A stretch of DNA of 58,157 nucleotides, taken from Acidimicrobiia bacterium. Lineage in GTDB: Bacteria > Actinomycetota > Acidimicrobiia > Spongiisociales > UBA11373. Location: positions 1 to 58,157 of the forward strand of contig JAFGCH010000045.1 of NCBI GenBank assembly GCA_016932695.1, in the 5' to 3' direction. The notes beneath the pieces are model-generated. The model did not search any database and had not been told where the DNA came from. It worked only from the letters and a program-made list of their open reading frames with translations. Within the stretch, counting starts at the first letter, position 1; each line of letters opens with the position of its first letter. The translations under genes and the position numbers were made by a program. Positions 1 to 58,157 of the stretch are shown piece after piece.

Positions 1-4
1 GAAG

Positions 5-76
5 TGCCCTCGGCGGGATTCGAACCCACGCACCCGGCTCCGGAGGCCGGTGCTCTATCCCCTGAGCTACGAGGGC
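5..76 (-). tRNA. tRNA-Arg (anticodon CCG)
   Basis: Read on the minus strand, this 72-nt stretch folds as a full cloverleaf. The 7-bp acceptor stem is GCCCTCG/CGAGGGC. The anticodon stem CCGGC/GCCGG closes the loop CTCCGGA with anticodon CCG, which reads the Arg codon CGG. The T arm carries GGTTCGAATCC. The discriminator base is A and no CCA follows, so CCA must be added after transcription. It is divergent from argS, which charges this tRNA. Confidence 0.95.
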
Positions 77-118
77 AGCGGGGCGATTGTATCAAGGTGG
101 GGGAGTCGCTCCCGGGGC

Positions 119-124
119 TACGAT
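119..124 (+). promoter_or_regulatory. Putative -10 box for argS
   Basis: TACGAT ends 11 bases before the chosen GTG start. The same GGNTACGAT string precedes the genes at 1841 and 23265, so it looks like the housekeeping -10 element of this genome. The implied leader is only a few bases. No clear -35 box was found. Confidence 0.4.
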
Positions 125-135
125 GCCGGACCATC

Positions 136-1800
136 GTGTTCCCCGAAGCGATTCGCCGGGCTGTGGCCGATGCTCTGCGTTCGGTCGCCGCCGCCGCCGG
201 CCTCCCCGGGCTGGACGGCCTGGAGTTCGTCGTGGAGCGCCCCCGTGATCGCCGCCACGGAGATTGGGCGACCAACGCGGCCTTGGTGGCGTCCCGGCCG
301 GCGGGCCGGCCACCGCGGGAGGTCGCCGCACTGATCCTGGAGCACCTGCCTTCGATTCCCCACCTGGAGCGGGTCGAACCGGCGGGGCCCGGCTTCCTGA
401 ACTTCACCCTGGGCCCTTCCTGGTATGCCGCCGTCCTGGCCCGGGCCGCCCGGGGGGGAGCGGGGCACGCCCGCTCCGAAGCGGGTGCGGGGGAGCGGGT
501 GCAGGTGGAGTTCGTGTCCTCGAACCCCAACGGTCCGCTGCACATCGGCCACGGCAGGGGCGGAGTGGTGGGCGACGTCCTCTGCCGGGTGCTGGAGTAC
601 GCCGGCCATCCGGTGGAGCGGGAGTACTACTACAACGACGCCGGGGCGCAGATGGGGCGCTTCGCCGCGAGCCTCGAAGCCCGCTGCCGCCAGGCTCTCG
701 GCGAGGAGGCCTCGGTACCGGAGGACGGCTACCACGGGGCCTACCTGGAGGCCTGGGGACGGGAACTCGCCGCCGCGCAGGGTGAAGCGCTCCGGGTGCT
801 TCCCGCGGAGGACTGGGGGCCGGAGGTGCTGCGCTGGGGGCTGGCACGCGCCATGCGGGACATCGAGGAGACGCTGGAACTGGCCCGCATCCCCTTCGAT
901 TCGTGGTTCAGCGAGGCGGAACTGCACCGCCGCGGCGAGGTGGAGGAGGCCATCCGGCGCCTCGAAGAGCGGGGCTTCCTGTACCGGGCCGAGGGGGCCC
1001 TGTGGTTCCGCTCCACCGACTTCGGGGATGAGAAGGACCGGGTCCTGATCACCAGGGACGGGCGCTACACCTACCTGGCGCCCGACATCGCCTACCACCT
1101 GGACAAGTTCGGTCGAGGGTTCGATCGGCTGATCAACATCTGGGGGGCCGACCATCACGGCTACGTGCCGCGCATGAAGGCGGCGGTGGCCGCTCTGGGG
1201 TTCGACCCGGGATGTCTGGAACTGATCATCACCCAGATGGTGAACCTGTTTCGCGGGGGCGAGCCGGTGCGCATGTCCACCCGGGCGGGGGAGTTCGTCA
1301 CCTTCCGCAAGGTCATCGAGGAAGTAGGGGCCGACGCTGCTCGCTACTACCTGGTGGCGGTGAGCCCGGACACCACCCTCAACTTCGACCTCGAAGAGGC
1401 GAAGCGACAGAGCATGGAGAACCCCGTCTACTACCTCCAGTACGCCTATGCCCGGGTGCGCAGCCTGGAGGAGTTCGCCGCTCGGGAGGGGGTGGAGAGG
1501 CGCCCCCTGGAGGAAGCCGACCTCACCCGGCTCGGCCATCCCGCCGAGATCGAGCTCCTCAAACAGGCCGATCGCCTGGGGGAAGAGGTGGCGGAGGCGG
1601 CGGCCCGGCGGGCCCCCCACCGGATCGCCGCCTACGCCCAGGACTTCGCCACCGCCTTTCACAAGTTCTACACCGACTGCCGGGTAGTCACCGACGACGC
1701 GGCTCTCACCCAGGCCCGCCTGTGGTTGGTCGAAGCCGCCAAGAGCGTGCTGGCCGCGGTGCTGGGTTTGCTGGGCCTCTCCGCCCCCGACCACATGTGA
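136..1800 (+). CDS. argS: Arginyl-tRNA synthetase
   Basis: This class I aminoacyl-tRNA synthetase ligates arginine to tRNA-Arg in the cytoplasm; the length of 554 aa is normal for ArgRS. The N-terminal Arg_S-type domain comes first. The HIGH signature HIGHGRG is at about residues 136-142 after NPNGPL, and the KMSK-equivalent MSTRAG is at about 378, as is usual in ArgRS. The C-terminal DALR-type anticodon-binding domain contains the YAYARVRS motif. The open frame extends back into the tRNA, so the GTG at 136 was chosen: it gives family length and sits just after a TACGAT box. GTG at 97 is a less likely alternative. Confidence 0.93.
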   Translation: MFPEAIRRAVADALRSVAAAAGLPGLDGLEFVVERPRDRRHGDWATNAALVASRPAGRPPREVAALILEHLPSIPHLERVEPAGPGFLNFTLGPSWYAAVLARAARGGAGHARSEAGAGERVQVEFVSSNPNGPLHIGHGRGGVVGDVLCRVLEYAGHPVEREYYYNDAGAQMGRFAASLEARCRQALGEEASVPEDGYHGAYLEAWGRELAAAQGEALRVLPAEDWGPEVLRWGLARAMRDIEETLELARIPFDSWFSEAELHRRGEVEEAIRRLEERGFLYRAEGALWFRSTDFGDEKDRVLITRDGRYTYLAPDIAYHLDKFGRGFDRLINIWGADHHGYVPRMKAAVAALGFDPGCLELIITQMVNLFRGGEPVRMSTRAGEFVTFRKVIEEVGADAARYYLVAVSPDTTLNFDLEEAKRQSMENPVYYLQYAYARVRSLEEFAAREGVERRPLEEADLTRLGHPAEIELLKQADRLGEEVAEAAARRAPHRIAAYAQDFATAFHKFYTDCRVVTDDAALTQARLWLVEAAKSVLAAVLGLLGLSAPDHM

Positions 1801-1825
1801 GCGGACGCGCCGGGCCCCCCGGGGT

Positions 1826-1831
1826 TACGAT
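1826..1831 (+). promoter_or_regulatory. Putative -10 box for the 1841 gene
   Basis: TACGAT lies nine bases before the ATG at 1841 in the context GGGGTTACGATC, nearly identical to the sequence before the gene at 23265. It suggests a leaderless or near-leaderless transcript. Confidence 0.4.
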
Positions 1832-1840
1832 CGAGGCCCG

Positions 1841-3322
1841 ATGAGTGTGCCCGACCCCAACCCGGCCTCCTCGGCAGCGACGCCATCCCGCCGCCGCTTC
1901 TCGGTCGGGGGCCCTTTCACCCGCGGGGAGTGGCTGGCTCTGGGAGGGATCGTCCTGGGCTACTTGGTGATCGCCCTGCTGGCGGTGCGCCGCGGGCCGC
2001 CGCTGGGCTGGGACGAGGCGGTCTACAGCCTGCGGGCCCGGGACTTCGCCGCCGGCGATCCCTGGGGCCGCTACTGGGATTCCTTCCGCGCCCCCGGCCT
2101 CCCGTGGGTGCTCTCCCTGTTCTGGGGGCTGGGCGGCCACCCGACGGTGTTCCGCGCCGTGGTGGCCGGGTTCGGCCTGCTGCTCGTGCTCGTGGCCTGG
2201 CTGCTCGCCCGCCATCTCTTCGGCCCCAGGTCGGGCCTCGTCGCCGCCGCCGGGGTGGCCCTCAGCCCTCCGCTCCTGCTTTCCGCCACCCAGGTCTGGC
2301 CCGACGTCCCGGGCGCCGCTCTGGGTCTCGCCGCCGTTGCTGTGTTCGTGTTGGCCAGCGGCGGGGAGCGTTCCTCGTGGTGGATGCTCGCCGTCGTGCC
2401 GGCCGTGGCCGCCGCCACTCTCCTGCGTTTTGGGGCGCCGCTGCCCATTGCGGTCGGCCTCCTGGTGGTGGCCGGCTGGCGCCGCCGGATGCTGCTGCGC
2501 TACCCGGGCCCGGCGATCGTCACCGCCCTGGCCGCCACAGCGGCGGTGGTGGTGATCCTCACTCTGCCCGGTGTCACCGGAGGGGAGGCCTCTCCGCTGG
2601 CGGCGATCGCCGGCTTCGAGGGTTCCTCGTCCAGCGGATTCGCCGACTACGCCGACCTGGCCCACCAGGTGGTTGGCCCGGCGGCCGTGGTGTTGGCCCT
2701 GGTGGGGGTGATGGCGGGCTTCGGCTGGGCAAGCCGCGGGGATATCGACCGCGGCGCGTTGTGGGCCGCAGTGATCGGCGGCCTGGCCACTGCCGTCGCC
2801 CTGGCCCTGGTCCTGCACGGCGAGGTGCGCTACCTGGCGCCGGCCTACCCGTGGCTGTGGGCCGCCGGGGCGCCGGGCTTGTGGCGACTCATCGCTCTCA
2901 TCCCCGGCCGGGCTCGCTCCGTCACCGTCGGCGCGATCGTGGTGGCCCTGGCCGCGACCGTGGTCGGCCTAGCCCGGGAGCGCAACAGAGATGCGGGTCG
3001 CGAGTACGGCTCGACGCGAGCTGCGGCCTTGGAGATCGCCGCCGAGGCAGCGGGCGAGCCGTGCCTGGTGGTGACGGCGCGCCTGCCTCAGGTCATGTGG
3101 TATTCGGGTTGCGAGGCCGCCGTCTTCAACCTGGGCGAGGTGCGCTGGCCCGAGCTCTCCGGGCGGGCGGGCTTCATGCTGCTGGTGGGTGGCTTCCCTC
3201 GCCAACCCGAAGGGGAGTTGCTCGCCGCCTACCGGGCGGCCGCCGGGGAGAGGGTCCTGTTCCTCGAGGGGCGCCGGCCCGCCGAGGTATACCTGCTGGA
3301 GGGGGATCCGGCGGGCGGTTGA
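1841..3322 (+). CDS. GT-C family membrane glycosyltransferase
   Basis: This 493-aa polytopic membrane protein has about ten hydrophobic segments. The first TM helix is followed by an outward loop with WDEAVYSLRARDFAAGD. This acidic D-E pair is the catalytic/metal site typical of GT-C enzymes of the PMT/ArnT type, which move a sugar from a polyprenyl-phosphate donor to an acceptor outside the membrane. A soluble domain follows the last TM helices (about residue 385 onward). The acceptor and sugar cannot be told from the sequence. The gene stands alone between argS and tal, with its own TACGAT box. Confidence 0.7.
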   Translation: MSVPDPNPASSAATPSRRRFSVGGPFTRGEWLALGGIVLGYLVIALLAVRRGPPLGWDEAVYSLRARDFAAGDPWGRYWDSFRAPGLPWVLSLFWGLGGHPTVFRAVVAGFGLLLVLVAWLLARHLFGPRSGLVAAAGVALSPPLLLSATQVWPDVPGAALGLAAVAVFVLASGGERSSWWMLAVVPAVAAATLLRFGAPLPIAVGLLVVAGWRRRMLLRYPGPAIVTALAATAAVVVILTLPGVTGGEASPLAAIAGFEGSSSSGFADYADLAHQVVGPAAVVLALVGVMAGFGWASRGDIDRGALWAAVIGGLATAVALALVLHGEVRYLAPAYPWLWAAGAPGLWRLIALIPGRARSVTVGAIVVALAATVVGLARERNRDAGREYGSTRAAALEIAAEAAGEPCLVVTARLPQVMWYSGCEAAVFNLGEVRWPELSGRAGFMLLVGGFPRQPEGELLAAYRAAAGERVLFLEGRRPAEVYLLEGDPAGG

Positions 3323-3332
3323 GGCGATGGCC

Positions 3333-3360
3333 TTGCTCCCGTGCGCAGAGGGTCTACAAT
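3333..3360 (+). promoter_or_regulatory. Promoter for tal (-35/-10)
   Basis: TTGCTC (3333-3338), a 16-bp spacer and TACAAT (3355-3360) form a good sigma70-type promoter. It lies in the gap after the glycosyltransferase and gives a leader of about 90 nt to the GTG at 3457. Unlike many genes here, tal therefore has a real 5' UTR and a GGAGGT ribosome site (3448-3453). Confidence 0.5.
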
Positions 3361-3456
3361 CCGCCCCCGGGTTTCCGACCCGAAGTTCCCAGTCACCGGC
3401 GCCGACCTCTCTGTGTGTCTGACGCGCGAGAGGTGCCCGGGCCCTCTGGAGGTGCC

Positions 3457-4125
3457 GTGAAGCTGTTCCTCGATACAGCGCACTTGTCCGACATCCGCAC
3501 AGCCCACGAGTGGGGCATCCTCGACGGTGTCACCACCAACCCGAGCCTGGCCGCCAAGGAAGGCCTCGAGTTCCCCGAGTTGATCTCGCGCATCTGTGCC
3601 ATCACCCCCGGCCCGGTCTCCGCCGAGGTTGTGGCCCCCAATGTGGAGGAGATGCTGGCCCAGGCGCGGGACCTGGTGGCCATCGCCGACAACGTGGTGG
3701 TCAAGGTGCCGATGAGCAAGGCGGGCGTCACCGCCGGGGCCCGGATGGTGGAAGAGGGCATCGGCATCAACGTGACGCTGGTGTTCTCGGCGGCACAGGC
3801 CATCCTGGCCGCTCGCATCGGGGCCACCTTCGTGTCGCCGTTCCTGGGCCGGGTGGACGACGCCGGCAACGACGGGCTGGGCATGTTGCGCGAGATCGTG
3901 GAGGTCTACGCCATGCAGGGCTATGACACCGAGGTGCTCGCCGCCAGCCTGCGGCACCCGGTGCACGTGGTCGAGGCCGCCCGCCTGGGCGCCGACTGCG
4001 CCACCATGCCCTTCGCCGTCATGGAACGGCTGTTCCACCATCCCCTGACCGACATCGGTATGGCGCGTTTCGACGCCGACTGGGAGGCCTACCAGCAGGC
4101 CCTGGCCGCCAAGCGGGGCGCGTGA
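3457..4125 (+). CDS. Transaldolase, short FSA/TalC type
   Basis: This 222-aa single-domain TIM barrel belongs to the short transaldolase/fructose-6-phosphate aldolase branch. It moves a dihydroxyacetone unit between sugar phosphates in the non-oxidative pentose phosphate pathway. Diagnostic segments are LFLDTA at the N terminus, GVTTNPSL, the Schiff-base lysine in VVVKVPMS (about residue 83), NVTLVFS, and [11 protein letters not shown]. The open frame is much longer upstream, but the GTG at 3457 has a GGAGGT ribosome site three bases away and gives family length. The next gene, rho, starts 19 bases downstream. Confidence 0.92.
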
Positions 4126-4144
4126 GGCCCGCCGAAAGGAAATC

Positions 4145-5662
4145 ATGACCAGCAGAGCCATGCTTCAGGAGAAGTCACTCGACGAGTTGCGGGTGATCGC
4201 CGCCTCGCTGGGCGTGCCCGACCACGAGAGCCTCCAGAAGTCCAAGCTCATCACCGCCATCGTCGGCTCCGACGGGTTCGATGCCAGCGCCGAGCCGGTA
4301 CAGATCGAGCTGCCGGCCATCGAGGAGGTCCGTCCCACCGACGGCGAGGCGCGGCCCGCCGGCGAGGAGGGGCGCCCGCGTCCCGAGGGGGAAGAGGAAG
4401 GCGAGGAGGCCGAGGCTGCCGAGGGCGAGGAACCGGCCGAGGATCGCTGGGAGGGAAGCTCCCGCAGCAAGCGCCGCCGCCGCCGCGGCGGCAGCGGGGG
4501 CGAGCGCCGGGAGCCCTACTACGACGAGGCCGATCTCGAGGTGCGCGAGGGCATCCTCGACATCCTGCCCGAGTCCTACGGTTTCCTGCGGGTGACCGGC
4601 TACCTTCCGGGGGAGCGCGACGTCTACGTGGCGGCAAACCAGATCCGCAAGTACGGACTGCGCAAGGGGGACGTGGTGGCCGGCCCGGTGCGGCCGCCCC
4701 GCACTCAGGAGAAGTTCCCCGCGCTGGTGCGCATCGACCACATCAGCGGGATGACCATCGACGAGGCACGAGAGCGGCCCAAGTTCGGCGATCTGACGCC
4801 GCTCTTCCCCGACCAGCGCCTGCGCCTCGAGGTGGAGGGGCAGCCCAACCACGTTCTGGCCCGCATCGTCGACTTGATTGCCCCCATCGGCAAGGGCCAG
4901 CGCGGCCTTATCGTCTCCCCGCCCAAGGCGGGCAAGACCACCGTGCTCAAGGAGATCGCCAACTCCATCACCCACAACAACCCGGAGTGCAATCTCATCG
5001 TGGTGCTGGTGGACGAGCGGCCCGAGGAAGTCACCGACATGCAGCGCTCGGTCAAAGGTGAGGTGGTGTTCTCCACCTTCGACCGGCCGGCGGAGGAGCA
5101 CACCCAGGTGGCCGAGCTGGCCATTGAGCGGGCCAAGCGGCTCGTGGAGATGCAGCATGATGTGGTGATCCTGCTCGACTCGATCACCCGCCTTGCCCGG
5201 GCCTACAACCTGGCCACTCCCGCCAGCGGGCGCATCCTGTCGGGCGGCGTCGACTCCACCGCCCTGTACCCTCCGAAGCGGTTCTTCGGGGCTGCCCGGA
5301 ACATCGAAGAGGGGGGCAGCCTCACCATCCTGGGCACCGCTCTGGTGGAGACCGGGTCCCGCATGGACGAGGTCATCTTCGAGGAGTTCAAGGGCACGGG
5401 GAACATGGAACTGCGGCTCGACCGCAAGCTGGCCGACAAGCGGGTCTACCCGGCCATCGATATCGAAGCCTCGGGCACCCGTAAGGAGGAGCTCCTGTTC
5501 GACGACGCCGAACGGGTCCAGGTGTGGAAGCTGCGCCGGGTGCTGCTGGCTCTCCCCGAGCCGGCCGCCGGCCTGGAGCTGCTCATCGACCGGCTCCGCC
5601 AGACCAAGTCGAATCGGGAGTTCCTGGCCGATGTGGCCAAGTCGGGTTCCGGGGCGGCATAA
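4145..5662 (+). CDS. rho: Transcription termination factor Rho
   Basis: This hexameric RNA helicase ends transcription of untranslated RNA. At 505 aa it is longer than the E. coli protein because of an insertion. Order: Rho N-terminal SAP-like domain (about 1-45); a low-complexity acidic stretch and then an Arg/Ser basic run (about 60-125); cold-shock-like primary RNA-binding domain (about 130-200); RecA-like ATPase with Walker A PPKAGKTT (about 259-266) and Walker B VVILLDS (about 338); then the Q/R-loop region GFx-type ILSGGVDS and FEEFKGTGN. Such charged insertions between the N-terminal domain and the RNA-binding domain are typical of actinobacterial Rho. The ATG at 4145 follows GAAAGGA. 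Confidence 0.96.
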
Positions 5663-5689
5663 CATGCGGCGCCGCAGAGGAGCAGTGAA

Positions 5690-6001
5690 GTGAAAGCAGG
5701 CATCCATCCCAACTACCGCCCGGTGGTGTTTCTCGACACCTCTTCGGGTTTCTCGTTCCTGACGCGCTCCACCATCAAGACCGACGAGACGGTGGAGTGG
5801 CAGGACGGCAACACCTACCCGCTGGCCCGGGTCGAGATCTCCAGCGCCAGCCACCCGTTCTACACCGGGAAACAGATCCTGGTGGACTCTGGGGGCCGGG
5901 TGGAGCGGTTCCGCCGCCGCTACGGCGACAAGCCGGTCGCCAGCCGGCCGGCCAAGAAAGCAGCCAAGGGCGGCGAAGCCGCCGGGCCTGCGGAGGGCTA
6001 G
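5690..6001 (+). CDS. rpmE2: Ribosomal protein bL31, type B (zinc-free)
   Basis: This 103-aa 50S ribosomal protein carries [30 protein letters not shown] and SHPFYTGKQ, the pattern of the YkgM-like C-minus L31. It has no cysteines where zinc-binding L31 has its CxxC pairs. A basic Ala/Lys tail (about 80-103) extends beyond the core. The GTG start follows a GAGGAG site. The stop TAG shares its last base with the GTG of the DUF1385 gene, so the two are translationally coupled. In many genomes this paralog is expressed under zinc shortage; here it sits in the standard rho-prfA string. Confidence 0.9.
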
Positions 6002-6930
6002 TGAGCCGAGCCCCGGGCGCCTCCGTCGGCGGGCAGGCGGTCATCGAGGGGGTCATGATGCGGGCCCCCAACAAGTGGGCCGTGGCGGTGCGCCGTCCCG
6101 ACGGGGTCATCGAGGCGATCTCCCACGACCTGCCCCGCCTCTCTTCGCGCTCCCGCTGGGCCCGGGTGCCCTTCGTGCGCGGGGTGCTGGTGCTCGGCGA
6201 GTCGTTGAGCTTGGGGTTCCGGGCCCTCACCTGGTCGGCCGCCAAGGCCGGCACCGAGGAGGAGGGCGAGGTCAAGCGCTACCAGGTAGTGCTCTCCATG
6301 GTTTTCGCCCTGGCTTTCTTCATCGCCGTGTTCATGCTGGTCCCGCTGGCGGCGGCCCGGGGCATGGAGCACGTCTGGGGGGAATCGGCGATCCTGTTCA
6401 ACGTGGTGGACGGGGTCATTCGGGTGGCCTTGTTCGTGGGCTACATCTGGCTGATCGGGCTGTCCAAGGAGATCCGCCGGGTCTTCGCCTTCCACGGCGC
6501 CGAGCACAAGACCATCTGGGCCTACGAGTCCGGCGACCCCCTCACGCTGGAGGCCATCCAGCGCTACAGCCCGCGGCATCCCCGCTGCGGCACCAACTTC
6601 TTGATGATCGTGGTCCTGATCGCTCTCATCGCCTTCACCATGCTGGGCCGTCCCGCCTGGCCCTGGCTGATCACCAGCCGGGTGCTGGGCATCCCGGTCA
6701 TAGCCGGGCTGTCCTATGAGGTGTTGAAGCTCGGGGCCGACCGGCGCTGGCTGCACTTCCTGGCCGTCCCCGGCATGTGGCTGCAGGCCCTCACCACCCG
6801 CCAGCCGGAAGGGGACCAGGTCGAGGTGGCCGTCGCCAGCCTGCTGGCGGCGCTCGACCCGGTGGAGCGGGAGAACTTGGAGGCTCGCGGCCCGATCGTG
6901 GCCGGGGCCCTCGGCGCTGAGTACACCTGA
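6001..6930 (+). CDS. DUF1385 family membrane protein
   Basis: This 309-aa protein matches the DUF1385/YqhQ-like family, whose members lie between rpmE and prfA in many Gram-positive genomes. The N-terminal signature [14 protein letters not shown], then FVRGV and the central HGAEHKT motif, are family hallmarks. Three to four TM helices lie at about residues 95-120, 130-160 and 195-240. The molecular function is not established. The gene overlaps rpmE by one base at its start and prfA by one base at its end, so the three are one translational unit. A possible metal site (His and Glu of HGAEHK) is inference. Confidence 0.85.
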
Positions 6931-8009
6931 TGGACGCCGCGCTCCTGGCTCGCCTGCAGGAGGTGCGCCGGGCGCTGGGGCAGTCGCTCGAAGCCCTCAC
7001 CGACCCCGAGGTGCTGGCCGATCGGGCCCGCTACGCCGCAGCCGGCCGGCGCCATGCCGAACTGAAGCCGGTGGCCGAGGCCTTCGACGCCTTCCTCGCC
7101 GCCGAGCGGGATGCCGCCGAAGCGCGCGAACTGGCGGCGGCGGAAGCCGACCCGGCGATGGCCGGGGAGCTGGAATCCATGGCCCACGACCGCGAGGCGG
7201 AGGCCGCCGCCCTGGAACGCCGCCTGCGACTGATGCTCGCCCCCCGCGATCCCAACGATGAGAAGGACGTGATCATGGAGGTGCGGGCCGCCGCCGGCGG
7301 CGACGAAGCCGGCATCTGGGCGGGGGACCTGTTCCGCATGTACCAGCGCTACGCCGAGCGGCACCGCTGGGCTGTGGAGACCCTGACCTCCTCGGAGGCC
7401 GACTCGGGGGGCTTCAAGGAGATCATCTTCGCAGTCAAGGGGCGCGGCGCCTACTCCCGGCTCAAGTTCGAGGCCGGCCCCCACCGGGTGCAGCGGGTGC
7501 CCCGGACGGAGTCACAGGGCCGCATCCACACCTCCATCGCCACCGTGGCGGTGCTGCCCGAGGTGGAGGAGGTCGAGGTGCAGATCGCCGAGGGGGACCT
7601 GGAGATCGACGTGTTTCGCTCCACCGGGCCGGGCGGCCAGTCGGTGAACACCACCGACTCGGCGGTGCGCATCACTCACAAGCCCACCGGCCTGGTGGTC
7701 ACCTGCCAGGATGAGAAGAGCCAACTGCAGAACAAGGCCAAGGCTTTGCGGGTGCTGCGAGCTCGGCTGTACCAGATCGAGGCCGACCGCCGCCACGCCG
7801 AGCAGGCCGCCGACCGCCGCTCCCAGGTCGGCACGGGCGAGCGCGCCGAGAAGATCCGCACCTACAACTACCGGGAGAACCGGGTCACCGACCACCGCAT
7901 CGGCCTGACCATAAAGCGGCTTCCGGAGATCCTGGAAGGCGACCTGGACGAGTTCGTCGACGCCCTCACTCTCGACGACGAGGCGCGCCGCCTGGCCGAG
8001 TCGGGCTGA
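6930..8009 (+). CDS. prfA: Peptide chain release factor 1
   Basis: This 359-aa class I release factor reads UAA and UAG and hydrolyses peptidyl-tRNA in the ribosome. The catalytic GGQ lies at about residues 235-237 in [15 protein letters not shown], and the factor lacks the SPF tripeptide of RF2. The codon-reading tripeptide, usually PAT or PVT, is P-R-T here (about 191-193, in [11 protein letters not shown]). The glutamine of GGQ is the substrate of PrmC, encoded 5 kb downstream. ATG overlaps the preceding TGA by one base. Confidence 0.96.
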
Positions 8010-8018
8010 GGGCAGGCC

Positions 8019-9320
8019 CTATCCGGCTACTCGCCTCCCGAAGATGTCGGTCCCGCGGGTCGTCTCGGCCCGGTAGTCCTGCCAGACGACGAGGTACTGG
8101 TCGGCAGTGGGGTTGTAGGCGATCGCGGGCCATTCCTCGTCGGCGACGCCGCCGTTGCCGGTGACTCGGAAGTCCCCTGTCACGGGTGCACCGGTGCCGG
8201 ACAGGCGCCGGGCGTAGATGTCGTAGCCCCGCGTCGCGTAGCTGCGCTTGTCGGCCCACGCCACCAGGTATCTGTCGGCGGCGGGGTTGTAAGCCACCGC
8301 CGCCTGAAGATCGTGGGAGACGGCTCCGTTGCTGCTGATGCGGATGTCCGACCCAACAGTGGCCCCGGCGGAAGAGACGCGCCGGCCGTAGATATCCCGG
8401 AGGCGGGTGGCCAGGTTGCGCTCGTCCGACCACACCACCAGGTACTCGTCGGCGGCGGGGTTGTAGGCCACCTGCGGCCTGTACTCGTTTGCCGTGGCAG
8501 CGGGCGCGCAGATCCGAGTGCTGCCAGCCAGCAGCCCGCCGGCGGCCGAGAGGCGCCGCGCGTAGATGTCCCAGGTCCCGTTGCGGGCGTCCATCCAGGC
8601 CACCAGGTATTGATTGGCGGTGGGGTTGTGGGCCACCGCCGGCCAGACCTCATCGCTGGCGCCGGGGGAGTCGCCGATGCGGAAGTTCGTTCCTTTGGCG
8701 CCCCCGGTCGGAGACAGCCGCTGCCCGTAGACGTCGGGCCCCTGAAGGCCTTCGTTCCGCCAATCCTCCCAGACGACCAGGTACTCCTTGCTGTTGGGGT
8801 TATGGGCCACCGCCGGGCTGCAGTCGTCGCCGACGGCACCGGGGTCACTGATGCGGAACTCGCCCCCGATCAGAGTTCCGGTGGCCGAGACCCGCCGGCC
8901 GTAGATGTCGGTGCCGCGAGTGGAGGCGTTGCGTGCGTCCGACCACACCACCAGGTACTGATTAGCGGTGACGTTGTAGGCCACCGCCGGGCCTAGGTCG
9001 TCGGCCTTGCCGGCATTGCTGCTGATGCGGAAGTCGGCTCCTACGGCCGCGCCGGCGGCCGAGAGCCGCCGCCCGTAGACGTCGAAGCCCCGGGTACCCT
9101 CCCGGCGCCCGTCGGACCACACCACCAGATACTCGAAGGCGGCCGGGTTGTAGGCCACGGCCGGGGTCTGGTCGGTGGCCCTCGCGCCCGTCCCACTGAC
9201 CCTGAAGTCTCTGCCCACCGTCTGGGCTCGGGATGCAGTGTCGCTGGCGGCTGCTGCTAGTGGCAACATCAAGACCAGCGCGGCCACTGCCAGCACCAAG
9301 CCTCTCCGGCTTCCCCTCAT
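8019..9320 (-). CDS. Secreted seven-repeat protein, probable beta-propeller
   Basis: The 433-aa protein opens with a signal peptide (basic start, hydrophobic core, cut after about AAAA-S near residue 25). The rest is seven repeats of about 55 residues. Each contains a version of AVAYNPxxxxYLVVWSDxRN, then DIYGRRxSxxG and FRIS. Seven short beta-rich repeats of this size fit one seven-bladed propeller. No catalytic motif is visible, so a binding or surface role is likely but unproven. It is convergent with prfA (nine bases apart). A GGGGAGG ribosome site precedes the ATG, and a 14-bp palindrome lies in its leader. Confidence 0.75.
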   Translation of the reverse strand: MRGSRRGLVLAVAALVLMLPLAAAASDTASRAQTVGRDFRVSGTGARATDQTPAVAYNPAAFEYLVVWSDGRREGTRGFDVYGRRLSAAGAAVGADFRISSNAGKADDLGPAVAYNVTANQYLVVWSDARNASTRGTDIYGRRVSATGTLIGGEFRISDPGAVGDDCSPAVAHNPNSKEYLVVWEDWRNEGLQGPDVYGQRLSPTGGAKGTNFRIGDSPGASDEVWPAVAHNPTANQYLVAWMDARNGTWDIYARRLSAAGGLLAGSTRICAPAATANEYRPQVAYNPAADEYLVVWSDERNLATRLRDIYGRRVSSAGATVGSDIRISSNGAVSHDLQAAVAYNPAADRYLVAWADKRSYATRGYDIYARRLSGTGAPVTGDFRVTGNGGVADEEWPAIAYNPTADQYLVVWQDYRAETTRGTDIFGRRVAG

Positions 9321-9341
9321 GGCGCCCTCCCCTCGGGCCGT

Positions 9342-9355
9342 GGCGGGATCCCGCC
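9342..9355. promoter_or_regulatory. 14-bp perfect palindrome in the propeller gene leader
   Basis: GGCGGGATCCCGCC is a perfect palindrome 22 bases upstream of the ATG at 9320 (minus gene), between a possible TAGTGT -10 box and the ribosome site. It could be an operator or an RNA hairpin in the leader; nothing here decides between them. Confidence 0.3.
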
Positions 9356-9445
9356 GAGGACTTCACACTACCGCTTGGCCGCCGGCCGAGCCGGTAGTGG
9401 CGCTGCCTGCTCCAGGGGGTTGAGGGGGCACCCGGGGCAGACGGG

Positions 9446-10210
9446 TCAGCCGGCGGCGTGAGCCGCGATGGCGGCCGCCATGTAGGCCGCCAGGCCGGGG
9501 CGAGCCCGGTCGATGTCTGCGGTGAAGCGAGGGTCGGTGACGTACATCTCGCCGAGGCCGCGATGGATGTCGGGGGTGCACTCGTAGAACCATCGCGAGA
9601 TGTGGGCGCGGTGGCGCTCGGCCACGGCGCAGGCCTGCGGGGAGTCGGCGGGCACCCCTGCTTCCATCAGAGCGATGAAGGCCTGGTTGACCTCGTCGGC
9701 CTCGCGCCCGATCTGCCGCCAGTCGGCCTTGCCGTAGCCCGTGGTGCGCCGGACAGACTCCCGGTAGGGCTCCGTGTCGCCCCAGCGCTGCCGGTCTTCT
9801 TCCTCACATTGCGCGGGGGCGAAATCGCCGAACACCTCGAGCATCTCCTCGCTGGCCATCTTCCTGCCTCGCTTCTCCGCTTCGATGGCGGCGTCCACGG
9901 CGCCGAGCAGGTCTCGCAGGTGTTGCAGCCTGCGTTCCAGCAGGGAGCGGTGGCGCTCCAGAGCCGCCGCCCGGTGGTAGCCGGGCCGGCCCACGATCTC
10001 CCTTGTCTGGTCGAGAGAGAAGCCCAGTTCTCTGAAGAACAGGACTTCCTGCAGCCGGGCCACGTCGGCTTGCCCGCAGCGGCGGTATCCCGCCGGGGAG
10101 CGCTTGCCCGGCACCACCAGGCCGATGGCGTGGTAGTGGTGCAGGGTGCGCACCGTGACCCCGGCCAGCCGGGCGAGGGCCCCTACTTGGAGGGAGCCTT
10201 CCTCATCCAT
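9446..10210 (-). CDS. MerR-family regulator with TipAS domain
   Basis: The protein is 254 aa. An N-terminal winged-helix MerR domain contains VGALARLAGVTVRTLHHY and GYRRC. A coiled dimerisation helix follows (about 75-115). The C-terminal half resembles the TipAS ligand-binding domain, with repeated helices, WYECTPD-like FYECTPDIHRGLG and YVTDPRFTADID. TipA proteins bind thiopeptide-like or other ligands and activate their own gene. The ATG at 10210 was chosen over the GTG at 10219 because that GTG overlaps the -10 box; from the ATG the mRNA is leaderless. The promoter carries a MerR operator, so autoregulation is likely. Confidence 0.88.
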   Translation of the reverse strand: MDEEGSLQVGALARLAGVTVRTLHHYHAIGLVVPGKRSPAGYRRCGQADVARLQEVLFFRELGFSLDQTREIVGRPGYHRAAALERHRSLLERRLQHLRDLLGAVDAAIEAEKRGRKMASEEMLEVFGDFAPAQCEEEDRQRWGDTEPYRESVRRTTGYGKADWRQIGREADEVNQAFIALMEAGVPADSPQACAVAERHRAHISRWFYECTPDIHRGLGEMYVTDPRFTADIDRARPGLAAYMAAAIAAHAAG

Positions 10211-10217
10211 GCGGCGC

Positions 10218-10248
10218 ACCGTACTCCCTCACGTTACGTGAGGGTCAA
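10218..10248 (-). promoter_or_regulatory. MerR-type promoter/operator
   Basis: On the minus strand TTGACC (-35, 10243-10248) and TACGGT (-10, 10218-10223) are separated by 19 bp, the over-long spacer that MerR activators correct by twisting DNA. The spacer holds a dyad, CCCTCACGT and ACGTGAGGG around one base (10226-10244). The ATG of the regulator follows the -10 box by seven bases. The site is about 60 bp from the divergent cNMP-domain gene, which it might also control. Confidence 0.8.
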
Positions 10249-10303
10249 GCCGAGAGGGGGAAAGGCTACCCGACACCATCCCCGATGCCCGGCCCCCGGG
10301 GCG

Positions 10304-10762
10304 GTGGGATACCATGCCCGGGTCGAAAGGACGGCTACGACCACCGCCAAAGAACGCCTGGCTCTGCTGACTCGCGTCCCCCTCTTCGCCGGGATCCCGC
10401 AGGGGACCCTGCTGACGATCGCCGCCTTGGCTCGCGAGGTGCCGCACCCTGCCGGGCATGCCATCGTCAACGAGGGGAGCGTGGCTCATGCTCTCCACGT
10501 CGTGGTGAGCGGCACCGCTACCGTGTCGGTGAAGGGGCGGCCCGTGGACCGGCTGGGGCCCGGGGACTTCTTCGGCGAGATGGCGGTGATCGACCGCGGC
10601 GTCCGGTCGGCCACAGTCACTGCGGACGAGCCGGTGGTCACCTTGGCCGTCGAAGGGTCTTCCTTCCGTCGGCTGGTCGAATCCGATGGGCGCCTGGCCC
10701 TGCGCCTGCTGGTGGCGCTGACGGCACGGATTCGGGAGTTCGACAAGAGCCTGGGCGACTAG
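10304..10762 (+). CDS. Cyclic nucleotide-binding domain protein (no DNA-binding domain)
   Basis: About 152 aa, almost entirely a CRP/FNR-type cNMP-binding beta-roll: VPLFAGIPQGTLLTIA at the start, then HVVVSGTATV, and the phosphate-binding cassette GPGDFFGEMAVIDRGVRSATV. No helix-turn-helix follows, so it is not a transcription factor by itself. The start is uncertain: GTG at 10304 is in frame, while a TACCAT box at 10310-10315 would place transcription inside it. The pyrophosphatase-like gene begins 26 bases downstream. It is divergent from the MerR gene. Confidence 0.75.
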   Translation: MGYHARVERTATTTAKERLALLTRVPLFAGIPQGTLLTIAALAREVPHPAGHAIVNEGSVAHALHVVVSGTATVSVKGRPVDRLGPGDFFGEMAVIDRGVRSATVTADEPVVTLAVEGSSFRRLVESDGRLALRLLVALTARIREFDKSLGD

Positions 10763-10788
10763 GCCGGCCGACGGTCCCGGGTGTACCG

Positions 10789-11238
10789 ATGCTGCGGGTG
10801 TTCATCGAGAACGAGGCGGGGTCGGACCTCAAGCATCATCACGACGAGGTGACGCTCACCTTCCTGCGCACGGAGCGAGTCGGGGCCGCCTATCCGTTCC
10901 CGTACGGGTTCATCCCCGGCACCCGGGCTCCCGACGGCGACTGCGTGGATTGCTTCGTGATCACCGGCCGGCCGTTGCGCACCGGGGACCTGGTCGACTG
11001 TGAGCCCTTCGGCCTCATGGAGCAGACCGAGGGGGGCTTCGTCGATCACAACGTGCTGGCGGTGCCGGTGGGGGAGGGGCTTCCCGACCTCGAGGTGCTG
11101 CGCCCCCTACTGACCCGATTCGCGCAGGAGGTGTTCGCCGGCCTGCCGGGGCGGGAGGTGACCGTGGGCCGCTTCCTGCCGGCGGAGGCGGCCTGGGCCT
11201 ATCTGGAGGCCGGCGCGGCGGACCCGAGGCCGGGGTGA
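10789..11238 (+). CDS. Inorganic pyrophosphatase-like protein
   Basis: A 149-aa protein of the family I inorganic pyrophosphatase fold, which hydrolyses PPi to phosphate. It keeps PFPYGFIPGT and the metal-binding DGDCVD (compare D-x-D-P-x-D). The usual DDK segment is replaced by DHNVLAVP, and the N-terminal substrate-binding E-x-P/K residues are unclear. It may be a diverged pyrophosphatase or a relative with another phosphate substrate. ATG at 10789; probably co-transcribed with the cNMP-domain gene. Confidence 0.7.
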   Translation: MLRVFIENEAGSDLKHHHDEVTLTFLRTERVGAAYPFPYGFIPGTRAPDGDCVDCFVITGRPLRTGDLVDCEPFGLMEQTEGGFVDHNVLAVPVGEGLPDLEVLRPLLTRFAQEVFAGLPGREVTVGRFLPAEAAWAYLEAGAADPRPG

Positions 11239-11285
11239 GAAACGGCGTCAGCAGCCTTGCGGCACGTCCGAGGGCTGGCCGGCCT

Positions 11286-13205
11286 CTACAGCCCCTGCAC
11301 CTCGACCGGCTCGATCTCCCCCGCCGGCTCGAACCCAAACACCTGCCCGTAGAAGGACAGTTCGGCTTCCAGGGTGCGGGCGATGTTCTCCGCCTTGCGG
11401 AAGCCGTGGCCCTCGCCGGGAAAGGTGAGGTGGGCCACCGGCACCCCGCGCTCCCGCAAGCCGGCGGCCATGATCTCAGCCTGCTGCGGGGGCACCACCC
11501 GATCCTCCAGACCCTGGAATAGGACGACCGGGCTGTCGATGCCTTCCAGGTGGTGGATGGGGGAGCGTTCCCGATAGGTCTCCTGGGCCTCGGGGTACGG
11601 TCCCACCAGCCAGTCGAGGTAGCGCGACTCGAACTTGTGGGTGTCGCGGGCGAGCAGCTCCAGGTCGGCCACCCCGAAGTGGCTGGCCCCGGCAGCGAAG
11701 GTGTCGCCGAAGGCCAGGGCGGCCAGTGTGGTGTATCCCCCGGCACTGCCTCCCCGGATGGCGAGGCGGGCCGGGTCGGCCCGGCCGGTGGCGGCGAGGT
11801 GGGCGGCGGCCAGAGCGCAGTCGCGCACGTCGACGATCCCCCAGGTGCCGTGGAGCCTCTCCCAGTAGGCCCGGCCGTAGCCGGTGGACCCGCCGTAGTC
11901 CACGTCGGCCAGTCCGAAGCCCCGGGTGGTCCAGAACTGCACCTCGGGATCGAGCACCGGCCGGGCGGCGGCGGTAGGGCCGCCGTGGATGGTGACCAGC
12001 AGCGGCGGCAGCTCACCCGAAGGCGCCTGGAACCCCGCGTTGGTCGGCGGGTAGTACCAGGCGTAGGCCGGGCCATCGGGAGTGGGGAAGGCGACGCGCT
12101 CGGGGGCCGAGATGAGGGCGGCATCGAGGCCCGGCCCTTCCGGGGCCCGGATGACCTCGGAGCGGCCGGTGGCGGGGTCGAGTCGCACCACCGCTGGGAA
12201 GGCGGTGGGAGAACCGGCGACCAGACAGAGGTCCCCGCCGGCGGCGATGATCCCCGACAGCCAGGTCCCGGGGACGGGCAGAGCCCGGGCGCTCCCGTCC
12301 TCCCCGTGCACCAGGAGGCTGGTTCCCGACGGAGACGAGTACACCCCCGCGATGGAACCGTCGGCGAGGAAGGCGTAGCGGCGCAGGCGGAACACCCACT
12401 GGGGCGCGCCGGCGTCGCCGGCCACGACCGCTACCGGGCGAGTCTCCTCTCCCTCCAGCCGGTAGAGGTTCCACCAGCCGCTGCGGTCCGAGGCGAAGTA
12501 CAGCACTCCGGCGGGCGACCACTCCGGCTGGAAGATGGATTCCCCGCGGCCTCCGGCAACGGCTCGGGCCTCATCGGGAGTGCCGTCGGGCGAAAGCGAG
12601 GCTAGGTAGAGAGTGGTCCCGTTCCATGGCATGTCGGGGTGGTCCCAGGCCAGCCAGGCCAAATGGTGCCCGTCGGGAGAGACGCGGGGTGAGGAGAAGA
12701 AGTCGTGGCCGGAGGCAATGGCCCGGGGCTCCGCCGCGCCGTCGAGCGGCAGGCGGACCAGGTCGTTCACCACTTTGCCGTCCCCGTGCCGTTCGCGCAC
12801 GCAGATCATGAACCCTTCGCCGAAGGCGAGATCGGCGTAGCGGTCCCCGGCGGGTACTCCAGGTTCGGGGGTGATGGCCTGCGGGCCCTCACCGGGCCGG
12901 AGGCGATAGAGGCGCTGATCGGTGAAGTTGGCGAAGTACACCACTCCCCGGTGCACCGCGTAGGCCCCACCGCCGTACTCGTGCACCCGAGTGCGGGCGT
13001 CGTAACCGGGGGGGATGACGTCGGCGGTCTCCCCGCCCGGACTGCGCCGCACCAGCACGGTACGCCCACCCTCGGCGGGCCGGCTCTCAGCCCAGTACAG
13101 ATCATCCCCCTCCATCTCGAGGCCGTCGGAGAAGCGGAGGGCGGCGCGGGTCACTTCCATCGCGGAGAGAGGCGACTCCCAGGACCCGTACGATGCGGTG
13201 GCCAC
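11286..13205 (-). CDS. S9 family prolyl oligopeptidase-like peptidase
   Basis: A 639-aa serine peptidase with an N-terminal beta-propeller (about 1-380, with repeated SPDGHHLAWLAWD-type strands) and a C-terminal alpha/beta hydrolase. Catalytic residues are Ser at about 488 in GGSAGGYT, Asp at about 566 in GLEDRVVPP and His at about 600 in GEGHGF. This arrangement fits acylaminoacyl-peptidase/dipeptidyl-peptidase relatives acting on short peptides. No signal peptide is seen, so it is probably cytoplasmic. The ATG at 13205 follows an AAGGAG site. It is divergent from prmC. Confidence 0.88.
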   Translation of the reverse strand: MATASYGSWESPLSAMEVTRAALRFSDGLEMEGDDLYWAESRPAEGGRTVLVRRSPGGETADVIPPGYDARTRVHEYGGGAYAVHRGVVYFANFTDQRLYRLRPGEGPQAITPEPGVPAGDRYADLAFGEGFMICVRERHGDGKVVNDLVRLPLDGAAEPRAIASGHDFFSSPRVSPDGHHLAWLAWDHPDMPWNGTTLYLASLSPDGTPDEARAVAGGRGESIFQPEWSPAGVLYFASDRSGWWNLYRLEGEETRPVAVVAGDAGAPQWVFRLRRYAFLADGSIAGVYSSPSGTSLLVHGEDGSARALPVPGTWLSGIIAAGGDLCLVAGSPTAFPAVVRLDPATGRSEVIRAPEGPGLDAALISAPERVAFPTPDGPAYAWYYPPTNAGFQAPSGELPPLLVTIHGGPTAAARPVLDPEVQFWTTRGFGLADVDYGGSTGYGRAYWERLHGTWGIVDVRDCALAAAHLAATGRADPARLAIRGGSAGGYTTLAALAFGDTFAAGASHFGVADLELLARDTHKFESRYLDWLVGPYPEAQETYRERSPIHHLEGIDSPVVLFQGLEDRVVPPQQAEIMAAGLRERGVPVAHLTFPGEGHGFRKAENIARTLEAELSFYGQVFGFEPAGEIEPVEVQGL

Positions 13206-13254
13206 GGCTGACTCCTTGGTTCGGCCCGGCCGACGCTAGCCACTGCCGGCCTGG

Positions 13255-13260
13255 CATGAT
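13255..13260 (+). promoter_or_regulatory. Putative -10 box for prmC
   Basis: CATGAT lies exactly six bases before the ATG at 13267, the same spacing seen at several leaderless genes in this window, though the first base departs from TANNNT. Confidence 0.35.
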
Positions 13261-13266
13261 GGGGAC

Positions 13267-14070
13267 ATGGCTCCCGCCCTGCCGGCACACGAGATGGAGC
13301 GCTTGGCCATGGCGGCCACCGGGCGCACCCGGGCCGGCGTGCTGGCCTCCCCCATCGCCGATCCGGCAGAGCAGGCACGCCTCGATCTCCTCGTGGAACG
13401 GCGCCTGGCCGGGGAGCCGCTCCAGTACCTGGAGGGCAGCATCCCCTTCGGGCCGGTGGAGTTGAAGGTCGATCGCCGCGCCCTGATCCCCCGTCCCGAG
13501 ACCGAGCAGCTGTGGGAGTTGGCCGCCGGGCTGCTGGGCGAGGCCGGCCCCGGGACTCCACTAGTGGACGTGGGCACCGGCTCGGGGGCCCTCGCCCTGG
13601 CGCTGAAGCATGCCTTCCCCACCGCCCCGGTCTACGGCATCGATCGCAGCGTTGCGGCCCTCGACCTGGCCCGGGAGAATGCCGCCGCCAACGGCTTGGA
13701 GGTGGCCTTCCTCGAGGGCGATCTGTTGGGCCCGCTACCCCGCGCTCTGCGCGGGCGGGTGGAGATGGTCGTGGCCAATCCCCCCTATCTGTCGGAAGCG
13801 GAGTGGGCCGCCCTGCCCGACGAGATTCGCCTCCACGAGCCGTGGGAGGCTCTGGTGGCCGGGCCGGAGGGCACCGAAGTGCTGGCTCGCCTGGCCGCCG
13901 ATGCCTACTGGTGGCTGGGCGTCGGGGGGTGGCTGGTCTGTGAGATCGGCGAGACCCAGGGCGAGGCGGCCCTGGGCCTCTACGGAATGTACGAACGCGA
14001 GGTGCGGGCCGACCTGGCAGGACGGCCCCGCTTCCTGGTAGCGAGAAAGGGGGCGCCGTGCTGCCGTTGA
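13267..14070 (+). CDS. prmC: Release factor glutamine methyltransferase
   Basis: A 267-aa SAM-dependent N5-glutamine methyltransferase that modifies the GGQ glutamine of release factors RF1 and RF2. Visible parts are the helical N-terminal domain with EPLQYLEGSIPFG, then RPETEQLWE, the SAM-binding VDVGTGSGALALALK, and the substrate-glutamine motif NPPY at about residues 171-174. The final 13 bases overlap tsaC. Its substrate prfA lies upstream, a common linkage that has here been separated by about 5 kb of other genes. Confidence 0.94.
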   Translation: MAPALPAHEMERLAMAATGRTRAGVLASPIADPAEQARLDLLVERRLAGEPLQYLEGSIPFGPVELKVDRRALIPRPETEQLWELAAGLLGEAGPGTPLVDVGTGSGALALALKHAFPTAPVYGIDRSVAALDLARENAAANGLEVAFLEGDLLGPLPRALRGRVEMVVANPPYLSEAEWAALPDEIRLHEPWEALVAGPEGTEVLARLAADAYWWLGVGGWLVCEIGETQGEAALGLYGMYEREVRADLAGRPRFLVARKGAPCCR

Positions 14071-14654
14071 GTGGTCCCCGGCCCTGCGACCTGGCCGAGG
14101 TGGTCTCCGCCCTGCGCAAGGGAGCGGTGGTGGGCCTGCCCACCGATACCGTCTACGGACTGGCCGCCGACCCCTTCTCGGAGAAGGCGATGCAACTGCT
14201 CTTCGCCCTGAAGGACCGCCCGGCGGTCAAGCCCATTCCCATCCTGGCGGCGTCGGTGGAGCATGCGGCGCGCCTCGGCCGGATCGAGGGGGTAGCTCTG
14301 GAGGCGGCGCGGGCCCACTGGCCGGGCGCCCTCACCGTGATAGTGCCCCGGGCGGCCGGTCTCCCCGATTGGGTGGGAGATGCTTCCCGCGACTCGGTGG
14401 GCCTCCGGGTGCCGGATCACCCGGCCGCCCGGGCGCTGCTGGCCGCCTCGGGCCCGCTGGCGGTGACCAGCGCCAACCGCTCCGGGGAGGCCCCGGCGAC
14501 CGACGACGCCGGCGCTCGATCGATGTTCGGCAATCGGGTAGCCGCCTACCTGCCCGGGTCGGGGGCCAACCTGGCCCCCTCCACGGTGGTCGATTTCTCC
14601 GGTGGCTCCCCGCGAGTGCTGCGGACGGGGCCGGTCTCCTGGAAGGGAGCATGA
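14058..14654 (+). CDS. tsaC: L-threonylcarbamoyladenylate synthase (TsaC/Sua5 short form)
   Basis: 198 aa with the YrdC fold: GLPTDTVYGLAADP, KDRPAVKPIPIL, WPGALTVIV, SVGLRVPDHP and VTSANRSGEAP. It makes threonylcarbamoyl-AMP from threonine, bicarbonate and ATP for the t6A modification of tRNAs reading ANN codons. It lacks the C-terminal Sua5 domain. The GTG start overlaps prmC by 13 bases, and its TGA overlaps the next ATG, so translation of the three genes is coupled. Confidence 0.92.
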   Translation: MLPLSGPRPCDLAEVVSALRKGAVVGLPTDTVYGLAADPFSEKAMQLLFALKDRPAVKPIPILAASVEHAARLGRIEGVALEAARAHWPGALTVIVPRAAGLPDWVGDASRDSVGLRVPDHPAARALLAASGPLAVTSANRSGEAPATDDAGARSMFGNRVAAYLPGSGANLAPSTVVDFSGGSPRVLRTGPVSWKGA

Positions 14655-15301
14655 TGCTGGGCAGGAGCATGGGCCTGGGACGCAGCATGGGCCCGGAGGA
14701 GTCCGGCGAGCGGATCAGCGCCAAACGCAAGTGGGCCGCCATCGGAGCCGCGACCGCGCTGCTCACCGGCTCGTTCTGGGTGGTGCTGCTGGCCTTCGAC
14801 CTCTGGCTGGGCGACCGCACCGTCGAGGAGATCCAGGCCGGGGCCGAGGTGCCCTTCACCACCTCGGTGGGAATGGCCCTGGGGGGAGGCTTCGTGCTGA
14901 TGCTGGCCGGCTTCACCGCCCTGGCCCTGATCTCGCGGCGGGTTCGCCCGTTGCGGGCCGTCGCGGTGGCCTGGGCCCTCGGTGGCGCCATGTGGCTCTG
15001 GCTTCCCTTCGTGGCCGGCGAGCCTTACACCCCTATGGTGGCCGGGTTCGGTGCCGGCGGCCTGGTAGCGCTGCGCGCCGAACCGGAGCACACGCTGGGG
15101 AGAAGAGTCGTCGCCGCGTTGCTCATCACCGTCTACCTCTTCTTGCTGTTGCGCATCGCCCTCCTGGCCGGGGTGATCGCCGCTCCGTTGCTTCCGCTGC
15201 CGGCTATCGCCTGGGCCGACGCCATGGCGGAGCGGCGAGCCGCGATGCAGCCGCCGGATGAAGCCGGGCGCGGGCCCGCCCGTCGGAGGCCGCGCCGATG
15301 A
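14651..15301 (+). CDS. Membrane protein of unknown function before the atp operon
   Basis: 216 aa. A short Met/Gly/Ser-rich start is followed by five or so hydrophobic helices (about 32-55, 75-98, 105-122, 125-140, 155-185) and a basic tail. No family was recognised. In many actinobacteria this position between tsaC and atpI is held by a WecA/Rfe-type sugar-phosphate transferase; this protein lacks its acidic motifs. GGAAGGGAG precedes the ATG at 14651; a second ATG follows at 14654. It overlaps tsaC by four bases and the next gene by four. Confidence 0.65.
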   Translation: MMLGRSMGLGRSMGPEESGERISAKRKWAAIGAATALLTGSFWVVLLAFDLWLGDRTVEEIQAGAEVPFTTSVGMALGGGFVLMLAGFTALALISRRVRPLRAVAVAWALGGAMWLWLPFVAGEPYTPMVAGFGAGGLVALRAEPEHTLGRRVVAALLITVYLFLLLRIALLAGVIAAPLLPLPAIAWADAMAERRAAMQPPDEAGRGPARRRPRR

Positions 15302-15573
15302 CGTCGCGCCCGGGAGAGCCGCCTCCGCGGGAAGGGGAATCGCTGCCCCGGCGGCTGGGGCAGGTGGTGGCTTCCGGGGCCGAGGCGGCCGGCTTCTTTG
15401 CCTCGTTGCTCTCGGGCTTCTTGCTGGGGTTCCTCGCCGACCGATGGCTCGGCACGGGGCCGGCCTTCACCATATTCGGCATCTTCGCCGGGGCGGGGGT
15501 GGGTTTCTGGCGGATGTGGCAATACGCCCAGAGGCAAGATGACGCCCAGAGGCAAGATGACGCCCGACGTTGA
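15298..15573 (+). CDS. AtpZ/AtpI-type ATP synthase accessory protein
   Basis: 91 aa with two TM helices (about 28-47 and 54-73) rich in Gly, around GFLLGFLADRWLGTGP, the pattern of AtpZ/AtpI-like F0F1 assembly proteins, which help assemble the c ring or import Mg2+. The tail AQRQDDAQRQDD comes from an 18-bp tandem duplication, so the last residues are dispensable or newly made. It overlaps the preceding gene by four bases (ATGA) and the next gene by 17 to 35. Confidence 0.72.
   Translation: MTSRPGEPPPREGESLPRRLGQVVASGAEAAGFFASLLSGFLLGFLADRWLGTGPAFTIFGIFAGAGVGFWRMWQYAQRQDDAQRQDDARR
15525..15560 (+). repeat. 18-bp tandem duplication at an overlapping gene junction
   Basis: Two exact copies (15525-15542 and 15543-15560) of an 18-mer that begins CGCCCAGAGG and ends CAAGATGA. 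The unit is a multiple of three, so both overlapping frames survive. It adds six residues to the upstream protein and gives the downstream gene two in-frame ATG starts (15539 and 15557), each preceded by AGAGG. Confidence 0.95.
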
Positions 15574-15943
15574 AGCCGCGCTCGGTAAGGCCACCGCGGC
15601 GCGAGCCCTGGTGGTCGGACCGCTGCTGGTTGTGGCGATCGGCCTGGTGCGGGGCTGGCCGGGGGCGGTAGCGGCTGCGGTGGGCGTGGGCATCGTGGCC
15701 GCCAACTTCGTGCTGGCCGGCGTCGTGCTCTCCTGGGCCTATCGCCGCTCGCCATCCTTCTATCATGCGGTTGCCCTCGCCGGGTTCATCATTCGGCTGG
15801 GGCTCATCACGCTGGTGATGTTCGGGGTAGCCTGGCTCTGGGACGTCGACCGGCCGGCGATGGCGGTTGCCGTGGTGGCCAGTTACCTGGTACTGCTTGC
15901 CTGGGAGGCGATTGTGGTGTCTCGGCGAAGGAGAGGCCGGTAG
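15557..15943 (+). CDS. atpI: ATP synthase subunit I-like membrane protein
   Basis: 128 aa from the ATG at 15557, or 134 from the ATG at 15539. There are four TM helices (about 14-32, 34-55, 70-92, 98-118), the AtpI pattern, ending in a basic tail. AtpI helps assemble the c ring and is the first cistron of many atp operons. The gene overlaps the AtpZ-like gene and stops two bases before atpB. Confidence 0.7.
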   Translation: MTPDVEAALGKATAARALVVGPLLVVAIGLVRGWPGAVAAAVGVGIVAANFVLAGVVLSWAYRRSPSFYHAVALAGFIIRLGLITLVMFGVAWLWDVDRPAMAVAVVASYLVLLAWEAIVVSRRRRGR

Positions 15944-15945
15944 CA

Positions 15946-16749
15946 GTGGATCAGATAGTGCTCGCCATCGAGTGCGATCCGGCGCAGCCCGCGGCCTGCG
16001 CCCCGGCGAACACCAACGAACTCTTCGAGACCCCCACGCTGTTCAACATCGGCAGCTTCGGCGTGAACCGCGCCATGCTCCTGATGGTGCTGGCCGCGCT
16101 GGTGGTGATCGCCTTGCTGCTCGTGGCCTACCGGCGGCCTCGGCTGGTGCCGACTCGCTTCGGGGCCATCGTCGAGGGAGTGGTGGGCTACGTCCGGGAC
16201 GAGATCGCCGTCGGAGTGATCGGGCCCGAGGGCGTGCGCTACTTCCCGTACCTGCTGTCGCTGTTCCTGTTCATCTTGGTGGGGAACCTGTTCGGGATAA
16301 CTCCCTTGATCAACTTCCCGGTCACCTCCCGGATGGCCGTCCCCTTCGTCTTGACGTTGGTGACCTGGGTGATCTTCGTGATACTCGGCTTCGTGCGGAA
16401 CGGGTTCGGTTACGTGCGCGACATCGTCTGGCCGTCCACCGTGCCGGTGGCTCTGCGGCCCCTGGTGGGCCTCATCGAGTTCGTCTCCACCTTCGCCCTC
16501 CGGCCCCTCACCCTGGCGGTCCGGCTCTTCGCCAACATGGTGGCCGGCCACATGCTGATCAGCGTGCTCCTGGTGGGCGGCTTCATCTTCATCGTCGAGT
16601 TCGACTCCAAGTCGGTCCTCGGCGTGCTGTGGTTCGCCTTGGGGATCCCGATCTTCGCCTTCGAGATCTTCGTGGCGCTTCTTCAGGCCTACATCTTCAC
16701 GCTTCTGGCAGCGGTTTACATCCAGTCATCTCTGCATCCCGCGCACTGA
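15946..16749 (+). CDS. atpB: ATP synthase subunit a
   Basis: 267 aa. Membrane stator subunit holding the proton half-channels. The key arginine is in LAVRLFANMVAGH (about residue 185), preceded by the conserved FALRPLTL. Five to six TM helices are evident. GTG start, two bases after atpI. It works with the c ring to convert proton flow into rotation. Confidence 0.95.
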   Translation: MDQIVLAIECDPAQPAACAPANTNELFETPTLFNIGSFGVNRAMLLMVLAALVVIALLLVAYRRPRLVPTRFGAIVEGVVGYVRDEIAVGVIGPEGVRYFPYLLSLFLFILVGNLFGITPLINFPVTSRMAVPFVLTLVTWVIFVILGFVRNGFGYVRDIVWPSTVPVALRPLVGLIEFVSTFALRPLTLAVRLFANMVAGHMLISVLLVGGFIFIVEFDSKSVLGVLWFALGIPIFAFEIFVALLQAYIFTLLAAVYIQSSLHPAH

Positions 16750-16761
16750 TCGGAGGAATGA

Positions 16762-17016
<255 letters not shown>

Positions 17017-17023
17017 TGGGAGG

Positions 17024-17587
17024 GTGCGCGTGCTGAACCTGCTGACACTCGGGCCCCTGGCGGCCGCAGCCGAGGAAGAGTCGCGGGGCATCGACCTCGT
17101 CCTTCCCAACATGTACGAACTGGTCGCCGGGGTGATCGCCTTCCTCCTGGTGTTCGGCTTCATCTGGTGGAAGGGCCGCCCCATGATCAGCCGTATGGTC
17201 ACGGCCCGCCAGGAAGCCATCCGGCGCGACCTGACCCACGCCGAGGAGGCCAAAGTGAAGGCCGAGGAACTGCTCGCCGAGCGCCGACAGCAGGTGGCCG
17301 GAGCGCGCGACGAGGCCAACCGCATCGTCGAAGAAGGCCGCCGCTCCGCCGAGGCAGTGCGCTCCGAGATCCTGGCCAAGGCCAAGGCGGAAGCGGACGA
17401 AGTCTCCCGGCGCTCGCGTGAAGCCGTTGAGGCCGACCGCGAGCGGGCCGCCGGGCAGATGCGTGACCTGGTGGCGTCGCTCTCCCTGGAGTTGGCGCAG
17501 AAGGTGGTCTCGGGGAGTGTGGACGCCGGGGCGCAGAAGACTCTGGTGGAGCGCTACATCGACGAGCTCGAAGGGATGCCCCGCTAG
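17024..17587 (+). CDS. atpF: ATP synthase subunit b
   Basis: 187 aa: a short N-terminal extension, one TM helix (about 29-49, ending IWWKGRP), then a long charged coiled coil (about 55-160) that forms the peripheral stalk and binds delta. The GTG at 17024 follows atpE by seven bases; GTG at 17030 is an alternative start. Confidence 0.93.
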   Translation: MRVLNLLTLGPLAAAAEEESRGIDLVLPNMYELVAGVIAFLLVFGFIWWKGRPMISRMVTARQEAIRRDLTHAEEAKVKAEELLAERRQQVAGARDEANRIVEEGRRSAEAVRSEILAKAKAEADEVSRRSREAVEADRERAAGQMRDLVASLSLELAQKVVSGSVDAGAQKTLVERYIDELEGMPR

Positions 17588-17589
17588 TC

Positions 17590-18126
17590 ATGGCCGATGA
17601 CCGGGTCCGTGGTTACGCCGCCGGCCTGCTCGAGCTGGCGCGGGCCGAGGGGGCGGTGGGTCGCGTGAGCGATGAGCTCTACCGCATCGCCCGGGCCCTG
17701 GAGACTTCCGCCGACCTACGTCTTGCCCTCGGTGATCCCCGCCTGCCTTTGGAGCGCAAGCACGGCATCGTGGCCGATCTCATCGGGGGCCGAGTGCTGC
17801 CGCTGACGCTGCACCTGGTGAACCTGGTAGTGGCGGCCGGTCACAGCCGCGACCTACCGGCCATTGCCGATGAGGTGGCGGCCCTGGCGGCGGCCGAGCG
17901 GGAGCGGGCCATCGCGGAGGTGCGCACCGCGGTGGAGCTCGACGAGGACACGCGAAGGCGGCTCGCCGCGGCCCTGAGCCGGGCCACCGGCAAGCAGGTG
18001 GAGATCAGGACCGTGATCGATCCCTCGGTATTGGGGGGAGTGGTCGCCCGGGTAGGGGACACGGTGATCGACGGTTCGTTGCGGACCCGTCTGGAAGGTC
18101 TGCGGCAGGTGCTGCAACGGCGATAA
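17590..18126 (+). CDS. atpH: ATP synthase subunit delta
   Basis: 178 aa. The N-terminal six-helix domain includes YAAGLLELARAEG, and the C-terminal motif is GGVVARVGDTVIDGSLRTRL, the family signature. It joins the b stalk to the alpha3beta3 head. ATG two bases after the atpF stop. Confidence 0.93.
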   Translation: MADDRVRGYAAGLLELARAEGAVGRVSDELYRIARALETSADLRLALGDPRLPLERKHGIVADLIGGRVLPLTLHLVNLVVAAGHSRDLPAIADEVAALAAAERERAIAEVRTAVELDEDTRRRLAAALSRATGKQVEIRTVIDPSVLGGVVARVGDTVIDGSLRTRLEGLRQVLQRR

Positions 18127-18141
18127 AGGCAGAGGACACCC

Positions 18142-19656
<1,515 letters not shown>

Positions 19657-19660
19657 CCGC

Positions 19661-21979
<2,319 letters not shown>

Positions 21980-21980
<1 letters not shown>

Positions 21981-22309
21981 TGGCCGACTCCTTCCGCCTC
22001 GACGTCGTCAGCCCCGAGGCGGTGCTGTGGTCGGGGGAGGCGGAGTTCCTCGTCACCCGCACCACGGAGGGTGAGATCGGGGTTCTGGCGCACCACGAGC
22101 CCCTCATGGCTTCGCTGGTGCCCTGGTGTGCGGTGATCACTCCGGTTGTCGGGCCCAAGGTGGTGCTGGCCGTGCGGGGAGGCTTCCTGCAGATCGTGGG
22201 CAACCGGGTGACCCTGCTCACCAACCTGGCCCGGCTCGTCGAAGGGGAGGGCCCCGAGGCGGTCGAGGAGGCCCGCCGCCTGGCGACGGTCCTCTCCATA
22301 CAGGGGTAG
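21980..22309 (+). CDS. atpC: ATP synthase subunit epsilon
   Basis: 109 aa. The N-terminal beta-sandwich is clear (LDVVSPEAVLWSGEAEFL, GEIGVLAHHEPLMASL, VRGGFLQI). The C-terminal helical part is short (about 20 residues) compared with the two-helix inhibitory domain of E. coli, so epsilon-type latch inhibition may be weak. Last gene of the operon; GTG overlaps atpD by one base. Confidence 0.92.
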
Positions 22310-22382
22310 CGGTGTCTCTTACTCATCGACCGGGAGCGAGTCGGACGCAGGCCAGGCGCCCGGGTTGGTGACGGGGCTTCGC

Positions 22383-22388
22383 TACGCT
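22383..22388 (+). promoter_or_regulatory. Putative -10 box for the PIG-L deacetylase gene
   Basis: TACGCT ends eight bases before the GTG at 22397, so transcription would begin at or next to the start codon. Confidence 0.42.
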
Positions 22389-22396
22389 GCCGCCCC

Positions 22397-23242
22397 GTGC
22401 CCGGACTGCTCGCCTTCCATGCCCATCCCGACGACGAGGCGCTCTCCATGGGCGGGGCTTTGGCCCGCTACGCCGCCGCCGGGGAGCAGGTGGTGGTGGT
22501 CACGGCCACCCGGGGCGAGGTCGGGGAGATCCTCAACCACGATGAGCCCGAATCGCTGCGCGAGCGCCTCGGGGAGATCCGTGAGGCCGAAACTCGCGCC
22601 GCCGGCGCGCTCCTCGGAGTGACGGCCGTGGAGTTCCTCGGTTATCGGGATTCGGGCATGGCCGGGACCCCGGAGAACGACCACCCGCGGGCCTTCGCGC
22701 GAGCCGATTTCGTGGAGGCGGTGGGCCGCCTGGTCCGTCTGATCCGCCGCTATCGCCCCGAGGTGATGACCGCCTACGACCCCTTCGGCGGCTACGGGCA
22801 CCCCGACCACATCCAGGTGCACCGGGTGGGCACCGCCGCCTTCTTCGGGGCCGCCGACGTGGGGCGCTTCCCTTTGGAGGAGGGCGAGGAACCCTGGCAG
22901 CCGGCCAAGCTCTACTGGGTCACCTGGCCGCGGGAGCGCACCCGGCAGCGCCGCCGCCTGGCCGCCGAGGCCGGGGAGATCCCCGCCGAGGAAGCCGAGG
23001 TCGAGCCCGACACCGGGACGATGGAGGAGCAGATCACCACGTTCCTGGATGTCGCCCCCTGGTTCGACCGCAAGTGGGAGGCCATCCTGGCCCATCGCAC
23101 CCAGATCGCCGAGACCGGGTGGCTCTTCACCATCCCCGAGGAAGCGCGCCGTCGGGGCTTCAGCCGGGAGGCCTTCATCCGGGTCTTCTCCCGTGTCGCC
23201 GCCCCGGAAGACGCGCCGGACCTGTTCGCCGGCTTGCGCTGA
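22397..23242 (+). CDS. PIG-L family deacetylase, Mca/MshB-like
   Basis: 281 aa zinc hydrolase of the PIG-L/LmbE fold. Metal and catalytic residues are visible: HAHPDDE (about residues 7-13) and GGYGHPDHIQVH (about 133-144). Details such as RFPLEEGEEPW-x-PAKLYW, AHRTQI and the ending DLFAGLR recall mycothiol S-conjugate amidase Mca more than MshB. Mca cleaves mycothiol conjugates for detoxification; MshB deacetylates GlcNAc-inositol in mycothiol synthesis. Which role applies is not certain. The mRNA is probably leaderless. Confidence 0.82.
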   Translation: MPGLLAFHAHPDDEALSMGGALARYAAAGEQVVVVTATRGEVGEILNHDEPESLRERLGEIREAETRAAGALLGVTAVEFLGYRDSGMAGTPENDHPRAFARADFVEAVGRLVRLIRRYRPEVMTAYDPFGGYGHPDHIQVHRVGTAAFFGAADVGRFPLEEGEEPWQPAKLYWVTWPRERTRQRRRLAAEAGEIPAEEAEVEPDTGTMEEQITTFLDVAPWFDRKWEAILAHRTQIAETGWLFTIPEEARRRGFSREAFIRVFSRVAAPEDAPDLFAGLR

Positions 23243-23252
23243 GCCCTGGGGT

Positions 23253-23258
23253 TACGAT
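23253..23258 (+). promoter_or_regulatory. Putative -10 box for the SRPBCC gene (leaderless)
   Basis: TACGAT with exactly six bases before the GTG at 23265, in the same GGGGTTACGATC context as at 1821-1832. The transcript should start at the GTG. Confidence 0.5.
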
Positions 23259-23264
23259 CCCGCC

Positions 23265-23744
23265 GTGATCGACCCGGCTACCTTCGCCGCCACCGGGGCC
23301 CCCACGCGTCGGGTGGAGCACGAGGTCGTGGTGGCCGCCTCCCCGGCCGATGCCTGGGACGCCTGGGTGAGCCCGCCGCGGGTGGTCAACTTCTTGGGAA
23401 CCCAGGCACGCATCGAACTGCGCATCGGCGGGCGCTACGAGATCCTCTTCCTGCTCGATGCTCCCCCGGGGCAGCAGGGGGCCGAGGGCTGCCGCATCCT
23501 GGCCTACCTGCCGGGAGAGATGCTCGCCTTCTCGTGGATCGCCCCACCACAGATGCCCGAGATCCGCTTCCTCCACACCTGGGTGGTGGTGACCTTCCGG
23601 GGGCCGTCGGAGGGGCCTGCCCGGGTTCGCCTGGTGCATACCGGGTTCGGGGAGGGGCCGCTCTGGGACGAGGACGTTCGCTACTTCGCCGCCGCGTGGG
23701 ACCGGGTGCTGACCCGCTGCCGCGACTACCTCGGGGCGGGGTGA
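23265..23744 (+). CDS. SRPBCC/AHSA1-type START-fold protein
   Basis: 159 aa. EHEVVVAASPADAWDAWVSP at the N terminus, GGRYEILF in the middle, and the closing DVRYFAAAWDRVLTRCRDYL helix match activator of Hsp90 ATPase-like (AHSA1) START-fold proteins, which hold hydrophobic ligands in a deep cavity. The ligand is unknown. The TGA lies within the GTGA start of the next gene, so the methyltransferase is translated with it. Confidence 0.8.
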   Translation: MIDPATFAATGAPTRRVEHEVVVAASPADAWDAWVSPPRVVNFLGTQARIELRIGGRYEILFLLDAPPGQQGAEGCRILAYLPGEMLAFSWIAPPQMPEIRFLHTWVVVTFRGPSEGPARVRLVHTGFGEGPLWDEDVRYFAAAWDRVLTRCRDYLGAG

Positions 23745-24556
23745 GCGCCGCCGCCCGCTGGCGGGCGTACCTGGAAGGCTGGGCCCTGCCGGCGGATTTG
23801 CTGGCGGCGGTGCCCGATTCCCCCTACGTCTGGCCGGCCGACCTCTACCGGCGGCGCCAGCGTGCCGAGGCCGGCGGCCCCCCCGACCCGACGGCCCGGG
23901 TCGTGGCGGGCCTGCTGCCCGGGGGTGGGTCGGTGCTGGACGTGGGGGCGGGAACCGGCCGGGCCTCGCTGCCCATTGCCGCCGAGGGCCACCGCCTGAC
24001 TGCCGTGGAGCGCAACCCGGCGATGGCGGCAGTGCTGCGAACCGAGGCCGAGACGGCCGGGGTCGAGGTGCGGGTGATCGAAGGGCCTTGGCCGGAAGTG
24101 GCCGCCGAGGCGGGCCGGCATGACGTCGTCGTGTGCACGCACGTCGTGTACGACATTGCCGAGCTCGCCCCTTTCCTGCGGGGGCTACACGAGGCGGCGC
24201 GGGTGGCAGTGGTGCTGGAGGCGGGGGAGCGCCATCCCTGGGCGAACCTCATCCCCTACTACCGGGCGATGCACCACCTGGAGCGGCCGGATGGGCCTAC
24301 GGCCGGGCTCCTGGTGGAGGTGGTCGGCGAGGTGTTGAGAGTGACTCCCGAGGCGGAGCACTGGATCGGAGGGGATCGGATGCGCTTCGCCGACTTGCAG
24401 GAACTGGTGGAGTTCTACCGGCGGCGACTGCTGGTGCCGGTGGCGCGGACTGCCGAACTGGCCGACCGCCTCGTCCCCGACATTGTGGAGCAGGACGGCT
24501 GGCTGAGCCTGGGCAGTGAGCAGGGGGCCGTCACCCTTTGGTGGCGCACGGGGTGA
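23741..24556 (+). CDS. Class I SAM-dependent methyltransferase
   Basis: 271 aa. Rossmann methyltransferase with motif I LDVGAGTGRASLPIA (about residues 66-80), motif II TAVERNPAM and the post-II strand HDVVVCTHVVYDI. The substrate is unknown; a Phe/Trp-rich helical C-terminal part may bind it. GTG overlaps the SRPBCC stop by four bases. Confidence 0.82.
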   Translation: MSAAARWRAYLEGWALPADLLAAVPDSPYVWPADLYRRRQRAEAGGPPDPTARVVAGLLPGGGSVLDVGAGTGRASLPIAAEGHRLTAVERNPAMAAVLRTEAETAGVEVRVIEGPWPEVAAEAGRHDVVVCTHVVYDIAELAPFLRGLHEAARVAVVLEAGERHPWANLIPYYRAMHHLERPDGPTAGLLVEVVGEVLRVTPEAEHWIGGDRMRFADLQELVEFYRRRLLVPVARTAELADRLVPDIVEQDGWLSLGSEQGAVTLWWRTG

Positions 24557-24617
24557 AGCAGCCCTGCCTCAGGGTGAGGTCGGGACTTACCTGAGCAACG
24601 TAGAGCAGCCGTCGGAC

Positions 24618-24881
24618 CTACTCCAGAGTGCAAATCGCCTGTTGGAGTTCGCTGCGGTGAATGATGCGGGCCACGAGGATCTCATGGCCTGCCGGCCGGT
24701 AGAGAACCCTCCAATCGCCGACGCGCAGGCGCAGCCAGGGGGCGCTGCCGGTGACGGGCTTGATGTCGAGGTCGGGCTCCCCGGTGCTGAGGCGCTGCAG
24801 TGCGGCCTCTATCTGGTCGAGTCCCGGTCCCAGGCAGTGCAGGTCGCGTACAGCCCGGGTAGAGAGAAGGATGCGATCCAC
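24618..24881 (-). CDS. RelE/ParE-type toxin
   Basis: 87 aa. Small basic protein with PWLRLRVGDWRVLYRPAG and VARIIHRSELQ, the core strands of RelE/ParE toxins, which cleave ribosome-bound mRNA or poison gyrase. The order here, antitoxin first and toxin nine bases downstream, supports the pair. GTG start. The sequence does not say whether it is RelE-like or ParE-like. Confidence 0.82.
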   Translation of the reverse strand: MDRILLSTRAVRDLHCLGPGLDQIEAALQRLSTGEPDLDIKPVTGSAPWLRLRVGDWRVLYRPAGHEILVARIIHRSELQQAICTLE

Positions 24882-24890
24882 CCCCCGGCC

Positions 24891-25157
24891 TCAGTCGTGA
24901 CGGCGGACCTGGTCGATGACCGCGGCGGCGGGCCGGGTGCGGCCGGCCGTGAGGTCGGCATCAGCGGCGCGCCTGGCGGCGACGTACTCCGGAGCGGTGG
25001 CGAGGATGAAGTCCTCCAGGGCGTCGGGATCGACGGCGACGACGGCAGCGACGGGACGGCCATGCTTGGTGACGATCATCGGGCTCCCCGTTGAGGAGAC
25101 CTGGTCGATCACCTGGCTGGCGTGGCGGGACAGGTCCCGTATGCCGATGGTTCCCAT
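24891..25157 (-). CDS. Phd/YefM-type antitoxin
   Basis: 88 aa. IGIRDLSRHASQVIDQV, then GSPMIVTKHGRPVAAVVAVD, is the DNA-binding fold of Phd/YefM antitoxins; the C-terminal half (about 55-88) would wrap the toxin. The ATG at 25157 was preferred over the in-frame ATG at 25190 because AAGGAGG lies seven bases before it. It is likely to repress its own operon. Confidence 0.85.
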   Translation of the reverse strand: MGTIGIRDLSRHASQVIDQVSSTGSPMIVTKHGRPVAAVVAVDPDALEDFILATAPEYVAARRAADADLTAGRTRPAAAVIDQVRRHD

Positions 25158-25290
25158 CCGCCACCTCCTTGGAGGCCATTGTGCATACAACTGTCGGACT
25201 TATCTCGTTCCGAGAGGCTGTTCGACGGTCGAGCCTCAAATATCAAGATGCGCGCCACAGCCCAGGGTGGCACACCCTCATCGGGCGCCG

Positions 25291-25707
25291 TCAGTCCAGG
25301 CTGCCCGGGGGAGCCACCCATTCGGTCTGCTGGTGGGTGACCGCCCCGATCCGGTCGTAGTCCTGGTCGTAGTGGAGCACGGTGACGCCGGCAGCCTCGG
25401 CCGCCGCGGCGATGACGAGGTCAGCAGGCTTGGCGCCGCGGTGTTGCCCCTTGCAGGCAAGCAGTGCGGCCACCCGGAGGGCACGATCCAGCACGGCGCC
25501 GGTGATGGGGGCTTCAGGAAGCGCCCGCCGCTCTTCCAGCACCGCAGCTACGTCACGGGCGCGAGAGGCGTAAGCGACCTCGAGGTCCACCAGTCGGCAG
25601 GTCCACAGAGCGCCGGAACGAGCCAGGCTCTCGAGACGGGCACCGACATCCTCCCGGCGTGCCCGGGCGAGCGCGGAGGTGTCGACCAGGTAGCTGCCGT
25701 CAGGCAT
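25291..25707 (-). CDS. vapC: VapC-type PIN-domain toxin
   Basis: 138 aa. PIN ribonuclease with its acidic metal-binding residues: Asp9 (LVDTSAL), Glu about 43 (LEVAY), Asp about 96 (ADLVIAA) and Asp about 114/117 (YDQDYD). VapC toxins cut specific tRNAs or rRNA. The ATG overlaps the vapB stop by eight bases. Confidence 0.88.
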   Translation of the reverse strand: MPDGSYLVDTSALARARREDVGARLESLARSGALWTCRLVDLEVAYASRARDVAAVLEERRALPEAPITGAVLDRALRVAALLACKGQHRGAKPADLVIAAAAEAAGVTVLHYDQDYDRIGAVTHQQTEWVAPPGSLD

Positions 25708-25915
25708 CGTAGGCGGCGGGCGAACGGGCTTCGAGGATGAGTGCAGGGTCGAGCGCGCCGGCGCCGCGCAGGCGCTGCACGTGGCGCACGGCCGTGTCCT
25801 GGTCTACCAGGCGGCGCAGCGCAGTCTCCACGGTCCGCTTGATGGTGCCGGTGCAGGCGGCGGCGCGGGCGCGGGCCAGCAGTTCGTCATCGATGTCGAT
25901 GAGCCGCTTGGTCAT
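25700..25915 (-). CDS. vapB: VapB-type antitoxin
   Basis: 71 aa. TKRLIDIDDELLARARAA and GTIKRTVETALRRLV form a ribbon-helix-helix, and the C-terminal tail would block VapC. The frame opens earlier, but the ATG at 25915 sits six bases after a TATACT -10 box, so the mRNA is leaderless from this codon. Confidence 0.87.
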   Translation of the reverse strand: MTKRLIDIDDELLARARAAACTGTIKRTVETALRRLVDQDTAVRHVQRLRGAGALDPALILEARSPAAYDA

Positions 25916-25921
25916 GTGCCC

Positions 25922-25927
25922 AGTATA
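25922..25927 (-). promoter_or_regulatory. -10 box of vapBC (leaderless)
   Basis: On the minus strand TATACT is followed by six bases and the vapB ATG. This is the clearest of the leaderless promoters in the window. The AT-rich stretch stands out from its GC-rich surroundings. Confidence 0.6.
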
Positions 25928-26129
25928 TACAGCAGCGGTAGGAAGATATATGGCGGTCATGGTTTCCCGAGGTGCCCAGAAATGCCCTGGGACCGACCCT
26001 CGTATTCTGCGCGATCGTCGGACTGCTTTCCGGGGTGCCGTCGCCACCGCCTCGCTTCAGCCCGCGCCTCCCGCGGCCGATGAACCGTTTGTAGTTGCGC
26101 CGCGGCGCGCCCCAACCGAGAGGGGCATC

Positions 26130-26660
26130 ATGGATTGCCAGTTGCAGAACCTCCCCGCAGCCGGGGCAAGGCTCACCCGCGGGGAGAGGCTGCGGATCCG
26201 CGCTCGCCGTAGCCTCTGCTGGCTGGCGAGGAGCACCCGGCGCGTGGCGGTCGAGCCCCGGCTCTTCCTGGAGAAGGCAGGTCTCGTATCGAAGGGGCCA
26301 CGCGTTTCCTTCCGCGGGGGCCCCGACCCGGTGGTGCCTCCGCCTCTTTGCCTGCAGGAAGGGGAGCGGGTGCGGGTCAAGGCACTGGAGCAGATCCGGG
26401 AGACACTCGACGCTGCTGGGGCCACCGAGGGCCTCGGCTTCATGCCGGTGCAGGCTGCTTTCTGCGGTCGGGAGTTCACCGTGCACAAGCGGGTCGAGAG
26501 GTTCTTCGACGAACGCACTCGCCGCATGCTGCGCATCCGCCAGACGGTGATCCTCAGCGGGGTCTACTGCGAACCGCCCGCCGGGGGCACCGACGACTAC
26601 TCCGGATGCCACCGCACCTGCTTCCTCTTCTGGAAGGAAGCCTGGCTGGAGCGGATATGA
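26130..26660 (+). CDS. Conserved protein of unknown function, FLFWKEAW ending
   Basis: 176 aa. The N-terminal half is basic. The second half has EGERVRVKALEQIRETLD, GLGFMPVQAAFCGREF, VHKRVERFFDE and the C-terminal GCHRTCFLFWKEAWLERI. I recognise this pattern as a conserved hypothetical type but know no function. Four cysteines (in AFCGRE, VYCEPP, GCHRTC) could bind a metal; that is inference. The ATG at 26130 follows a GAGAGG site; the frame is open further upstream, so the start is uncertain. The stop overlaps the ATG of the acetyltransferase gene, so the two products probably act together. Confidence 0.6.
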   Translation: MDCQLQNLPAAGARLTRGERLRIRARRSLCWLARSTRRVAVEPRLFLEKAGLVSKGPRVSFRGGPDPVVPPPLCLQEGERVRVKALEQIRETLDAAGATEGLGFMPVQAAFCGREFTVHKRVERFFDERTRRMLRIRQTVILSGVYCEPPAGGTDDYSGCHRTCFLFWKEAWLERI

Positions 26661-27802
26661 ACGATGCAGCGCGGCTTCGGGTGGAGCAGGTCACTGCCGC
26701 GGGAGATCTGGGCACGTTCCGGAAAGTCTGGGAAAGCCTTGCCGAACGGGCGCCGCACGCCGAACTGTTCGAGACGCCGCTCTGGCTCACCGCCTGGCTC
26801 GACACCTATTGGAAAGACCGGCCCATAGCCTTCATGTTCGTGCGATCGGGCGAGGAACTGGTCGGGCTGGCCCCGCTGCTGGACGACCGCGACGGCACCC
26901 TCGGCTGCCCCGATTGCCTGGCAACCCCGGTGAACCCCCACGCCCGCCGCTGCTCGCTGCTGGCGGTGGGCGACGCCGCCCCGGTGGTGGAGGCGGTGCT
27001 GGCGCACCTCGAGCACACCCGGCGGCATCCCCGGATGCGCCTCCGCTGTTGCGATGCCCTCTCCCCGGTGGTAGCGGCGATCGAGGGGCGCCGGCCGCGT
27101 GCGCTCATCCGCCAGAAGGAGGCCAATCCGATCATCCGCCTCGAGGGCGATTGGGATTCCTACCTGGCCTCCCGCCCCGGCCACCTGCGTCACGAGCTGG
27201 CCCGCAAGCAGAAACGCCTGGAAGCCGAATGGGAGGCCAAGTGGGTTCACGTGGCCGACGCCGCCGGGGTAGAGCGGGCGATGACCGAGGTGCTGCGCAT
27301 CGAGCGCAACAGCTGGAAGCACCCGACAGGGACCTCGCTGGTGTCCGAACCGGGAGCGGCGGCCTTCTACGGCCGCATTGCCCGCAACGCGGCCGCAGCC
27401 GGTTGGCTGCGGGTCGAACTGCTCTACCTGGACGGTGAGCCGGTGGCCCATATCCTGGGAGTCGCCTATCGCGGCACCTACTACGCCTTGAAGACCTCCT
27501 ACGACGAGGCGTACCGCGCCTGGTCGCCGGGGGTCGTCCTCTTCCAGCACGCCATACGCAAAGCTTTCGAGGACGGCCTCCACACCTTCGATTTCCTCGG
27601 CGCCGACGCCCGCTGGAAGAGCGAGCTGGCCAACGACCGGCGCGCCCACGTGGAGGCCTGCGCCTTTGCCGCGTCGGCCCTGCGCTGCCGCTGGGACCGG
27701 TTCCGGGTGGACAGGGTCAAGCCGTTCCTCGAAGAACGGGCGCCTGCCCTGCTGGCGCTGCGCCGCCGGGTGCTCGACGGGCCCGCCGACGCCGGCGACT
27801 AG
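26657..27802 (+). CDS. CelD/BcsL-type (GNAT-fold) acetyltransferase
   Basis: 381 aa. Resembles the Acetyltransf_6 (CelD/BcsL) group with a double GNAT fold: FETPLWLTAWLDTYWKDRP near the start, and in the C-terminal half LRVELLYLDGEPVAHILGV, YYALKTSYDEAYRAWSPG and FDFLGADARWKSELA. Relatives acylate surface polysaccharides or transfer aminoacyl groups. ATGA overlap with the preceding gene implies a functional pair. Confidence 0.75.
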   Translation: MNDAARLRVEQVTAAGDLGTFRKVWESLAERAPHAELFETPLWLTAWLDTYWKDRPIAFMFVRSGEELVGLAPLLDDRDGTLGCPDCLATPVNPHARRCSLLAVGDAAPVVEAVLAHLEHTRRHPRMRLRCCDALSPVVAAIEGRRPRALIRQKEANPIIRLEGDWDSYLASRPGHLRHELARKQKRLEAEWEAKWVHVADAAGVERAMTEVLRIERNSWKHPTGTSLVSEPGAAAFYGRIARNAAAAGWLRVELLYLDGEPVAHILGVAYRGTYYALKTSYDEAYRAWSPGVVLFQHAIRKAFEDGLHTFDFLGADARWKSELANDRRAHVEACAFAASALRCRWDRFRVDRVKPFLEERAPALLALRRRVLDGPADAGD

Positions 27803-27811
27803 CCGGGCGTC

Positions 27812-30145
27812 TCAGCGGGTTCGCGCCAGAGCATCGAGGAAGGCCCGGATCGCCCGGTACTGGCCCGCGCCGTCGAGGCCGGCCTCGGCAATGACCTTCT
27901 CACCCGGTCCGCTACCCAGGTAGTGGCCCTTGATGAACGGGTGCAGGGTGTGTGCCCGGCCCACGTCGCTGCGCACCCAGCGGTACATGGTGGGCAGGGT
28001 GAACCCGGTGATGCCCAACGCTCTCTGCGCCAGGGCCTCGGGGAAGACGGCCTCCCGCTGCTCGGCCGGGAGACGGTCGAACAGCTCGGCGCTGGTCACG
28101 AGTAGGACCACCAGGGCGAGGCCCTCGTCCCGAAGACGAGGCAGTACCTCTTGCACGAAGGCGTAGGCCACGTCGGATCCTTGCAGCACCAGGGCGGGAG
28201 CCTGCGGGTCATCCGGGTCGAGCAACCGGTAGACCCCCTGGGCGGCCGCCTCCGCCGGGGGCAGGCCGAGGCCGGCCCGGTCCGGCACCGGTTCCTTGGG
28301 GCGGGTGACGAAGGGGGCGATCAGGGCGGGCCGGGCGCTGAAGGCGGCGGCGGTCAGGGGCCAGACTTCGGCCGGCTCCCAGGGGGTGAGGGTGATGGCC
28401 GTGCCCGGCACGAAGTTCTCCTGCAGCAACTGCAGCGCCTGCGGGTCGGCGTGGGTGGGGCCGTCTTCGCCGGTCTTCATGCCCGCATGCCCACAGATGA
28501 GCACGAAGGGGCGATAGGGGCCCGGTTCGACCTGGGTCCGCATCTGATTGCCGATGGCATGCAGCCGGGCCGCGATGTGGCCCAGGGGCGAGATGAAAGC
28601 CCCGTATGAAGCACCCGCCCCGGTGTGCTGCCCGAATGCCGAGAGGCCGGAGAGCACGCAGGAAAGGCCGTCCTCACAAATGCCGCCTACCGACAAGGTA
28701 CGGCTGCCGGGGTTGGTGTTCAGGTTGAGGAATCCACCGGGGAAGCCGGCGGCGGCCGCCGAGATGGCGGTGGAATCGAGCAGGTCGGCCGCCCCGATGA
28801 GCACGGCCCCGCCCGAGGCTTGGTTGAGGTAGCCGAGCACCTTGCCCAGTTGCTCCCGGAGGGCGATCGCCCCGCCGGGGGCAGGGGCCACGGCAGAGGG
28901 GGTGGCGGTGGAGTCGGCGGCCTCATACATACGGCTGATGTCCGGGGCCCCGGGGCGCGGGGCGCGGCCGCGAGCCTCGAGTCGCTCCCGGGAGGCGGCT
29001 ACCCGGGCCGCCAGCGCCCGGCAGGTGGCGGCGTCGTCCTCTTCCAGGATCCGGCGCAGCACCTGCAGGGTTTCCCAGTAGCAGCGCTCCAGGGCTTCTT
29101 CACCGTCCTGCCCGGCCAAGTCCGGGAGGCCGGGGGCTCCGGACCCCAACAGAGGCTCCATGGTGGCCCGGAACTCCGGGCTGCACAGCTTGTGCCCGGC
29201 GCCGTGGGACTTGCGCCCCTCGATGCCGTACTGCCACCCCTTGGTGGTGCGGTAGACGACGGCCGTGGGCTGCCCGGTGTCCATGGCGAGAGCCCGGCGC
29301 TGGGCGGTGAGCACCAGAGGCAAGTCGAAGCCGTCGGGCACCTCGACCACGTTCCAGTCGTGGAAGTAGAAGAACTCCCGCGGGTCCCATTGCACGTAGT
29401 CGCCGGGGTGATCGCCGTCGCGGGTTACCGCATTCGAGTCGATCGATGCCTGGTTCCAGTCGAGGTGGACCACGGCGTTGTGTAGCCCGGTGGTCCCGGC
29501 AAAGGCAGCGGCTTCGGCCACCCGCCCGGGGGTGAGGCCGCCTTCGCCTTCGATGATGTGCACCCGCGGGGCGTCGACCCCGAAGTAGTCGGCGGCGGCC
29601 AGCGCCAGGCCGAGCGAACTGCCGAAGCCCACTCCCGAGGCGCCGGTGGCCAGCTTGGTGAAGGGAGTGGCCGGCGTCGGGTGGCCGTCGAGCGCCTTGG
29701 AGCCGAAGCGGCGGAAGAGCGGTGTCGACTGCGTCGGGTTGCGGCGGAACCCCAGCAGGTCCTCGAAGCGCAGGCGGAGGCGGGTGTCGGCGGGCAGGGC
29801 GGAGGGGTCAGCGATGCGCACGATCTCGTCGCGCAACGCCAGCATGGCGTACAAGCCCAGAGCCTTGTGTCCGGCGGCATAGGAGAGGAGGTCGGCGTCC
29901 CTCCGATTGGGGTCGCCGATGTCGTAATCCATGGCACCGAAGAGGGCGGTGGCCACGAAGCGGCCGGAGGACACCGAGCCTCCCGGATGGCCCGACTGGG
30001 CGTAGTTGAACAGAACGGAACAGAGCGACCGATAGACGAGGTCGTAGCGGGCCAGCAGGCCGGCTAGGCCGTCTGCGGCCAGGTCTGGGTCGGGTCGGGC
30101 TACCTCGACCCAATCGGCCCGGCGCGGTCCGAACTCTCGGCGCAT
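27812..30145 (-). CDS. Divergent transketolase-like enzyme
   Basis: 777 aa, about 100 residues longer than a normal transketolase. It has all three domains: TPP/PP domain with SGHPGGSVSSG, AGHKALGLYAML and a GEG (not GDG) cofactor motif followed by HLDWNQASID; PYR domain with the catalytic Glu in GICEDGLSC and GEDGPTHADPQ; and a C-terminal transketolase domain. This subfamily may transfer two-carbon units in the pentose phosphate pathway or act on other 2-oxo substrates. No second transketolase is in the window; transaldolase is at 3457. Confidence 0.75.
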   Translation of the reverse strand: MRREFGPRRADWVEVARPDPDLAADGLAGLLARYDLVYRSLCSVLFNYAQSGHPGGSVSSGRFVATALFGAMDYDIGDPNRRDADLLSYAAGHKALGLYAMLALRDEIVRIADPSALPADTRLRLRFEDLLGFRRNPTQSTPLFRRFGSKALDGHPTPATPFTKLATGASGVGFGSSLGLALAAADYFGVDAPRVHIIEGEGGLTPGRVAEAAAFAGTTGLHNAVVHLDWNQASIDSNAVTRDGDHPGDYVQWDPREFFYFHDWNVVEVPDGFDLPLVLTAQRRALAMDTGQPTAVVYRTTKGWQYGIEGRKSHGAGHKLCSPEFRATMEPLLGSGAPGLPDLAGQDGEEALERCYWETLQVLRRILEEDDAATCRALAARVAASRERLEARGRAPRPGAPDISRMYEAADSTATPSAVAPAPGGAIALREQLGKVLGYLNQASGGAVLIGAADLLDSTAISAAAAGFPGGFLNLNTNPGSRTLSVGGICEDGLSCVLSGLSAFGQHTGAGASYGAFISPLGHIAARLHAIGNQMRTQVEPGPYRPFVLICGHAGMKTGEDGPTHADPQALQLLQENFVPGTAITLTPWEPAEVWPLTAAAFSARPALIAPFVTRPKEPVPDRAGLGLPPAEAAAQGVYRLLDPDDPQAPALVLQGSDVAYAFVQEVLPRLRDEGLALVVLLVTSAELFDRLPAEQREAVFPEALAQRALGITGFTLPTMYRWVRSDVGRAHTLHPFIKGHYLGSGPGEKVIAEAGLDGAGQYRAIRAFLDALARTR

Positions 30146-30193
30146 CTCTCCTCCGTTGTCCTGTGTGGGGCCCGGTTGGGGCCGGGCCGCCCT

Positions 30194-31522
30194 TCAGTAG
30201 GCGAGCCTCTCCCCGGAGCGGACGAAGTCGGCGAAGCCCGCCGGGTCGGCGGCGGCCTGCTCCAGGCGCACCAACGCTTCCCGCAGGTCCTCGTCGCCGG
30301 TAGCGATGGAGATCCGCAGGAAGTGCTGTCCTTCGCTTCCCCGCACCCCGAAGGAGCGGCGGTCCATGGTGGCCACCCGGTAGCGGTAGAGCAGGAACAG
30401 CGCCACCAGGGTGGCCGGGCTGGAGCGCGGCCGGACCTCGTCGGGGAGACTCCGCCAAGCGGCTTCGGCTCCGAGGGCCTCGACCACGCCGGCGATGTTG
30501 GGGAACACGTAGAACGCCCCGCGGGGCATCTGGCAACGGACGCCGGGGATGCGGTTGAGCCCCGCCACTACGAAATCGCGCCGGCGCCGGAAGGCCTCCA
30601 CCATGTGGGCGATCGCCGGGGGCGACTCGGGGGATTGCAGCGCCACCTTGGCTCCCAGCTGGCTGTAGGGCGGGATCGAGGCGTAGTAGTTGATGTTCAG
30701 GTTGCGCTGGACCAGTGCCTCCTCCACCGTGGGGAACACCGCCCAGCCGACCCGGCCTCCCGTCCACGAGTAGGTCTTGGAGACCGCCGAAGCGATGATG
30801 GTGCGTTCCTCCATGCCCGGCAGCGAGGCGATGGAGACGTGGCGGGCACCGTCGAACACAATGGCCTCATACGCCTCATCGGAGTACACCCGGGTGCTCG
30901 GCGGGGTGCGCTCCAGGATCGTCTCGGCGAGGCCGGCCAACTGCTCCGGGGAAGCGACCCCGCCGGTGGGGTTGGACGGGAAGTTCAGGTAGATGAGGCG
31001 AGTACGCGAAGAGAGGAGCGGGGCCAGCTCCTCCCCGGTGAGGGCGAAGCCGGATTCCTCCTGCAGCGCCACCGGCACCGGGATGCCGCCCACGTACTCC
31101 ACGAACGACTCGTATAGGGGATAGCCGGGAGTGGGGTAGACCACCTCGTCGCCGGCACGCACGTAGGCGTGCTGAGTGAGCCCGATGGAGGGCCGGGAAC
31201 CCGGGTAGACCACCACCCGGCGCGGGTCCACCTCCAGTCCCCGGGCTTGTGCCATCGAGAGGGCAATCGCCTCGCGCAACTCGGGCAGGCCCTGCGGGTC
31301 GCAGTAGGTGGTATGGCCCGCCCGCAGAGCCTCCACCACCGCCTCGGTGATGTGAGCAGGCAGGGGGAAGTCGGGTTGCCCCAGATTGCAGCGGATGACC
31401 CGCCCGCCGTCGGCTTCCACTTCGCGTAGCAGGGGTCCCAGCTTGAATGCCTCTTCGGTCCCGATACGAAACACTCGCTCGGCGAAGAGGCCGGGCGATG
31501 CGCCCGGTGCGGATCCAGTCAT
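30194..31522 (-). CDS. Class I/II PLP-dependent aminotransferase
   Basis: 442 aa. Fold-type I aminotransferase: NLGQPDFPLP, TYCDPQGLPELREAIA, YPTPGYPLYESFVE, YLNFPSNPTGG, Asp in RVYSDEAYEAIVF, PLP lysine in SAVSKTYSWTGGRVGW, and the substrate Arg in FLRISIATG. An extra stretch of about 30 residues lies before the last motif. The substrate is not clear. The ATG at 31522 was chosen where similarity begins. Confidence 0.85.
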   Translation of the reverse strand: MTGSAPGASPGLFAERVFRIGTEEAFKLGPLLREVEADGGRVIRCNLGQPDFPLPAHITEAVVEALRAGHTTYCDPQGLPELREAIALSMAQARGLEVDPRRVVVYPGSRPSIGLTQHAYVRAGDEVVYPTPGYPLYESFVEYVGGIPVPVALQEESGFALTGEELAPLLSSRTRLIYLNFPSNPTGGVASPEQLAGLAETILERTPPSTRVYSDEAYEAIVFDGARHVSIASLPGMEERTIIASAVSKTYSWTGGRVGWAVFPTVEEALVQRNLNINYYASIPPYSQLGAKVALQSPESPPAIAHMVEAFRRRRDFVVAGLNRIPGVRCQMPRGAFYVFPNIAGVVEALGAEAAWRSLPDEVRPRSSPATLVALFLLYRYRVATMDRRSFGVRGSEGQHFLRISIATGDEDLREALVRLEQAAADPAGFADFVRSGERLAY

Positions 31523-31590
31523 GTCGCGCCTTTCCCGAGTCCGGCCCAACCCCGATGGTACCCCCCGGGCCGGTCGCCTGCCCGGGCCGT

Positions 31591-31977
31591 TCAGCCTGCG
31601 GTGGTGGGGGCTGTCGGCCCCGGGTCCGGCCCCGGCTTCCTGCCGCTGCGGGCCTCGGCGCGGGCGGCCGCGGCATGGGTCGCGATCTGGGTGGCGAAGC
31701 CGACCAGGATGCCCAGGCCGACCAGGATGTAGACGATGGTGAAGGCCCGGCCGGCCACCGTGTGGGGGGAGAAGTCGCCGTAGCCGACGGTGGCGAGGGT
31801 GACCACGCTGAAGTAGAGCGCCTGGAAGAAGGTCCAGTCCTCCACCCGGTGGTAGAAGATCATGCCGATCAAGAGCAGGCTCAGGGTCAGGTAGAGGAGC
31901 CCGCGGAACTGCGGGTCGTGCCATCCGCGCCTCAGGGCGCGGAACAGGGTGCGAAAGACCACCAGGAACGAGAGCAT
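31591..31977 (-). CDS. Two-TM potassium channel pore protein
   Basis: 128 aa. Two TM helices (about 28-46 and 75-98) flank a pore loop with the K+ selectivity filter TVGYGDFSP. No RCK or voltage domain is attached; the tail is charged and Pro-rich. It would form a tetrameric K+ pore. The ATG at 31977 follows a GGAGG site; the frame opens earlier. Confidence 0.87.
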   Translation of the reverse strand: MLSFLVVFRTLFRALRRGWHDPQFRGLLYLTLSLLLIGMIFYHRVEDWTFFQALYFSVVTLATVGYGDFSPHTVAGRAFTIVYILVGLGILVGFATQIATHAAAARAEARSGRKPGPDPGPTAPTTAG

Positions 31978-32118
31978 CGCCACCTCCGGGTCGGGCAGGA
32001 CCAGGCTAGGGAGCGAGGCATCTCCCGGCTTGCCGGGATAGGGTTGGGGTGACGGCGAGGTCGGGGCTGAGGCCCGGTTGTGGTTTGCCCTCACCGCTCG
32101 CCACCTACGGCGGCTCGC

Positions 32119-32144
32119 GCCTCTCCCGCTCTCGCGGGAGAGGC
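32119..32144. terminator. Perfect hairpin downstream of korB
   Basis: An 11-bp perfect stem (GCCTCTCCCGC paired with GCGGGAGAGGC) with a TCTC loop, starting about ten bases after the korB stop on the minus strand. No T-run follows, as is common for actinobacterial terminators; it may instead protect the 3' end. Confidence 0.5.
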
Positions 32145-32154
32145 AAAGTCACGC

Positions 32155-33170
<1,016 letters not shown>

Positions 33171-33174
<4 letters not shown>

Positions 33175-35027
33175 GGCCGGGTCATCTCCACGATCTTCTC
33201 TTCGATCTCGAAGGTCTTGAAGGGCATCCCCTGGACCTTGCTCATCCCGATGGCATCGACGAGGAACTCGGCGCGCAGCAAGCGGGCGAGGTGGCCCCGG
33301 TTCAGTTCGGGCACCAGCACTTGCCGGTAGCGCCGTAACACCTCTCCCAGGTTGCGGGGGAAGGGGTTCAGGTGCCGCAGATGGGCGCGGGCCACCTTGG
33401 CGCCGCGCCCGCGAGCCTGCCGCACCCCGGCAGAGATCGCCGGGTAGGTCGAGCCCCAGCCGACGACCAGTAGGTCGGCGCCTTCATCGGCGTCCACTAC
33501 CACCGCGGGGATGTCGTCGGCGATGCCCGCGATCTTGCGCTCTCGTAAGAGCACCATCTTCTCGTGATTGGCGGGGGTGTAGGAGACCGCCCCGGTGACA
33601 TCCTCCTTCTCCAGACCGCCCACCCGGTGCTCCAGGCCGGGGGTGCCGGGCACCGCCCAGCCCCGGGCCAGGGTCTGCGCATCGCGGAGGTACGGCATGA
33701 ACTTGCCGTCGCTGTTGGGGCCGGTGACGAAGGGGACCGAGATGTCGGGCAAGGCGTCGAGATTGGGCAGTAGCCACGGCTCGGCGCTGTTGGCGATGTA
33801 GCCGTCGGAGAGCACGATCACCGGGGTCATGTACTTCAGGGCGATGCGGGCCGCTTCGATCATGGTGCCGAAGGCGTCGCCCGGGGAGGCGATGGCCAGC
33901 ACGGGCAGGGGAGCCTCGCCGTGGCGTCCGTACAGGGCCATGAGCAGATCTGCCTGCTCGGTCTTGGTGGGCAGCCCGGTGGAGGGACCGCCCCGCTGCA
34001 CGTCGATGATCAACAGAGGAAGCTCGGTCATCACCGCCAGGCTCATCGTCTCCGACTTCAGGGCGAGGCCGGGGCCGCTGGTGCCGGTGACTCCGAGGTT
34101 GCCCCCGAAGGAGGCCCCCAGGGCCACGCCTATGGCGGCGATCTCGTCTTCCGCCTGGAACGTGCGCACTCCCAGCCGCTGGTAGCGGGACAACTCGTGG
34201 AGGATGTCCGAGGCCGGAGTGATGGGGTAGGACGAGTACAGCAAGGGGAGACGGGCCGCCTGGGCGGCGGCGACCAGGCCCCAGGCCACCGTCTGATTCC
34301 CGGTGACGTTGGCGTGGACCCCGGGCTTCAGCTTGGCCGGCCTCACCTGGTAGGTGTGGCGGAACTGCTCGGTGTTCAGGCCGAAGTTGTACCCGGCGCG
34401 CAGGGCGGCCTCGTTGGCCCGCATGACCGCTTCGTCCTTGGCGAAGGTGGCCTTGATCCACTCGAGGGTGGGCTCCAGCGGCCGGCTGAACATCCAGATC
34501 ATGAGCCCGAGGGCGAAGAAGTTCTTCGAGCGCAGCACTCCCCGCCCGGTGATGCCGGTGTCCTTCACCGCCTCCCGCGTCATCTCCTCCATGGGGACCT
34601 CAATGACGGTATAGCCCCGCAGTGAACCGTCGCGCAGGGGGTTGGTGGTGTAGCCGGCACGCTCCAGGTTGCGCTCGTCGAAGGCGTCCCGGTTGACCAC
34701 GATGGTGCCCGCCGGGGCCAGGTCGGCCAGGTTCGCTCTCAGGGCGGCGGGGTTCATGGCCACCAGCACATCGGGGTTGTCCCCCGGGGTCAGGATGTCG
34801 CTGTCGGCGATATGGACCTGGAACGATGACACCCCGGCGATGGTGCCGGCCGGGGCGCGGATCTCGGCGGGGTACGAGGGCAAGGTGGCCAGGTCGTTGC
34901 CGAAGATGGCGGAGGCGTCGGTGAAGCGCGCCCCGGCCAGCTGCATCCCGTCGCCGGAGTCCCCGGCGAAGCGGATGCGGACGTGGTCGACGCTCTCTTG
35001 CTCGAGGGTGGGCGTCTCGTCGGGCAC
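33171..35027 (-). CDS. korA: 2-oxoacid:ferredoxin oxidoreductase, fused gamma-alpha subunit
   Basis: 618 aa. The N-terminal gamma domain (about 1-190, IRFAGDSGDGMQLAG) is fused to the alpha/PYR domain (about 215 on, SYPITPASDILHELS, FQAEDEIAAIGVALGASFGG, GPGLALKSE, PLLIIDVQRGGPSTGLPTK), the arrangement of the mycobacterial KorA. The start is taken as GTG at 35027, after AGAAGGTGA; the open frame runs much further. The stop overlaps the korB start. Oxygen tolerance of this enzyme varies among relatives. Confidence 0.9.
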
Positions 35028-35137
35028 GCTCAGATCACCTTCTCTACGTGGGGGGGGTGAGGCCGGAAAAGCGAGCCAGCACCGCAGCAGCGGTCCCGGC
35101 CCCGGCTTGTTGGAGTTCCTCCATGAGTTCTGGCCCG

Positions 35138-35143
35138 ATCTTA
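35138..35143 (-). promoter_or_regulatory. Possible -10 box for korAB
   Basis: TAAGAT on the minus strand lies in the 206-bp gap upstream of korA. No convincing -35 box was found at the right distance. A leader of about 100 nt would result. The rest of the gap shows no gene. Confidence 0.3.
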
Positions 35144-35233
35144 TGCCCCCCTGATCACCAAACCCATGGGCATTCGTCCCTGTGCTGCGGTACAGAAGGC
35201 GCCCCTCACCGGAGGACGGCCCACCGCCCGGGA

Positions 35234-35461
35234 TTAGCCTCCCGAGAACGGCGGCGACACCAGGATGCGATCTCCTTCGGCGACCTCCTCCTCCGGAGCG
35301 ATGCCCCAGCCGTTGCGGGTGGTGATCACCGTCCGAGGGTCGGAGATGCCCAGCGCGGCGAGCAAGTCGCCGGCGGTGGTCCCCGGCGGGACCTCCTGCT
35401 CGCGCTCGCCGGCGCCGAAGCGATGGGCCAGGCCGCCGATGAGCTTCACCGTGATGCGCAT
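35234..35461 (-). CDS. ThiS/MoaD-like sulfur-carrier protein
   Basis: 75 aa beta-grasp protein ending in the carrier tail SPPFSGG, with RITVKLIGGLAHRF at the start and VPPGTTAGDLLAALGI. MoaD proteins carry sulfur as a C-terminal thiocarboxylate for molybdopterin synthesis. It starts nine bases after the aldehyde oxidoreductase gene, an enzyme that needs tungstopterin, so a dedicated pterin-sulfur carrier is the likely role. Confidence 0.82.
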   Translation of the reverse strand: MRITVKLIGGLAHRFGAGEREQEVPPGTTAGDLLAALGISDPRTVITTRNGWGIAPEEEVAEGDRILVSPPFSGG

Positions 35462-35470
35462 CTCGGCCCT

Positions 35471-37309
35471 TCAAGAGAGGGGGGCGTACTCCTCGGCGAC
35501 CCGCGCCTCGGCGGCGAGCCCGAGGCGCTCCAGGGTCTCTCGAGTGGGGATGCCCCGGTGGTCGTAGCCGCGAATGTCGTAGTAGTGCTGGAGCAGCTCG
35601 TCGTACCTGGCGTACTCCAGGATCTTTCCGGCGATGGGGCCCTCGGTGTCGGCGTTGGTGGGGTCGAACCAGGCATGGGGTGGGTAGTCGGCCTTGCGGT
35701 CGGTGTCGGGGTATTCGCGCAGCCAGAACAGCTTGATGAGGGCGTAGATGCGGTCGGCGCTGGGCCAGAAGTCCTCCAGCTCCCAGTCCCGGCCGGTGAT
35801 GGTGTTGAAGTACTCGGGGTAGTGCTCCAGCCCCCAGCCGATCTCGACCCAGGGGAAGCGGCAGCTGACGATGGCCTCGAACATACCCCCCCGGATGCGC
35901 TGCAGGTCCACCACCTTCTGCGCCTTGTCGCGGCCGTAGGACTCCCGCGGGGTCTGCTGGATCTCGTAGCTGATGATCCAGGACTCCTTGTGGTGGGCCC
36001 CGATGGGGCTGACCCCGAAGGCCAGGGCCATGCCCGGGATGAACTTGCAGTTGTAGGCCGAGACCTCCAGGCCCTTGCACTGCATGGCGTATTCCTCGGA
36101 GTTGTGGCCGAAGGTTCGCGCCGCCCGCAGGGTGCCTTCGGCCAGGGTGTTGCCGATCTCCCCATCGCGCTGGGCGATGGCGGTGAGCACCCGCCGGAAG
36201 CCCTCGAAGTCGCCGAAGCGGATGTCGCCGGGAGCGGCCCCTCGCTCCACGGCATCGGCGTAGAACCCCAGCACCCCGCCCCCCGAAATGGTGTCGATGC
36301 CGTAGTCGTCGCACATGTAGTTGAGGGTGGCCACCTGGGTGATGTCGAAGAGGCCCAGGTTGGGGCCGAGCAAGCCCATGTTCTCGTAGTCGAGTTCCGA
36401 TTCCCGGCGCTCGGTGTCCAGCATGGCGAGGCCGCACTGCATGGTGCAGTTGGGGCAGCCGTAGACCGCCACCGTGGCCGCCGCCAGGCGCTCGCCATCC
36501 ACCCGCCAGGCCTCCGGGTGATGGGTCTGGCGGAAGTTGTTGACGGGCAGCGCGGCGACCTCGTTGCACCAGGGGAGCACCCCGGTGGTGCCCTGTTTGG
36601 ACCAGGCGGCCTTCTGGTCGAGGGCATGCACCGTGCGCATGTCGTCACGTCCCAGGGTCTTCATCTCCGCCGGGAAGGCCTGCGGGATGGGCTGGGAGCC
36701 CTTGACCACGATGGCCTTGAGCAGCTTCGACCCCATGACGGCGCCCATGCCCGGCCGGCCTCCGGCGCGGCCCTCCATGCTGCGGATCACGGCGTAGCGC
36801 ACCAGGTTCTCCCCGGCCTGCCCGATGTTGAGCACCCCGGCACCCTTGCCGTAGCGGGCGTAGATCCAGTCGTTGGTCTCGTAGGTGCCCTTGCCCCAGA
36901 TCTCGTCGGCCGGGAGGAACTCCACGGTGGTGTCGTCGATATACAGCAGGGTGGGGCTCTCCGCCCGGCCTTCGACGACGAGGGCGTCGAAGCCGGCCTT
37001 GCGCAGCTTCTCGGTGACCCGGGTGCCCAGGTTCCCGTCGCCGTAGCCTCCGGTGATCGGCGACTTGGCCGCCACCACCGTCTTGCCGGTGTTGGGTGCC
37101 GAGATCCCGCTGATGGGGCCTACCGCTACGACGAGCTTGTTATCCGGGCCGAGAGGGTCGATGCCGGGGCGCAGTTCGTCGTAGAGGATCTTGACGGCGA
37201 AACCCCGCCCACCGATCCAGGTGAGGGCCCACTCCTCGGTGAAAGTCTCCCGTCGCCAGGTGCGTGTCGTCAGGTCCACGCGCAGCATCTGGCCCGTCCA
37301 TCCGTGCAT
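35471..37309 (-). CDS. aor: Aldehyde:ferredoxin oxidoreductase (tungsten type)
   Basis: 612 aa. Three-domain AOR: N-terminal domain with RVDLTTRTW, WIGGRGFAVKILYDEL, GPISGISAPNTGK and GRAGGRPGMGAVMGSK; [4Fe-4S] ligands in CPNCTMQC (about residues 284-291) with the fourth Cys in IVSCRFPW (about 483). It oxidises aldehydes to acids, giving electrons to ferredoxin. It is followed by its likely sulfur-carrier partner and korAB. ATG at 37309. Before the mobile element inserted, the amidase stop lay 67 bases upstream. Confidence 0.92.
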   Translation of the reverse strand: MHGWTGQMLRVDLTTRTWRRETFTEEWALTWIGGRGFAVKILYDELRPGIDPLGPDNKLVVAVGPISGISAPNTGKTVVAAKSPITGGYGDGNLGTRVTEKLRKAGFDALVVEGRAESPTLLYIDDTTVEFLPADEIWGKGTYETNDWIYARYGKGAGVLNIGQAGENLVRYAVIRSMEGRAGGRPGMGAVMGSKLLKAIVVKGSQPIPQAFPAEMKTLGRDDMRTVHALDQKAAWSKQGTTGVLPWCNEVAALPVNNFRQTHHPEAWRVDGERLAAATVAVYGCPNCTMQCGLAMLDTERRESELDYENMGLLGPNLGLFDITQVATLNYMCDDYGIDTISGGGVLGFYADAVERGAAPGDIRFGDFEGFRRVLTAIAQRDGEIGNTLAEGTLRAARTFGHNSEEYAMQCKGLEVSAYNCKFIPGMALAFGVSPIGAHHKESWIISYEIQQTPRESYGRDKAQKVVDLQRIRGGMFEAIVSCRFPWVEIGWGLEHYPEYFNTITGRDWELEDFWPSADRIYALIKLFWLREYPDTDRKADYPPHAWFDPTNADTEGPIAGKILEYARYDELLQHYYDIRGYDHRGIPTRETLERLGLAAEARVAEEYAPLS

Positions 37310-37376
37310 CTCGTGCCGTCCTCCCTGGGCTCGTACCCCCGATTCTATGGCAGCGGGCCGGGCGACCCCAGGGTGC

Positions 37377-37613
37377 TCAGGCTGCCGCCCCGGCCGGGGG
37401 CCGGAAAGCCACGATGCCGGCCTGCTCCAGAGCCAGGCCGATCTCCAGCAGAAGATGCTCCCCGCCCCGGCGGCCGATCACCTGCAATGAGGGGGGCGGC
37501 TCGTTGGGGAAGGCCACCGGGGCGGTCAAAGGGAGGGCCAGGGCGGGATGCCCGCCGTGGTTCACCGGGGCGGTGAAGATGGATAGGGCCCGGCGGTAGG
37601 GAAGGGGGCCTTC
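37377..37613 (-). pseudogene. Amidase, 3' fragment (split by the mobile element)
   Basis: The last 78 or so codons of an amidase-signature protein: GPLPYRRALSIFTAPVNHGG, then HPALALPL, SLQVIGRRGGEHLLLEIGLALE and a short tail to the TGA at 37377. This is the C-terminal part missing from the fragment at 50741-51914. It has no start of its own with a ribosome site; a GTG at 37565 is internal. Joining the host flanks at the shared CTTC (37610-37613 with 50741-50744) gives a continuous frame and a protein of about 468 aa, usual for the family. Confidence 0.88.
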
Positions 37614-37636
37614 AGCACCCTTGTCACTATCTTCCC
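37592..37636. other. attL (left attachment site)
   Basis: Host amidase sequence up to CTTC (37610-37613), then the element arm at 37614-37636. Read on the minus strand, the arm is GGGAAGAT-AG-TGACA-A-GGG-T-GCT. It mirrors the arm at 50720-50742. The crossover dinucleotide is predicted to be TC (37612-37613). Confidence 0.8.
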
Positions 37637-37645
37637 GCGCTCCCG
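37628..37645 (+). repeat. 18-nt direct repeat, copy 1
   Basis: TATCTTCCCGCGCTCCCG, identical to 41020-41037. It covers the distal part of the attL arm and nine bases beyond it. Confidence 0.95.
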
Positions 37646-37820
37646 TTCAGGATCAGGGTGGCCGCGTAGCAGCCCCGGGCGGCCAGGCGATCCAGCTCGG
37701 CCTGTATCGCATTCGTCTAGGCCATGGCGATGTCAGTGGCCCTCTTGACCCTGGCGGGCCCTTGCCTCCACTGCCGCAATGGGGAAGAAGAAGCTCCTCC
37801 TTCTTCTCTCCCTCGGACGC

Positions 37821-37852
37821 GTCACGCTCCGGCGTTCCGGCCGGAGCGTGAC
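37821..37852. repeat. 12-bp inverted repeat (hairpin)
   Basis: GTCACGCTCCGG and CCGGAGCGTGAC separated by eight bases. No T-run follows on either strand. It may be a terminator insulating the element end or a protein-binding site. Confidence 0.6.
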
Positions 37853-37962
37853 AATCCCCCTGTCGGGGAAGCCCCCCGGTGGCGTGGTTTGCGCCCCTCC
37901 CGACCTAGGTCATCAATCGGCAGACAGACCACTAGCTTGTTGCTGCTCATCGACAGACTGGG

Positions 37963-37991
37963 TGGACAGCTGAGGGAACTCGGCGTATGTT
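37963..37991 (+). promoter_or_regulatory. Promoter for the 38065 secreted-protein gene
   Basis: TGGACA (37963-37968), a 17-bp spacer and TATGTT (37986-37991). The implied leader is about 65 nt and ends with a GGGAGGTG ribosome site before the ATG at 38065. Confidence 0.5.
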
Positions 37992-38064
37992 GGTGGTGGC
38001 TTCCCAACAGCCAGTGATCGTGCGTCAGTGAAGGATGGTGCTCGCTGACGAAGGGAGGTGCACG

Positions 38065-38799
38065 ATGACACGGGCAAGACGGGTCCGCGTGCTTCTGTCA
38101 GGGGCCCTGGTGATCGCGGCCGCAGTCGTGCTGTTGGCAGCCCCCTCGCCTGCCGACGCAGCTGTTCCGTGCGGCGATGCAGACTGGGCCTGGTACTTCG
38201 ATGGGGTGTACGAACAGCCGGCATCCAGCGCATACGCCGCTAGGGCAACCATACGCGAGAGGAACATAGCCCTGTGCTCGAATGCTTCTGGGGTCACGGC
38301 TGGCGCCTTGGCCTGGACCATGCTTACCGACAGTACGTACTCGGGATACGCGCAGATTGGCTACGCGGAGTACCCGGCCTACACAACGACTCGGCGCTTC
38401 TGGGAATACAACGATGGGGAAGGCTGGTGGAACCGCCTGAGGTTCGCCGACATAGCCGCCGGGACCGACCATGTCTACGAGGTTGTGTACTCCTTCACCT
38501 ACGGGACTGTTGGCATGCTCGTCGATGGCTCGCTCAAACAGACGACGCCGTTCAGCATTGAATTCGGTGAGTGGCCGACGCCCTGGCAAGGCCAGTGGAT
38601 GGGCGAGACCTGGGATCGGGGCGATGACGTCCCAGGAACATCTACCGCCAAAGCCCGGTTCGGATCGGTGGGTGTGGTCGTGCAACGCGCCGGCCCGTAT
38701 GTGAACCCGCGCAACGTCGGCACGGTGCAGTCGCTCACGGTGTACAAGTTCCAGTGGGTCTCGCAGCCGACGGTCTTCAACATCTGGACGCAGAGGTGA
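38065..38799 (+). CDS. Secreted protein of unknown function
   Basis: 244 aa. Signal peptide: basic TRARRVR start, hydrophobic core, and a likely cut after ADA near residue 33. The mature part is rich in Trp, Tyr, Gly and Thr, with RNIALCSNAS, YSGYAQIGYAEYPAY and WEYNDGEGWWN, and only two cysteines. It looks like a beta-rich exported protein; no family was recognised. The ATG at 38065 was chosen over the GTG at 38035 because of its ribosome site. First of four exported-protein genes in a row on the plus strand. Confidence 0.7.
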   Translation: MTRARRVRVLLSGALVIAAAVVLLAAPSPADAAVPCGDADWAWYFDGVYEQPASSAYAARATIRERNIALCSNASGVTAGALAWTMLTDSTYSGYAQIGYAEYPAYTTTRRFWEYNDGEGWWNRLRFADIAAGTDHVYEVVYSFTYGTVGMLVDGSLKQTTPFSIEFGEWPTPWQGQWMGETWDRGDDVPGTSTAKARFGSVGVVVQRAGPYVNPRNVGTVQSLTVYKFQWVSQPTVFNIWTQR

Positions 38800-38804
38800 C
38801 GCCA

Positions 38805-39314
38805 ATGAGTAGGAAAGTCGTTGCTCGCTGTTGGGGGGGCGCCGCAGTAACCGTGTTGGTCGCAGTCGGAGGCCTGCTTCTTGCCTCGGCGGCGCACTCG
38901 GAACCGCCCGTTGAACTCGCCGCCGCTGTGCCCGACGATGTTGTCGCAGGCATGGGCTCCATGGGCTGCCAGCTGTCACCGGCGCCGGCTGACGCCTCTC
39001 TGCTGGCCAAGGTAGGCCCCATCGAGGCGTTGGCCGCAGCCCAGGCGGAGCTCGCATCCAAACCGAAGCCAAACTCAGCGGCGTTCGCCCTGTACTCGGA
39101 CACAGTCACGCGGGCGGTCAACGAGCAGGGCGACCCCTACGGTCCCTTGCTGGGCCCCCAGAAACTCCTGGTGTACGTCTTCGTGTTCGACGGGCTGGAG
39201 CTACCTCCTTCCGGACCCTATGGCAGAACCGGTACGACGATCCTTCACCACGAGATCGTGATGCTGATCGACGCCTCGACGGGCGAGTGGGTGCTCGACG
39301 GAACTTTCCGCTGA
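38805..39314 (+). CDS. Exported protein of unknown function
   Basis: 169 aa. N-terminal signal/anchor (about residues 8-30, with cleavage possible after SAAHS). The mature part ends in YVFVFDGLELPPSG, HHEIVMLIDASTGEWVLDG, a beta-rich C terminus typical of small exported proteins with no known role. It starts six bases after the previous stop, so it is in the same operon. Confidence 0.65.
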   Translation: MSRKVVARCWGGAAVTVLVAVGGLLLASAAHSEPPVELAAAVPDDVVAGMGSMGCQLSPAPADASLLAKVGPIEALAAAQAELASKPKPNSAAFALYSDTVTRAVNEQGDPYGPLLGPQKLLVYVFVFDGLELPPSGPYGRTGTTILHHEIVMLIDASTGEWVLDGTFR

Positions 39315-39449
39315 GGCAGTGCCGCTTGCCCCCGAAGGCGGACCGCCCCCGTCACCGGCCCGACTCGTCAGCATGAGGCGATGCGCGGTGATGGTGCCCC
39401 GTAAGTGCCAGATCGGAACGCCTCCTGTGCGCAGCGAGGCAGCGGGTGG

Positions 39450-39455
39450 TACGAT
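39450..39455 (+). promoter_or_regulatory. Possible -10 box for the 39485 gene
   Basis: TACGAT, 29 bases before the ATG, matches the -10 consensus seen at three other genes. No clear -35 box. The gap from 39315 to this box shows nothing else. Confidence 0.32.
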
Positions 39456-39484
39456 CTGAGGCACTGGCAGAACCAGGGGGCACC

Positions 39485-40012
39485 ATGAAGCGTTGGGGCG
39501 TACTTCTCGTGTCGGTGCTTCTGTTCGGATGTCTAGTTCCCGCCGCGATGGCTGGCGGCACCTACTACCCCTCTGATTGCCACAAGACGGCCGTTGGACC
39601 GTACTGGGGCAATGGGGGAGGGGGTTCGCAGAACTGCTATCTCGGATACGACCGGTACTGGAACTCCGGCACGTACGTCCAGGGCATACAGCGCATTCTC
39701 ATTGGAGAAGGGTGCTTGGGCGAAGCGCCAGATGGCTACTTCGGCCCCGTTACGCGGCTCGCAGTAGCGTGCTATCAGATCAGGTACAACTTGAACGTTG
39801 ACGGGTATGTCGGTTGGTACACATGGGGCTGGTACGGTGGGTTCCAGGGTCGCCTCTACGACGTGACGACGATCGGGGACTACTGGTACTACAAGATTCC
39901 TGGGTACTCGAACTTCCAGTTCAGGATATACGCATGGGGGGATCAGACATGGTCTACGCGAACGCTGAGCGGCGGTAGTTTCACCCTGTTTCAGACCTCA
40001 GGCCCGCGGTGA
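39485..40012 (+). CDS. Secreted peptidoglycan-binding-like protein
   Basis: 175 aa. A signal peptide (KRWGVLLVSVLLFG, cut near AAMA-G at about 23) is followed by a domain resembling PG_binding_1: VQGIQRILIGEG, APDGYFGPVTRLAVACYQ and LNVDGYVGWYTW, where DGxFGPxT and VDGxVGxxTW are family marks. The C-terminal part is rich in Tyr, Trp and Gly. It probably attaches to the cell wall. There are three to four cysteines, which could pair once exported. Confidence 0.75.
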   Translation: MKRWGVLLVSVLLFGCLVPAAMAGGTYYPSDCHKTAVGPYWGNGGGGSQNCYLGYDRYWNSGTYVQGIQRILIGEGCLGEAPDGYFGPVTRLAVACYQIRYNLNVDGYVGWYTWGWYGGFQGRLYDVTTIGDYWYYKIPGYSNFQFRIYAWGDQTWSTRTLSGGSFTLFQTSGPR

Positions 40013-40062
40013 GACGAGCGGGGGCAGACACCAGAGAGGTGGCTAAGGAAGGGTGCTGGAAG

Positions 40063-40776
40063 ATGAACACCTCAGTGGGGCACACTGCAATGCCAGGGTC
40101 CGAGTCTCCAAGGCGCTCCCGTCTGCCGCTGGCAGTCGCCGCTCTCGTAGTAGTGGCAGCGGTGGTGGTCGGTGTGGTCCAAGCAGGAGATGTAGGAGCC
40201 AGGAGAGCCGTCTTTGAGGATGACAGCGTCAGCGACTACCTCGCGAACGAAGACAACCGTCCTGAAGTAGCAGAGGTACAATCGGGTCCTCTCGTCGTCG
40301 AGGCGCGTGCCGCCGGAAGCGCCGCGTTCGCGGCGCTTCTCACTCCCTTTGTGCCTGACGGAGCCGTGCTCTCCCATAACGCCCATTTGACTGCCGGGGA
40401 CGGCTTCGAAGCTGATGAGGCATGGTTCGAGCTTGCTGACGGTGCCGTGCTGTTGATCAGTCGGAGCTATGTCGGTTCGGACTATCACATGCCCTCAGCG
40501 GCGGCACTCATGGGCAGGTCTGGAGGGGTGGAGTACTGGGACAATGGGATTGAAGCAGCCGTGTCCGCCACCCCCTACTTCGCGGAGATCAAAGCCTACG
40601 TTGATGGCTGGCTCCTTACCATTGCGGCCCAGGAAGGACCGGTATGGTTCGGTGAAGGCGAGCCTCCAAGTGGCTTCTTCAAAGAAGGGCGGCGCGGGGT
40701 GGTTCCGGACCTCTCCATTCTACGAGCGCTCGCTCGGAAAATCGTCGACTCCGAGAGCATTCTGTCCGAGGGATGA
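40063..40776 (+). CDS. Membrane-anchored exported protein of unknown function
   Basis: 237 aa from the ATG at 40063. A GTG at 40009 overlapping the preceding stop would add 18 residues. One TM segment (about 22-42) leaves a long C-terminal domain outside, with EVQSGPLVVEARAAGS, DEAWFELADGAVLLISRSYV and a late PVWFGEGEPPSGFF. No family recognised. Last of the four exported-protein genes. Confidence 0.62.
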   Translation: MNTSVGHTAMPGSESPRRSRLPLAVAALVVVAAVVVGVVQAGDVGARRAVFEDDSVSDYLANEDNRPEVAEVQSGPLVVEARAAGSAAFAALLTPFVPDGAVLSHNAHLTAGDGFEADEAWFELADGAVLLISRSYVGSDYHMPSAAALMGRSGGVEYWDNGIEAAVSATPYFAEIKAYVDGWLLTIAAQEGPVWFGEGEPPSGFFKEGRRGVVPDLSILRALARKIVDSESILSEG

Positions 40777-41174
40777 ATCCTGGGGCGGGCCAGAGTGCGT
40801 GAGGGCGCCTGGCGGAGGCACCGTTGGAGTCCAGCGGGAAACTCCCGAGCATCGACAGGTCCCTGACTAGCCTCGCTCGACCGGCTCCTCGGTCCCGGGT
40901 CTGATTGGCATGGGGCTGGCCATGACTAGGCCCTACCGGCCCGTGTGGGGCCACCGCCAGGAATAGTGACGCTAGGAGGCGCCCTGGTCGGCGTGACGTG
41001 CCCTCAGTACCCACGCGCATATCTTCCCGCGCTCCCGGAGCGGCTGGGCGACTCGGCTCCTCTGACATGGGTGGCCTGACGTTCGCTTCTTCGCGCGACC
41101 CGCGGCCCGGTGTCCGTGTCGCTACTCTCGGGCGACAGGAGGCTTGTGTCAGCCTCAGACCAAGGGGGAAGAGC
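40777..41174. other. Non-coding 398 bp with a second attachment-like half-site
   Basis: No convincing gene. The stretch 41004-41037 repeats the left arm of the element (see the entry there). A possible TACTCT box lies shortly before the small gene at 41175. Confidence 0.5.
41004..41037 (+). repeat. Second attL-like half-site
   Basis: TC (41004-41005) is followed by an arm (41006-41028) matching 16 of 23 positions of the attL arm at the same spacing. The match then continues exactly through GCGCTCCCG to 41037. The last 18 nt (41020-41037) are identical to 37628-37645. Confidence 0.7.
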
Positions 41175-41393
41175 ATGGCGACGCCGGTCTACTCTCGTCC
41201 GGTTGGGAAGCGGTACCTCGGCAATACCAACGAAATGGAGGTTCACGACCTCTCGAACGAGAGGTCGGCGTGTCAGGTCGGCGAGATCATCGCAGCCAGA
41301 CACGCGGTCACCTTCTCGCCCGACACTCTGCAGCAGGCAAGGGCTGAGCGCTACGACAACTGCGCCCACTGCATCGGCGGCTCGACCCGCTAA
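41175..41393 (+). CDS. Small conserved cysteine-containing protein
   Basis: 72 aa. YLGNTNEMEVHDLSNERSAC, then QVGEIIAARHAVTF, PDTLQQARAERYDNCAHCIGG. I recognise this as a small conserved actinobacterial/bacterial type: the lone Cys plus NCAxCIGG and nearby His residues suggest metal or cluster binding. The function is unknown. The ATG at 41175 follows GGGGGAAGAG. It stands alone between the secreted-protein genes and the ImmA/IrrE pair. Confidence 0.72.
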   Translation: MATPVYSRPVGKRYLGNTNEMEVHDLSNERSACQVGEIIAARHAVTFSPDTLQQARAERYDNCAHCIGGSTR

Positions 41394-41619
41394 CAGCCCC
41401 ATTACTGACCCCACGCGCCTGCAGGTCGGCCGCCAGCCGAGTGCCTCGTAGGCAGTAGTCCCGACGGGGGTGCTTCACCTCTGCCGCAATGGTTTCGCGG
41501 GCCCGCTCTGCTCTTCGCTCTTCGGGTCGTTGCATGACCTGGAGCCAAGTGGCAACATGCCTGGTGGAGCCCGCTGGGTCACCAGAGCATCGGCCTTCCG
41601 CTCCCAACACCCCTTCTGC

Positions 41620-41649
41620 TTGTTTCTTTACCTCGTTTGAGGCTACAAT
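41620..41649 (+). promoter_or_regulatory. Promoter for the 41677-42321 gene pair
   Basis: TTGTTT (41620-41625), an 18-bp spacer and TACAAT (41644-41649) in a locally AT-rich stretch, giving a leader of about 20 nt to the ATG at 41677. The gap from 41394 to 41619 shows no gene. Confidence 0.45.
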
Positions 41650-41676
41650 AGGCGCAGTCAACGGTTGGAGCACGCG

Positions 41677-42315
41677 ATGGAGATTGCGACAGCACCATGG
41701 GTCTCGGGAGAGAGCGCAGGCGTCCAGCTCGCGGAGTTGGGGCTCACTGAAGAGCTTCTGCAGGCTGCTTTGCAGCGTGGGGAGATTGACCGTGCCACCT
41801 GCACGGCGAACGACCCTTCGTACCTTCCGGGGATGCTCGCGCAGGGGAGGTCGGTGCGTGCCCTCCGTGAGGCACTCCTGCCGGCAGGGTGGAGTCGTGA
41901 CGACGTGCGGGGGTTGCCCCTGGTGGTGAGCCCGAACGGGGATCTGGCCTTGACTGTGGCTACTGGTGATGAAGGAACGGGAGATCCGCACCGTCCCGCG
42001 AGCTCCAAGCACCCGAAGGGGGCGGCTACCGCCATGCTTGTTGCCACCAACCAACTGCTCCTGGACCTTCCAGGTGTTGAGGGGGCTAGGCGGCCTGACT
42101 TCACCACCTGGGTGCTGCTTTTCCGGCGGGCCCCTGGCCAGATTGTCGCCGAGTTGTCGCTACCGCGCACGATTACGAGAGAAGGGAAGATCGTGGAGTG
42201 GGAGCAGAGAATCATGCTGACGGCCATCCCGCTGGACGGTGACATGGCTACGGTCCGGCCTGTTGAGCCCGAGCCCGATGCGGGCGTGGTAGTGCGGCCC
42301 AGGGACCGGGGCTGA
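41677..42315 (+). CDS. Partner protein of the XRE-ImmA/IrrE regulator, function unknown
   Basis: 212 aa, soluble, no signal peptide. Notable segments are DPSYLPGMLAQGRSVRALRE, LVATNQLLLDLPGVEGARRP, TTWVLLFRRAPGQIVAELSL and WEQRIMLTAIPLDG. No family recognised. It ends five bases before the HTH-metallopeptidase gene, the arrangement of two-gene modules in which an ImmA/IrrE protease acts on or with a co-encoded partner. A TTG at 41665 is an alternative start. Confidence 0.6.
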   Translation: MEIATAPWVSGESAGVQLAELGLTEELLQAALQRGEIDRATCTANDPSYLPGMLAQGRSVRALREALLPAGWSRDDVRGLPLVVSPNGDLALTVATGDEGTGDPHRPASSKHPKGAATAMLVATNQLLLDLPGVEGARRPDFTTWVLLFRRAPGQIVAELSLPRTITREGKIVEWEQRIMLTAIPLDGDMATVRPVEPEPDAGVVVRPRDRG

Positions 42316-42320
42316 GTGAG

Positions 42321-43415
42321 ATGTTCGAGCCGACTAGGTTGGTTCTGGCGCGCGCCCGACGCGGGCTCACCAAACGACAGCTGAGCGAACGTAGCGGGCT
42401 TTCGATTCGAACGCTCACAGCACTGGAGCAGGGCCCTGACCCTGCGCCGACTGACCGCACGGTGGAGGCCCTCAGCTCGTCGCTCGGTTTCCCCAGGGAG
42501 TTCTTCTCTGGTGAGGAAATGGAAGCGCTGCCCGCGGAGGCAGCGACCTTCAGAGCGCTCACGCGGCTGTCGGCTCGCGAGAGGGACGCGGCTCTGGCGG
42601 CGGGGCGACTCGCGTTGGCCCTGAGTGAGTGGATCGAGAGCCGCTTTGAACTGCCGCAAGTTGACATCCCACAGCTGGCCAGTGAAGCGCCGGAGGCAGC
42701 GGCCGAGGCGGTGCGCGCCCGATGGGGTATGGGGCTGGGCCCGATACCCAACCTGGTCCATCTGCTCGAAGCCCACGGAGTCAGGGTGTTCTCACTGGCG
42801 ACCGACTGCAGCGAGGTCGACGCCTTCTCTCTTTGGAGGGACGGGAAGCCTTTCGTGTTCCTGAACACGAACAAGTCCGGGGAAAGAAGCAGGATGGACG
42901 CAGCCCACGAACTGGGCCACCTCGTGCTCCACCCTGAGTACGACCGGAGCGTGTCACGTCAGTTGGAGAGGGATGCAGCCCTGTTCGCCTCCGCCTTCCT
43001 GATGCCGCAGGCAAGCCTCATCGGCAGGCACGGCATGTACCCCACATTGGACGAGCTGGTTCACGGGAAGCGGGAGTGGTCGGTGTCGCTAGCCGCCTAC
43101 GTGCAGCGCCTCTACACGGCCGGGCTCATCACCGAGTGGCACCACCGCTCGCTGTTCATCGAGCTCTCCAAACGCGGATACCGATCGGGCGAGCCAGACG
43201 GCATCGAGCGTGAGCGGTCTCAGATTCTGGAGCAGGTCTTCGGCTACCTCCGGCGTGAAGGGGTGACTCGCAGCGACGTGGCCCGGGCCCTCGCCCTCTC
43301 GAAACAGGACCTCGACGCCCTCGTATTCGGCCTGGTGTTCTCGTCGGTCGACGGCGCCGCGGAGCGCCCGGGCCGTGCGCAGCGGGGTCACATCCGGGTT
43401 GTCGGCGCCCAGTAG
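42321..43415 (+). CDS. XRE-family HTH regulator fused to ImmA/IrrE metallopeptidase
   Basis: 364 aa. The N-terminal XRE helix-turn-helix (about 1-60) has LVLARARRGLTKRQLSERSG and LSIRTLTALEQG. The middle ImmA/IrrE (DUF955) domain has the zinc motif HELGH in DAAHELGHLVLHPE (about 195-208) and the later ERDAALFASAFLMP. The C-terminal part (about 250-364) is helical. Such proteins control mobile elements by cleaving a repressor or partner after stress. It is the likely regulator of this island. Confidence 0.88.
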   Translation: MFEPTRLVLARARRGLTKRQLSERSGLSIRTLTALEQGPDPAPTDRTVEALSSSLGFPREFFSGEEMEALPAEAATFRALTRLSARERDAALAAGRLALALSEWIESRFELPQVDIPQLASEAPEAAAEAVRARWGMGLGPIPNLVHLLEAHGVRVFSLATDCSEVDAFSLWRDGKPFVFLNTNKSGERSRMDAAHELGHLVLHPEYDRSVSRQLERDAALFASAFLMPQASLIGRHGMYPTLDELVHGKREWSVSLAAYVQRLYTAGLITEWHHRSLFIELSKRGYRSGEPDGIERERSQILEQVFGYLRREGVTRSDVARALALSKQDLDALVFGLVFSSVDGAAERPGRAQRGHIRVVGAQ

Positions 43416-43555
43416 TAGGAGGCGAAAGTCGAGCGATGCAGGGAGTCGCCCCCCTTGGGGTTGGGCCCGTGTCTCGGGCTGGACTCCTCGCTTTCACAGC
43501 CACCCGCCCAGCATGGGGTGATAGCCTTGTTGCCAGGCGTGTTTCTGGCCGCGTA

Positions 43556-44365
43556 TCAAGTCGAGTTGCCGGGTTTGGGTGGGGGTGGCCATTCCCAGAC
43601 CCGTCGCGTGGGGTCGTGGGGGTAGATGCCGTGTTGGAGGCGGTGGGGACCAGCGCTGTCGGGTGCTCGCATGAAGGGTCCGGCGAGGAGCGCCTCGTAG
43701 ACGATCAGGCTGCCCGGGCGGTCTTCGAGGTGGCGGCGGAGGAGTCCGAGCCGGTGGTCGGTGAGGCTCACATAGATGCCGGGCGGGTCCTTGGCGAGCT
43801 CGCGGTCGAGCTGGTCGTAGGGGCCGTCGATGCGGGCGAAGGCTGCCTGGTCTACGGATGGGTAATCAGATGGGGGTTCGGATGGCTCCTCCGGCCCAGT
43901 GACGGGAAGGGTGTTGTCCTTGTCCTTGGCGAGGCGGCGGGTGTCGAAGAGATGGATCCGCCGGCAGTAGGAACAGAGCAGCCAGAACCCCGGGCGGCCT
44001 TCGTGGGCAACCAGGCGCAGGTCCACAACGAGCCACCGGTCGGGCCGCCATCCGGACGGCTTGGACGGCGGCCGGGCCACCTGGACGACCGCGAGCTTGC
44101 GGTCGTGAACGTCGAGCAGCTTGGAGGGCCGGACCCGGGGCCGGGGAGCCCTTCCCGCGGCTACGGGGCAGTCCCAGCGGACCCGCCGGCGTGGCTCGAA
44201 CAGCGTCTGGTACAGCTCGATACCCGGCCGGCGGAGCTGGTCGGCCTGTTCGGGGGTGGCGTCGGTGGGGGTGTGGCGAATGCCGGGGGTGAGCCAGGCG
44301 GCGTCGTGGAGGGAGAGCAGTGCCGAGATCATGCCCTCCCGCCAGAGCGGGTCGGCTGGGGTCAT
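43556..44365 (-). CDS. Hypothetical protein with CxxC and a Pro-rich linker
   Basis: 269 aa, not recognised. Features: WLVVDLRLVAHEG, a CSYC pair (about residue 131), a Pro/Glu/Ser linker (about 155-172, PSEPPSDYPS), and a second part IDGPYDQLDRELAKDPPGIY with LGLLRRHLEDRPGSLIVYEA. The opposite strand holds a longer open frame, but its composition is poor. The ATG at 44365 has a TAGGCT -10 box six bases upstream. Its linker DNA recurs at 45027. Confidence 0.6.
   Translation of the reverse strand: MTPADPLWREGMISALLSLHDAAWLTPGIRHTPTDATPEQADQLRRPGIELYQTLFEPRRRVRWDCPVAAGRAPRPRVRPSKLLDVHDRKLAVVQVARPPSKPSGWRPDRWLVVDLRLVAHEGRPGFWLLCSYCRRIHLFDTRRLAKDKDNTLPVTGPEEPSEPPSDYPSVDQAAFARIDGPYDQLDRELAKDPPGIYVSLTDHRLGLLRRHLEDRPGSLIVYEALLAGPFMRAPDSAGPHRLQHGIYPHDPTRRVWEWPPPPKPGNST
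43856..43894 (-). repeat. Dispersed repeat, copy 1 (inside the 43556 gene)
   Basis: Begins with the 20-mer GGATGGGTAATCAGATGGGG (plus strand), exactly repeated at 45027-45046. Similarity continues to about 43894. It encodes the EEPSEPPSDYPS part of the linker. Confidence 0.85.
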
Positions 44366-44371
44366 GCGGTC

Positions 44372-44377
44372 AGCCTA
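44372..44377 (-). promoter_or_regulatory. Putative -10 box for the 43556-44365 gene (leaderless)
   Basis: TAGGCT on the minus strand, exactly six bases before the ATG at 44365. The rest of the gap up to 44485 shows no other feature. Confidence 0.45.
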
Positions 44378-44485
44378 CGTTCCGGGGGTGACAGGTGTCT
44401 CGCCGTCGGGTCGTTGACCGGGCATGGGTGGGGTCCTAGATTGGTGGGCAGTCCGGTAGTGGCTTCCCCGCCAGCCCGGTCGCAA

Positions 44486-44566
44486 GAGAAGTGGGGTAAC
44501 GAGCGGTAGCCGCCTGCCCTTCGCGGGAAGGGAGGGCGGCTTGTGCCGTCTCTAACCCCACTTCTC
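44486..44566. repeat. Nested inverted repeat over a gene start
   Basis: Outer arms GAGAAGTGGGGT (44486-44497) and ACCCCACTTCTC (44555-44566) are perfect complements. Inside, 44508-44541 forms a second hairpin: a 7-bp stem AGCCGCC/GGCGGCT, a two-base mismatch, then CCCTTC-GCGG-GAAGGG. The GTG at 44543 lies between the two structures, so its ribosome-binding region would be buried in RNA. Confidence 0.8.
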
Positions 44567-44788
44567 AAGTCCCGACGCCGTTGCCGGGCGTCTCTCATCC
44601 TTGATGACCTCGGTGTCTCTCAGGCCAAGCTGACGGATGCTCTTGGGGTCTCTACCACCTCACTCTCGCGGATGCTGCGGGGCGGACAGCCGCTCCCGGC
44701 CGGGTTCGAGTTCGCGCTCCGGGCTTCGATCGGTGCGGACGGCACCGACAGGATGCTGGCCGCCATCGAGGCGGAGGCGGACCAATGA
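44543..44788 (+). CDS. Small helix-turn-helix-like protein
   Basis: 81 aa. LGVSQAKLTDALGVSTTSLSRML reads as an XRE-like helix-turn-helix, followed by RGGQPLPAGFEFAL and an acidic helix. Possibly a transcription regulator of the element. The GTG start lies in the nested inverted repeat, with no visible ribosome site outside it. The stop overlaps the next ATG (ATGA). Confidence 0.6.
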   Translation: MPSLTPLLKSRRRCRASLILDDLGVSQAKLTDALGVSTTSLSRMLRGGQPLPAGFEFALRASIGADGTDRMLAAIEAEADQ

Positions 44789-45036
44789 GGGTCGTCGTCT
44801 GCCTCCAAGAACGCGTCGACCCGGCCGCCGCCCGCGCCCTGGCCAGGCTTCTGTTCGCGAGCGAATCCCCACCGGACCCGATCCTGAACTCCGCTGCAGA
44901 GCGCCGAGCACCGGGCCGGGCGGGTGGCGAACTAGCCGGGCCACGCATCAGCCATACGCAGAGCAGGAAGCGGCGAGCCGGGGGCCGTCGGCCCGCTGAG
45001 CGCCCCCCACAGCCCGGAGAGGCGTCGGATGGGTAA
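44785..45036 (+). CDS. Small protein of unknown function
   Basis: 83 aa: RVVVCLQERVDPAAARALAR and then an Arg/Pro/Gly-rich tail without structure. ATGA overlap with the HTH gene supports co-translation, which is the main reason to accept it. Its last codons fall in the dispersed repeat at 45027, which supplies the TAA stop, so the C terminus may be a truncation product. Confidence 0.45.
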   Translation: MRVVVCLQERVDPAAARALARLLFASESPPDPILNSAAERRAPGRAGGELAGPRISHTQSRKRRAGGRRPAERPPQPGEASDG

Positions 45037-45066
45037 TCAGATGGGGTGTTGGATGGCCCCCTCCGG
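45027..45066 (-). repeat. Dispersed repeat, copy 2
   Basis: Exact 20-mer shared with 43856-43875, then about 20 more bases with scattered differences. The reading frame matching copy 1 gives GPSNTPSDYPS but continues into no recognisable gene. Confidence 0.85.
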
Positions 45067-45392
45067 GCACCGCCCGCCCACAGACAGCCCGCGCCATTGG
45101 CCCCTTCCGGCTCGACTTGATAGACCTCGGAAACTCCGGACCCTTACGGACGCCCGAGACCCCCTGGAGTATCTCCAGGAGTGCTTCTAACGGGTGTGTC
45201 GGGACTGTTGCGAGCCGCGGCGGCGGGGCAGCCGCCGCCGCAACCCAGCTGACGTGCTGACCTGGGGATACGCGGCGCACAGCGACGAGCCAGGAGGGGA
45301 CGTTCCCCCTGATCAGCGGCTTAGCCCCTAAGCACCCACGCCTTCATCGCGTGCAGTTGGTATCCACGCCCTGGTCGACCCCAAGCAGTCCC
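45037..45392. other. Non-coding 356 bp
   Basis: Holds the end of the dispersed repeat, a GC-only hairpin at 45207-45244 (8-bp GCGGCGGC/GCCGCCGC stem with outer TTGCG/CGCAA pairs) and a small GCTTAG/CTAAGC hairpin near 45317. No gene is seen. Confidence 0.5.
45207..45244. terminator. Strong GC hairpin between convergent genes
   Basis: GCGGCGGC pairs with GCCGCCGC around a six-base loop, extended by GTTGCG/CGCAAC with a small bulge. It sits between the plus-strand small genes and the minus-strand lipoprotein gene, where a bidirectional terminator would be expected. No T-run. Confidence 0.4.
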
Positions 45393-46070
45393 TCAGGGTG
45401 TTGTCGTCTCCAGTCTGTCGGCCCACTCTCTCGCCGAAACATCCCGCGACGGATCGAAGGGCGGGAGGATTGACGCCGTTCCCTGATTCGTCAGCACTAG
45501 CGCGTAGGGTGAGCTGCCGAGTTGCACTAAGGCCTCTTCCAGGGCGCTCCCCGATGCGGACTCGACCCGCAAATCGATGACCCATGCCACCGGTATCCCT
45601 GGCACAACGCGCCCGTTCTCAGCGAAGATGCCCTCTATTGTGTGTTCCGCTGAGTCAAGCGTTTCATCCCACGAGTCCTTGAGGCCCAAGACCGCCACCG
45701 TGACCCGATCCTCGCCCAGCACGTAGAAATGGATCGCCGTAGGGATCAAGCCTGCCGGGGCAAGCGTCTGTTCGATGAGGTCGAAGAGCTCATGGCCGTC
45801 GAAGCCGGGACTGGGCGCCACAAGCGCAGCCGTACGGCCGGTCAGCACCTCCTCAACCGAAATCGTCCCCGATTCACACCGCATCTGAGCGAAGTCCACG
45901 GCGAACGCCTCGGCGCCGCCCAGAAGAAGAAACTCGGCCGGTTGAACCTGCGGGCAGGTGGCAACGTCAGGTGGCAGCCCGCAGGCCCCCAGCCAGATAC
46001 TCAGCGCGACGGTGATTGCGCTGGACGGCCAGCACCCCCATCGCCTCACCCTTGCGAGACGCGGTTGCAT
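45393..46070 (-). CDS. Lipoprotein sharing a module with its neighbour
   Basis: 225 aa. N-terminal basic region, hydrophobic core and the lipobox LGAC (about residue 30) predict a membrane lipoprotein. The rest resembles residues about 50-240 of the protein encoded just upstream: SVEEVL versus SADEIL, LGEDRVTV versus LPGEHRTT, and ILPPFDPSRD versus LLPPLDPARD, near the end. The module is unknown. The ATG at 46070 overlaps the upstream gene by 25 bases. Confidence 0.68.
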   Translation of the reverse strand: MQPRLARVRRWGCWPSSAITVALSIWLGACGLPPDVATCPQVQPAEFLLLGGAEAFAVDFAQMRCESGTISVEEVLTGRTAALVAPSPGFDGHELFDLIEQTLAPAGLIPTAIHFYVLGEDRVTVAVLGLKDSWDETLDSAEHTIEGIFAENGRVVPGIPVAWVIDLRVESASGSALEEALVQLGSSPYALVLTNQGTASILPPFDPSRDVSAREWADRLETTTP

Positions 46071-48013
46071 GTTGCGTTGTCCGTTGGAGTGATGAAGCCT
46101 GTTTGGTAATCGACCCAACCGTAGAGCGCCATGGCATCAATGCGGAGCTGATCCGCTGCATCGGTGTTGAACAGCTTGGCGCGAATCGAACTGTGCTGAT
46201 AGTCCGCGGAGTTTGTAGCACCGTGGAGAGAATCAAAGCGACACAGGTAGTACCACCCGTCGTTTGGGATCGTGAAGGTTGGACTGGGTCTTGTCTCGAC
46301 GGGATACACCCCATCTCGACCTTCCCAAGCGAGCTTGCCGTTGCACGGATTGCCAGTCAAGCACTGTACGACGTACTCCACCGAGAAGTCATCCCCGGGT
46401 TCGATCGTGCGCGTGACGGTGCGGTAGGCATACCCAGTGCTGTAGCCGACCTGTGGTCGTATGGTGACGCGTCCAGGGGGTTCGGGACCGTTGGTACCGG
46501 TGTAGCACCAGTAGTCGACATGTCCCGCGGCAAACCCCCACTCTCCAGGGCAGGGTGAGAAGGTGTTATCGGTTATGTAGGAGCCGCCGTAGTAGAGGAA
46601 GTAGCTCTGGGGGGTGAGCAACTCCCGCGTCTTGTTGTACCGGTGGCCGTAGTTCTCGAACGAGCACCATGCCGGATCGGGCAGGGACCCGTTGTGGATG
46701 GGGCAATCGGTGGTGATTGCTCCGGCAACTGACCGCAGCTGCACGTGGGTCTGCGTGACAGACGTTGGCTCTATTCCGATGTCAATGTGGTATTCGGTGT
46801 TAGCAGCGATGGCCGAGGCGTTCCCGGTGACGGCTGCGTAGTTGTGCCACATGTACTGGGCATCGTCAATGATCAGGTCCGTTGTGCAGACAGAGGGGAG
46901 GTCGCAGTTGAAGTACGTGGGGTTTGTCGCGTACCCGTGGCCCCATTCGTCCTCGGTGAAGAACTCCCACTCGTACGAGGCATACACGCATTCGCCGCCA
47001 GCGCACCACCCGGCATCATGCCCACTGACTCGAAAGGCCGAGCCGAAGTAGATGTCGGATTCCAGCACATTGACGTCCTCCTGGCTCCGATAAAAGAAGT
47101 CGGGATCTGCCCACAGGGGAGTCCAGGTCATCACGCCGTACCGGTCGATGTGTCTCTCGTATGCGTACTCGCTGAGAAGCGAGTCGCCCGACCACGTCGT
47201 TGCAGCGACCGACTGGCCGCTAGCACGCAGGCGATCAGAGACCCGTCCCGCGGCGAGATTGGCGTCCCGAGCCGGGTCGAGGGGTGGAAGTAGGGAAACG
47301 TCCATCAGGCTGCGAGCAGAGCCAAGCGCGAGACCGCGCCGTCTCAGCACGTCGATAGCTAGCGAAGCGGAGCCCGGCTCGAACGCAACGCCGATTCCGT
47401 AGACCAGATAGGACCCGCTCTCCAGTTGGCCGAGCATGCCTCTCGCATCAGACACGTAGGCAGCGCTGTTAGCCAGCGTCTCAGCGGCATCGCCGGGTTC
47501 AAGGACGCTGAGAACGGCTGCCTGCTGCTGTTGGTTCAGCGACGCGACAGAAGCCTCGATGTTCTCTAGCAGGGCGTCCCGCTCAAAGGTCTTCCACTGG
47601 CCCAGCGCCTGCTCGAACGTCTCGTCGTCTCGAACTACGAACCAGGACGTCGTCGTGCGGTGTTCGCCAGGAAGGGCGATCAGTGCTTCGCGGATGCGTG
47701 CACCCTCGGGCAACTCAGCCCGAAGCTGTCGAACGGCGTCTTCCCGGAAACCTCCACGAATCATCGCGACGAGTATCTCGTCAGCGGAGACTGATGCGGC
47801 GGTCAACCTGCTTCCCTGCTCAAGCAGTTGCTCGAATTGCGCGGAGTGTGCCTGTTCCGCAGGCAAGTCAAGAGCGATGTCAAGCACATCTGCCATGTCA
47901 GACTCGCTCGTCCCGGTCTGCGAACTGGAAGCGGGACCGGGGATCACCAACTGAAGAATCAAGAGGGATCCGAGCAGCGAGCCAAACACCAGCCTCTTCC
48001 AGGGAAACCGCAT
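46046..48013 (-). CDS. Large secreted protein of unknown function
   Basis: 655 aa. Signal peptide (KRLVFGSLLGSLLILQLVI, cut near PASSS). The N-terminal module (about 50-240) is paralogous to the downstream lipoprotein. The C-terminal two thirds (about 260-655) are rich in Tyr, Trp, Gly and cysteines (WCAGGECVYASYEWEF, YFNCDLPSVC, CPGEWGFAAGHVDYWC), suggesting disulfide-bonded beta structure outside the cell. No enzyme motif seen. GGGGGAG precedes the ATG at 48013. Confidence 0.68.
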   Translation of the reverse strand: MRFPWKRLVFGSLLGSLLILQLVIPGPASSSQTGTSESDMADVLDIALDLPAEQAHSAQFEQLLEQGSRLTAASVSADEILVAMIRGGFREDAVRQLRAELPEGARIREALIALPGEHRTTTSWFVVRDDETFEQALGQWKTFERDALLENIEASVASLNQQQQAAVLSVLEPGDAAETLANSAAYVSDARGMLGQLESGSYLVYGIGVAFEPGSASLAIDVLRRRGLALGSARSLMDVSLLPPLDPARDANLAAGRVSDRLRASGQSVAATTWSGDSLLSEYAYERHIDRYGVMTWTPLWADPDFFYRSQEDVNVLESDIYFGSAFRVSGHDAGWCAGGECVYASYEWEFFTEDEWGHGYATNPTYFNCDLPSVCTTDLIIDDAQYMWHNYAAVTGNASAIAANTEYHIDIGIEPTSVTQTHVQLRSVAGAITTDCPIHNGSLPDPAWCSFENYGHRYNKTRELLTPQSYFLYYGGSYITDNTFSPCPGEWGFAAGHVDYWCYTGTNGPEPPGRVTIRPQVGYSTGYAYRTVTRTIEPGDDFSVEYVVQCLTGNPCNGKLAWEGRDGVYPVETRPSPTFTIPNDGWYYLCRFDSLHGATNSADYQHSSIRAKLFNTDAADQLRIDAMALYGWVDYQTGFITPTDNATCNRVSQG

Positions 48014-48384
48014 GACACTCCCCCAATCCTGCCGCCAATGCGACACGAAGAAAGCCAGTTCGAGTCGCCGTCCCTCCGGGTTGTAGCCCGGAAACCCGGG
48101 GGCAGATCACACCCCCCAAGATGTGTGGGGCAATTGGTCCGCCAGAACTAGGGGCCAAAGGCCCCAAACCCGGCTTCGGTCTTTCCGAGCGTAGGGTTCT
48201 TGCCGGCCTCCCTTGACGACCGTTCGCATCTGGCATCCCTGGCAGTTCGGTCGGCGGCACCCCAGGAGCCCTCATGGCCTCTGGCGGGTGTGAGGCGCTT
48301 GCCGGCTTGTCCGGATTCGATGCCAGAGCTGCCGCCCAGGCTGCTGCTCACCAGACACGTACACTCTTAGCCAGGCTGGGGCGT
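48014..48384. other. Divergent intergenic region, 371 bp
   Basis: Lies between the two divergent exported-protein genes. It holds small hairpins, for example GGGGCC-AAA-GGCCCC at 48151-48165, and a possible TACACT box at 48360-48365 for the plus-strand gene. Open frames here are weak and were not called. Confidence 0.45.
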
Positions 48385-48792
48385 ATGCGCTGTTCGACGG
48401 TATCCTCGGCCGGGGTGGCCAAAGATCCGAATCGGGTTGCCTGGATCGGTCCGACACTGGTGGCACTGGTGCTCCTGTCGACGGCAGTGGCGGCCATCAC
48501 GGTGACGCTCGGACGCGCGCCCTCCGAATCCTTTCCAACTGATCACGGGGTGACGGACTCCTGCGAGGAGTGGGTAAGGTGCGCTGCCGAGACGATCGAA
48601 GCCCACCCGGGGACGTTTGCCGCGCAGAACGGATTCGAGATTGAAACGGCCGGACCCCGCTGGATCGTCGTGAGAAGCGGCTTGCTCACGACTCGTCTTG
48701 AAATGGCTGATGGCCACCTCGCATACTGGCGTTTCGGGGGCTGGCATTCGGTCCCCTGGGACTGTCCCGGAGTTCGCCCTGAGAATCACTGA
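48385..48792 (+). CDS. Membrane-anchored small exported protein
   Basis: 135 aa from the ATG at 48385. One TM helix (about 20-42, WIGPTLVALVLLSTAVAAI) with an outside domain containing SCEEWVRCAAETIEAHPG, RWIVVRSGLLTTRLEMADGH and YWRFGGWHSVPWDCPG. Three cysteines lie outside. No family recognised. The frame opens at 48274; the later start gives a clean N-in topology. Confidence 0.55.
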   Translation: MRCSTVSSAGVAKDPNRVAWIGPTLVALVLLSTAVAAITVTLGRAPSESFPTDHGVTDSCEEWVRCAAETIEAHPGTFAAQNGFEIETAGPRWIVVRSGLLTTRLEMADGHLAYWRFGGWHSVPWDCPGVRPENH

Positions 48793-48989
48793 GCCGCCCC
48801 GGCGCTGCATCCCCGAGACAGGCACCTCGCTGACCAGCCGGCAGAGATCGCCTCTTCGACCGGTACCACGCCTGCTGCTCACTGCAAGCGCAGATGGGCA
48901 GACGCGGATGCTATGAACTCCCTGACGTGGGCCGGCCGCCGGCCCCCCCGATACCCCATGCGATCGGGTCTTGTGTCAGTGGCGGGGGG

Positions 48990-48995
48990 TATTGT
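48990..48995 (+). promoter_or_regulatory. -10 box of the recombinase operon (leaderless)
   Basis: TATTGT is followed by six bases and the ATG at 49002. It would drive the 83-aa gene and the recombinase together. Confidence 0.5.
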
Positions 48996-49001
48996 GCGTG
49001 T

Positions 49002-49253
49002 ATGAGGACTCTTCTGGTCTTCGATGTGGAGTTGGATGAGGGCAAGCGCCCGTCGACCCGGTTCCGCCGGTTGGATCGCCTGGTGCGGCTCGCGGGCAGC
49101 TTTGTGGGCCGGCTGAACGGGGTTCGGGCGGTGCACAGCGTGTCGCTTTGTGACCCGGCGCAGGCTGAGTTGCTGCGGCCTGAGGTCCGCTATGACGGCC
49201 GTCAGGTGGCACCGACACTCGACCAGCTCGGGTACGAGCGCACGGTCCGATGA
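49002..49253 (+). CDS. Small protein coupled to the recombinase
   Basis: 83 aa. RTLLVFDVELDEGKRPSTRF, then VGRLNGVRAVHSVSLCDPAQ and a short C-terminal part. Not recognised. Its stop overlaps the recombinase ATG (ATGA), so it is made in step with the recombinase and could be a directionality or control factor. It has few hydrophobic segments and is probably cytoplasmic. Confidence 0.65.
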   Translation: MRTLLVFDVELDEGKRPSTRFRRLDRLVRLAGSFVGRLNGVRAVHSVSLCDPAQAELLRPEVRYDGRQVAPTLDQLGYERTVR

Positions 49254-50752
49254 GGCGGGCGGCGCTGTATCGGCGGGTGTCGACACCCGGCCAGGTGGAC
49301 GGGTTCTCCCTCGCCGACCAACTGGAGCGGCTTTCTCGGCTGGCGGAGGCTGAGGGGTTCGGCTGGGAGGATTTCTGCGACCCGGGCCACTCGGGGGAGA
49401 AGCTGGAGGAACGGCCTGCCCTGATGGGCCTGCTGGGCCGCCTGGATGAGTTTGAGGCGGTGCTGGTGGTGGATGAGTCCCGGCTGGCCCGCAGCGAAGC
49501 GGTCGCTTTTCTGATCCGTCAGCGGCTGCGGGAGGCGGGGGTGCGGTTGGTCACCCCGCAGGGGGAGACCGACCTGTCTGATCCGGATGAGAGTCTGATG
49601 TCGGCGGTGCGCACCTTGTTTGGTGTGGCGGAGCAGACCCGCCGCACCCAGCGGATGACCCAGGGGTTGGACCGGGCCGCCCAGGAGGGCTTGTGGACCG
49701 GGGGTCCGGCCCCGGTCGGCTACCGGCTGGTCAAGACCCCCGCCGGCCACACCACCTTGGAGGTAGACCCAGAAGGGGCGGCGTTCGTTCGGATGGTGGT
49801 TGGGATGGTAGTAGACGAGGGCCTGTCGGTGTATGAGACAGCGAAGCGGATCAACGCTCTCGGCTACCGCACCCGAAAGGGGACTCCCTGGGAGCACCGG
49901 AACCTCGGGCATCATCTCCGACGCCGTCACCTGCTGGGGGAGATCCCCTACAACTCGGCCGGCGGCCCGGTTGTTCGCCAGTTCCCCCCGCTAATCCCCG
50001 AGGCCCGCTTCGCCGATTTACAGGCAGCCCTCCGGAGAAATGCCCGACCCGCCCCGGACAAACGGCACCTCTACCCGTTTTCGGGCAGGGTGGCCTGCGA
50101 ATGTGGGGGCCGCCTGGTCGGAACCTGGCGAAACGACCGGGCAGTCCGCTGCTACGTGTGCAACCGGCACGTGAACGCGGCGATCACCGGTCGGCGCTGT
50201 ACCGCCCGGCCGCACTGGCACCGGGCCGACCGGCTCGAAACGCTGCTGTGGGAGCCGATCCGGGCCACCCTCGCCGACCCGGACCGTCTCCAAGCCGCCG
50301 CCCTCGCCCACACCGGGCAGGAGGGCCCTGACCCGGCCGAGCTCGACGCCCGCATCGCCGACCGGCGCCGCCGTCTCGACCTTGTCACCGACGAGCGGGT
50401 CCGTACCTTCCGGGACGCCCGCCACCTGGGGCTCACCAACCCTGAGATCCGCCGCATCCTCAGCCAGCTCTCCGAGGAACACGACACCCTCACCAGAGAG
50501 CTCCGCACCCTCGAGCAGCAGGCCCGGCTCGCCGCCAGCCGCACCGACCCGATTGCCCAGGCACACCGGCTAGTTCAGGCGGCTGCCGTCGCCCTCGGCC
50601 ACCCCACCCTCGGAGACCAGGCCGCCCTCATCGCCCTCCTCGACATCCAAGCCACACCGGTCGAAGGCGGATACGAGGTCACAGGGTCGATCCCACTCAC
50701 CACAGAGGACGGGACCCCTGGGAAGATGCTGACAGGGGAGCTTCCTCGGTGA
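49250..50752 (+). CDS. Large serine recombinase (integrase)
   Basis: 500 aa. N-terminal resolvase domain with the catalytic Ser at about residue 11 (YRRVSTPGQ) and the conserved VDESRLARS; recombinase domain (about 165-270, GPAPVGYRLV and LNALGYRT-like INALGYRTRKG); zinc ribbon CECGG...CYVC (about 285-310); coiled coil (about 370-440). It catalyses site-specific integration and excision between attP and attB. The last codons lie past the crossover: integrated, it ends ELPR. In the excised circle the frame would instead run 18 residues past EL, to 37669. Confidence 0.93.
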   Translation: MRRAALYRRVSTPGQVDGFSLADQLERLSRLAEAEGFGWEDFCDPGHSGEKLEERPALMGLLGRLDEFEAVLVVDESRLARSEAVAFLIRQRLREAGVRLVTPQGETDLSDPDESLMSAVRTLFGVAEQTRRTQRMTQGLDRAAQEGLWTGGPAPVGYRLVKTPAGHTTLEVDPEGAAFVRMVVGMVVDEGLSVYETAKRINALGYRTRKGTPWEHRNLGHHLRRRHLLGEIPYNSAGGPVVRQFPPLIPEARFADLQAALRRNARPAPDKRHLYPFSGRVACECGGRLVGTWRNDRAVRCYVCNRHVNAAITGRRCTARPHWHRADRLETLLWEPIRATLADPDRLQAAALAHTGQEGPDPAELDARIADRRRRLDLVTDERVRTFRDARHLGLTNPEIRRILSQLSEEHDTLTRELRTLEQQARLAASRTDPIAQAHRLVQAAAVALGHPTLGDQAALIALLDIQATPVEGGYEVTGSIPLTTEDGTPGKMLTGELPR

Positions 50753-50764
50753 CCACCTCGTCGC
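50720..50764. other. attR (right attachment site)
   Basis: Element arm at 50720-50742 (GGGAAGAT-GC-TGACA-G-GGG-A-GCT), crossover TC at 50743-50744 inside CTTC, then host amidase sequence. The arm matches the inverted attL arm at 19 of 23 positions. Confidence 0.8.
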
Positions 50765-51914
50765 GGCCGATCTCCTTGCGGGTCGCGGCGGTGGTGGGCA
50801 GGAGGACGGCGTCGTGGCCGGAGAGCAGGTCGTCGAGTGCCCGGCGCACCCGGCCCCGCCAGGCCAGGCCGGCGGCGTGCTCCGCCGGGCCCATGGCGAG
50901 GGCCCGCTCCAGGCGCGGGCGGACGTCGGGCCCGTAGCGTTCCGGATGGCTCTGCATCCAGGCCCGATGCACCGCCGCGGCCTCCGGGTAGGTGGATTCC
51001 TCCAGCAGGCCGGGAGGTGCCAGGTCCGGGGAGTGGGGCTGGTGCACGTCGGCCCCGGCCTGCTCCAGGGCGGTGAGGGCGAAGCGAAAGCCGTCCCGGA
51101 CTTCACGGGACACCGGGTGGGCGGCCCAGGGCAGCGGGACGGCAAAGCGGCAGGCGGCTAGATCGGCAGGTTCCCGCGGCGCGACCACGACCTCGGGGAG
51201 CGACCAGCGGTCGGCGGGGTCGGGGCCGGCGAGGGCCAGGTATGCCAGGGCGGCGTCGCCCACCGTGCGGGTCAGCGGGCCGACGGTGTCCAGCGACGCG
51301 GCCAGCGGGAAGACCCCGGTGAGGGGGATGCGGCCGTGGGTCACCTTGAGTCCCACCAGGCCGCAGAGGGCCGCCGGGACCCGCACCGAGCCCCCGGTGT
51401 CCGTTCCGATGCCCACCGCGGCCAGGCCGGCGGCTACCGCCGCCGCCGAGCCGCCGGAAGAACCGCCGGCCGACGTGCTCGGATCCCAGGGGTTCCGTAC
51501 CGGCCCCCACCACAGGTTCTCGCTCGAGAAGCCGAAGGCGAACTCATGCAGGCCGGCCCGGCCGACGATGACCGCCCCGGCCGTTTGCAGGCGCCGCACC
51601 ACCGTGGCCGAGGCCGACGACACCCGGCGATAGAAGGAGGAACCACAGGCGGTGGGAAGGCCCTCTTGGTCGATGAGATCCTTGAGCGCTACCGGTACGC
51701 CGCACAGCAAGCCGGGGGGCTCGCCGGCGGCGAGGCGGCGGTCGAGGTCGGCGGCCGCGGCGAGGGCGCCGTCGGCATCGACCAGGGTGAAGGCGTTGAG
51801 ATCACCGCGATGAGCGATGGCCTCGAGGGATGCCCCGACCACTTCGGAAGCGCTTATGTCCCTGGCCGCTACCGCCGCAGCGATCTCGGCGGCGGTAGCG
51901 GCGAAGCGCCTCAC
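50741..51914 (-). pseudogene. Amidase, 5' fragment (split by the mobile element)
   Basis: About 391 host-encoded codons of an amidase-signature enzyme; past the junction the frame runs into element DNA to a stop at 50697. The Ser-Ser-Lys triad is complete: Lys in GVPVALKDLIDQEG, cis-Ser in TSAGGSSGGSAAA and nucleophile Ser in GTDTGGSVRVPAA. The C-terminal 78 residues are at 37377-37613. Activity of the truncated protein is doubtful because the missing part closes the core sheet. GTG at 51914 overlaps the stop of the DUF3048 gene. Confidence 0.88.
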
Positions 51915-53014
51915 GACCAGGTGAGGGACCGCTGCTCGGGGAACACCGAAATCCAGGGGATCCCGGGGGGCACCACCGTCGGGTTGCCGTCGCCGTCGAA
52001 GAGGCGGAAGGGCTCGGTCACCGCGTCCCTCTCCCAGGTGCCCTCCATCACCTTGCCGCCGGCGAAGACCAGCAGCGTGCCGGAGCCGACGGTTTCGATC
52101 GCCGGCACGGCGGAGCGACCGTCCGGGGGCGGCTGGGCGATGTAGTACCGACCCTCGATGACCACGAGGACATCGAAGGCCAGCGGCCCCCGTTGATCCT
52201 CGCCGTCCACCCAGGAGTGGCCCACTCCGTTCTCGGCTCTCTTGTAGCGGCCCCGGTCGTACTCCCAGGTGACTACGTGCCCGGCGGCCCAGTCCAGCGT
52301 GATCTGCGCGGCCTCCTCTGCCGGTTCGTCCCACTCCCCGATGGCGTACAGCGGGCCGTTGATGTCGTTGTCGAAACCCCGGTCGTCGGCGGTGAGGCGA
52401 GCGTCCCAGGTGTCGGCATAGAGGTTGTGCGGAGCCCGGCGATGGGGCATGCGGAACAGGCCCGGGGAGCCCTCGCCGATCAGGGGGATGCCCCGGGAAT
52501 TGGCCAGAGCCTGGATCCAAGTCTGGCCCCCGGAGATGAGGAAGACCGGGTCGAGCGGGGCGAGCATGGCCGAGTCGGTGGGCCGCACCGAGCGTACCGG
52601 GCCCACATAGCCGGAGTCGCTCTGGTGGAAGAGGGCGATGAACCGGGTGATCCCGCCCTCGACGATGATCTCGATGACGGCGTCGGCCTCCTGCAGCCCA
52701 GACTGGGGCCGGGCCATGGGATGGTTGTCCACCTTGACGGCCACTACGCGGCGGTTGAGCAGCGCGTCGTCTTCGACCAGGAGCCCGTTGAGCGGCGCGG
52801 GCGAGCCGGGAGGCAGGGTGGTGGGGGGAAGCGTGGTGGTGGTTGTGGTGGTAGTCGTTGTTGTCGTGGGGGGACCCGTAGTGGTGGTAGTAGCCGTGGT
52901 GGTCGTCGTGGACGGCGCCGTAGCAGTGGTAGTGGTCTCGGCCTGCCCCGAGCCCCCGCAGGCAGGAAGGGAGAGGGCGAGGGCGGCGAGCAGGGCGACG
53001 GGAGCACGTCTCAT
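51911..53014 (-). CDS. DUF3048 lipoprotein with Thr-rich linker
   Basis: 367 aa. The N terminus has a lipobox-like LPAC (residues 16-19), then a Thr/Pro linker (about 25-70) encoded by GTG/GGT-rich DNA. The globular part matches DUF3048 (YerB-like): VVAVKVDNHPMARPQSGLQE, ADAVIEIIVEGGITRFIALF, VGPVRSVRPTD and a C-terminal EGTWERDAVTEPFRLFD. It is probably a cell-surface lipoprotein; the function is not established. It shares four bases with the amidase start. Confidence 0.85.
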   Translation of the reverse strand: MRRAPVALLAALALSLPACGGSGQAETTTTATAPSTTTTTATTTTTGPPTTTTTTTTTTTTLPPTTLPPGSPAPLNGLLVEDDALLNRRVVAVKVDNHPMARPQSGLQEADAVIEIIVEGGITRFIALFHQSDSGYVGPVRSVRPTDSAMLAPLDPVFLISGGQTWIQALANSRGIPLIGEGSPGLFRMPHRRAPHNLYADTWDARLTADDRGFDNDINGPLYAIGEWDEPAEEAAQITLDWAAGHVVTWEYDRGRYKRAENGVGHSWVDGEDQRGPLAFDVLVVIEGRYYIAQPPPDGRSAVPAIETVGSGTLLVFAGGKVMEGTWERDAVTEPFRLFDGDGNPTVVPPGIPWISVFPEQRSLTWS

Positions 53015-53094
53015 GGCGGGCGGAACGCTAGCGGAGGTGTGGGGCTGCGCGACCCCACCACCGTGGCGACCGAACCGGCTTGGATACCGGCTCG

Positions 53095-55419
53095 CTAGCG
53101 GACCGGCGCCAGCACCAGGGTGTGGCGGGTGGCCCGGGCGACGGCCTCGGGCGACCAGGCAATGGGCAGGGCATCTCCCTTGCGCCAAAGGGCCATCTGG
53201 TCGGCGTAGTGGCGTGAGAGGGGATTGCCCGACTGGCCGCCGGGCAGCACGAAGCGGCTCTGTTCCCACTCCCCGACGTCTACCGCCATACGCAGCGAGG
53301 CTACTGCCACGGGGTTGCCCAGGGGGTCGGCGGGGTCCACCGGGGCGGGGCTCACCGTGTTGGTGTCGCCGCCGCAGGGATATGGCCCGAGGTTGAAGAC
53401 CCGATCCAGAGGCCGGCGCTCGCCGACCGGGTGCTTGAAGGTCAGGGGTCGTACCCGGCCCCACGCCCAGCCGGTCGGATCGGCTCCGTGTCGGCTGGAG
53501 AGCCGATGCGCCGCGGCGCGTAAGGCCCGGCGCATCTCCTCATCCCATCCCTCCAGGAACCAGCCGGGAGGCTGTTCCCGCAGCAGCCGTACGAGGTGGG
53601 ATACCCGGCGTACCAGGAAGCCGTTGAGCGGGATCAGCGAGACGAAGCCCTTGCCGAGGGCCCACTCGGCCCCCCGGGGGGCTTTGGCACGGGCCACCCG
53701 CCCCGACATCTCGGCCACGAAGACCTCGAACACCGCCGCCGCCGGTGACTCGGCGGCCAGGCTCCCGTCCCAGGCCTCCAGGAGGGCGGTGATCTCAGCC
53801 AGTCCCGGGTCCTCCCCGGCGGCGGCCAGTAGCGCATCCTGCATCTCGGCCCAGGGCAGGGAGCGGCGGTCCAACTGCAGGGCGAGGCTCGCCGGCACAT
53901 CCCAGTCGTCACGGGCCGCCAGGGCCTCGGAGATCCGGGCGACGCGATAGCCATCGAGGAAGTCGCAGCTCAGGTGGGGACCGGAGGTGCTGGGCAGGTT
54001 GTTGGCGGTGGCCACGTAGCCCGTCGGGGGATCCTCGAGGTGGGGCAGGGCCTCGAAGGGGACCGGGTCGGGTTCCCAGCCGGTGGACTCATCCCAGGCG
54101 GGCAGGGGGAGCGCGCCGGCGCCGGACCGGCGCACCGGGGCCTCGCCGACCAACTGCCAGCCGATGGCCCCCGAGGTGTCGGCGTAGGCGACGTTCAGCG
54201 GTAGGGAGTTCCAGCCGGCGAAGGCCCGGCGCAGGTCGTCGCGGCTGTGCACCCGGCCCAGGTCGAACATGCCGCCGAGGGAGCGCGGGATCAGCCAGGT
54301 AGCGGAGAGCGACAGGGCGCCGACCTCTCCCTCGAAGGCAGGGCCGACGATGGGGCCGCGGTCGGTGATGAGCACTTCCATCGTCTCCGACGGGCGCCCA
54401 CGCACCTGGATCACCTCGGGGCGCACTTCGGCACGGACGAAACGATCGCCCCGGCGCACGCTGCGGCCGTCGGGTCCGACCTCCTCGAGGAACAGGTCGG
54501 TGTTGTCGATCAGGCCGGCAGTGACTCCCCAGGCGGCATGGCCGTTGTGCCCCGCCGGGACCGCGGGGGCACCAGGGAAGGAGGCCCCCGCCAGCGCCCA
54601 ATCGGGAGTGACGATGTGCAGCAGGTACCAGTGCGGCGGCAGCATCGGGGGGAGGTGCGGGTCGTTGGCCACCAAGGGCCGCCCCGTCCGGGTGCGAGAT
54701 CCGGCAATCGCCCAGTTGTTGGAGGCCCCGCCCATCCCCAGTGCTGCAGCAAGCCGCGCCGCGTCCTCTGCCAGTCGGTCGGCCACTCTGCCGGCCGCTT
54801 CGCCGGGCCGGTCCGATGCCGGATGCCACTCCGGGTAGGCCGGGTCGAGGGCGAGTAGGGCTTCGGGCCCGTCGAGGCTGAGGACCTTCAGGCGAGCCAG
54901 TTCCACGTCCCAGTTCGAGGCCAGGGCGAAGGCCTGGAGGGCCAGGTAGCCGAGGGCGTCCGCCGCCTGGTAGGGGGTGGGGCGGGAACGGAGCAGGGCG
55001 AACTCGTGAGGCTTCCGCCTCAGGCCGGCGTCGGCCCCGGTGGCCACGCCGAGGGCGTAGGCATCGGCCAGGCGGCGGTGCTCTGGGGAGAGGGCGGCCC
55101 GCGCCTCCTCGCCGTACCGCCGGAAGCCGATGCGGCGGGAGAGGCGGTCGAGAGGCAGGCCCGCGGGCCCGATGAGGGCGGCCAGGGTGCCTCGCACCAG
55201 GCGCAGGCGGGTCTCGACCTGGAAGGCGCGGTCCTGCCCGTGGCAAAAGCCGGCGGCGAACCAGGCGTCGGCGTCGTTGTCGGCGGTGATGTGGGGGATG
55301 CCGAAGCGGTCGCGGGCGATCTGCACCCGTCCGCCGATTCCGCGTATCCGGAGCGTCCCTTCCACCGTGGGCAGGCGCTTCCCCAGCGCCCCCAGTGCCA
55401 GCCTGGGCCAGTTCACCAT
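53095..55419 (-). CDS. Penicillin acylase-family Ntn hydrolase
   Basis: 774 aa. Pro-enzyme of the penicillin amidase family: alpha chain (about 1-230, ARDRFGIPHITADNDADAWFAAGF, CHGQDRAFQVE) and beta chain starting at the self-cleavage Ser in GGASNNWAIAGS (about residue 232), followed by PLVANDPHLP and VPAGHNGHAAWGVT. It cleaves amide bonds such as those of N-acyl amino acids or acyl-homoserine lactones; the substrate is unknown. There is no clear signal peptide, although the family is often periplasmic. It is co-directional with the DUF3048 and amidase genes. Confidence 0.88.
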   Translation of the reverse strand: MVNWPRLALGALGKRLPTVEGTLRIRGIGGRVQIARDRFGIPHITADNDADAWFAAGFCHGQDRAFQVETRLRLVRGTLAALIGPAGLPLDRLSRRIGFRRYGEEARAALSPEHRRLADAYALGVATGADAGLRRKPHEFALLRSRPTPYQAADALGYLALQAFALASNWDVELARLKVLSLDGPEALLALDPAYPEWHPASDRPGEAAGRVADRLAEDAARLAAALGMGGASNNWAIAGSRTRTGRPLVANDPHLPPMLPPHWYLLHIVTPDWALAGASFPGAPAVPAGHNGHAAWGVTAGLIDNTDLFLEEVGPDGRSVRRGDRFVRAEVRPEVIQVRGRPSETMEVLITDRGPIVGPAFEGEVGALSLSATWLIPRSLGGMFDLGRVHSRDDLRRAFAGWNSLPLNVAYADTSGAIGWQLVGEAPVRRSGAGALPLPAWDESTGWEPDPVPFEALPHLEDPPTGYVATANNLPSTSGPHLSCDFLDGYRVARISEALAARDDWDVPASLALQLDRRSLPWAEMQDALLAAAGEDPGLAEITALLEAWDGSLAAESPAAAVFEVFVAEMSGRVARAKAPRGAEWALGKGFVSLIPLNGFLVRRVSHLVRLLREQPPGWFLEGWDEEMRRALRAAAHRLSSRHGADPTGWAWGRVRPLTFKHPVGERRPLDRVFNLGPYPCGGDTNTVSPAPVDPADPLGNPVAVASLRMAVDVGEWEQSRFVLPGGQSGNPLSRHYADQMALWRKGDALPIAWSPEAVARATRHTLVLAPVR

Positions 55420-55454
55420 GCCGCGATGCTATCCGGGGTGGTGAGTCGAGGGGG

Positions 55455-55460
55455 TATCGT
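55455..55460 (+). promoter_or_regulatory. Putative -10 box for glgCA
   Basis: TATCGT, 30 bases before the ATG of glgC, with GGAGGGG as ribosome site between them. No clear -35 box. Confidence 0.35.
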
Positions 55461-55490
55461 GCGGGTCACGGGCCTCACCGGAGGGGATAC

Positions 55491-56753
55491 ATGCGCGACG
55501 TGGTGACCGCCATCCTGGGCGGCGGCCAAGGTGCTCGCCTTTGGCCGTTGACCCGCGACCGGGCCAAGCCGGCGGTGCCGGTGGCCGGGAAGTTCCGTCT
55601 GATCGACGTGCCCATATCCAACAGCCTGCATGCCGGCATCGACCGCATCTTCGTGCTGACCCAGTTCAACTCGGCCAGCCTGCATCGGCATATCGCCCAG
55701 ACTTATCGCTTCGACATCTTCTCCCACGGCTTCGTCAACATCCTGGCGGCCGAACAGGGCTTGGAGAACCGCGACTGGTATCAGGGCACCGCCGATGCCG
55801 TGCGCCAGAACCTGCGCCGTCTCGTCGATCAGGATCCTGCGGACATCGTGATCCTCTCGGGAGATCAGCTCTATCTGATGGACCTCGAGGGCCTCATCGA
55901 CGAGCATCGCGCCCGTGAGGCCGACCTCACCGTGGCGGTCAAGCCGGTCAGCCCCGAGGAGGCCAAGGCCCTGGGGATCCTGCGCCTGGATCGCGACAGC
56001 CGGCTGGTGGAGTTCGTCGAGAAGCCCCAGGACGCCCCGACCATCGAACGCCTCACCCTGGATGAGGCCACGGTGGCTGCCTCCGGAGTGGATGCCGACC
56101 CCGGTTCGCTGCTGGCCAGCATGGGGATATACGTCTTCCGTACCGGTGTGCTGCAACGGCTGCTGCGCGACTATCGGGGCGACGACTTCGGGCGCGACCT
56201 GATCCCCCAGGCGGTACGCGACTTCGCCGTCTACGGGTACCCCCATCGCGGCTACTGGCGGGACATCGGGACCATCGGCTCGTTCCATCAGGCCAGCCTG
56301 GAGTTGACTCATCAGCTGCCCGCCCTCAACCTCTACGACGCCTCGTTCCCCATCTTCACCCGGCCCCGCTTCCTGCCGGGGAGCAAGGTCACCGACTGCC
56401 ACGTCTACGAGGCGATCCTCTGCGACGGCAGCGTGATCGAGGGTTCCCGGGTGACCTCGTCGATCGTGGGCATCCGGGGCTTTGTGCGCTCCGGGTCGGC
56501 GCTGGAGCGGACCGTGGTGATGGGAGCCGACATGTTCGAGGATGCCCCACCCCCGGGGATGCCCGCGGTGGGGATCGGCCACGGCTGCTACATCCGCAAC
56601 GCCATCGTGGACAAGAACGCCCGCGTCGGGGACGGCTGCCGCCTGTTCAACGAGGCCGACCTCTGGGAAGCCGACGGCGACGGCTGGTACATCCGGGAGG
56701 GGGTCATCGTGGTGCCGCGCAATGTGGTCATCTCCCCCGGGACGGTGGTCTGA
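55491..56753 (+). CDS. glgC: Glucose-1-phosphate adenylyltransferase
   Basis: 420 aa. Makes ADP-glucose from glucose-1-phosphate and ATP, the first committed step of glycogen synthesis. ILGGGQGARLWPLTRDRAKP (nucleotide site), RLIDVPISNSLHAGI, GTADAVRQN, SGDQLYLMD, the Glu-Lys in FVEKP, and YWRDIGTIGSFHQASLEL, then a left-handed beta-helix domain. The ATG at 55491 was chosen at the family start. It shares the TGATG junction with glgA. Confidence 0.95.
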   Translation: MRDVVTAILGGGQGARLWPLTRDRAKPAVPVAGKFRLIDVPISNSLHAGIDRIFVLTQFNSASLHRHIAQTYRFDIFSHGFVNILAAEQGLENRDWYQGTADAVRQNLRRLVDQDPADIVILSGDQLYLMDLEGLIDEHRAREADLTVAVKPVSPEEAKALGILRLDRDSRLVEFVEKPQDAPTIERLTLDEATVAASGVDADPGSLLASMGIYVFRTGVLQRLLRDYRGDDFGRDLIPQAVRDFAVYGYPHRGYWRDIGTIGSFHQASLELTHQLPALNLYDASFPIFTRPRFLPGSKVTDCHVYEAILCDGSVIEGSRVTSSIVGIRGFVRSGSALERTVVMGADMFEDAPPPGMPAVGIGHGCYIRNAIVDKNARVGDGCRLFNEADLWEADGDGWYIREGVIVVPRNVVISPGTVV

Positions 56754-58157
56754 TGCGCCTCGGATTCCTGGCCGCCGAGTTGGCGCCTCACGTCCAGGTG
56801 GGCGGCCTGGGCGACGTCGCCCGCTGGCTCCCCCGGGCGCTCGCGGCAGGGGGAGACGAGGTTGCTGTGTTCCTGCCCGCCTACGACGTGCTCGACCCCA
56901 AGAGCCTGGCCATCCGGCCGGTAGCCGGAGTTGGTGACCTGGACCTCGGGCCCCTGGGGACGGCCCGGGTGAGCACGCTGGGCGATCCGGGCCCGAGAGA
57001 GCCCACGGTGTACCTGATCGATGCGCCACAGTGGTTCCGGGCCGGGGCGGCCTATCCCGGCGATGAGGACCACTTGCGCTTCGCCGCCCTGGCGGCCGCC
57101 GTGCCGGCTCTCGGCATCGCCCTCGGCTGGGTGCCCGACCTGGTGCACGCCAACGACTGGCACACCGGCCTGGCCGCCCTCTACTTGGCCCGATCCGGTG
57201 AGCCCTGGTCCTCGCTGCCGGTGGTCTTCACGGTCCACAACCTCGCCTATCAGGGGATCTTCCCCGCTTCCGACCTTCCCCGCCTGGGGCTGGAGGGCTT
57301 GGCCGGGCGCTTCGACACGGGGGATCTAGCCGCCGGCTGGCTCAACTGCTTGAAGACCGGCATCGCTACGGCCACCGTGGTCACCACGGTGAGCCCCTCC
57401 TTTGCCCGGGAGATGATGACCCCGGAAGCCGGCATGGGCCTGGACACGGTGCTGGCCGCCCGGGGAGACCTCCCGGTGGGCATCCTCAACGGCATCGGCG
57501 ACGATTGGGATCCGCTCACCGACCCGCACCTTCCCTATCGCTACGAGGTGGGAGACCTGGAGGGCAAGGCGGTGAGCACCCGGGCGCTGCGCCAGCGGCT
57601 CGGCCTGCGGGAGAGGCCGGGGGTGCCGATCCTGGGGGTGATCTCCCGCATGGACCGCCAGAAGGGGTTCGACCTCCTGCGGGAGACGATGCCGCCGCTG
57701 CTGGCACGCAACCGGGTGCAGCTGGCCGCCCTCGGCACCGGCGACCCGGCAATCGAGTCGATGTTCGCCGCCTTCGCCCGGCGCTTCCCCGCCGAAGTGG
57801 CCTACGCCCCCGTGTTCGACACGACCCTGGCCCACCTGATCGAAGCCGGAAGCGACATGTTCCTGATGCCTTCGGTGTTCGAGCCTTCAGGCCTCAACCA
57901 GATGTACAGCATGCGCTACGGCACTCCGCCGATAGCCCATCGCACCGGTGGCCTGGCCGATTCCATCGAGCCCTGGAATGGGGCCGAGGGGACCGGCTTC
58001 CTCTTCACTCCTCACACCCCCGAAGCCTTCGCCGCCACTCTGGAAGAGGCGCTGGCCGCGTTCGAGGACCGGGAGGGCTGGCGGCGCTTGGTGGCTAACG
58101 GGATGCGGCGCGACTTCTCCTGGGCGACGCGGGCCGCGGAGTACCGCGTCGTCTACC
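56753..58157 (+). CDS. glgA: Glycogen synthase (partial, runs off the window)
   Basis: At least 468 codons, open to the window end; only the last residues are missing. GT5 family glycosyltransferase that extends alpha-1,4-glucan from ADP-glucose. N-terminal domain with QVGGLGDVARWLPRAL (K-x-G-G-L form with Gln for Lys), HANDWHTGL and FTVHNLAYQGIF; C-terminal domain with ISRMDRQKGFDLL and the catalytic Glu region FEPSGLNQMYSMRYGTPPI. The usual GILNGID stretch reads GILNGIGDDWDP. It overlaps glgC by one base. Confidence 0.93.
   Translation, partial: MRLGFLAAELAPHVQVGGLGDVARWLPRALAAGGDEVAVFLPAYDVLDPKSLAIRPVAGVGDLDLGPLGTARVSTLGDPGPREPTVYLIDAPQWFRAGAAYPGDEDHLRFAALAAAVPALGIALGWVPDLVHANDWHTGLAALYLARSGEPWSSLPVVFTVHNLAYQGIFPASDLPRLGLEGLAGRFDTGDLAAGWLNCLKTGIATATVVTTVSPSFAREMMTPEAGMGLDTVLAARGDLPVGILNGIGDDWDPLTDPHLPYRYEVGDLEGKAVSTRALRQRLGLRERPGVPILGVISRMDRQKGFDLLRETMPPLLARNRVQLAALGTGDPAIESMFAAFARRFPAEVAYAPVFDTTLAHLIEAGSDMFLMPSVFEPSGLNQMYSMRYGTPPIAHRTGGLADSIEPWNGAEGTGFLFTPHTPEAFAATLEEALAAFEDREGWRRLVANGMRRDFSWATRAAEYRVVY

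Follow-up and report, generated by a model that had tools for sequence, protein, structure and literature searches.

Gene-Splitting Integration in Described Systems

Insertions of large serine recombinase elements that disrupt genes, resolved by comparison with uninserted genomes, are well documented (PMC10083194, 2022). Chromosomal genes that are split by an element and restored by its excision, including the one occupied by the Listeria prophage in comK, have been reviewed (PMC8987985). As outlined in PMC8092301 for the work of Broussard et al. (2013), mycobacteriophages with attP located inside the repressor gene use the change of its 3' end, which depends on integration, as a switch. The RosmerTA systems, in turn, are phage defence systems with ImmA-domain antitoxins (PMC10440598).

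The locus described here lies in a 58,157-nucleotide stretch of DNA (hereafter the window), which is contig C27 of a metagenome-assembled genome (MAG) of 2.44 Mb, 161 contigs and 95.5% completeness. Like the insertions of PMC10083194, it has attL and attR boundaries, reconstructed attP and attB sites, a dinucleotide core, a broken target gene and a recombinase beside the attachment site; it differs from them in its host, an uncultured Acidimicrobiia-type MAG, and in its target, a DUF3048-linked amidase. As with the Listeria prophage in comK, a chromosomal gene is split in frame and precise excision would restore it, whereas here no virion genes are recognised, no excised junction is present in the MAG and the element was found in one genome only. 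The mycobacteriophage switches, as far as that outline describes them, share with the window an attP lying in frame, a 3' end altered by a stop at the junction and a longer free form, here ending in RVAA; there, however, the switch combines a repressor gene with a tyrosine integrase, while here it is the serine recombinase gene itself that is affected. Finally, like Gordonia phage Kita, the mobile element carries an ImmA/M78-type RmrA beside the variable toxin RmrT; the pair in the window is known through sequence matches.

In our reading, which we hold with a probability of about 0.93, a mobile element used its own large serine recombinase to integrate and thereby split a chromosomal amidase gene. 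An initial annotation had proposed such an element in a formerly intact amidase gene, and the proposal is borne out by an uninserted relative, an in-frame fusion of the gene halves, a reconstructed attP and conserved half-sites. The mechanism is ordinary large serine recombinase integration, a familiar kind of event that is cleanly resolved in this case.

The Split Amidase and Its Restored Frame

The amidase gene is encoded on the minus strand, and an element of 13,131 bp (37614-50744) interrupts it following codon 391. The 5' part of the gene, codons 1-390, occupies 50745-51914, and its 3' part, the last 77 codons and the stop, occupies 37377-37609; with the core included, the N-terminal half covers 50742-51914 and the C-terminal half 37377-37613. 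The catalytic residues K78, cis-S153 and S176 are all located in the N-terminal half, so the minus-strand 5' fragment does bear the complete triad ascribed to it. The sequence CTTC is present at both the left (37610-37613) and the right (50741-50744) junction, and joining the halves at this common motif gives an unbroken frame of 468 aa with no stop, as the annotation had anticipated.

The fused protein matches the Pfam Amidase profile (PF01425) over positions 1-445 of 445 (309.9 bits). This end-to-end alignment had been suggested as a check on the fusion, and it identifies 37377-37613 as the missing C-terminal part. The N-terminal half alone matches positions 1-387 (288.5 bits) and lacks the last 58 profile positions; the 3' part alone has no match to the Pfam Amidase profile and is recognised from its translation and its C-terminal similarity to the nearest relative. 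The full-length fold of the fused protein, together with the Ser-cisSer-Lys triad, places it in the amidase signature family.

The 5' fragment is interrupted at the element, as claimed, but it does not end at the junction: in the integrated state its frame continues for 14 codons into element DNA, resulting in a product of 405 aa. This truncated amidase, without the last 77 residues of the fold, is very likely inactive. No second close copy of the amidase was found in its own genome, in which the next-best match is 45% identical.

The Empty Locus and Its Neighbourhood

The nearest genome compared, G001 (VGBK01000114.1), is an Actinomycetota MAG of the same genus and carries the empty locus, in which a one-piece amidase lies in the arrangement DUF3048-amidase-AOR-KorA, with the same order and strand as in the window. 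The two amidases are 75% identical in the 5' part and 80.5% identical in the 3' part, and a single codon separates the two aligned stretches. The adjacency of both fragments in an uninserted relative, which had been named as a further check, is thus found as a single gene. In the window, the aldehyde ferredoxin oxidoreductase (AOR) gene (35471-37309, minus strand; Pfam AFOR_N and AFOR_C) lies downstream of the amidase, 67 bp from its stop; AOR is about 91-92% identical in G001 and adjacent to the amidase there too. A 75-aa ThiS/MoaD-like protein is encoded between AOR and KorA (35234-35461, minus strand) and fits cofactor supply for AOR. Directly upstream of the amidase is the gene for a DUF3048 protein (51911-53074, minus strand; Pfam), which has the same place in relatives.

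The amidase locus was surveyed in 65 Acidimicrobiia-type loci, 57 of which were long enough for gene-order counts; the relatives other than G001 are mostly named Acidimicrobiia. The amidase is in one piece, reaching at least residue 440, in 61 of the 65 loci; of the other four, L088, L128 and L131 hit a contig end and L126 is a divergent match. In L128 (at about 7209) and L131 (at about 5252), the contig ends inside the amidase at approximately codon 408-409 of the fused window numbering. KorA is encoded within 3 kb downstream of the amidase in 55 of the 57 loci, and DUF3048 upstream in 51. With this conserved DUF3048-amidase-KorA order, the separation of the DUF3048 and penicillin acylase genes from AOR-KorAB can be attributed to the insertion, as had been claimed. 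The downstream position of AOR-KorAB likewise stands, with one correction. Among the surveyed loci, AOR lies between amidase and KorA in this genus only, and elsewhere the next gene downstream of the amidase is usually KorA; AOR is therefore an addition of this genus, and the conserved unit is DUF3048-amidase-KorA-KorB. The order of this unit is strongly conserved in Acidimicrobiia (L041, L052-L054, L071-L135), hinting that the amidase and the 2-oxoacid:ferredoxin oxidoreductase may be functionally linked in a way not recognised so far.

The amidase of another relative, the family mate G011, is divided over contigs C272 (L050, end 3127) and C237 (L049, end 55592), each ending some 15 bp away from the position that corresponds to the insertion. 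We considered whether G011 has a second insertion here but do not count it as evidence, since neither contig enters an element and the amidase pieces abut, so that a plain assembly break is possible. The contig ends could reflect such a break or be a sign of variable insertion in that population.

Attachment Sites

The putative crossover dinucleotide within the core is TC, at 37612-37613 on the left and 50743-50744 on the right. The limits of the element (plus strand, one core copy included) are supported by the in-frame fusion, the empty site of G001 and the palindromic attP. Joining the element ends, as in a circularised form, gives CCTGGGAAGATGCTGACAGGGGAGCTTCAGCACCCTTGTCACTATCTTCCCGCG. The reconstructed attP is a 54-bp imperfect inverted repeat with 20 of 26 arm positions symmetric about TC; symmetry as good was absent from all 300,000 pairs of positions drawn at random from the window, and from all 20,000 pairs scored at their best axis. 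An inverted repeat centred on TC is as would be expected for the attP of a large serine recombinase.

The half-site P on the recombinase side (50717-50742, plus strand) is a 26-bp arm with 20 matches to P' and agrees with a P arm of the relative G010 at 17 of 22 positions; P' at the far element end (37614-37639, plus strand) agrees with the G010 arm at 18 of 22. On the host side, half-site B (37590-37611, plus strand) is the left host flank in the amidase 3' part and agrees at 15 of 22 positions with the half-site beyond the core at the G010 recombinase, a score equalled by 8.6e-5 of window 22-mers. The similarity to both the P arms and the host half-site of G010 gives independent support for which sides belong to the element and which to the host. 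In the amidase 5' part, half-site B' (50745-50766, plus strand) was assigned from position only; it has no significant similarity to the other half-sites, which we count against the integration reading. An exact attP was not found in IMG/VR, nor was an attB or attP junction, representing the empty site or the excised form, found in the MAG itself.

The Recombinase and Its Host-Encoded Stop

The large serine recombinase (49250-50752, plus strand) has 500 aa with the catalytic residue S11, and its best PDB match is the TP901-1 integrase. It combines a resolvase domain with the serine (Pfam Resolvase, PF00239), a Recombinase domain (PF07508), a zinc ribbon (Zn_ribbon_recom, PF13408) and a C-terminal extension, and it is accompanied by short att sites with a central dinucleotide and inverted-repeat attP arms, all of which are characteristic of the family. 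The closest recombinases found are 62-73% identical and come from a single other genus in the taxonomic family of the host, that of G010 being 62% identical. Single-sequence patterns found no close relatives of it in named genomes or in IMG/VR, and phage and plasmid records contained relatives at about 30% identity only. A small ORF of 83 aa (49002-49253, plus strand) shares 4 nt with the beginning of the recombinase gene and has conserved counterparts just ahead of the recombinase genes of G010 and G002; as a guess, its product is a candidate accessory or directionality factor.

Judged from its domains and sites, the enzyme is predicted to catalyse recombination between attP and attB. The attP of the circular element, with the TC crossover within the 54-bp inverted repeat, would meet attB around amidase codon 391, and their recombination would produce two hybrid junctions and divide the amidase. 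It is presumably this recombinase that made the insertion, and it may also be able to excise the element.

The crossover point falls within the recombinase frame, and therefore the stop codon of the gene sits in host DNA: the integrated form ends with ...LTGELPR at a host TGA. The circular form would extend the recombinase by 16 residues to 516 aa, ending with ...RIRVAA. In G010 and G005, the recombinase frame likewise ends just past the core, in apparent host half-site sequence. We regard it as unlikely that the gene acts as an integration-dependent switch, in which a 516-aa enzyme of the free circle and a 500-aa integrated form with a host stop would provide a pulse of enzyme in the circle or set directionality, so that the amidase could be restored in certain conditions only. 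The ...RIRVAA end is possibly an ssrA-like degradation tag. Two terminal alanines are, by our own estimate, not rare in a GC-rich genome.

Toxin-Antitoxin Pair and Other Cargo

The element carries genes for an RmrT-like toxin (41665-42315, plus strand; PADLOC RmrT, E = 9.3e-54) and an RmrA-like antitoxin (42321-43415, plus strand; PADLOC RmrA, E = 1.5e-144), the latter with HTH and Peptidase_M78/ImmA domains in Pfam. The RmrT and RmrA genes are 5 bp apart and the antitoxin has the M78 domain, which together define a RosmerTA-type pair; pairs related to both genes are present on IMG/VR contigs. The pair probably stabilises the element and/or defends against phages, and the functions given here for the pair and the remaining cargo are putative.

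The secreted or membrane character of cargo proteins was judged by eye from their N-termini. On the plus strand are encoded a signal-peptide-like protein known as an ORF with no family matches (38035-38799), a secreted-type protein with a peptidoglycan-binding domain (39446-40012; PG_binding_1, E = 1.1e-9), a membrane-type protein that is weakly anti-sigma-factor-like (40009-40776; NCBIfam, E = 2.6e-5, below the cut-off) and a small XRE-type HTH protein (44543-44788; Pfam HTH_31, weak and below the cut-off). The minus strand encodes a protein without an assigned function (43556-44365), a 32% identical relative of which lies just upstream of the G005 recombinase, and a lipoprotein-like protein of 241 aa (45393-46118). 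Chromosomal relatives of the latter with about 36% identity occur in G010 (L066, 10564-11379 of G010:C9; L069, 9776-10483 of G010:C17), one of them roughly 1.5 kb downstream from KorB, in the vicinity of the conserved gene cluster described above. A chromosomal protein of G011 shares about 58-62% identity with the C-terminal half of a secreted-type protein of 666 aa (46046-48046, minus strand). In that genome, two adjacent chromosomal genes match the N- and C-terminal parts of the 666-aa protein (L068, 10822-13034 of G011:C97), suggesting a possible fusion or split.

A PHROGs scan of ten element proteins detected no virion structural or packaging genes, the matches being an integrase, a regulator and an endolysin-like peptidoglycan-binding protein only. 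Among the proteins scanned, none had a Pfam or NCBIfam match to a relaxase, a coupling protein or type IV secretion and conjugation genes.

Age of the Insertion and Alternative Explanations

The mean identity of the amidase to other relatives is 0.531 for the window and 0.520 for G001, and each has 5 unique departures at 174 conserved columns. The dN/dS against G001 is 0.28 in the N-terminal and 0.12 in the C-terminal part. The halves are thus undecayed, and from this comparison the insertion is probably recent. Restoration of the gene often enough for selection would also leave undecayed halves; a recent insertion is the simpler explanation.

Such restoration would be part of a regulated gene interruption, with the element kept in the lineage and conditional excision restoring the amidase in the style of the comK prophage. 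The undecayed, in-frame halves are compatible with it, as are a recombinase and attachment sites that look intact; a recent insertion, however, accounts equally well for the missing decay. Moreover, the element was found in this genome only and is missing from the same-genus genome G001, which gives no hint of a long shared history, and the MAG yielded no junction of the excised form. Taken together, these observations make a regulated interruption quite improbable.

The fragmentation of the MAG raises the question of an assembly chimera, in which two unrelated metagenome pieces were joined in one contig. The chance of this is very small, because a palindromic attP arises from the two ends of the insert, which lie far apart, because the flanks on the host side match a single gene and because the half-sites recur in other genomes. 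A naturally split amidase, with two domains encoded apart, would need a start for the C-terminal fragment, and an internal GTG there could serve; it is nevertheless contradicted by the one-piece gene of G001, by the survey, where three of the four exceptions run into a contig end, and by the site-specific ends of the element, which leave it a negligible probability.

Implications for Acidimicrobiia

The locus provides a resolved att pair and the accompanying recombinase from an actinobacterial class that is poorly known and for the most part uncultured, and it may be a possible tool for genome engineering. The host-encoded stop of the recombinase, apparently also found in G010 and G005, is a noteworthy feature for large recombinase catalogues. 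An element carrying a RosmerTA-type pair breaks the conserved DUF3048-amidase-KorAB arrangement, which raises the question of whether expression of the downstream korAB genes persists and what role the amidase has.

Follow-up and report, generated by a model that had tools for sequence, protein, structure and literature searches.

A probable gene-cassette array of a large serine recombinase in a family of uncultured Acidimicrobiia

Introduction

Integrons are the known collectors of single-gene cassettes in rows, and they rely on one kind of recombinase. SCC elements form tandem composite islands, but the elements are long and go to a single target, rlmH. A further kind of accretion, in which related ICEs and IMEs are joined in tandem at att sites and some members are decayed (CIMEs), is described in a portion of PMC5704250. 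Mycobacteriophages, according to an extract of PMC9262239, have integration-dependent switches in which attP lies inside a coding gene and integration alters the C-terminus of its product. Well-studied serine integrases act on attP and attB, and a passage of PMC3783163 has hybrid sites in parallel as blocked unless a helper is present. As for Actinobacteria, they are reported in one section of PMC9024848 to be without complete integrons, integrons as a whole being nearly absent from them.

The subject here is a stretch of 58,157 nucleotides from an Acidimicrobiia bacterium (contig JAFGCH010000045.1 of assembly GCA_016932695.1), called the window in what follows. I propose that a half-site at position 41004 is, very probably, the worn junction at which two units meet in a gene-cassette array, the array itself being the work of a large serine recombinase (LSR). 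The array system is of more interest than the single half-site. If the proposal is true, then one group of uncultured bacteria may own a second, independent way to collect genes in rows, cassette arrays would have evolved more than once and on an unrelated enzyme, the sites would form a new class of recombination sites, and there would be a natural case where a swapped protein tail may set the directionality of a serine integrase. No cassette-array system based on a serine recombinase appeared among the results listed in searches of open PMC papers; a precedent in print may nevertheless exist.

An island within an amidase gene

The island occupies positions 37612-50742 of the window, followed by a second copy of its TC core at 50743, and it interrupts an amidase gene. 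When it is removed and the flanks are joined, there results an open frame collinear, with no gap, with the uninterrupted amidase of a genome of the same genus (G001), at 81% identity over 157 amino acids. The C-terminal part of the split gene lies at 37377-37611 on the minus strand, and its last 20 or so bases (37592-37611) provide the left junction with its B half. The N-terminal part lies at 50745-52145, also on the minus strand; its first bases are the B' half and its far end, the gene start, is approximate. The left junction (37612-37636, plus strand) consists of the TC core at 37612-37613 and a 23-nt P' arm, and the right junction (50720-50744, plus strand) of the P arm at 50720-50742 and the core at 50743-50744. 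The sequence-only reading had put the right end at 50742, which in fact still belongs to the right arm, as its final base. The attP rebuilt from the two ends is a 48-bp palindrome about TC, its arms identical at 19 of 23 positions.

Two units may be distinguished within the island. Of the four genes in the first (37612-41003, plus strand), three have signal-peptide-like starts and the other an N-terminal membrane segment, as judged by eye; one of the four has a PG_binding_1 domain. The second (41004-50742, plus strand) carries the recombinase gene (49250-50752, plus strand), which has the domains Resolvase, Recombinase and Zn_ribbon_recom and whose stop codon belongs to the host half of the right junction. 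Two genes at 41665-43415, just within this unit, match the PADLOC models RmrT (E = 9e-54) and RmrA (E = 2e-144), a candidate phage-defence pair. Further on, the segment 43554-45121, which encodes a protein of 269 amino acids with no family match, has an 85% identical inverted copy on contig C87 of the same genome (L036:8723-10286). The ends of this copy show short matches in the other direction, as expected of terminal inverted repeats; a separate search for inverted repeats found none linking the two ends of 43554-45121.

A search of related genomes for either block of the island alone had been suggested, and neither turned up, because the first-block protein used as query (38065-38796), the only one so used, is without a relative in the 58 other genomes; among the 59 searched, only the window's own matched.

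The half-site at 41004

The sequence-only reading described at 41004-41037 a repeat of the island's left end, made of TC, an arm matching at 16 of 23 positions and an extension of 18 identical nucleotides, and placed it between two blocks of genes. Direct comparison with 37612-37645 bears out the repeat: 27 of 34 positions are identical, 16 of 23 in the arm, and the last 18 nt are exact. Those 18 bases are not a random extension. They are codons, YLPALP, of the recombinase's tail, a matter taken up below. The same reading held that tandem insertion or accretion would be refuted by homologous islands that all had both blocks, with the repeat kept as part of a gene or promoter; the repeat is indeed genic, but the gene is that of the mobile recombinase.

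The length of the exact repeat is by itself only moderate evidence, because one of 100 order-3 Markov sequences of equal length contained an exact direct repeat of at least 18 nt and because the island contains a second one, of 21 nt. More weight attaches to the position-specific evidence. Model R1, trained on five left ends that include 37612 and exclude 41004, matches 41001-41035 at 17.8 bits (E = 5e-5 in a search of 16.5 kb), and the two island ends are the only other matches in those 16.5 kb better than E = 0.39. The left junction at 37612 is matched by R1 at E = 3e-20 and by a family-wide junction model, R2, at E = 1e-9, though 37612 was among the training sequences of both. With at most one mismatch allowed, the arm pattern occurs exactly five times in the 2.44-Mb genome, at the two ends of the island, at 41004 and on two further contigs, and is absent from the genus's other genome. 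The putative junction, 41004-41037 on the plus strand, would then comprise a TC core at 41004-41005, a P' arm at 41006-41028 and the remains of a recombinase tail, QYPRAYLPALP. Only the first 11 codons of this reading follow the pattern of the family, and the half to the left of the core is degraded.

Could 41004 be no junction at all, but a copy of the left end that is partial or due to chance, a small duplication for instance, even if the arrays elsewhere are real? In favour of this, R2 does not report 41004 at E values up to 5, and the left half is poor: it fits the usual half only if one lost base is assumed, and 76 of 3000 random positions fit equally well. Moreover, the 18 exact bases are codons partly common to the lineage, 16 of the 18 being found on C87. 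I nonetheless consider a chance copy improbable, given that TC, AG.ACCC and ATCTTCCC are correctly spaced at 41004 and that the site falls between gene blocks. Then there is the arm itself, whose nearest relative among 112 arms is that of L105:9232 in G010, a member of another genus, at 19 of 23 positions, as against only 16 of 23 for 37612. This is not what a local duplication would give.

Related junctions across the family

The arm is found on two more contigs of the window's genome, C87 and C106, and on the latter a second, weaker copy lies 1.2 kb off with one gene in between. With a 62-nt model of the left end, further genera of the family also prove to have the repeat, often in multiple copies on the same strand within a few kb. 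Junction matches number 151 in 14 family genomes. At a stricter cut (E of 1e-4 or less), only 11 of the 296 class genomes have a match, and all 11 are in this family, of which 12 genomes are listed; G045, from another family of the same order, has some members that are more distant. Where a recombinase relative of at least 37% identity is present, in four genomes, the matches at E of 0.01 or less number 6 (G000), 41 (G002), 21 (G005) and 20 (G010), and the ten others, of which G008 and G013 lie outside the recombinase search, have from 1 to 14 each.

The matches are clustered and oriented. Among the 150 listed there are 64 neighbour pairs within 4 kb, with a median spacing of 1061 bp, and all 64 are on the same strand, none on opposite strands. 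Uniform placement would yield a mean of 4.3 such pairs, with a maximum of 11 in 500 simulations. With changing loci and matrices, position-weight-matrix scans of the fetched stretches reported successively 64, 88, 83 and 131 sites, and a reversed control gave no site at the end of each scan, the 131-site scan included. In the 83-site scan, 41004 and 50743 are below threshold and are counted separately.

Sites and arrays

Read outward from the core, the P' half is (A/G)G(C/G)ACCCCTGTCA..., followed by ACTTCACC, ATCTTCCC or AGTTG..., and the B half is GGGGCTCCTGACCT. The division of P' into types I, II and III is a working split, reached by repeated reassignment, and not a set of established classes. 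Arrays have B.TC.P' repeated, with a few instances of P.TC.P', and several end in an X.TC.B' on the same strand. Array L095, for example, has sites at 991, 2086, 2540, 3217 and 3702 before its X.TC.B' end at 4139, and L107 has sites at 8136, 8840 and 9672 before its end at 10779. Running towards lower coordinates, L106 has sites at 10680, 8720, 7877 and 7102 and ends at 5800, and L110 has sites at 11171, 10505, 9153, 7840 and 6476 and ends at 3206. In other arrays, such as L100 and L191, the X.TC.B' end is absent from the examined stretch. The longest rows have up to six junctions per run. Comparison of array flanks between sister genomes in search of empty sites gave nothing decisive, the sole empty site being that of the window's island.

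Some left sides recur. L095:4139, L096:11427 and L140:9249 (G002) have a long left side in common, with a translation ending EATGRSPGP or EARGRSPGP, perhaps the common right end of a family of units. The left sides of L094:3852, L099:10688 and L190:14714 share a translation like (S/P)PVM.F and perhaps represent another type of unit, one with no recombinase at its end.

Units: cassettes or remnants?

Sites fall inside predicted genes in 6 of 131 cases, where 92.6 would be expected from the local coding density. The intervals between sites, once those of at least 6 kb, those of at most 60 bp and those beginning with a B half are set aside, make 71 units with a median length of 1107 bp. By the gene calls of an in-house codon-usage script, not a standard gene finder, 35 units have one gene, 14 have none and 22 have more than one; 47 genes are oriented with the sites and 55 against them, with 3 gene overlaps. 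While the left end of a unit keeps P', the right end is a B half in 65 of the 71 and a P half in 6, and a unit that carries the recombinase ends in a P half coinciding with the 3' end of that gene. A Pfam scan of 20 unit proteins found cytochrome c, glyoxalase, PemK, ParE, Fic (two), McrBC with an AAA partner, FRG, alcohol dehydrogenase, cation efflux, rhodanese, YtoQ, CAAX protease, methyltransferase, a ClpP-like protease and an RTX-repeat protein, and no match for three.

The same unit may stand beside different neighbours, as seen with L101:2653 and L037:3130 (89% identity over 658 bases), L095:3217 and L096:8029 (97% over 475) and L100:6388 and L197:7748. The left edge of what is shared is TC: identity is 0.82-0.98 in the 45 nt after it and 0.33-0.53 in the 40 nt before. 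The first of these pairs, a ParE unit found in G001 and G000, has identities of 0.82 after TC and 0.47 before, and the other two have 0.96-0.98 and 0.33-0.53. The ParE unit has different neighbours in the two genomes and different halves after it, P' in one genome and a B'-like half in the other, and is similar across all 658 bases. Right edges are blurrier than left ones, the similarity between the L095 and L096 units stopping 10 bases before the next core in L095 and 56 before it in L096. A cation-efflux gene that adjoins junctions in two genera (L190:11784 in G004 and L200:949 in G001) has 79% DNA identity over 1086 bp.

The chief rival to the cassette reading is that the arrays are graveyards, in which whole LSR islands have accreted repeatedly at one target, each decaying to a remnant of its left end and the next inserting beside it. 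Tandem accretion with decayed members is documented for site-specific elements in part of PMC5704250, the recombinase tail on the left ends of units is as in remnants of LSR elements, and remnant recombinases stand at some array ends. It is difficult, however, to see decay producing 71 small and regular units (median 1.1 kb) that usually hold a single gene and whose junctions are hardly ever crossed by one. Nor does accretion sit well with the predominance of B over P at the right ends of units, or with the same unit appearing in different arrays with its left edge at TC. I regard it as rather unlikely, though by no means negligible.

Another possibility is that these are true integron arrays, with a tyrosine integrase (IntI) and attC sites. 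The one-way sites, the units of one gene and the clusters with no recombinase nearby are all in its favour. Yet no integron integrase (TIGR02249) scores above the curated cut-off in any of the 14 genomes, the sites end serine recombinase genes, and genes lie in both directions (47 and 55). Folding of the junctions, whether as RNA or in the manner of attC, was considered and rejected: four junction regions fold no better than shuffles, with z-scores of 0.05 to 1.08. An integron of the known kind is thus hardly credible here.

The recombinase and its tail

To return to the cassette reading, the protein encoded in the window scores above the cut-offs of PF00239, PF07508 and PF13408, the domain set of large serine recombinases. 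Palindromic att sites around a 2-bp core are present as well, both in the attP rebuilt about TC and in the B.B' palindromes at array ends. The protein is 61-62% identical to the recombinase of G010 and 38% identical to that of G005. In all three, which are the complete related recombinases, the gene ends in the P half at TC and takes its stop codon from the half beyond. At the very 3' end of the gene stands P.TC.B' in G010 and G005 and the P arm with TC in the window; the last codons and the stop come from the B' half (CCCCTGA) in the former two and from the host gene in the latter. Remnant C-terminal parts of recombinases also stop at P.TC, namely at L110:6476 (G007) and L189:13978 (G003), but by tblastn only 5 of 12 P.TC sites (11 plus the window's own) have recombinase sequence adjoining them.

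A scan of the genome contigs with the single protein found no recombinase relatives; an alignment of three led to the MAGs of G010, G002 and G005. Viral contigs gave recombinase matches of only 24-30%, and phage records gave no close relative, the best among the matches listed being 28.5%. G001, G007, G011 and G012, all incomplete assemblies, have arrays but yielded no recombinase, apart from the remnant in G007. The window's genome has a second, distant serine recombinase (L038, G000:C158:1504-2646; 31%), unlinked to the junctions seen.

The left end of the island (37613-37669, plus strand) reads QHPCHYLPALPFRIRVAA and then stop, in frame with the body of the recombinase if the island is circular. 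The circular form of the gene would end in ...GKMLTGELQHPCHYLPALPFRIRVAA and stop, where the integrated gene ends in ...GELPR and stop. It follows that attP would lie within the recombinase gene and that integration would exchange the last 20 or so residues of the enzyme.

The same reading is found in 105 left ends of units, which give QHPCQDFT..FSL... or QHPC.YLP...F.IRVAA and then stop. In the recombinase frame 98% of them are open for at least 14 codons and 67% stop within codons 17-26, as against 17% and 10% that stop there in the other two frames; past the arm, conservation is highest at the second codon position. A recombinase next to a cassette, at P.TC.P', would by this account gain a full tail, and one at the end of an array, at P.TC.B', would take its stop from B' and end in QHP or similar. 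I offer tentatively, as something I would doubt sooner than assert, the idea that this is the counterpart of an integron with a serine recombinase, in which every cassette brings the last 20 or so codons of the enzyme and the neighbour sets the enzyme's form, perhaps its direction as well.

What may move, and how

The mechanism I infer is the insertion of circular units by the recombinase. The enzyme would excise units as circles and insert them at B.TC.B', P.TC.P' or B.TC.P' sites. Since hybrid sites are blocked if no helper is present, at least in the passage of PMC3783163 cited above, growth of an array through B.P' units would call either for a helper or for a relaxed enzyme, unless insertion takes place at the terminal B.TC.B' alone.

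In the window, a four-gene unit (37.6-41.0 kb) would stand ahead of the recombinase unit (41.0-50.7 kb). The tandem of two related elements that was first suggested holds as structure, 41004 being readable as the left end of the second unit and tandem joining being found throughout the family; as a one-off it finds no support, since arrays recur across the family. Separate excision of the 41.0-50.7 kb part, also suggested, now seems unlikely. The live pair of sites should be 37612 and 50743, because 37612 keeps its left half, its arm and an intact tail, while 41004 has lost its left half and, after 11 codons, its tail. With the inner junction decayed in these two respects, only the whole island of 13.1 kb would be expected to move, and as one.

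Comparison with known systems

The layout of the arrays, as read from their sequences, appears integron-like, while enzyme, sites and structure of the units appear to differ. With integrons and CALINs they share small units in arrays, one-way sites (64 of 64 pairs), a single gene in the typical unit, a cargo of accessory genes (toxin-antitoxin, glyoxalase, methyltransferase and restriction genes) and clusters both with and without a recombinase gene. They differ in that no IntI exceeds the cut-off in the 14 genomes, in that the sites are B and P half-sites around a TC core and not hairpins, in that gene direction is mixed, and in that units carry the recombinase's tail.

SCC elements have in common with them a serine recombinase, and the best NCBIfam match of the window's protein is CcrB, with CcrC third. 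The scores, however, are 51.7 bits (CcrB) and 42 bits against cut-offs of 900, which makes the protein no Ccr. Moreover, the window's island is in an amidase gene, not rlmH, and the family has many loci with units of about 1 kb. The accretion of CIMEs, as given in part of PMC5704250, is alike in joining related elements in tandem at att sites with decayed members, but it is known for whole ICEs and IMEs, whereas here there are up to six junctions per run and small units that mostly end in B. Finally, the mycobacteriophage switches, in the extract of PMC9262239, likewise have attP in a coding gene and a C-terminus that changes on integration; there the enzyme is a tyrosine integrase and the gene that of a repressor, while here it would be the gene of the serine recombinase itself.
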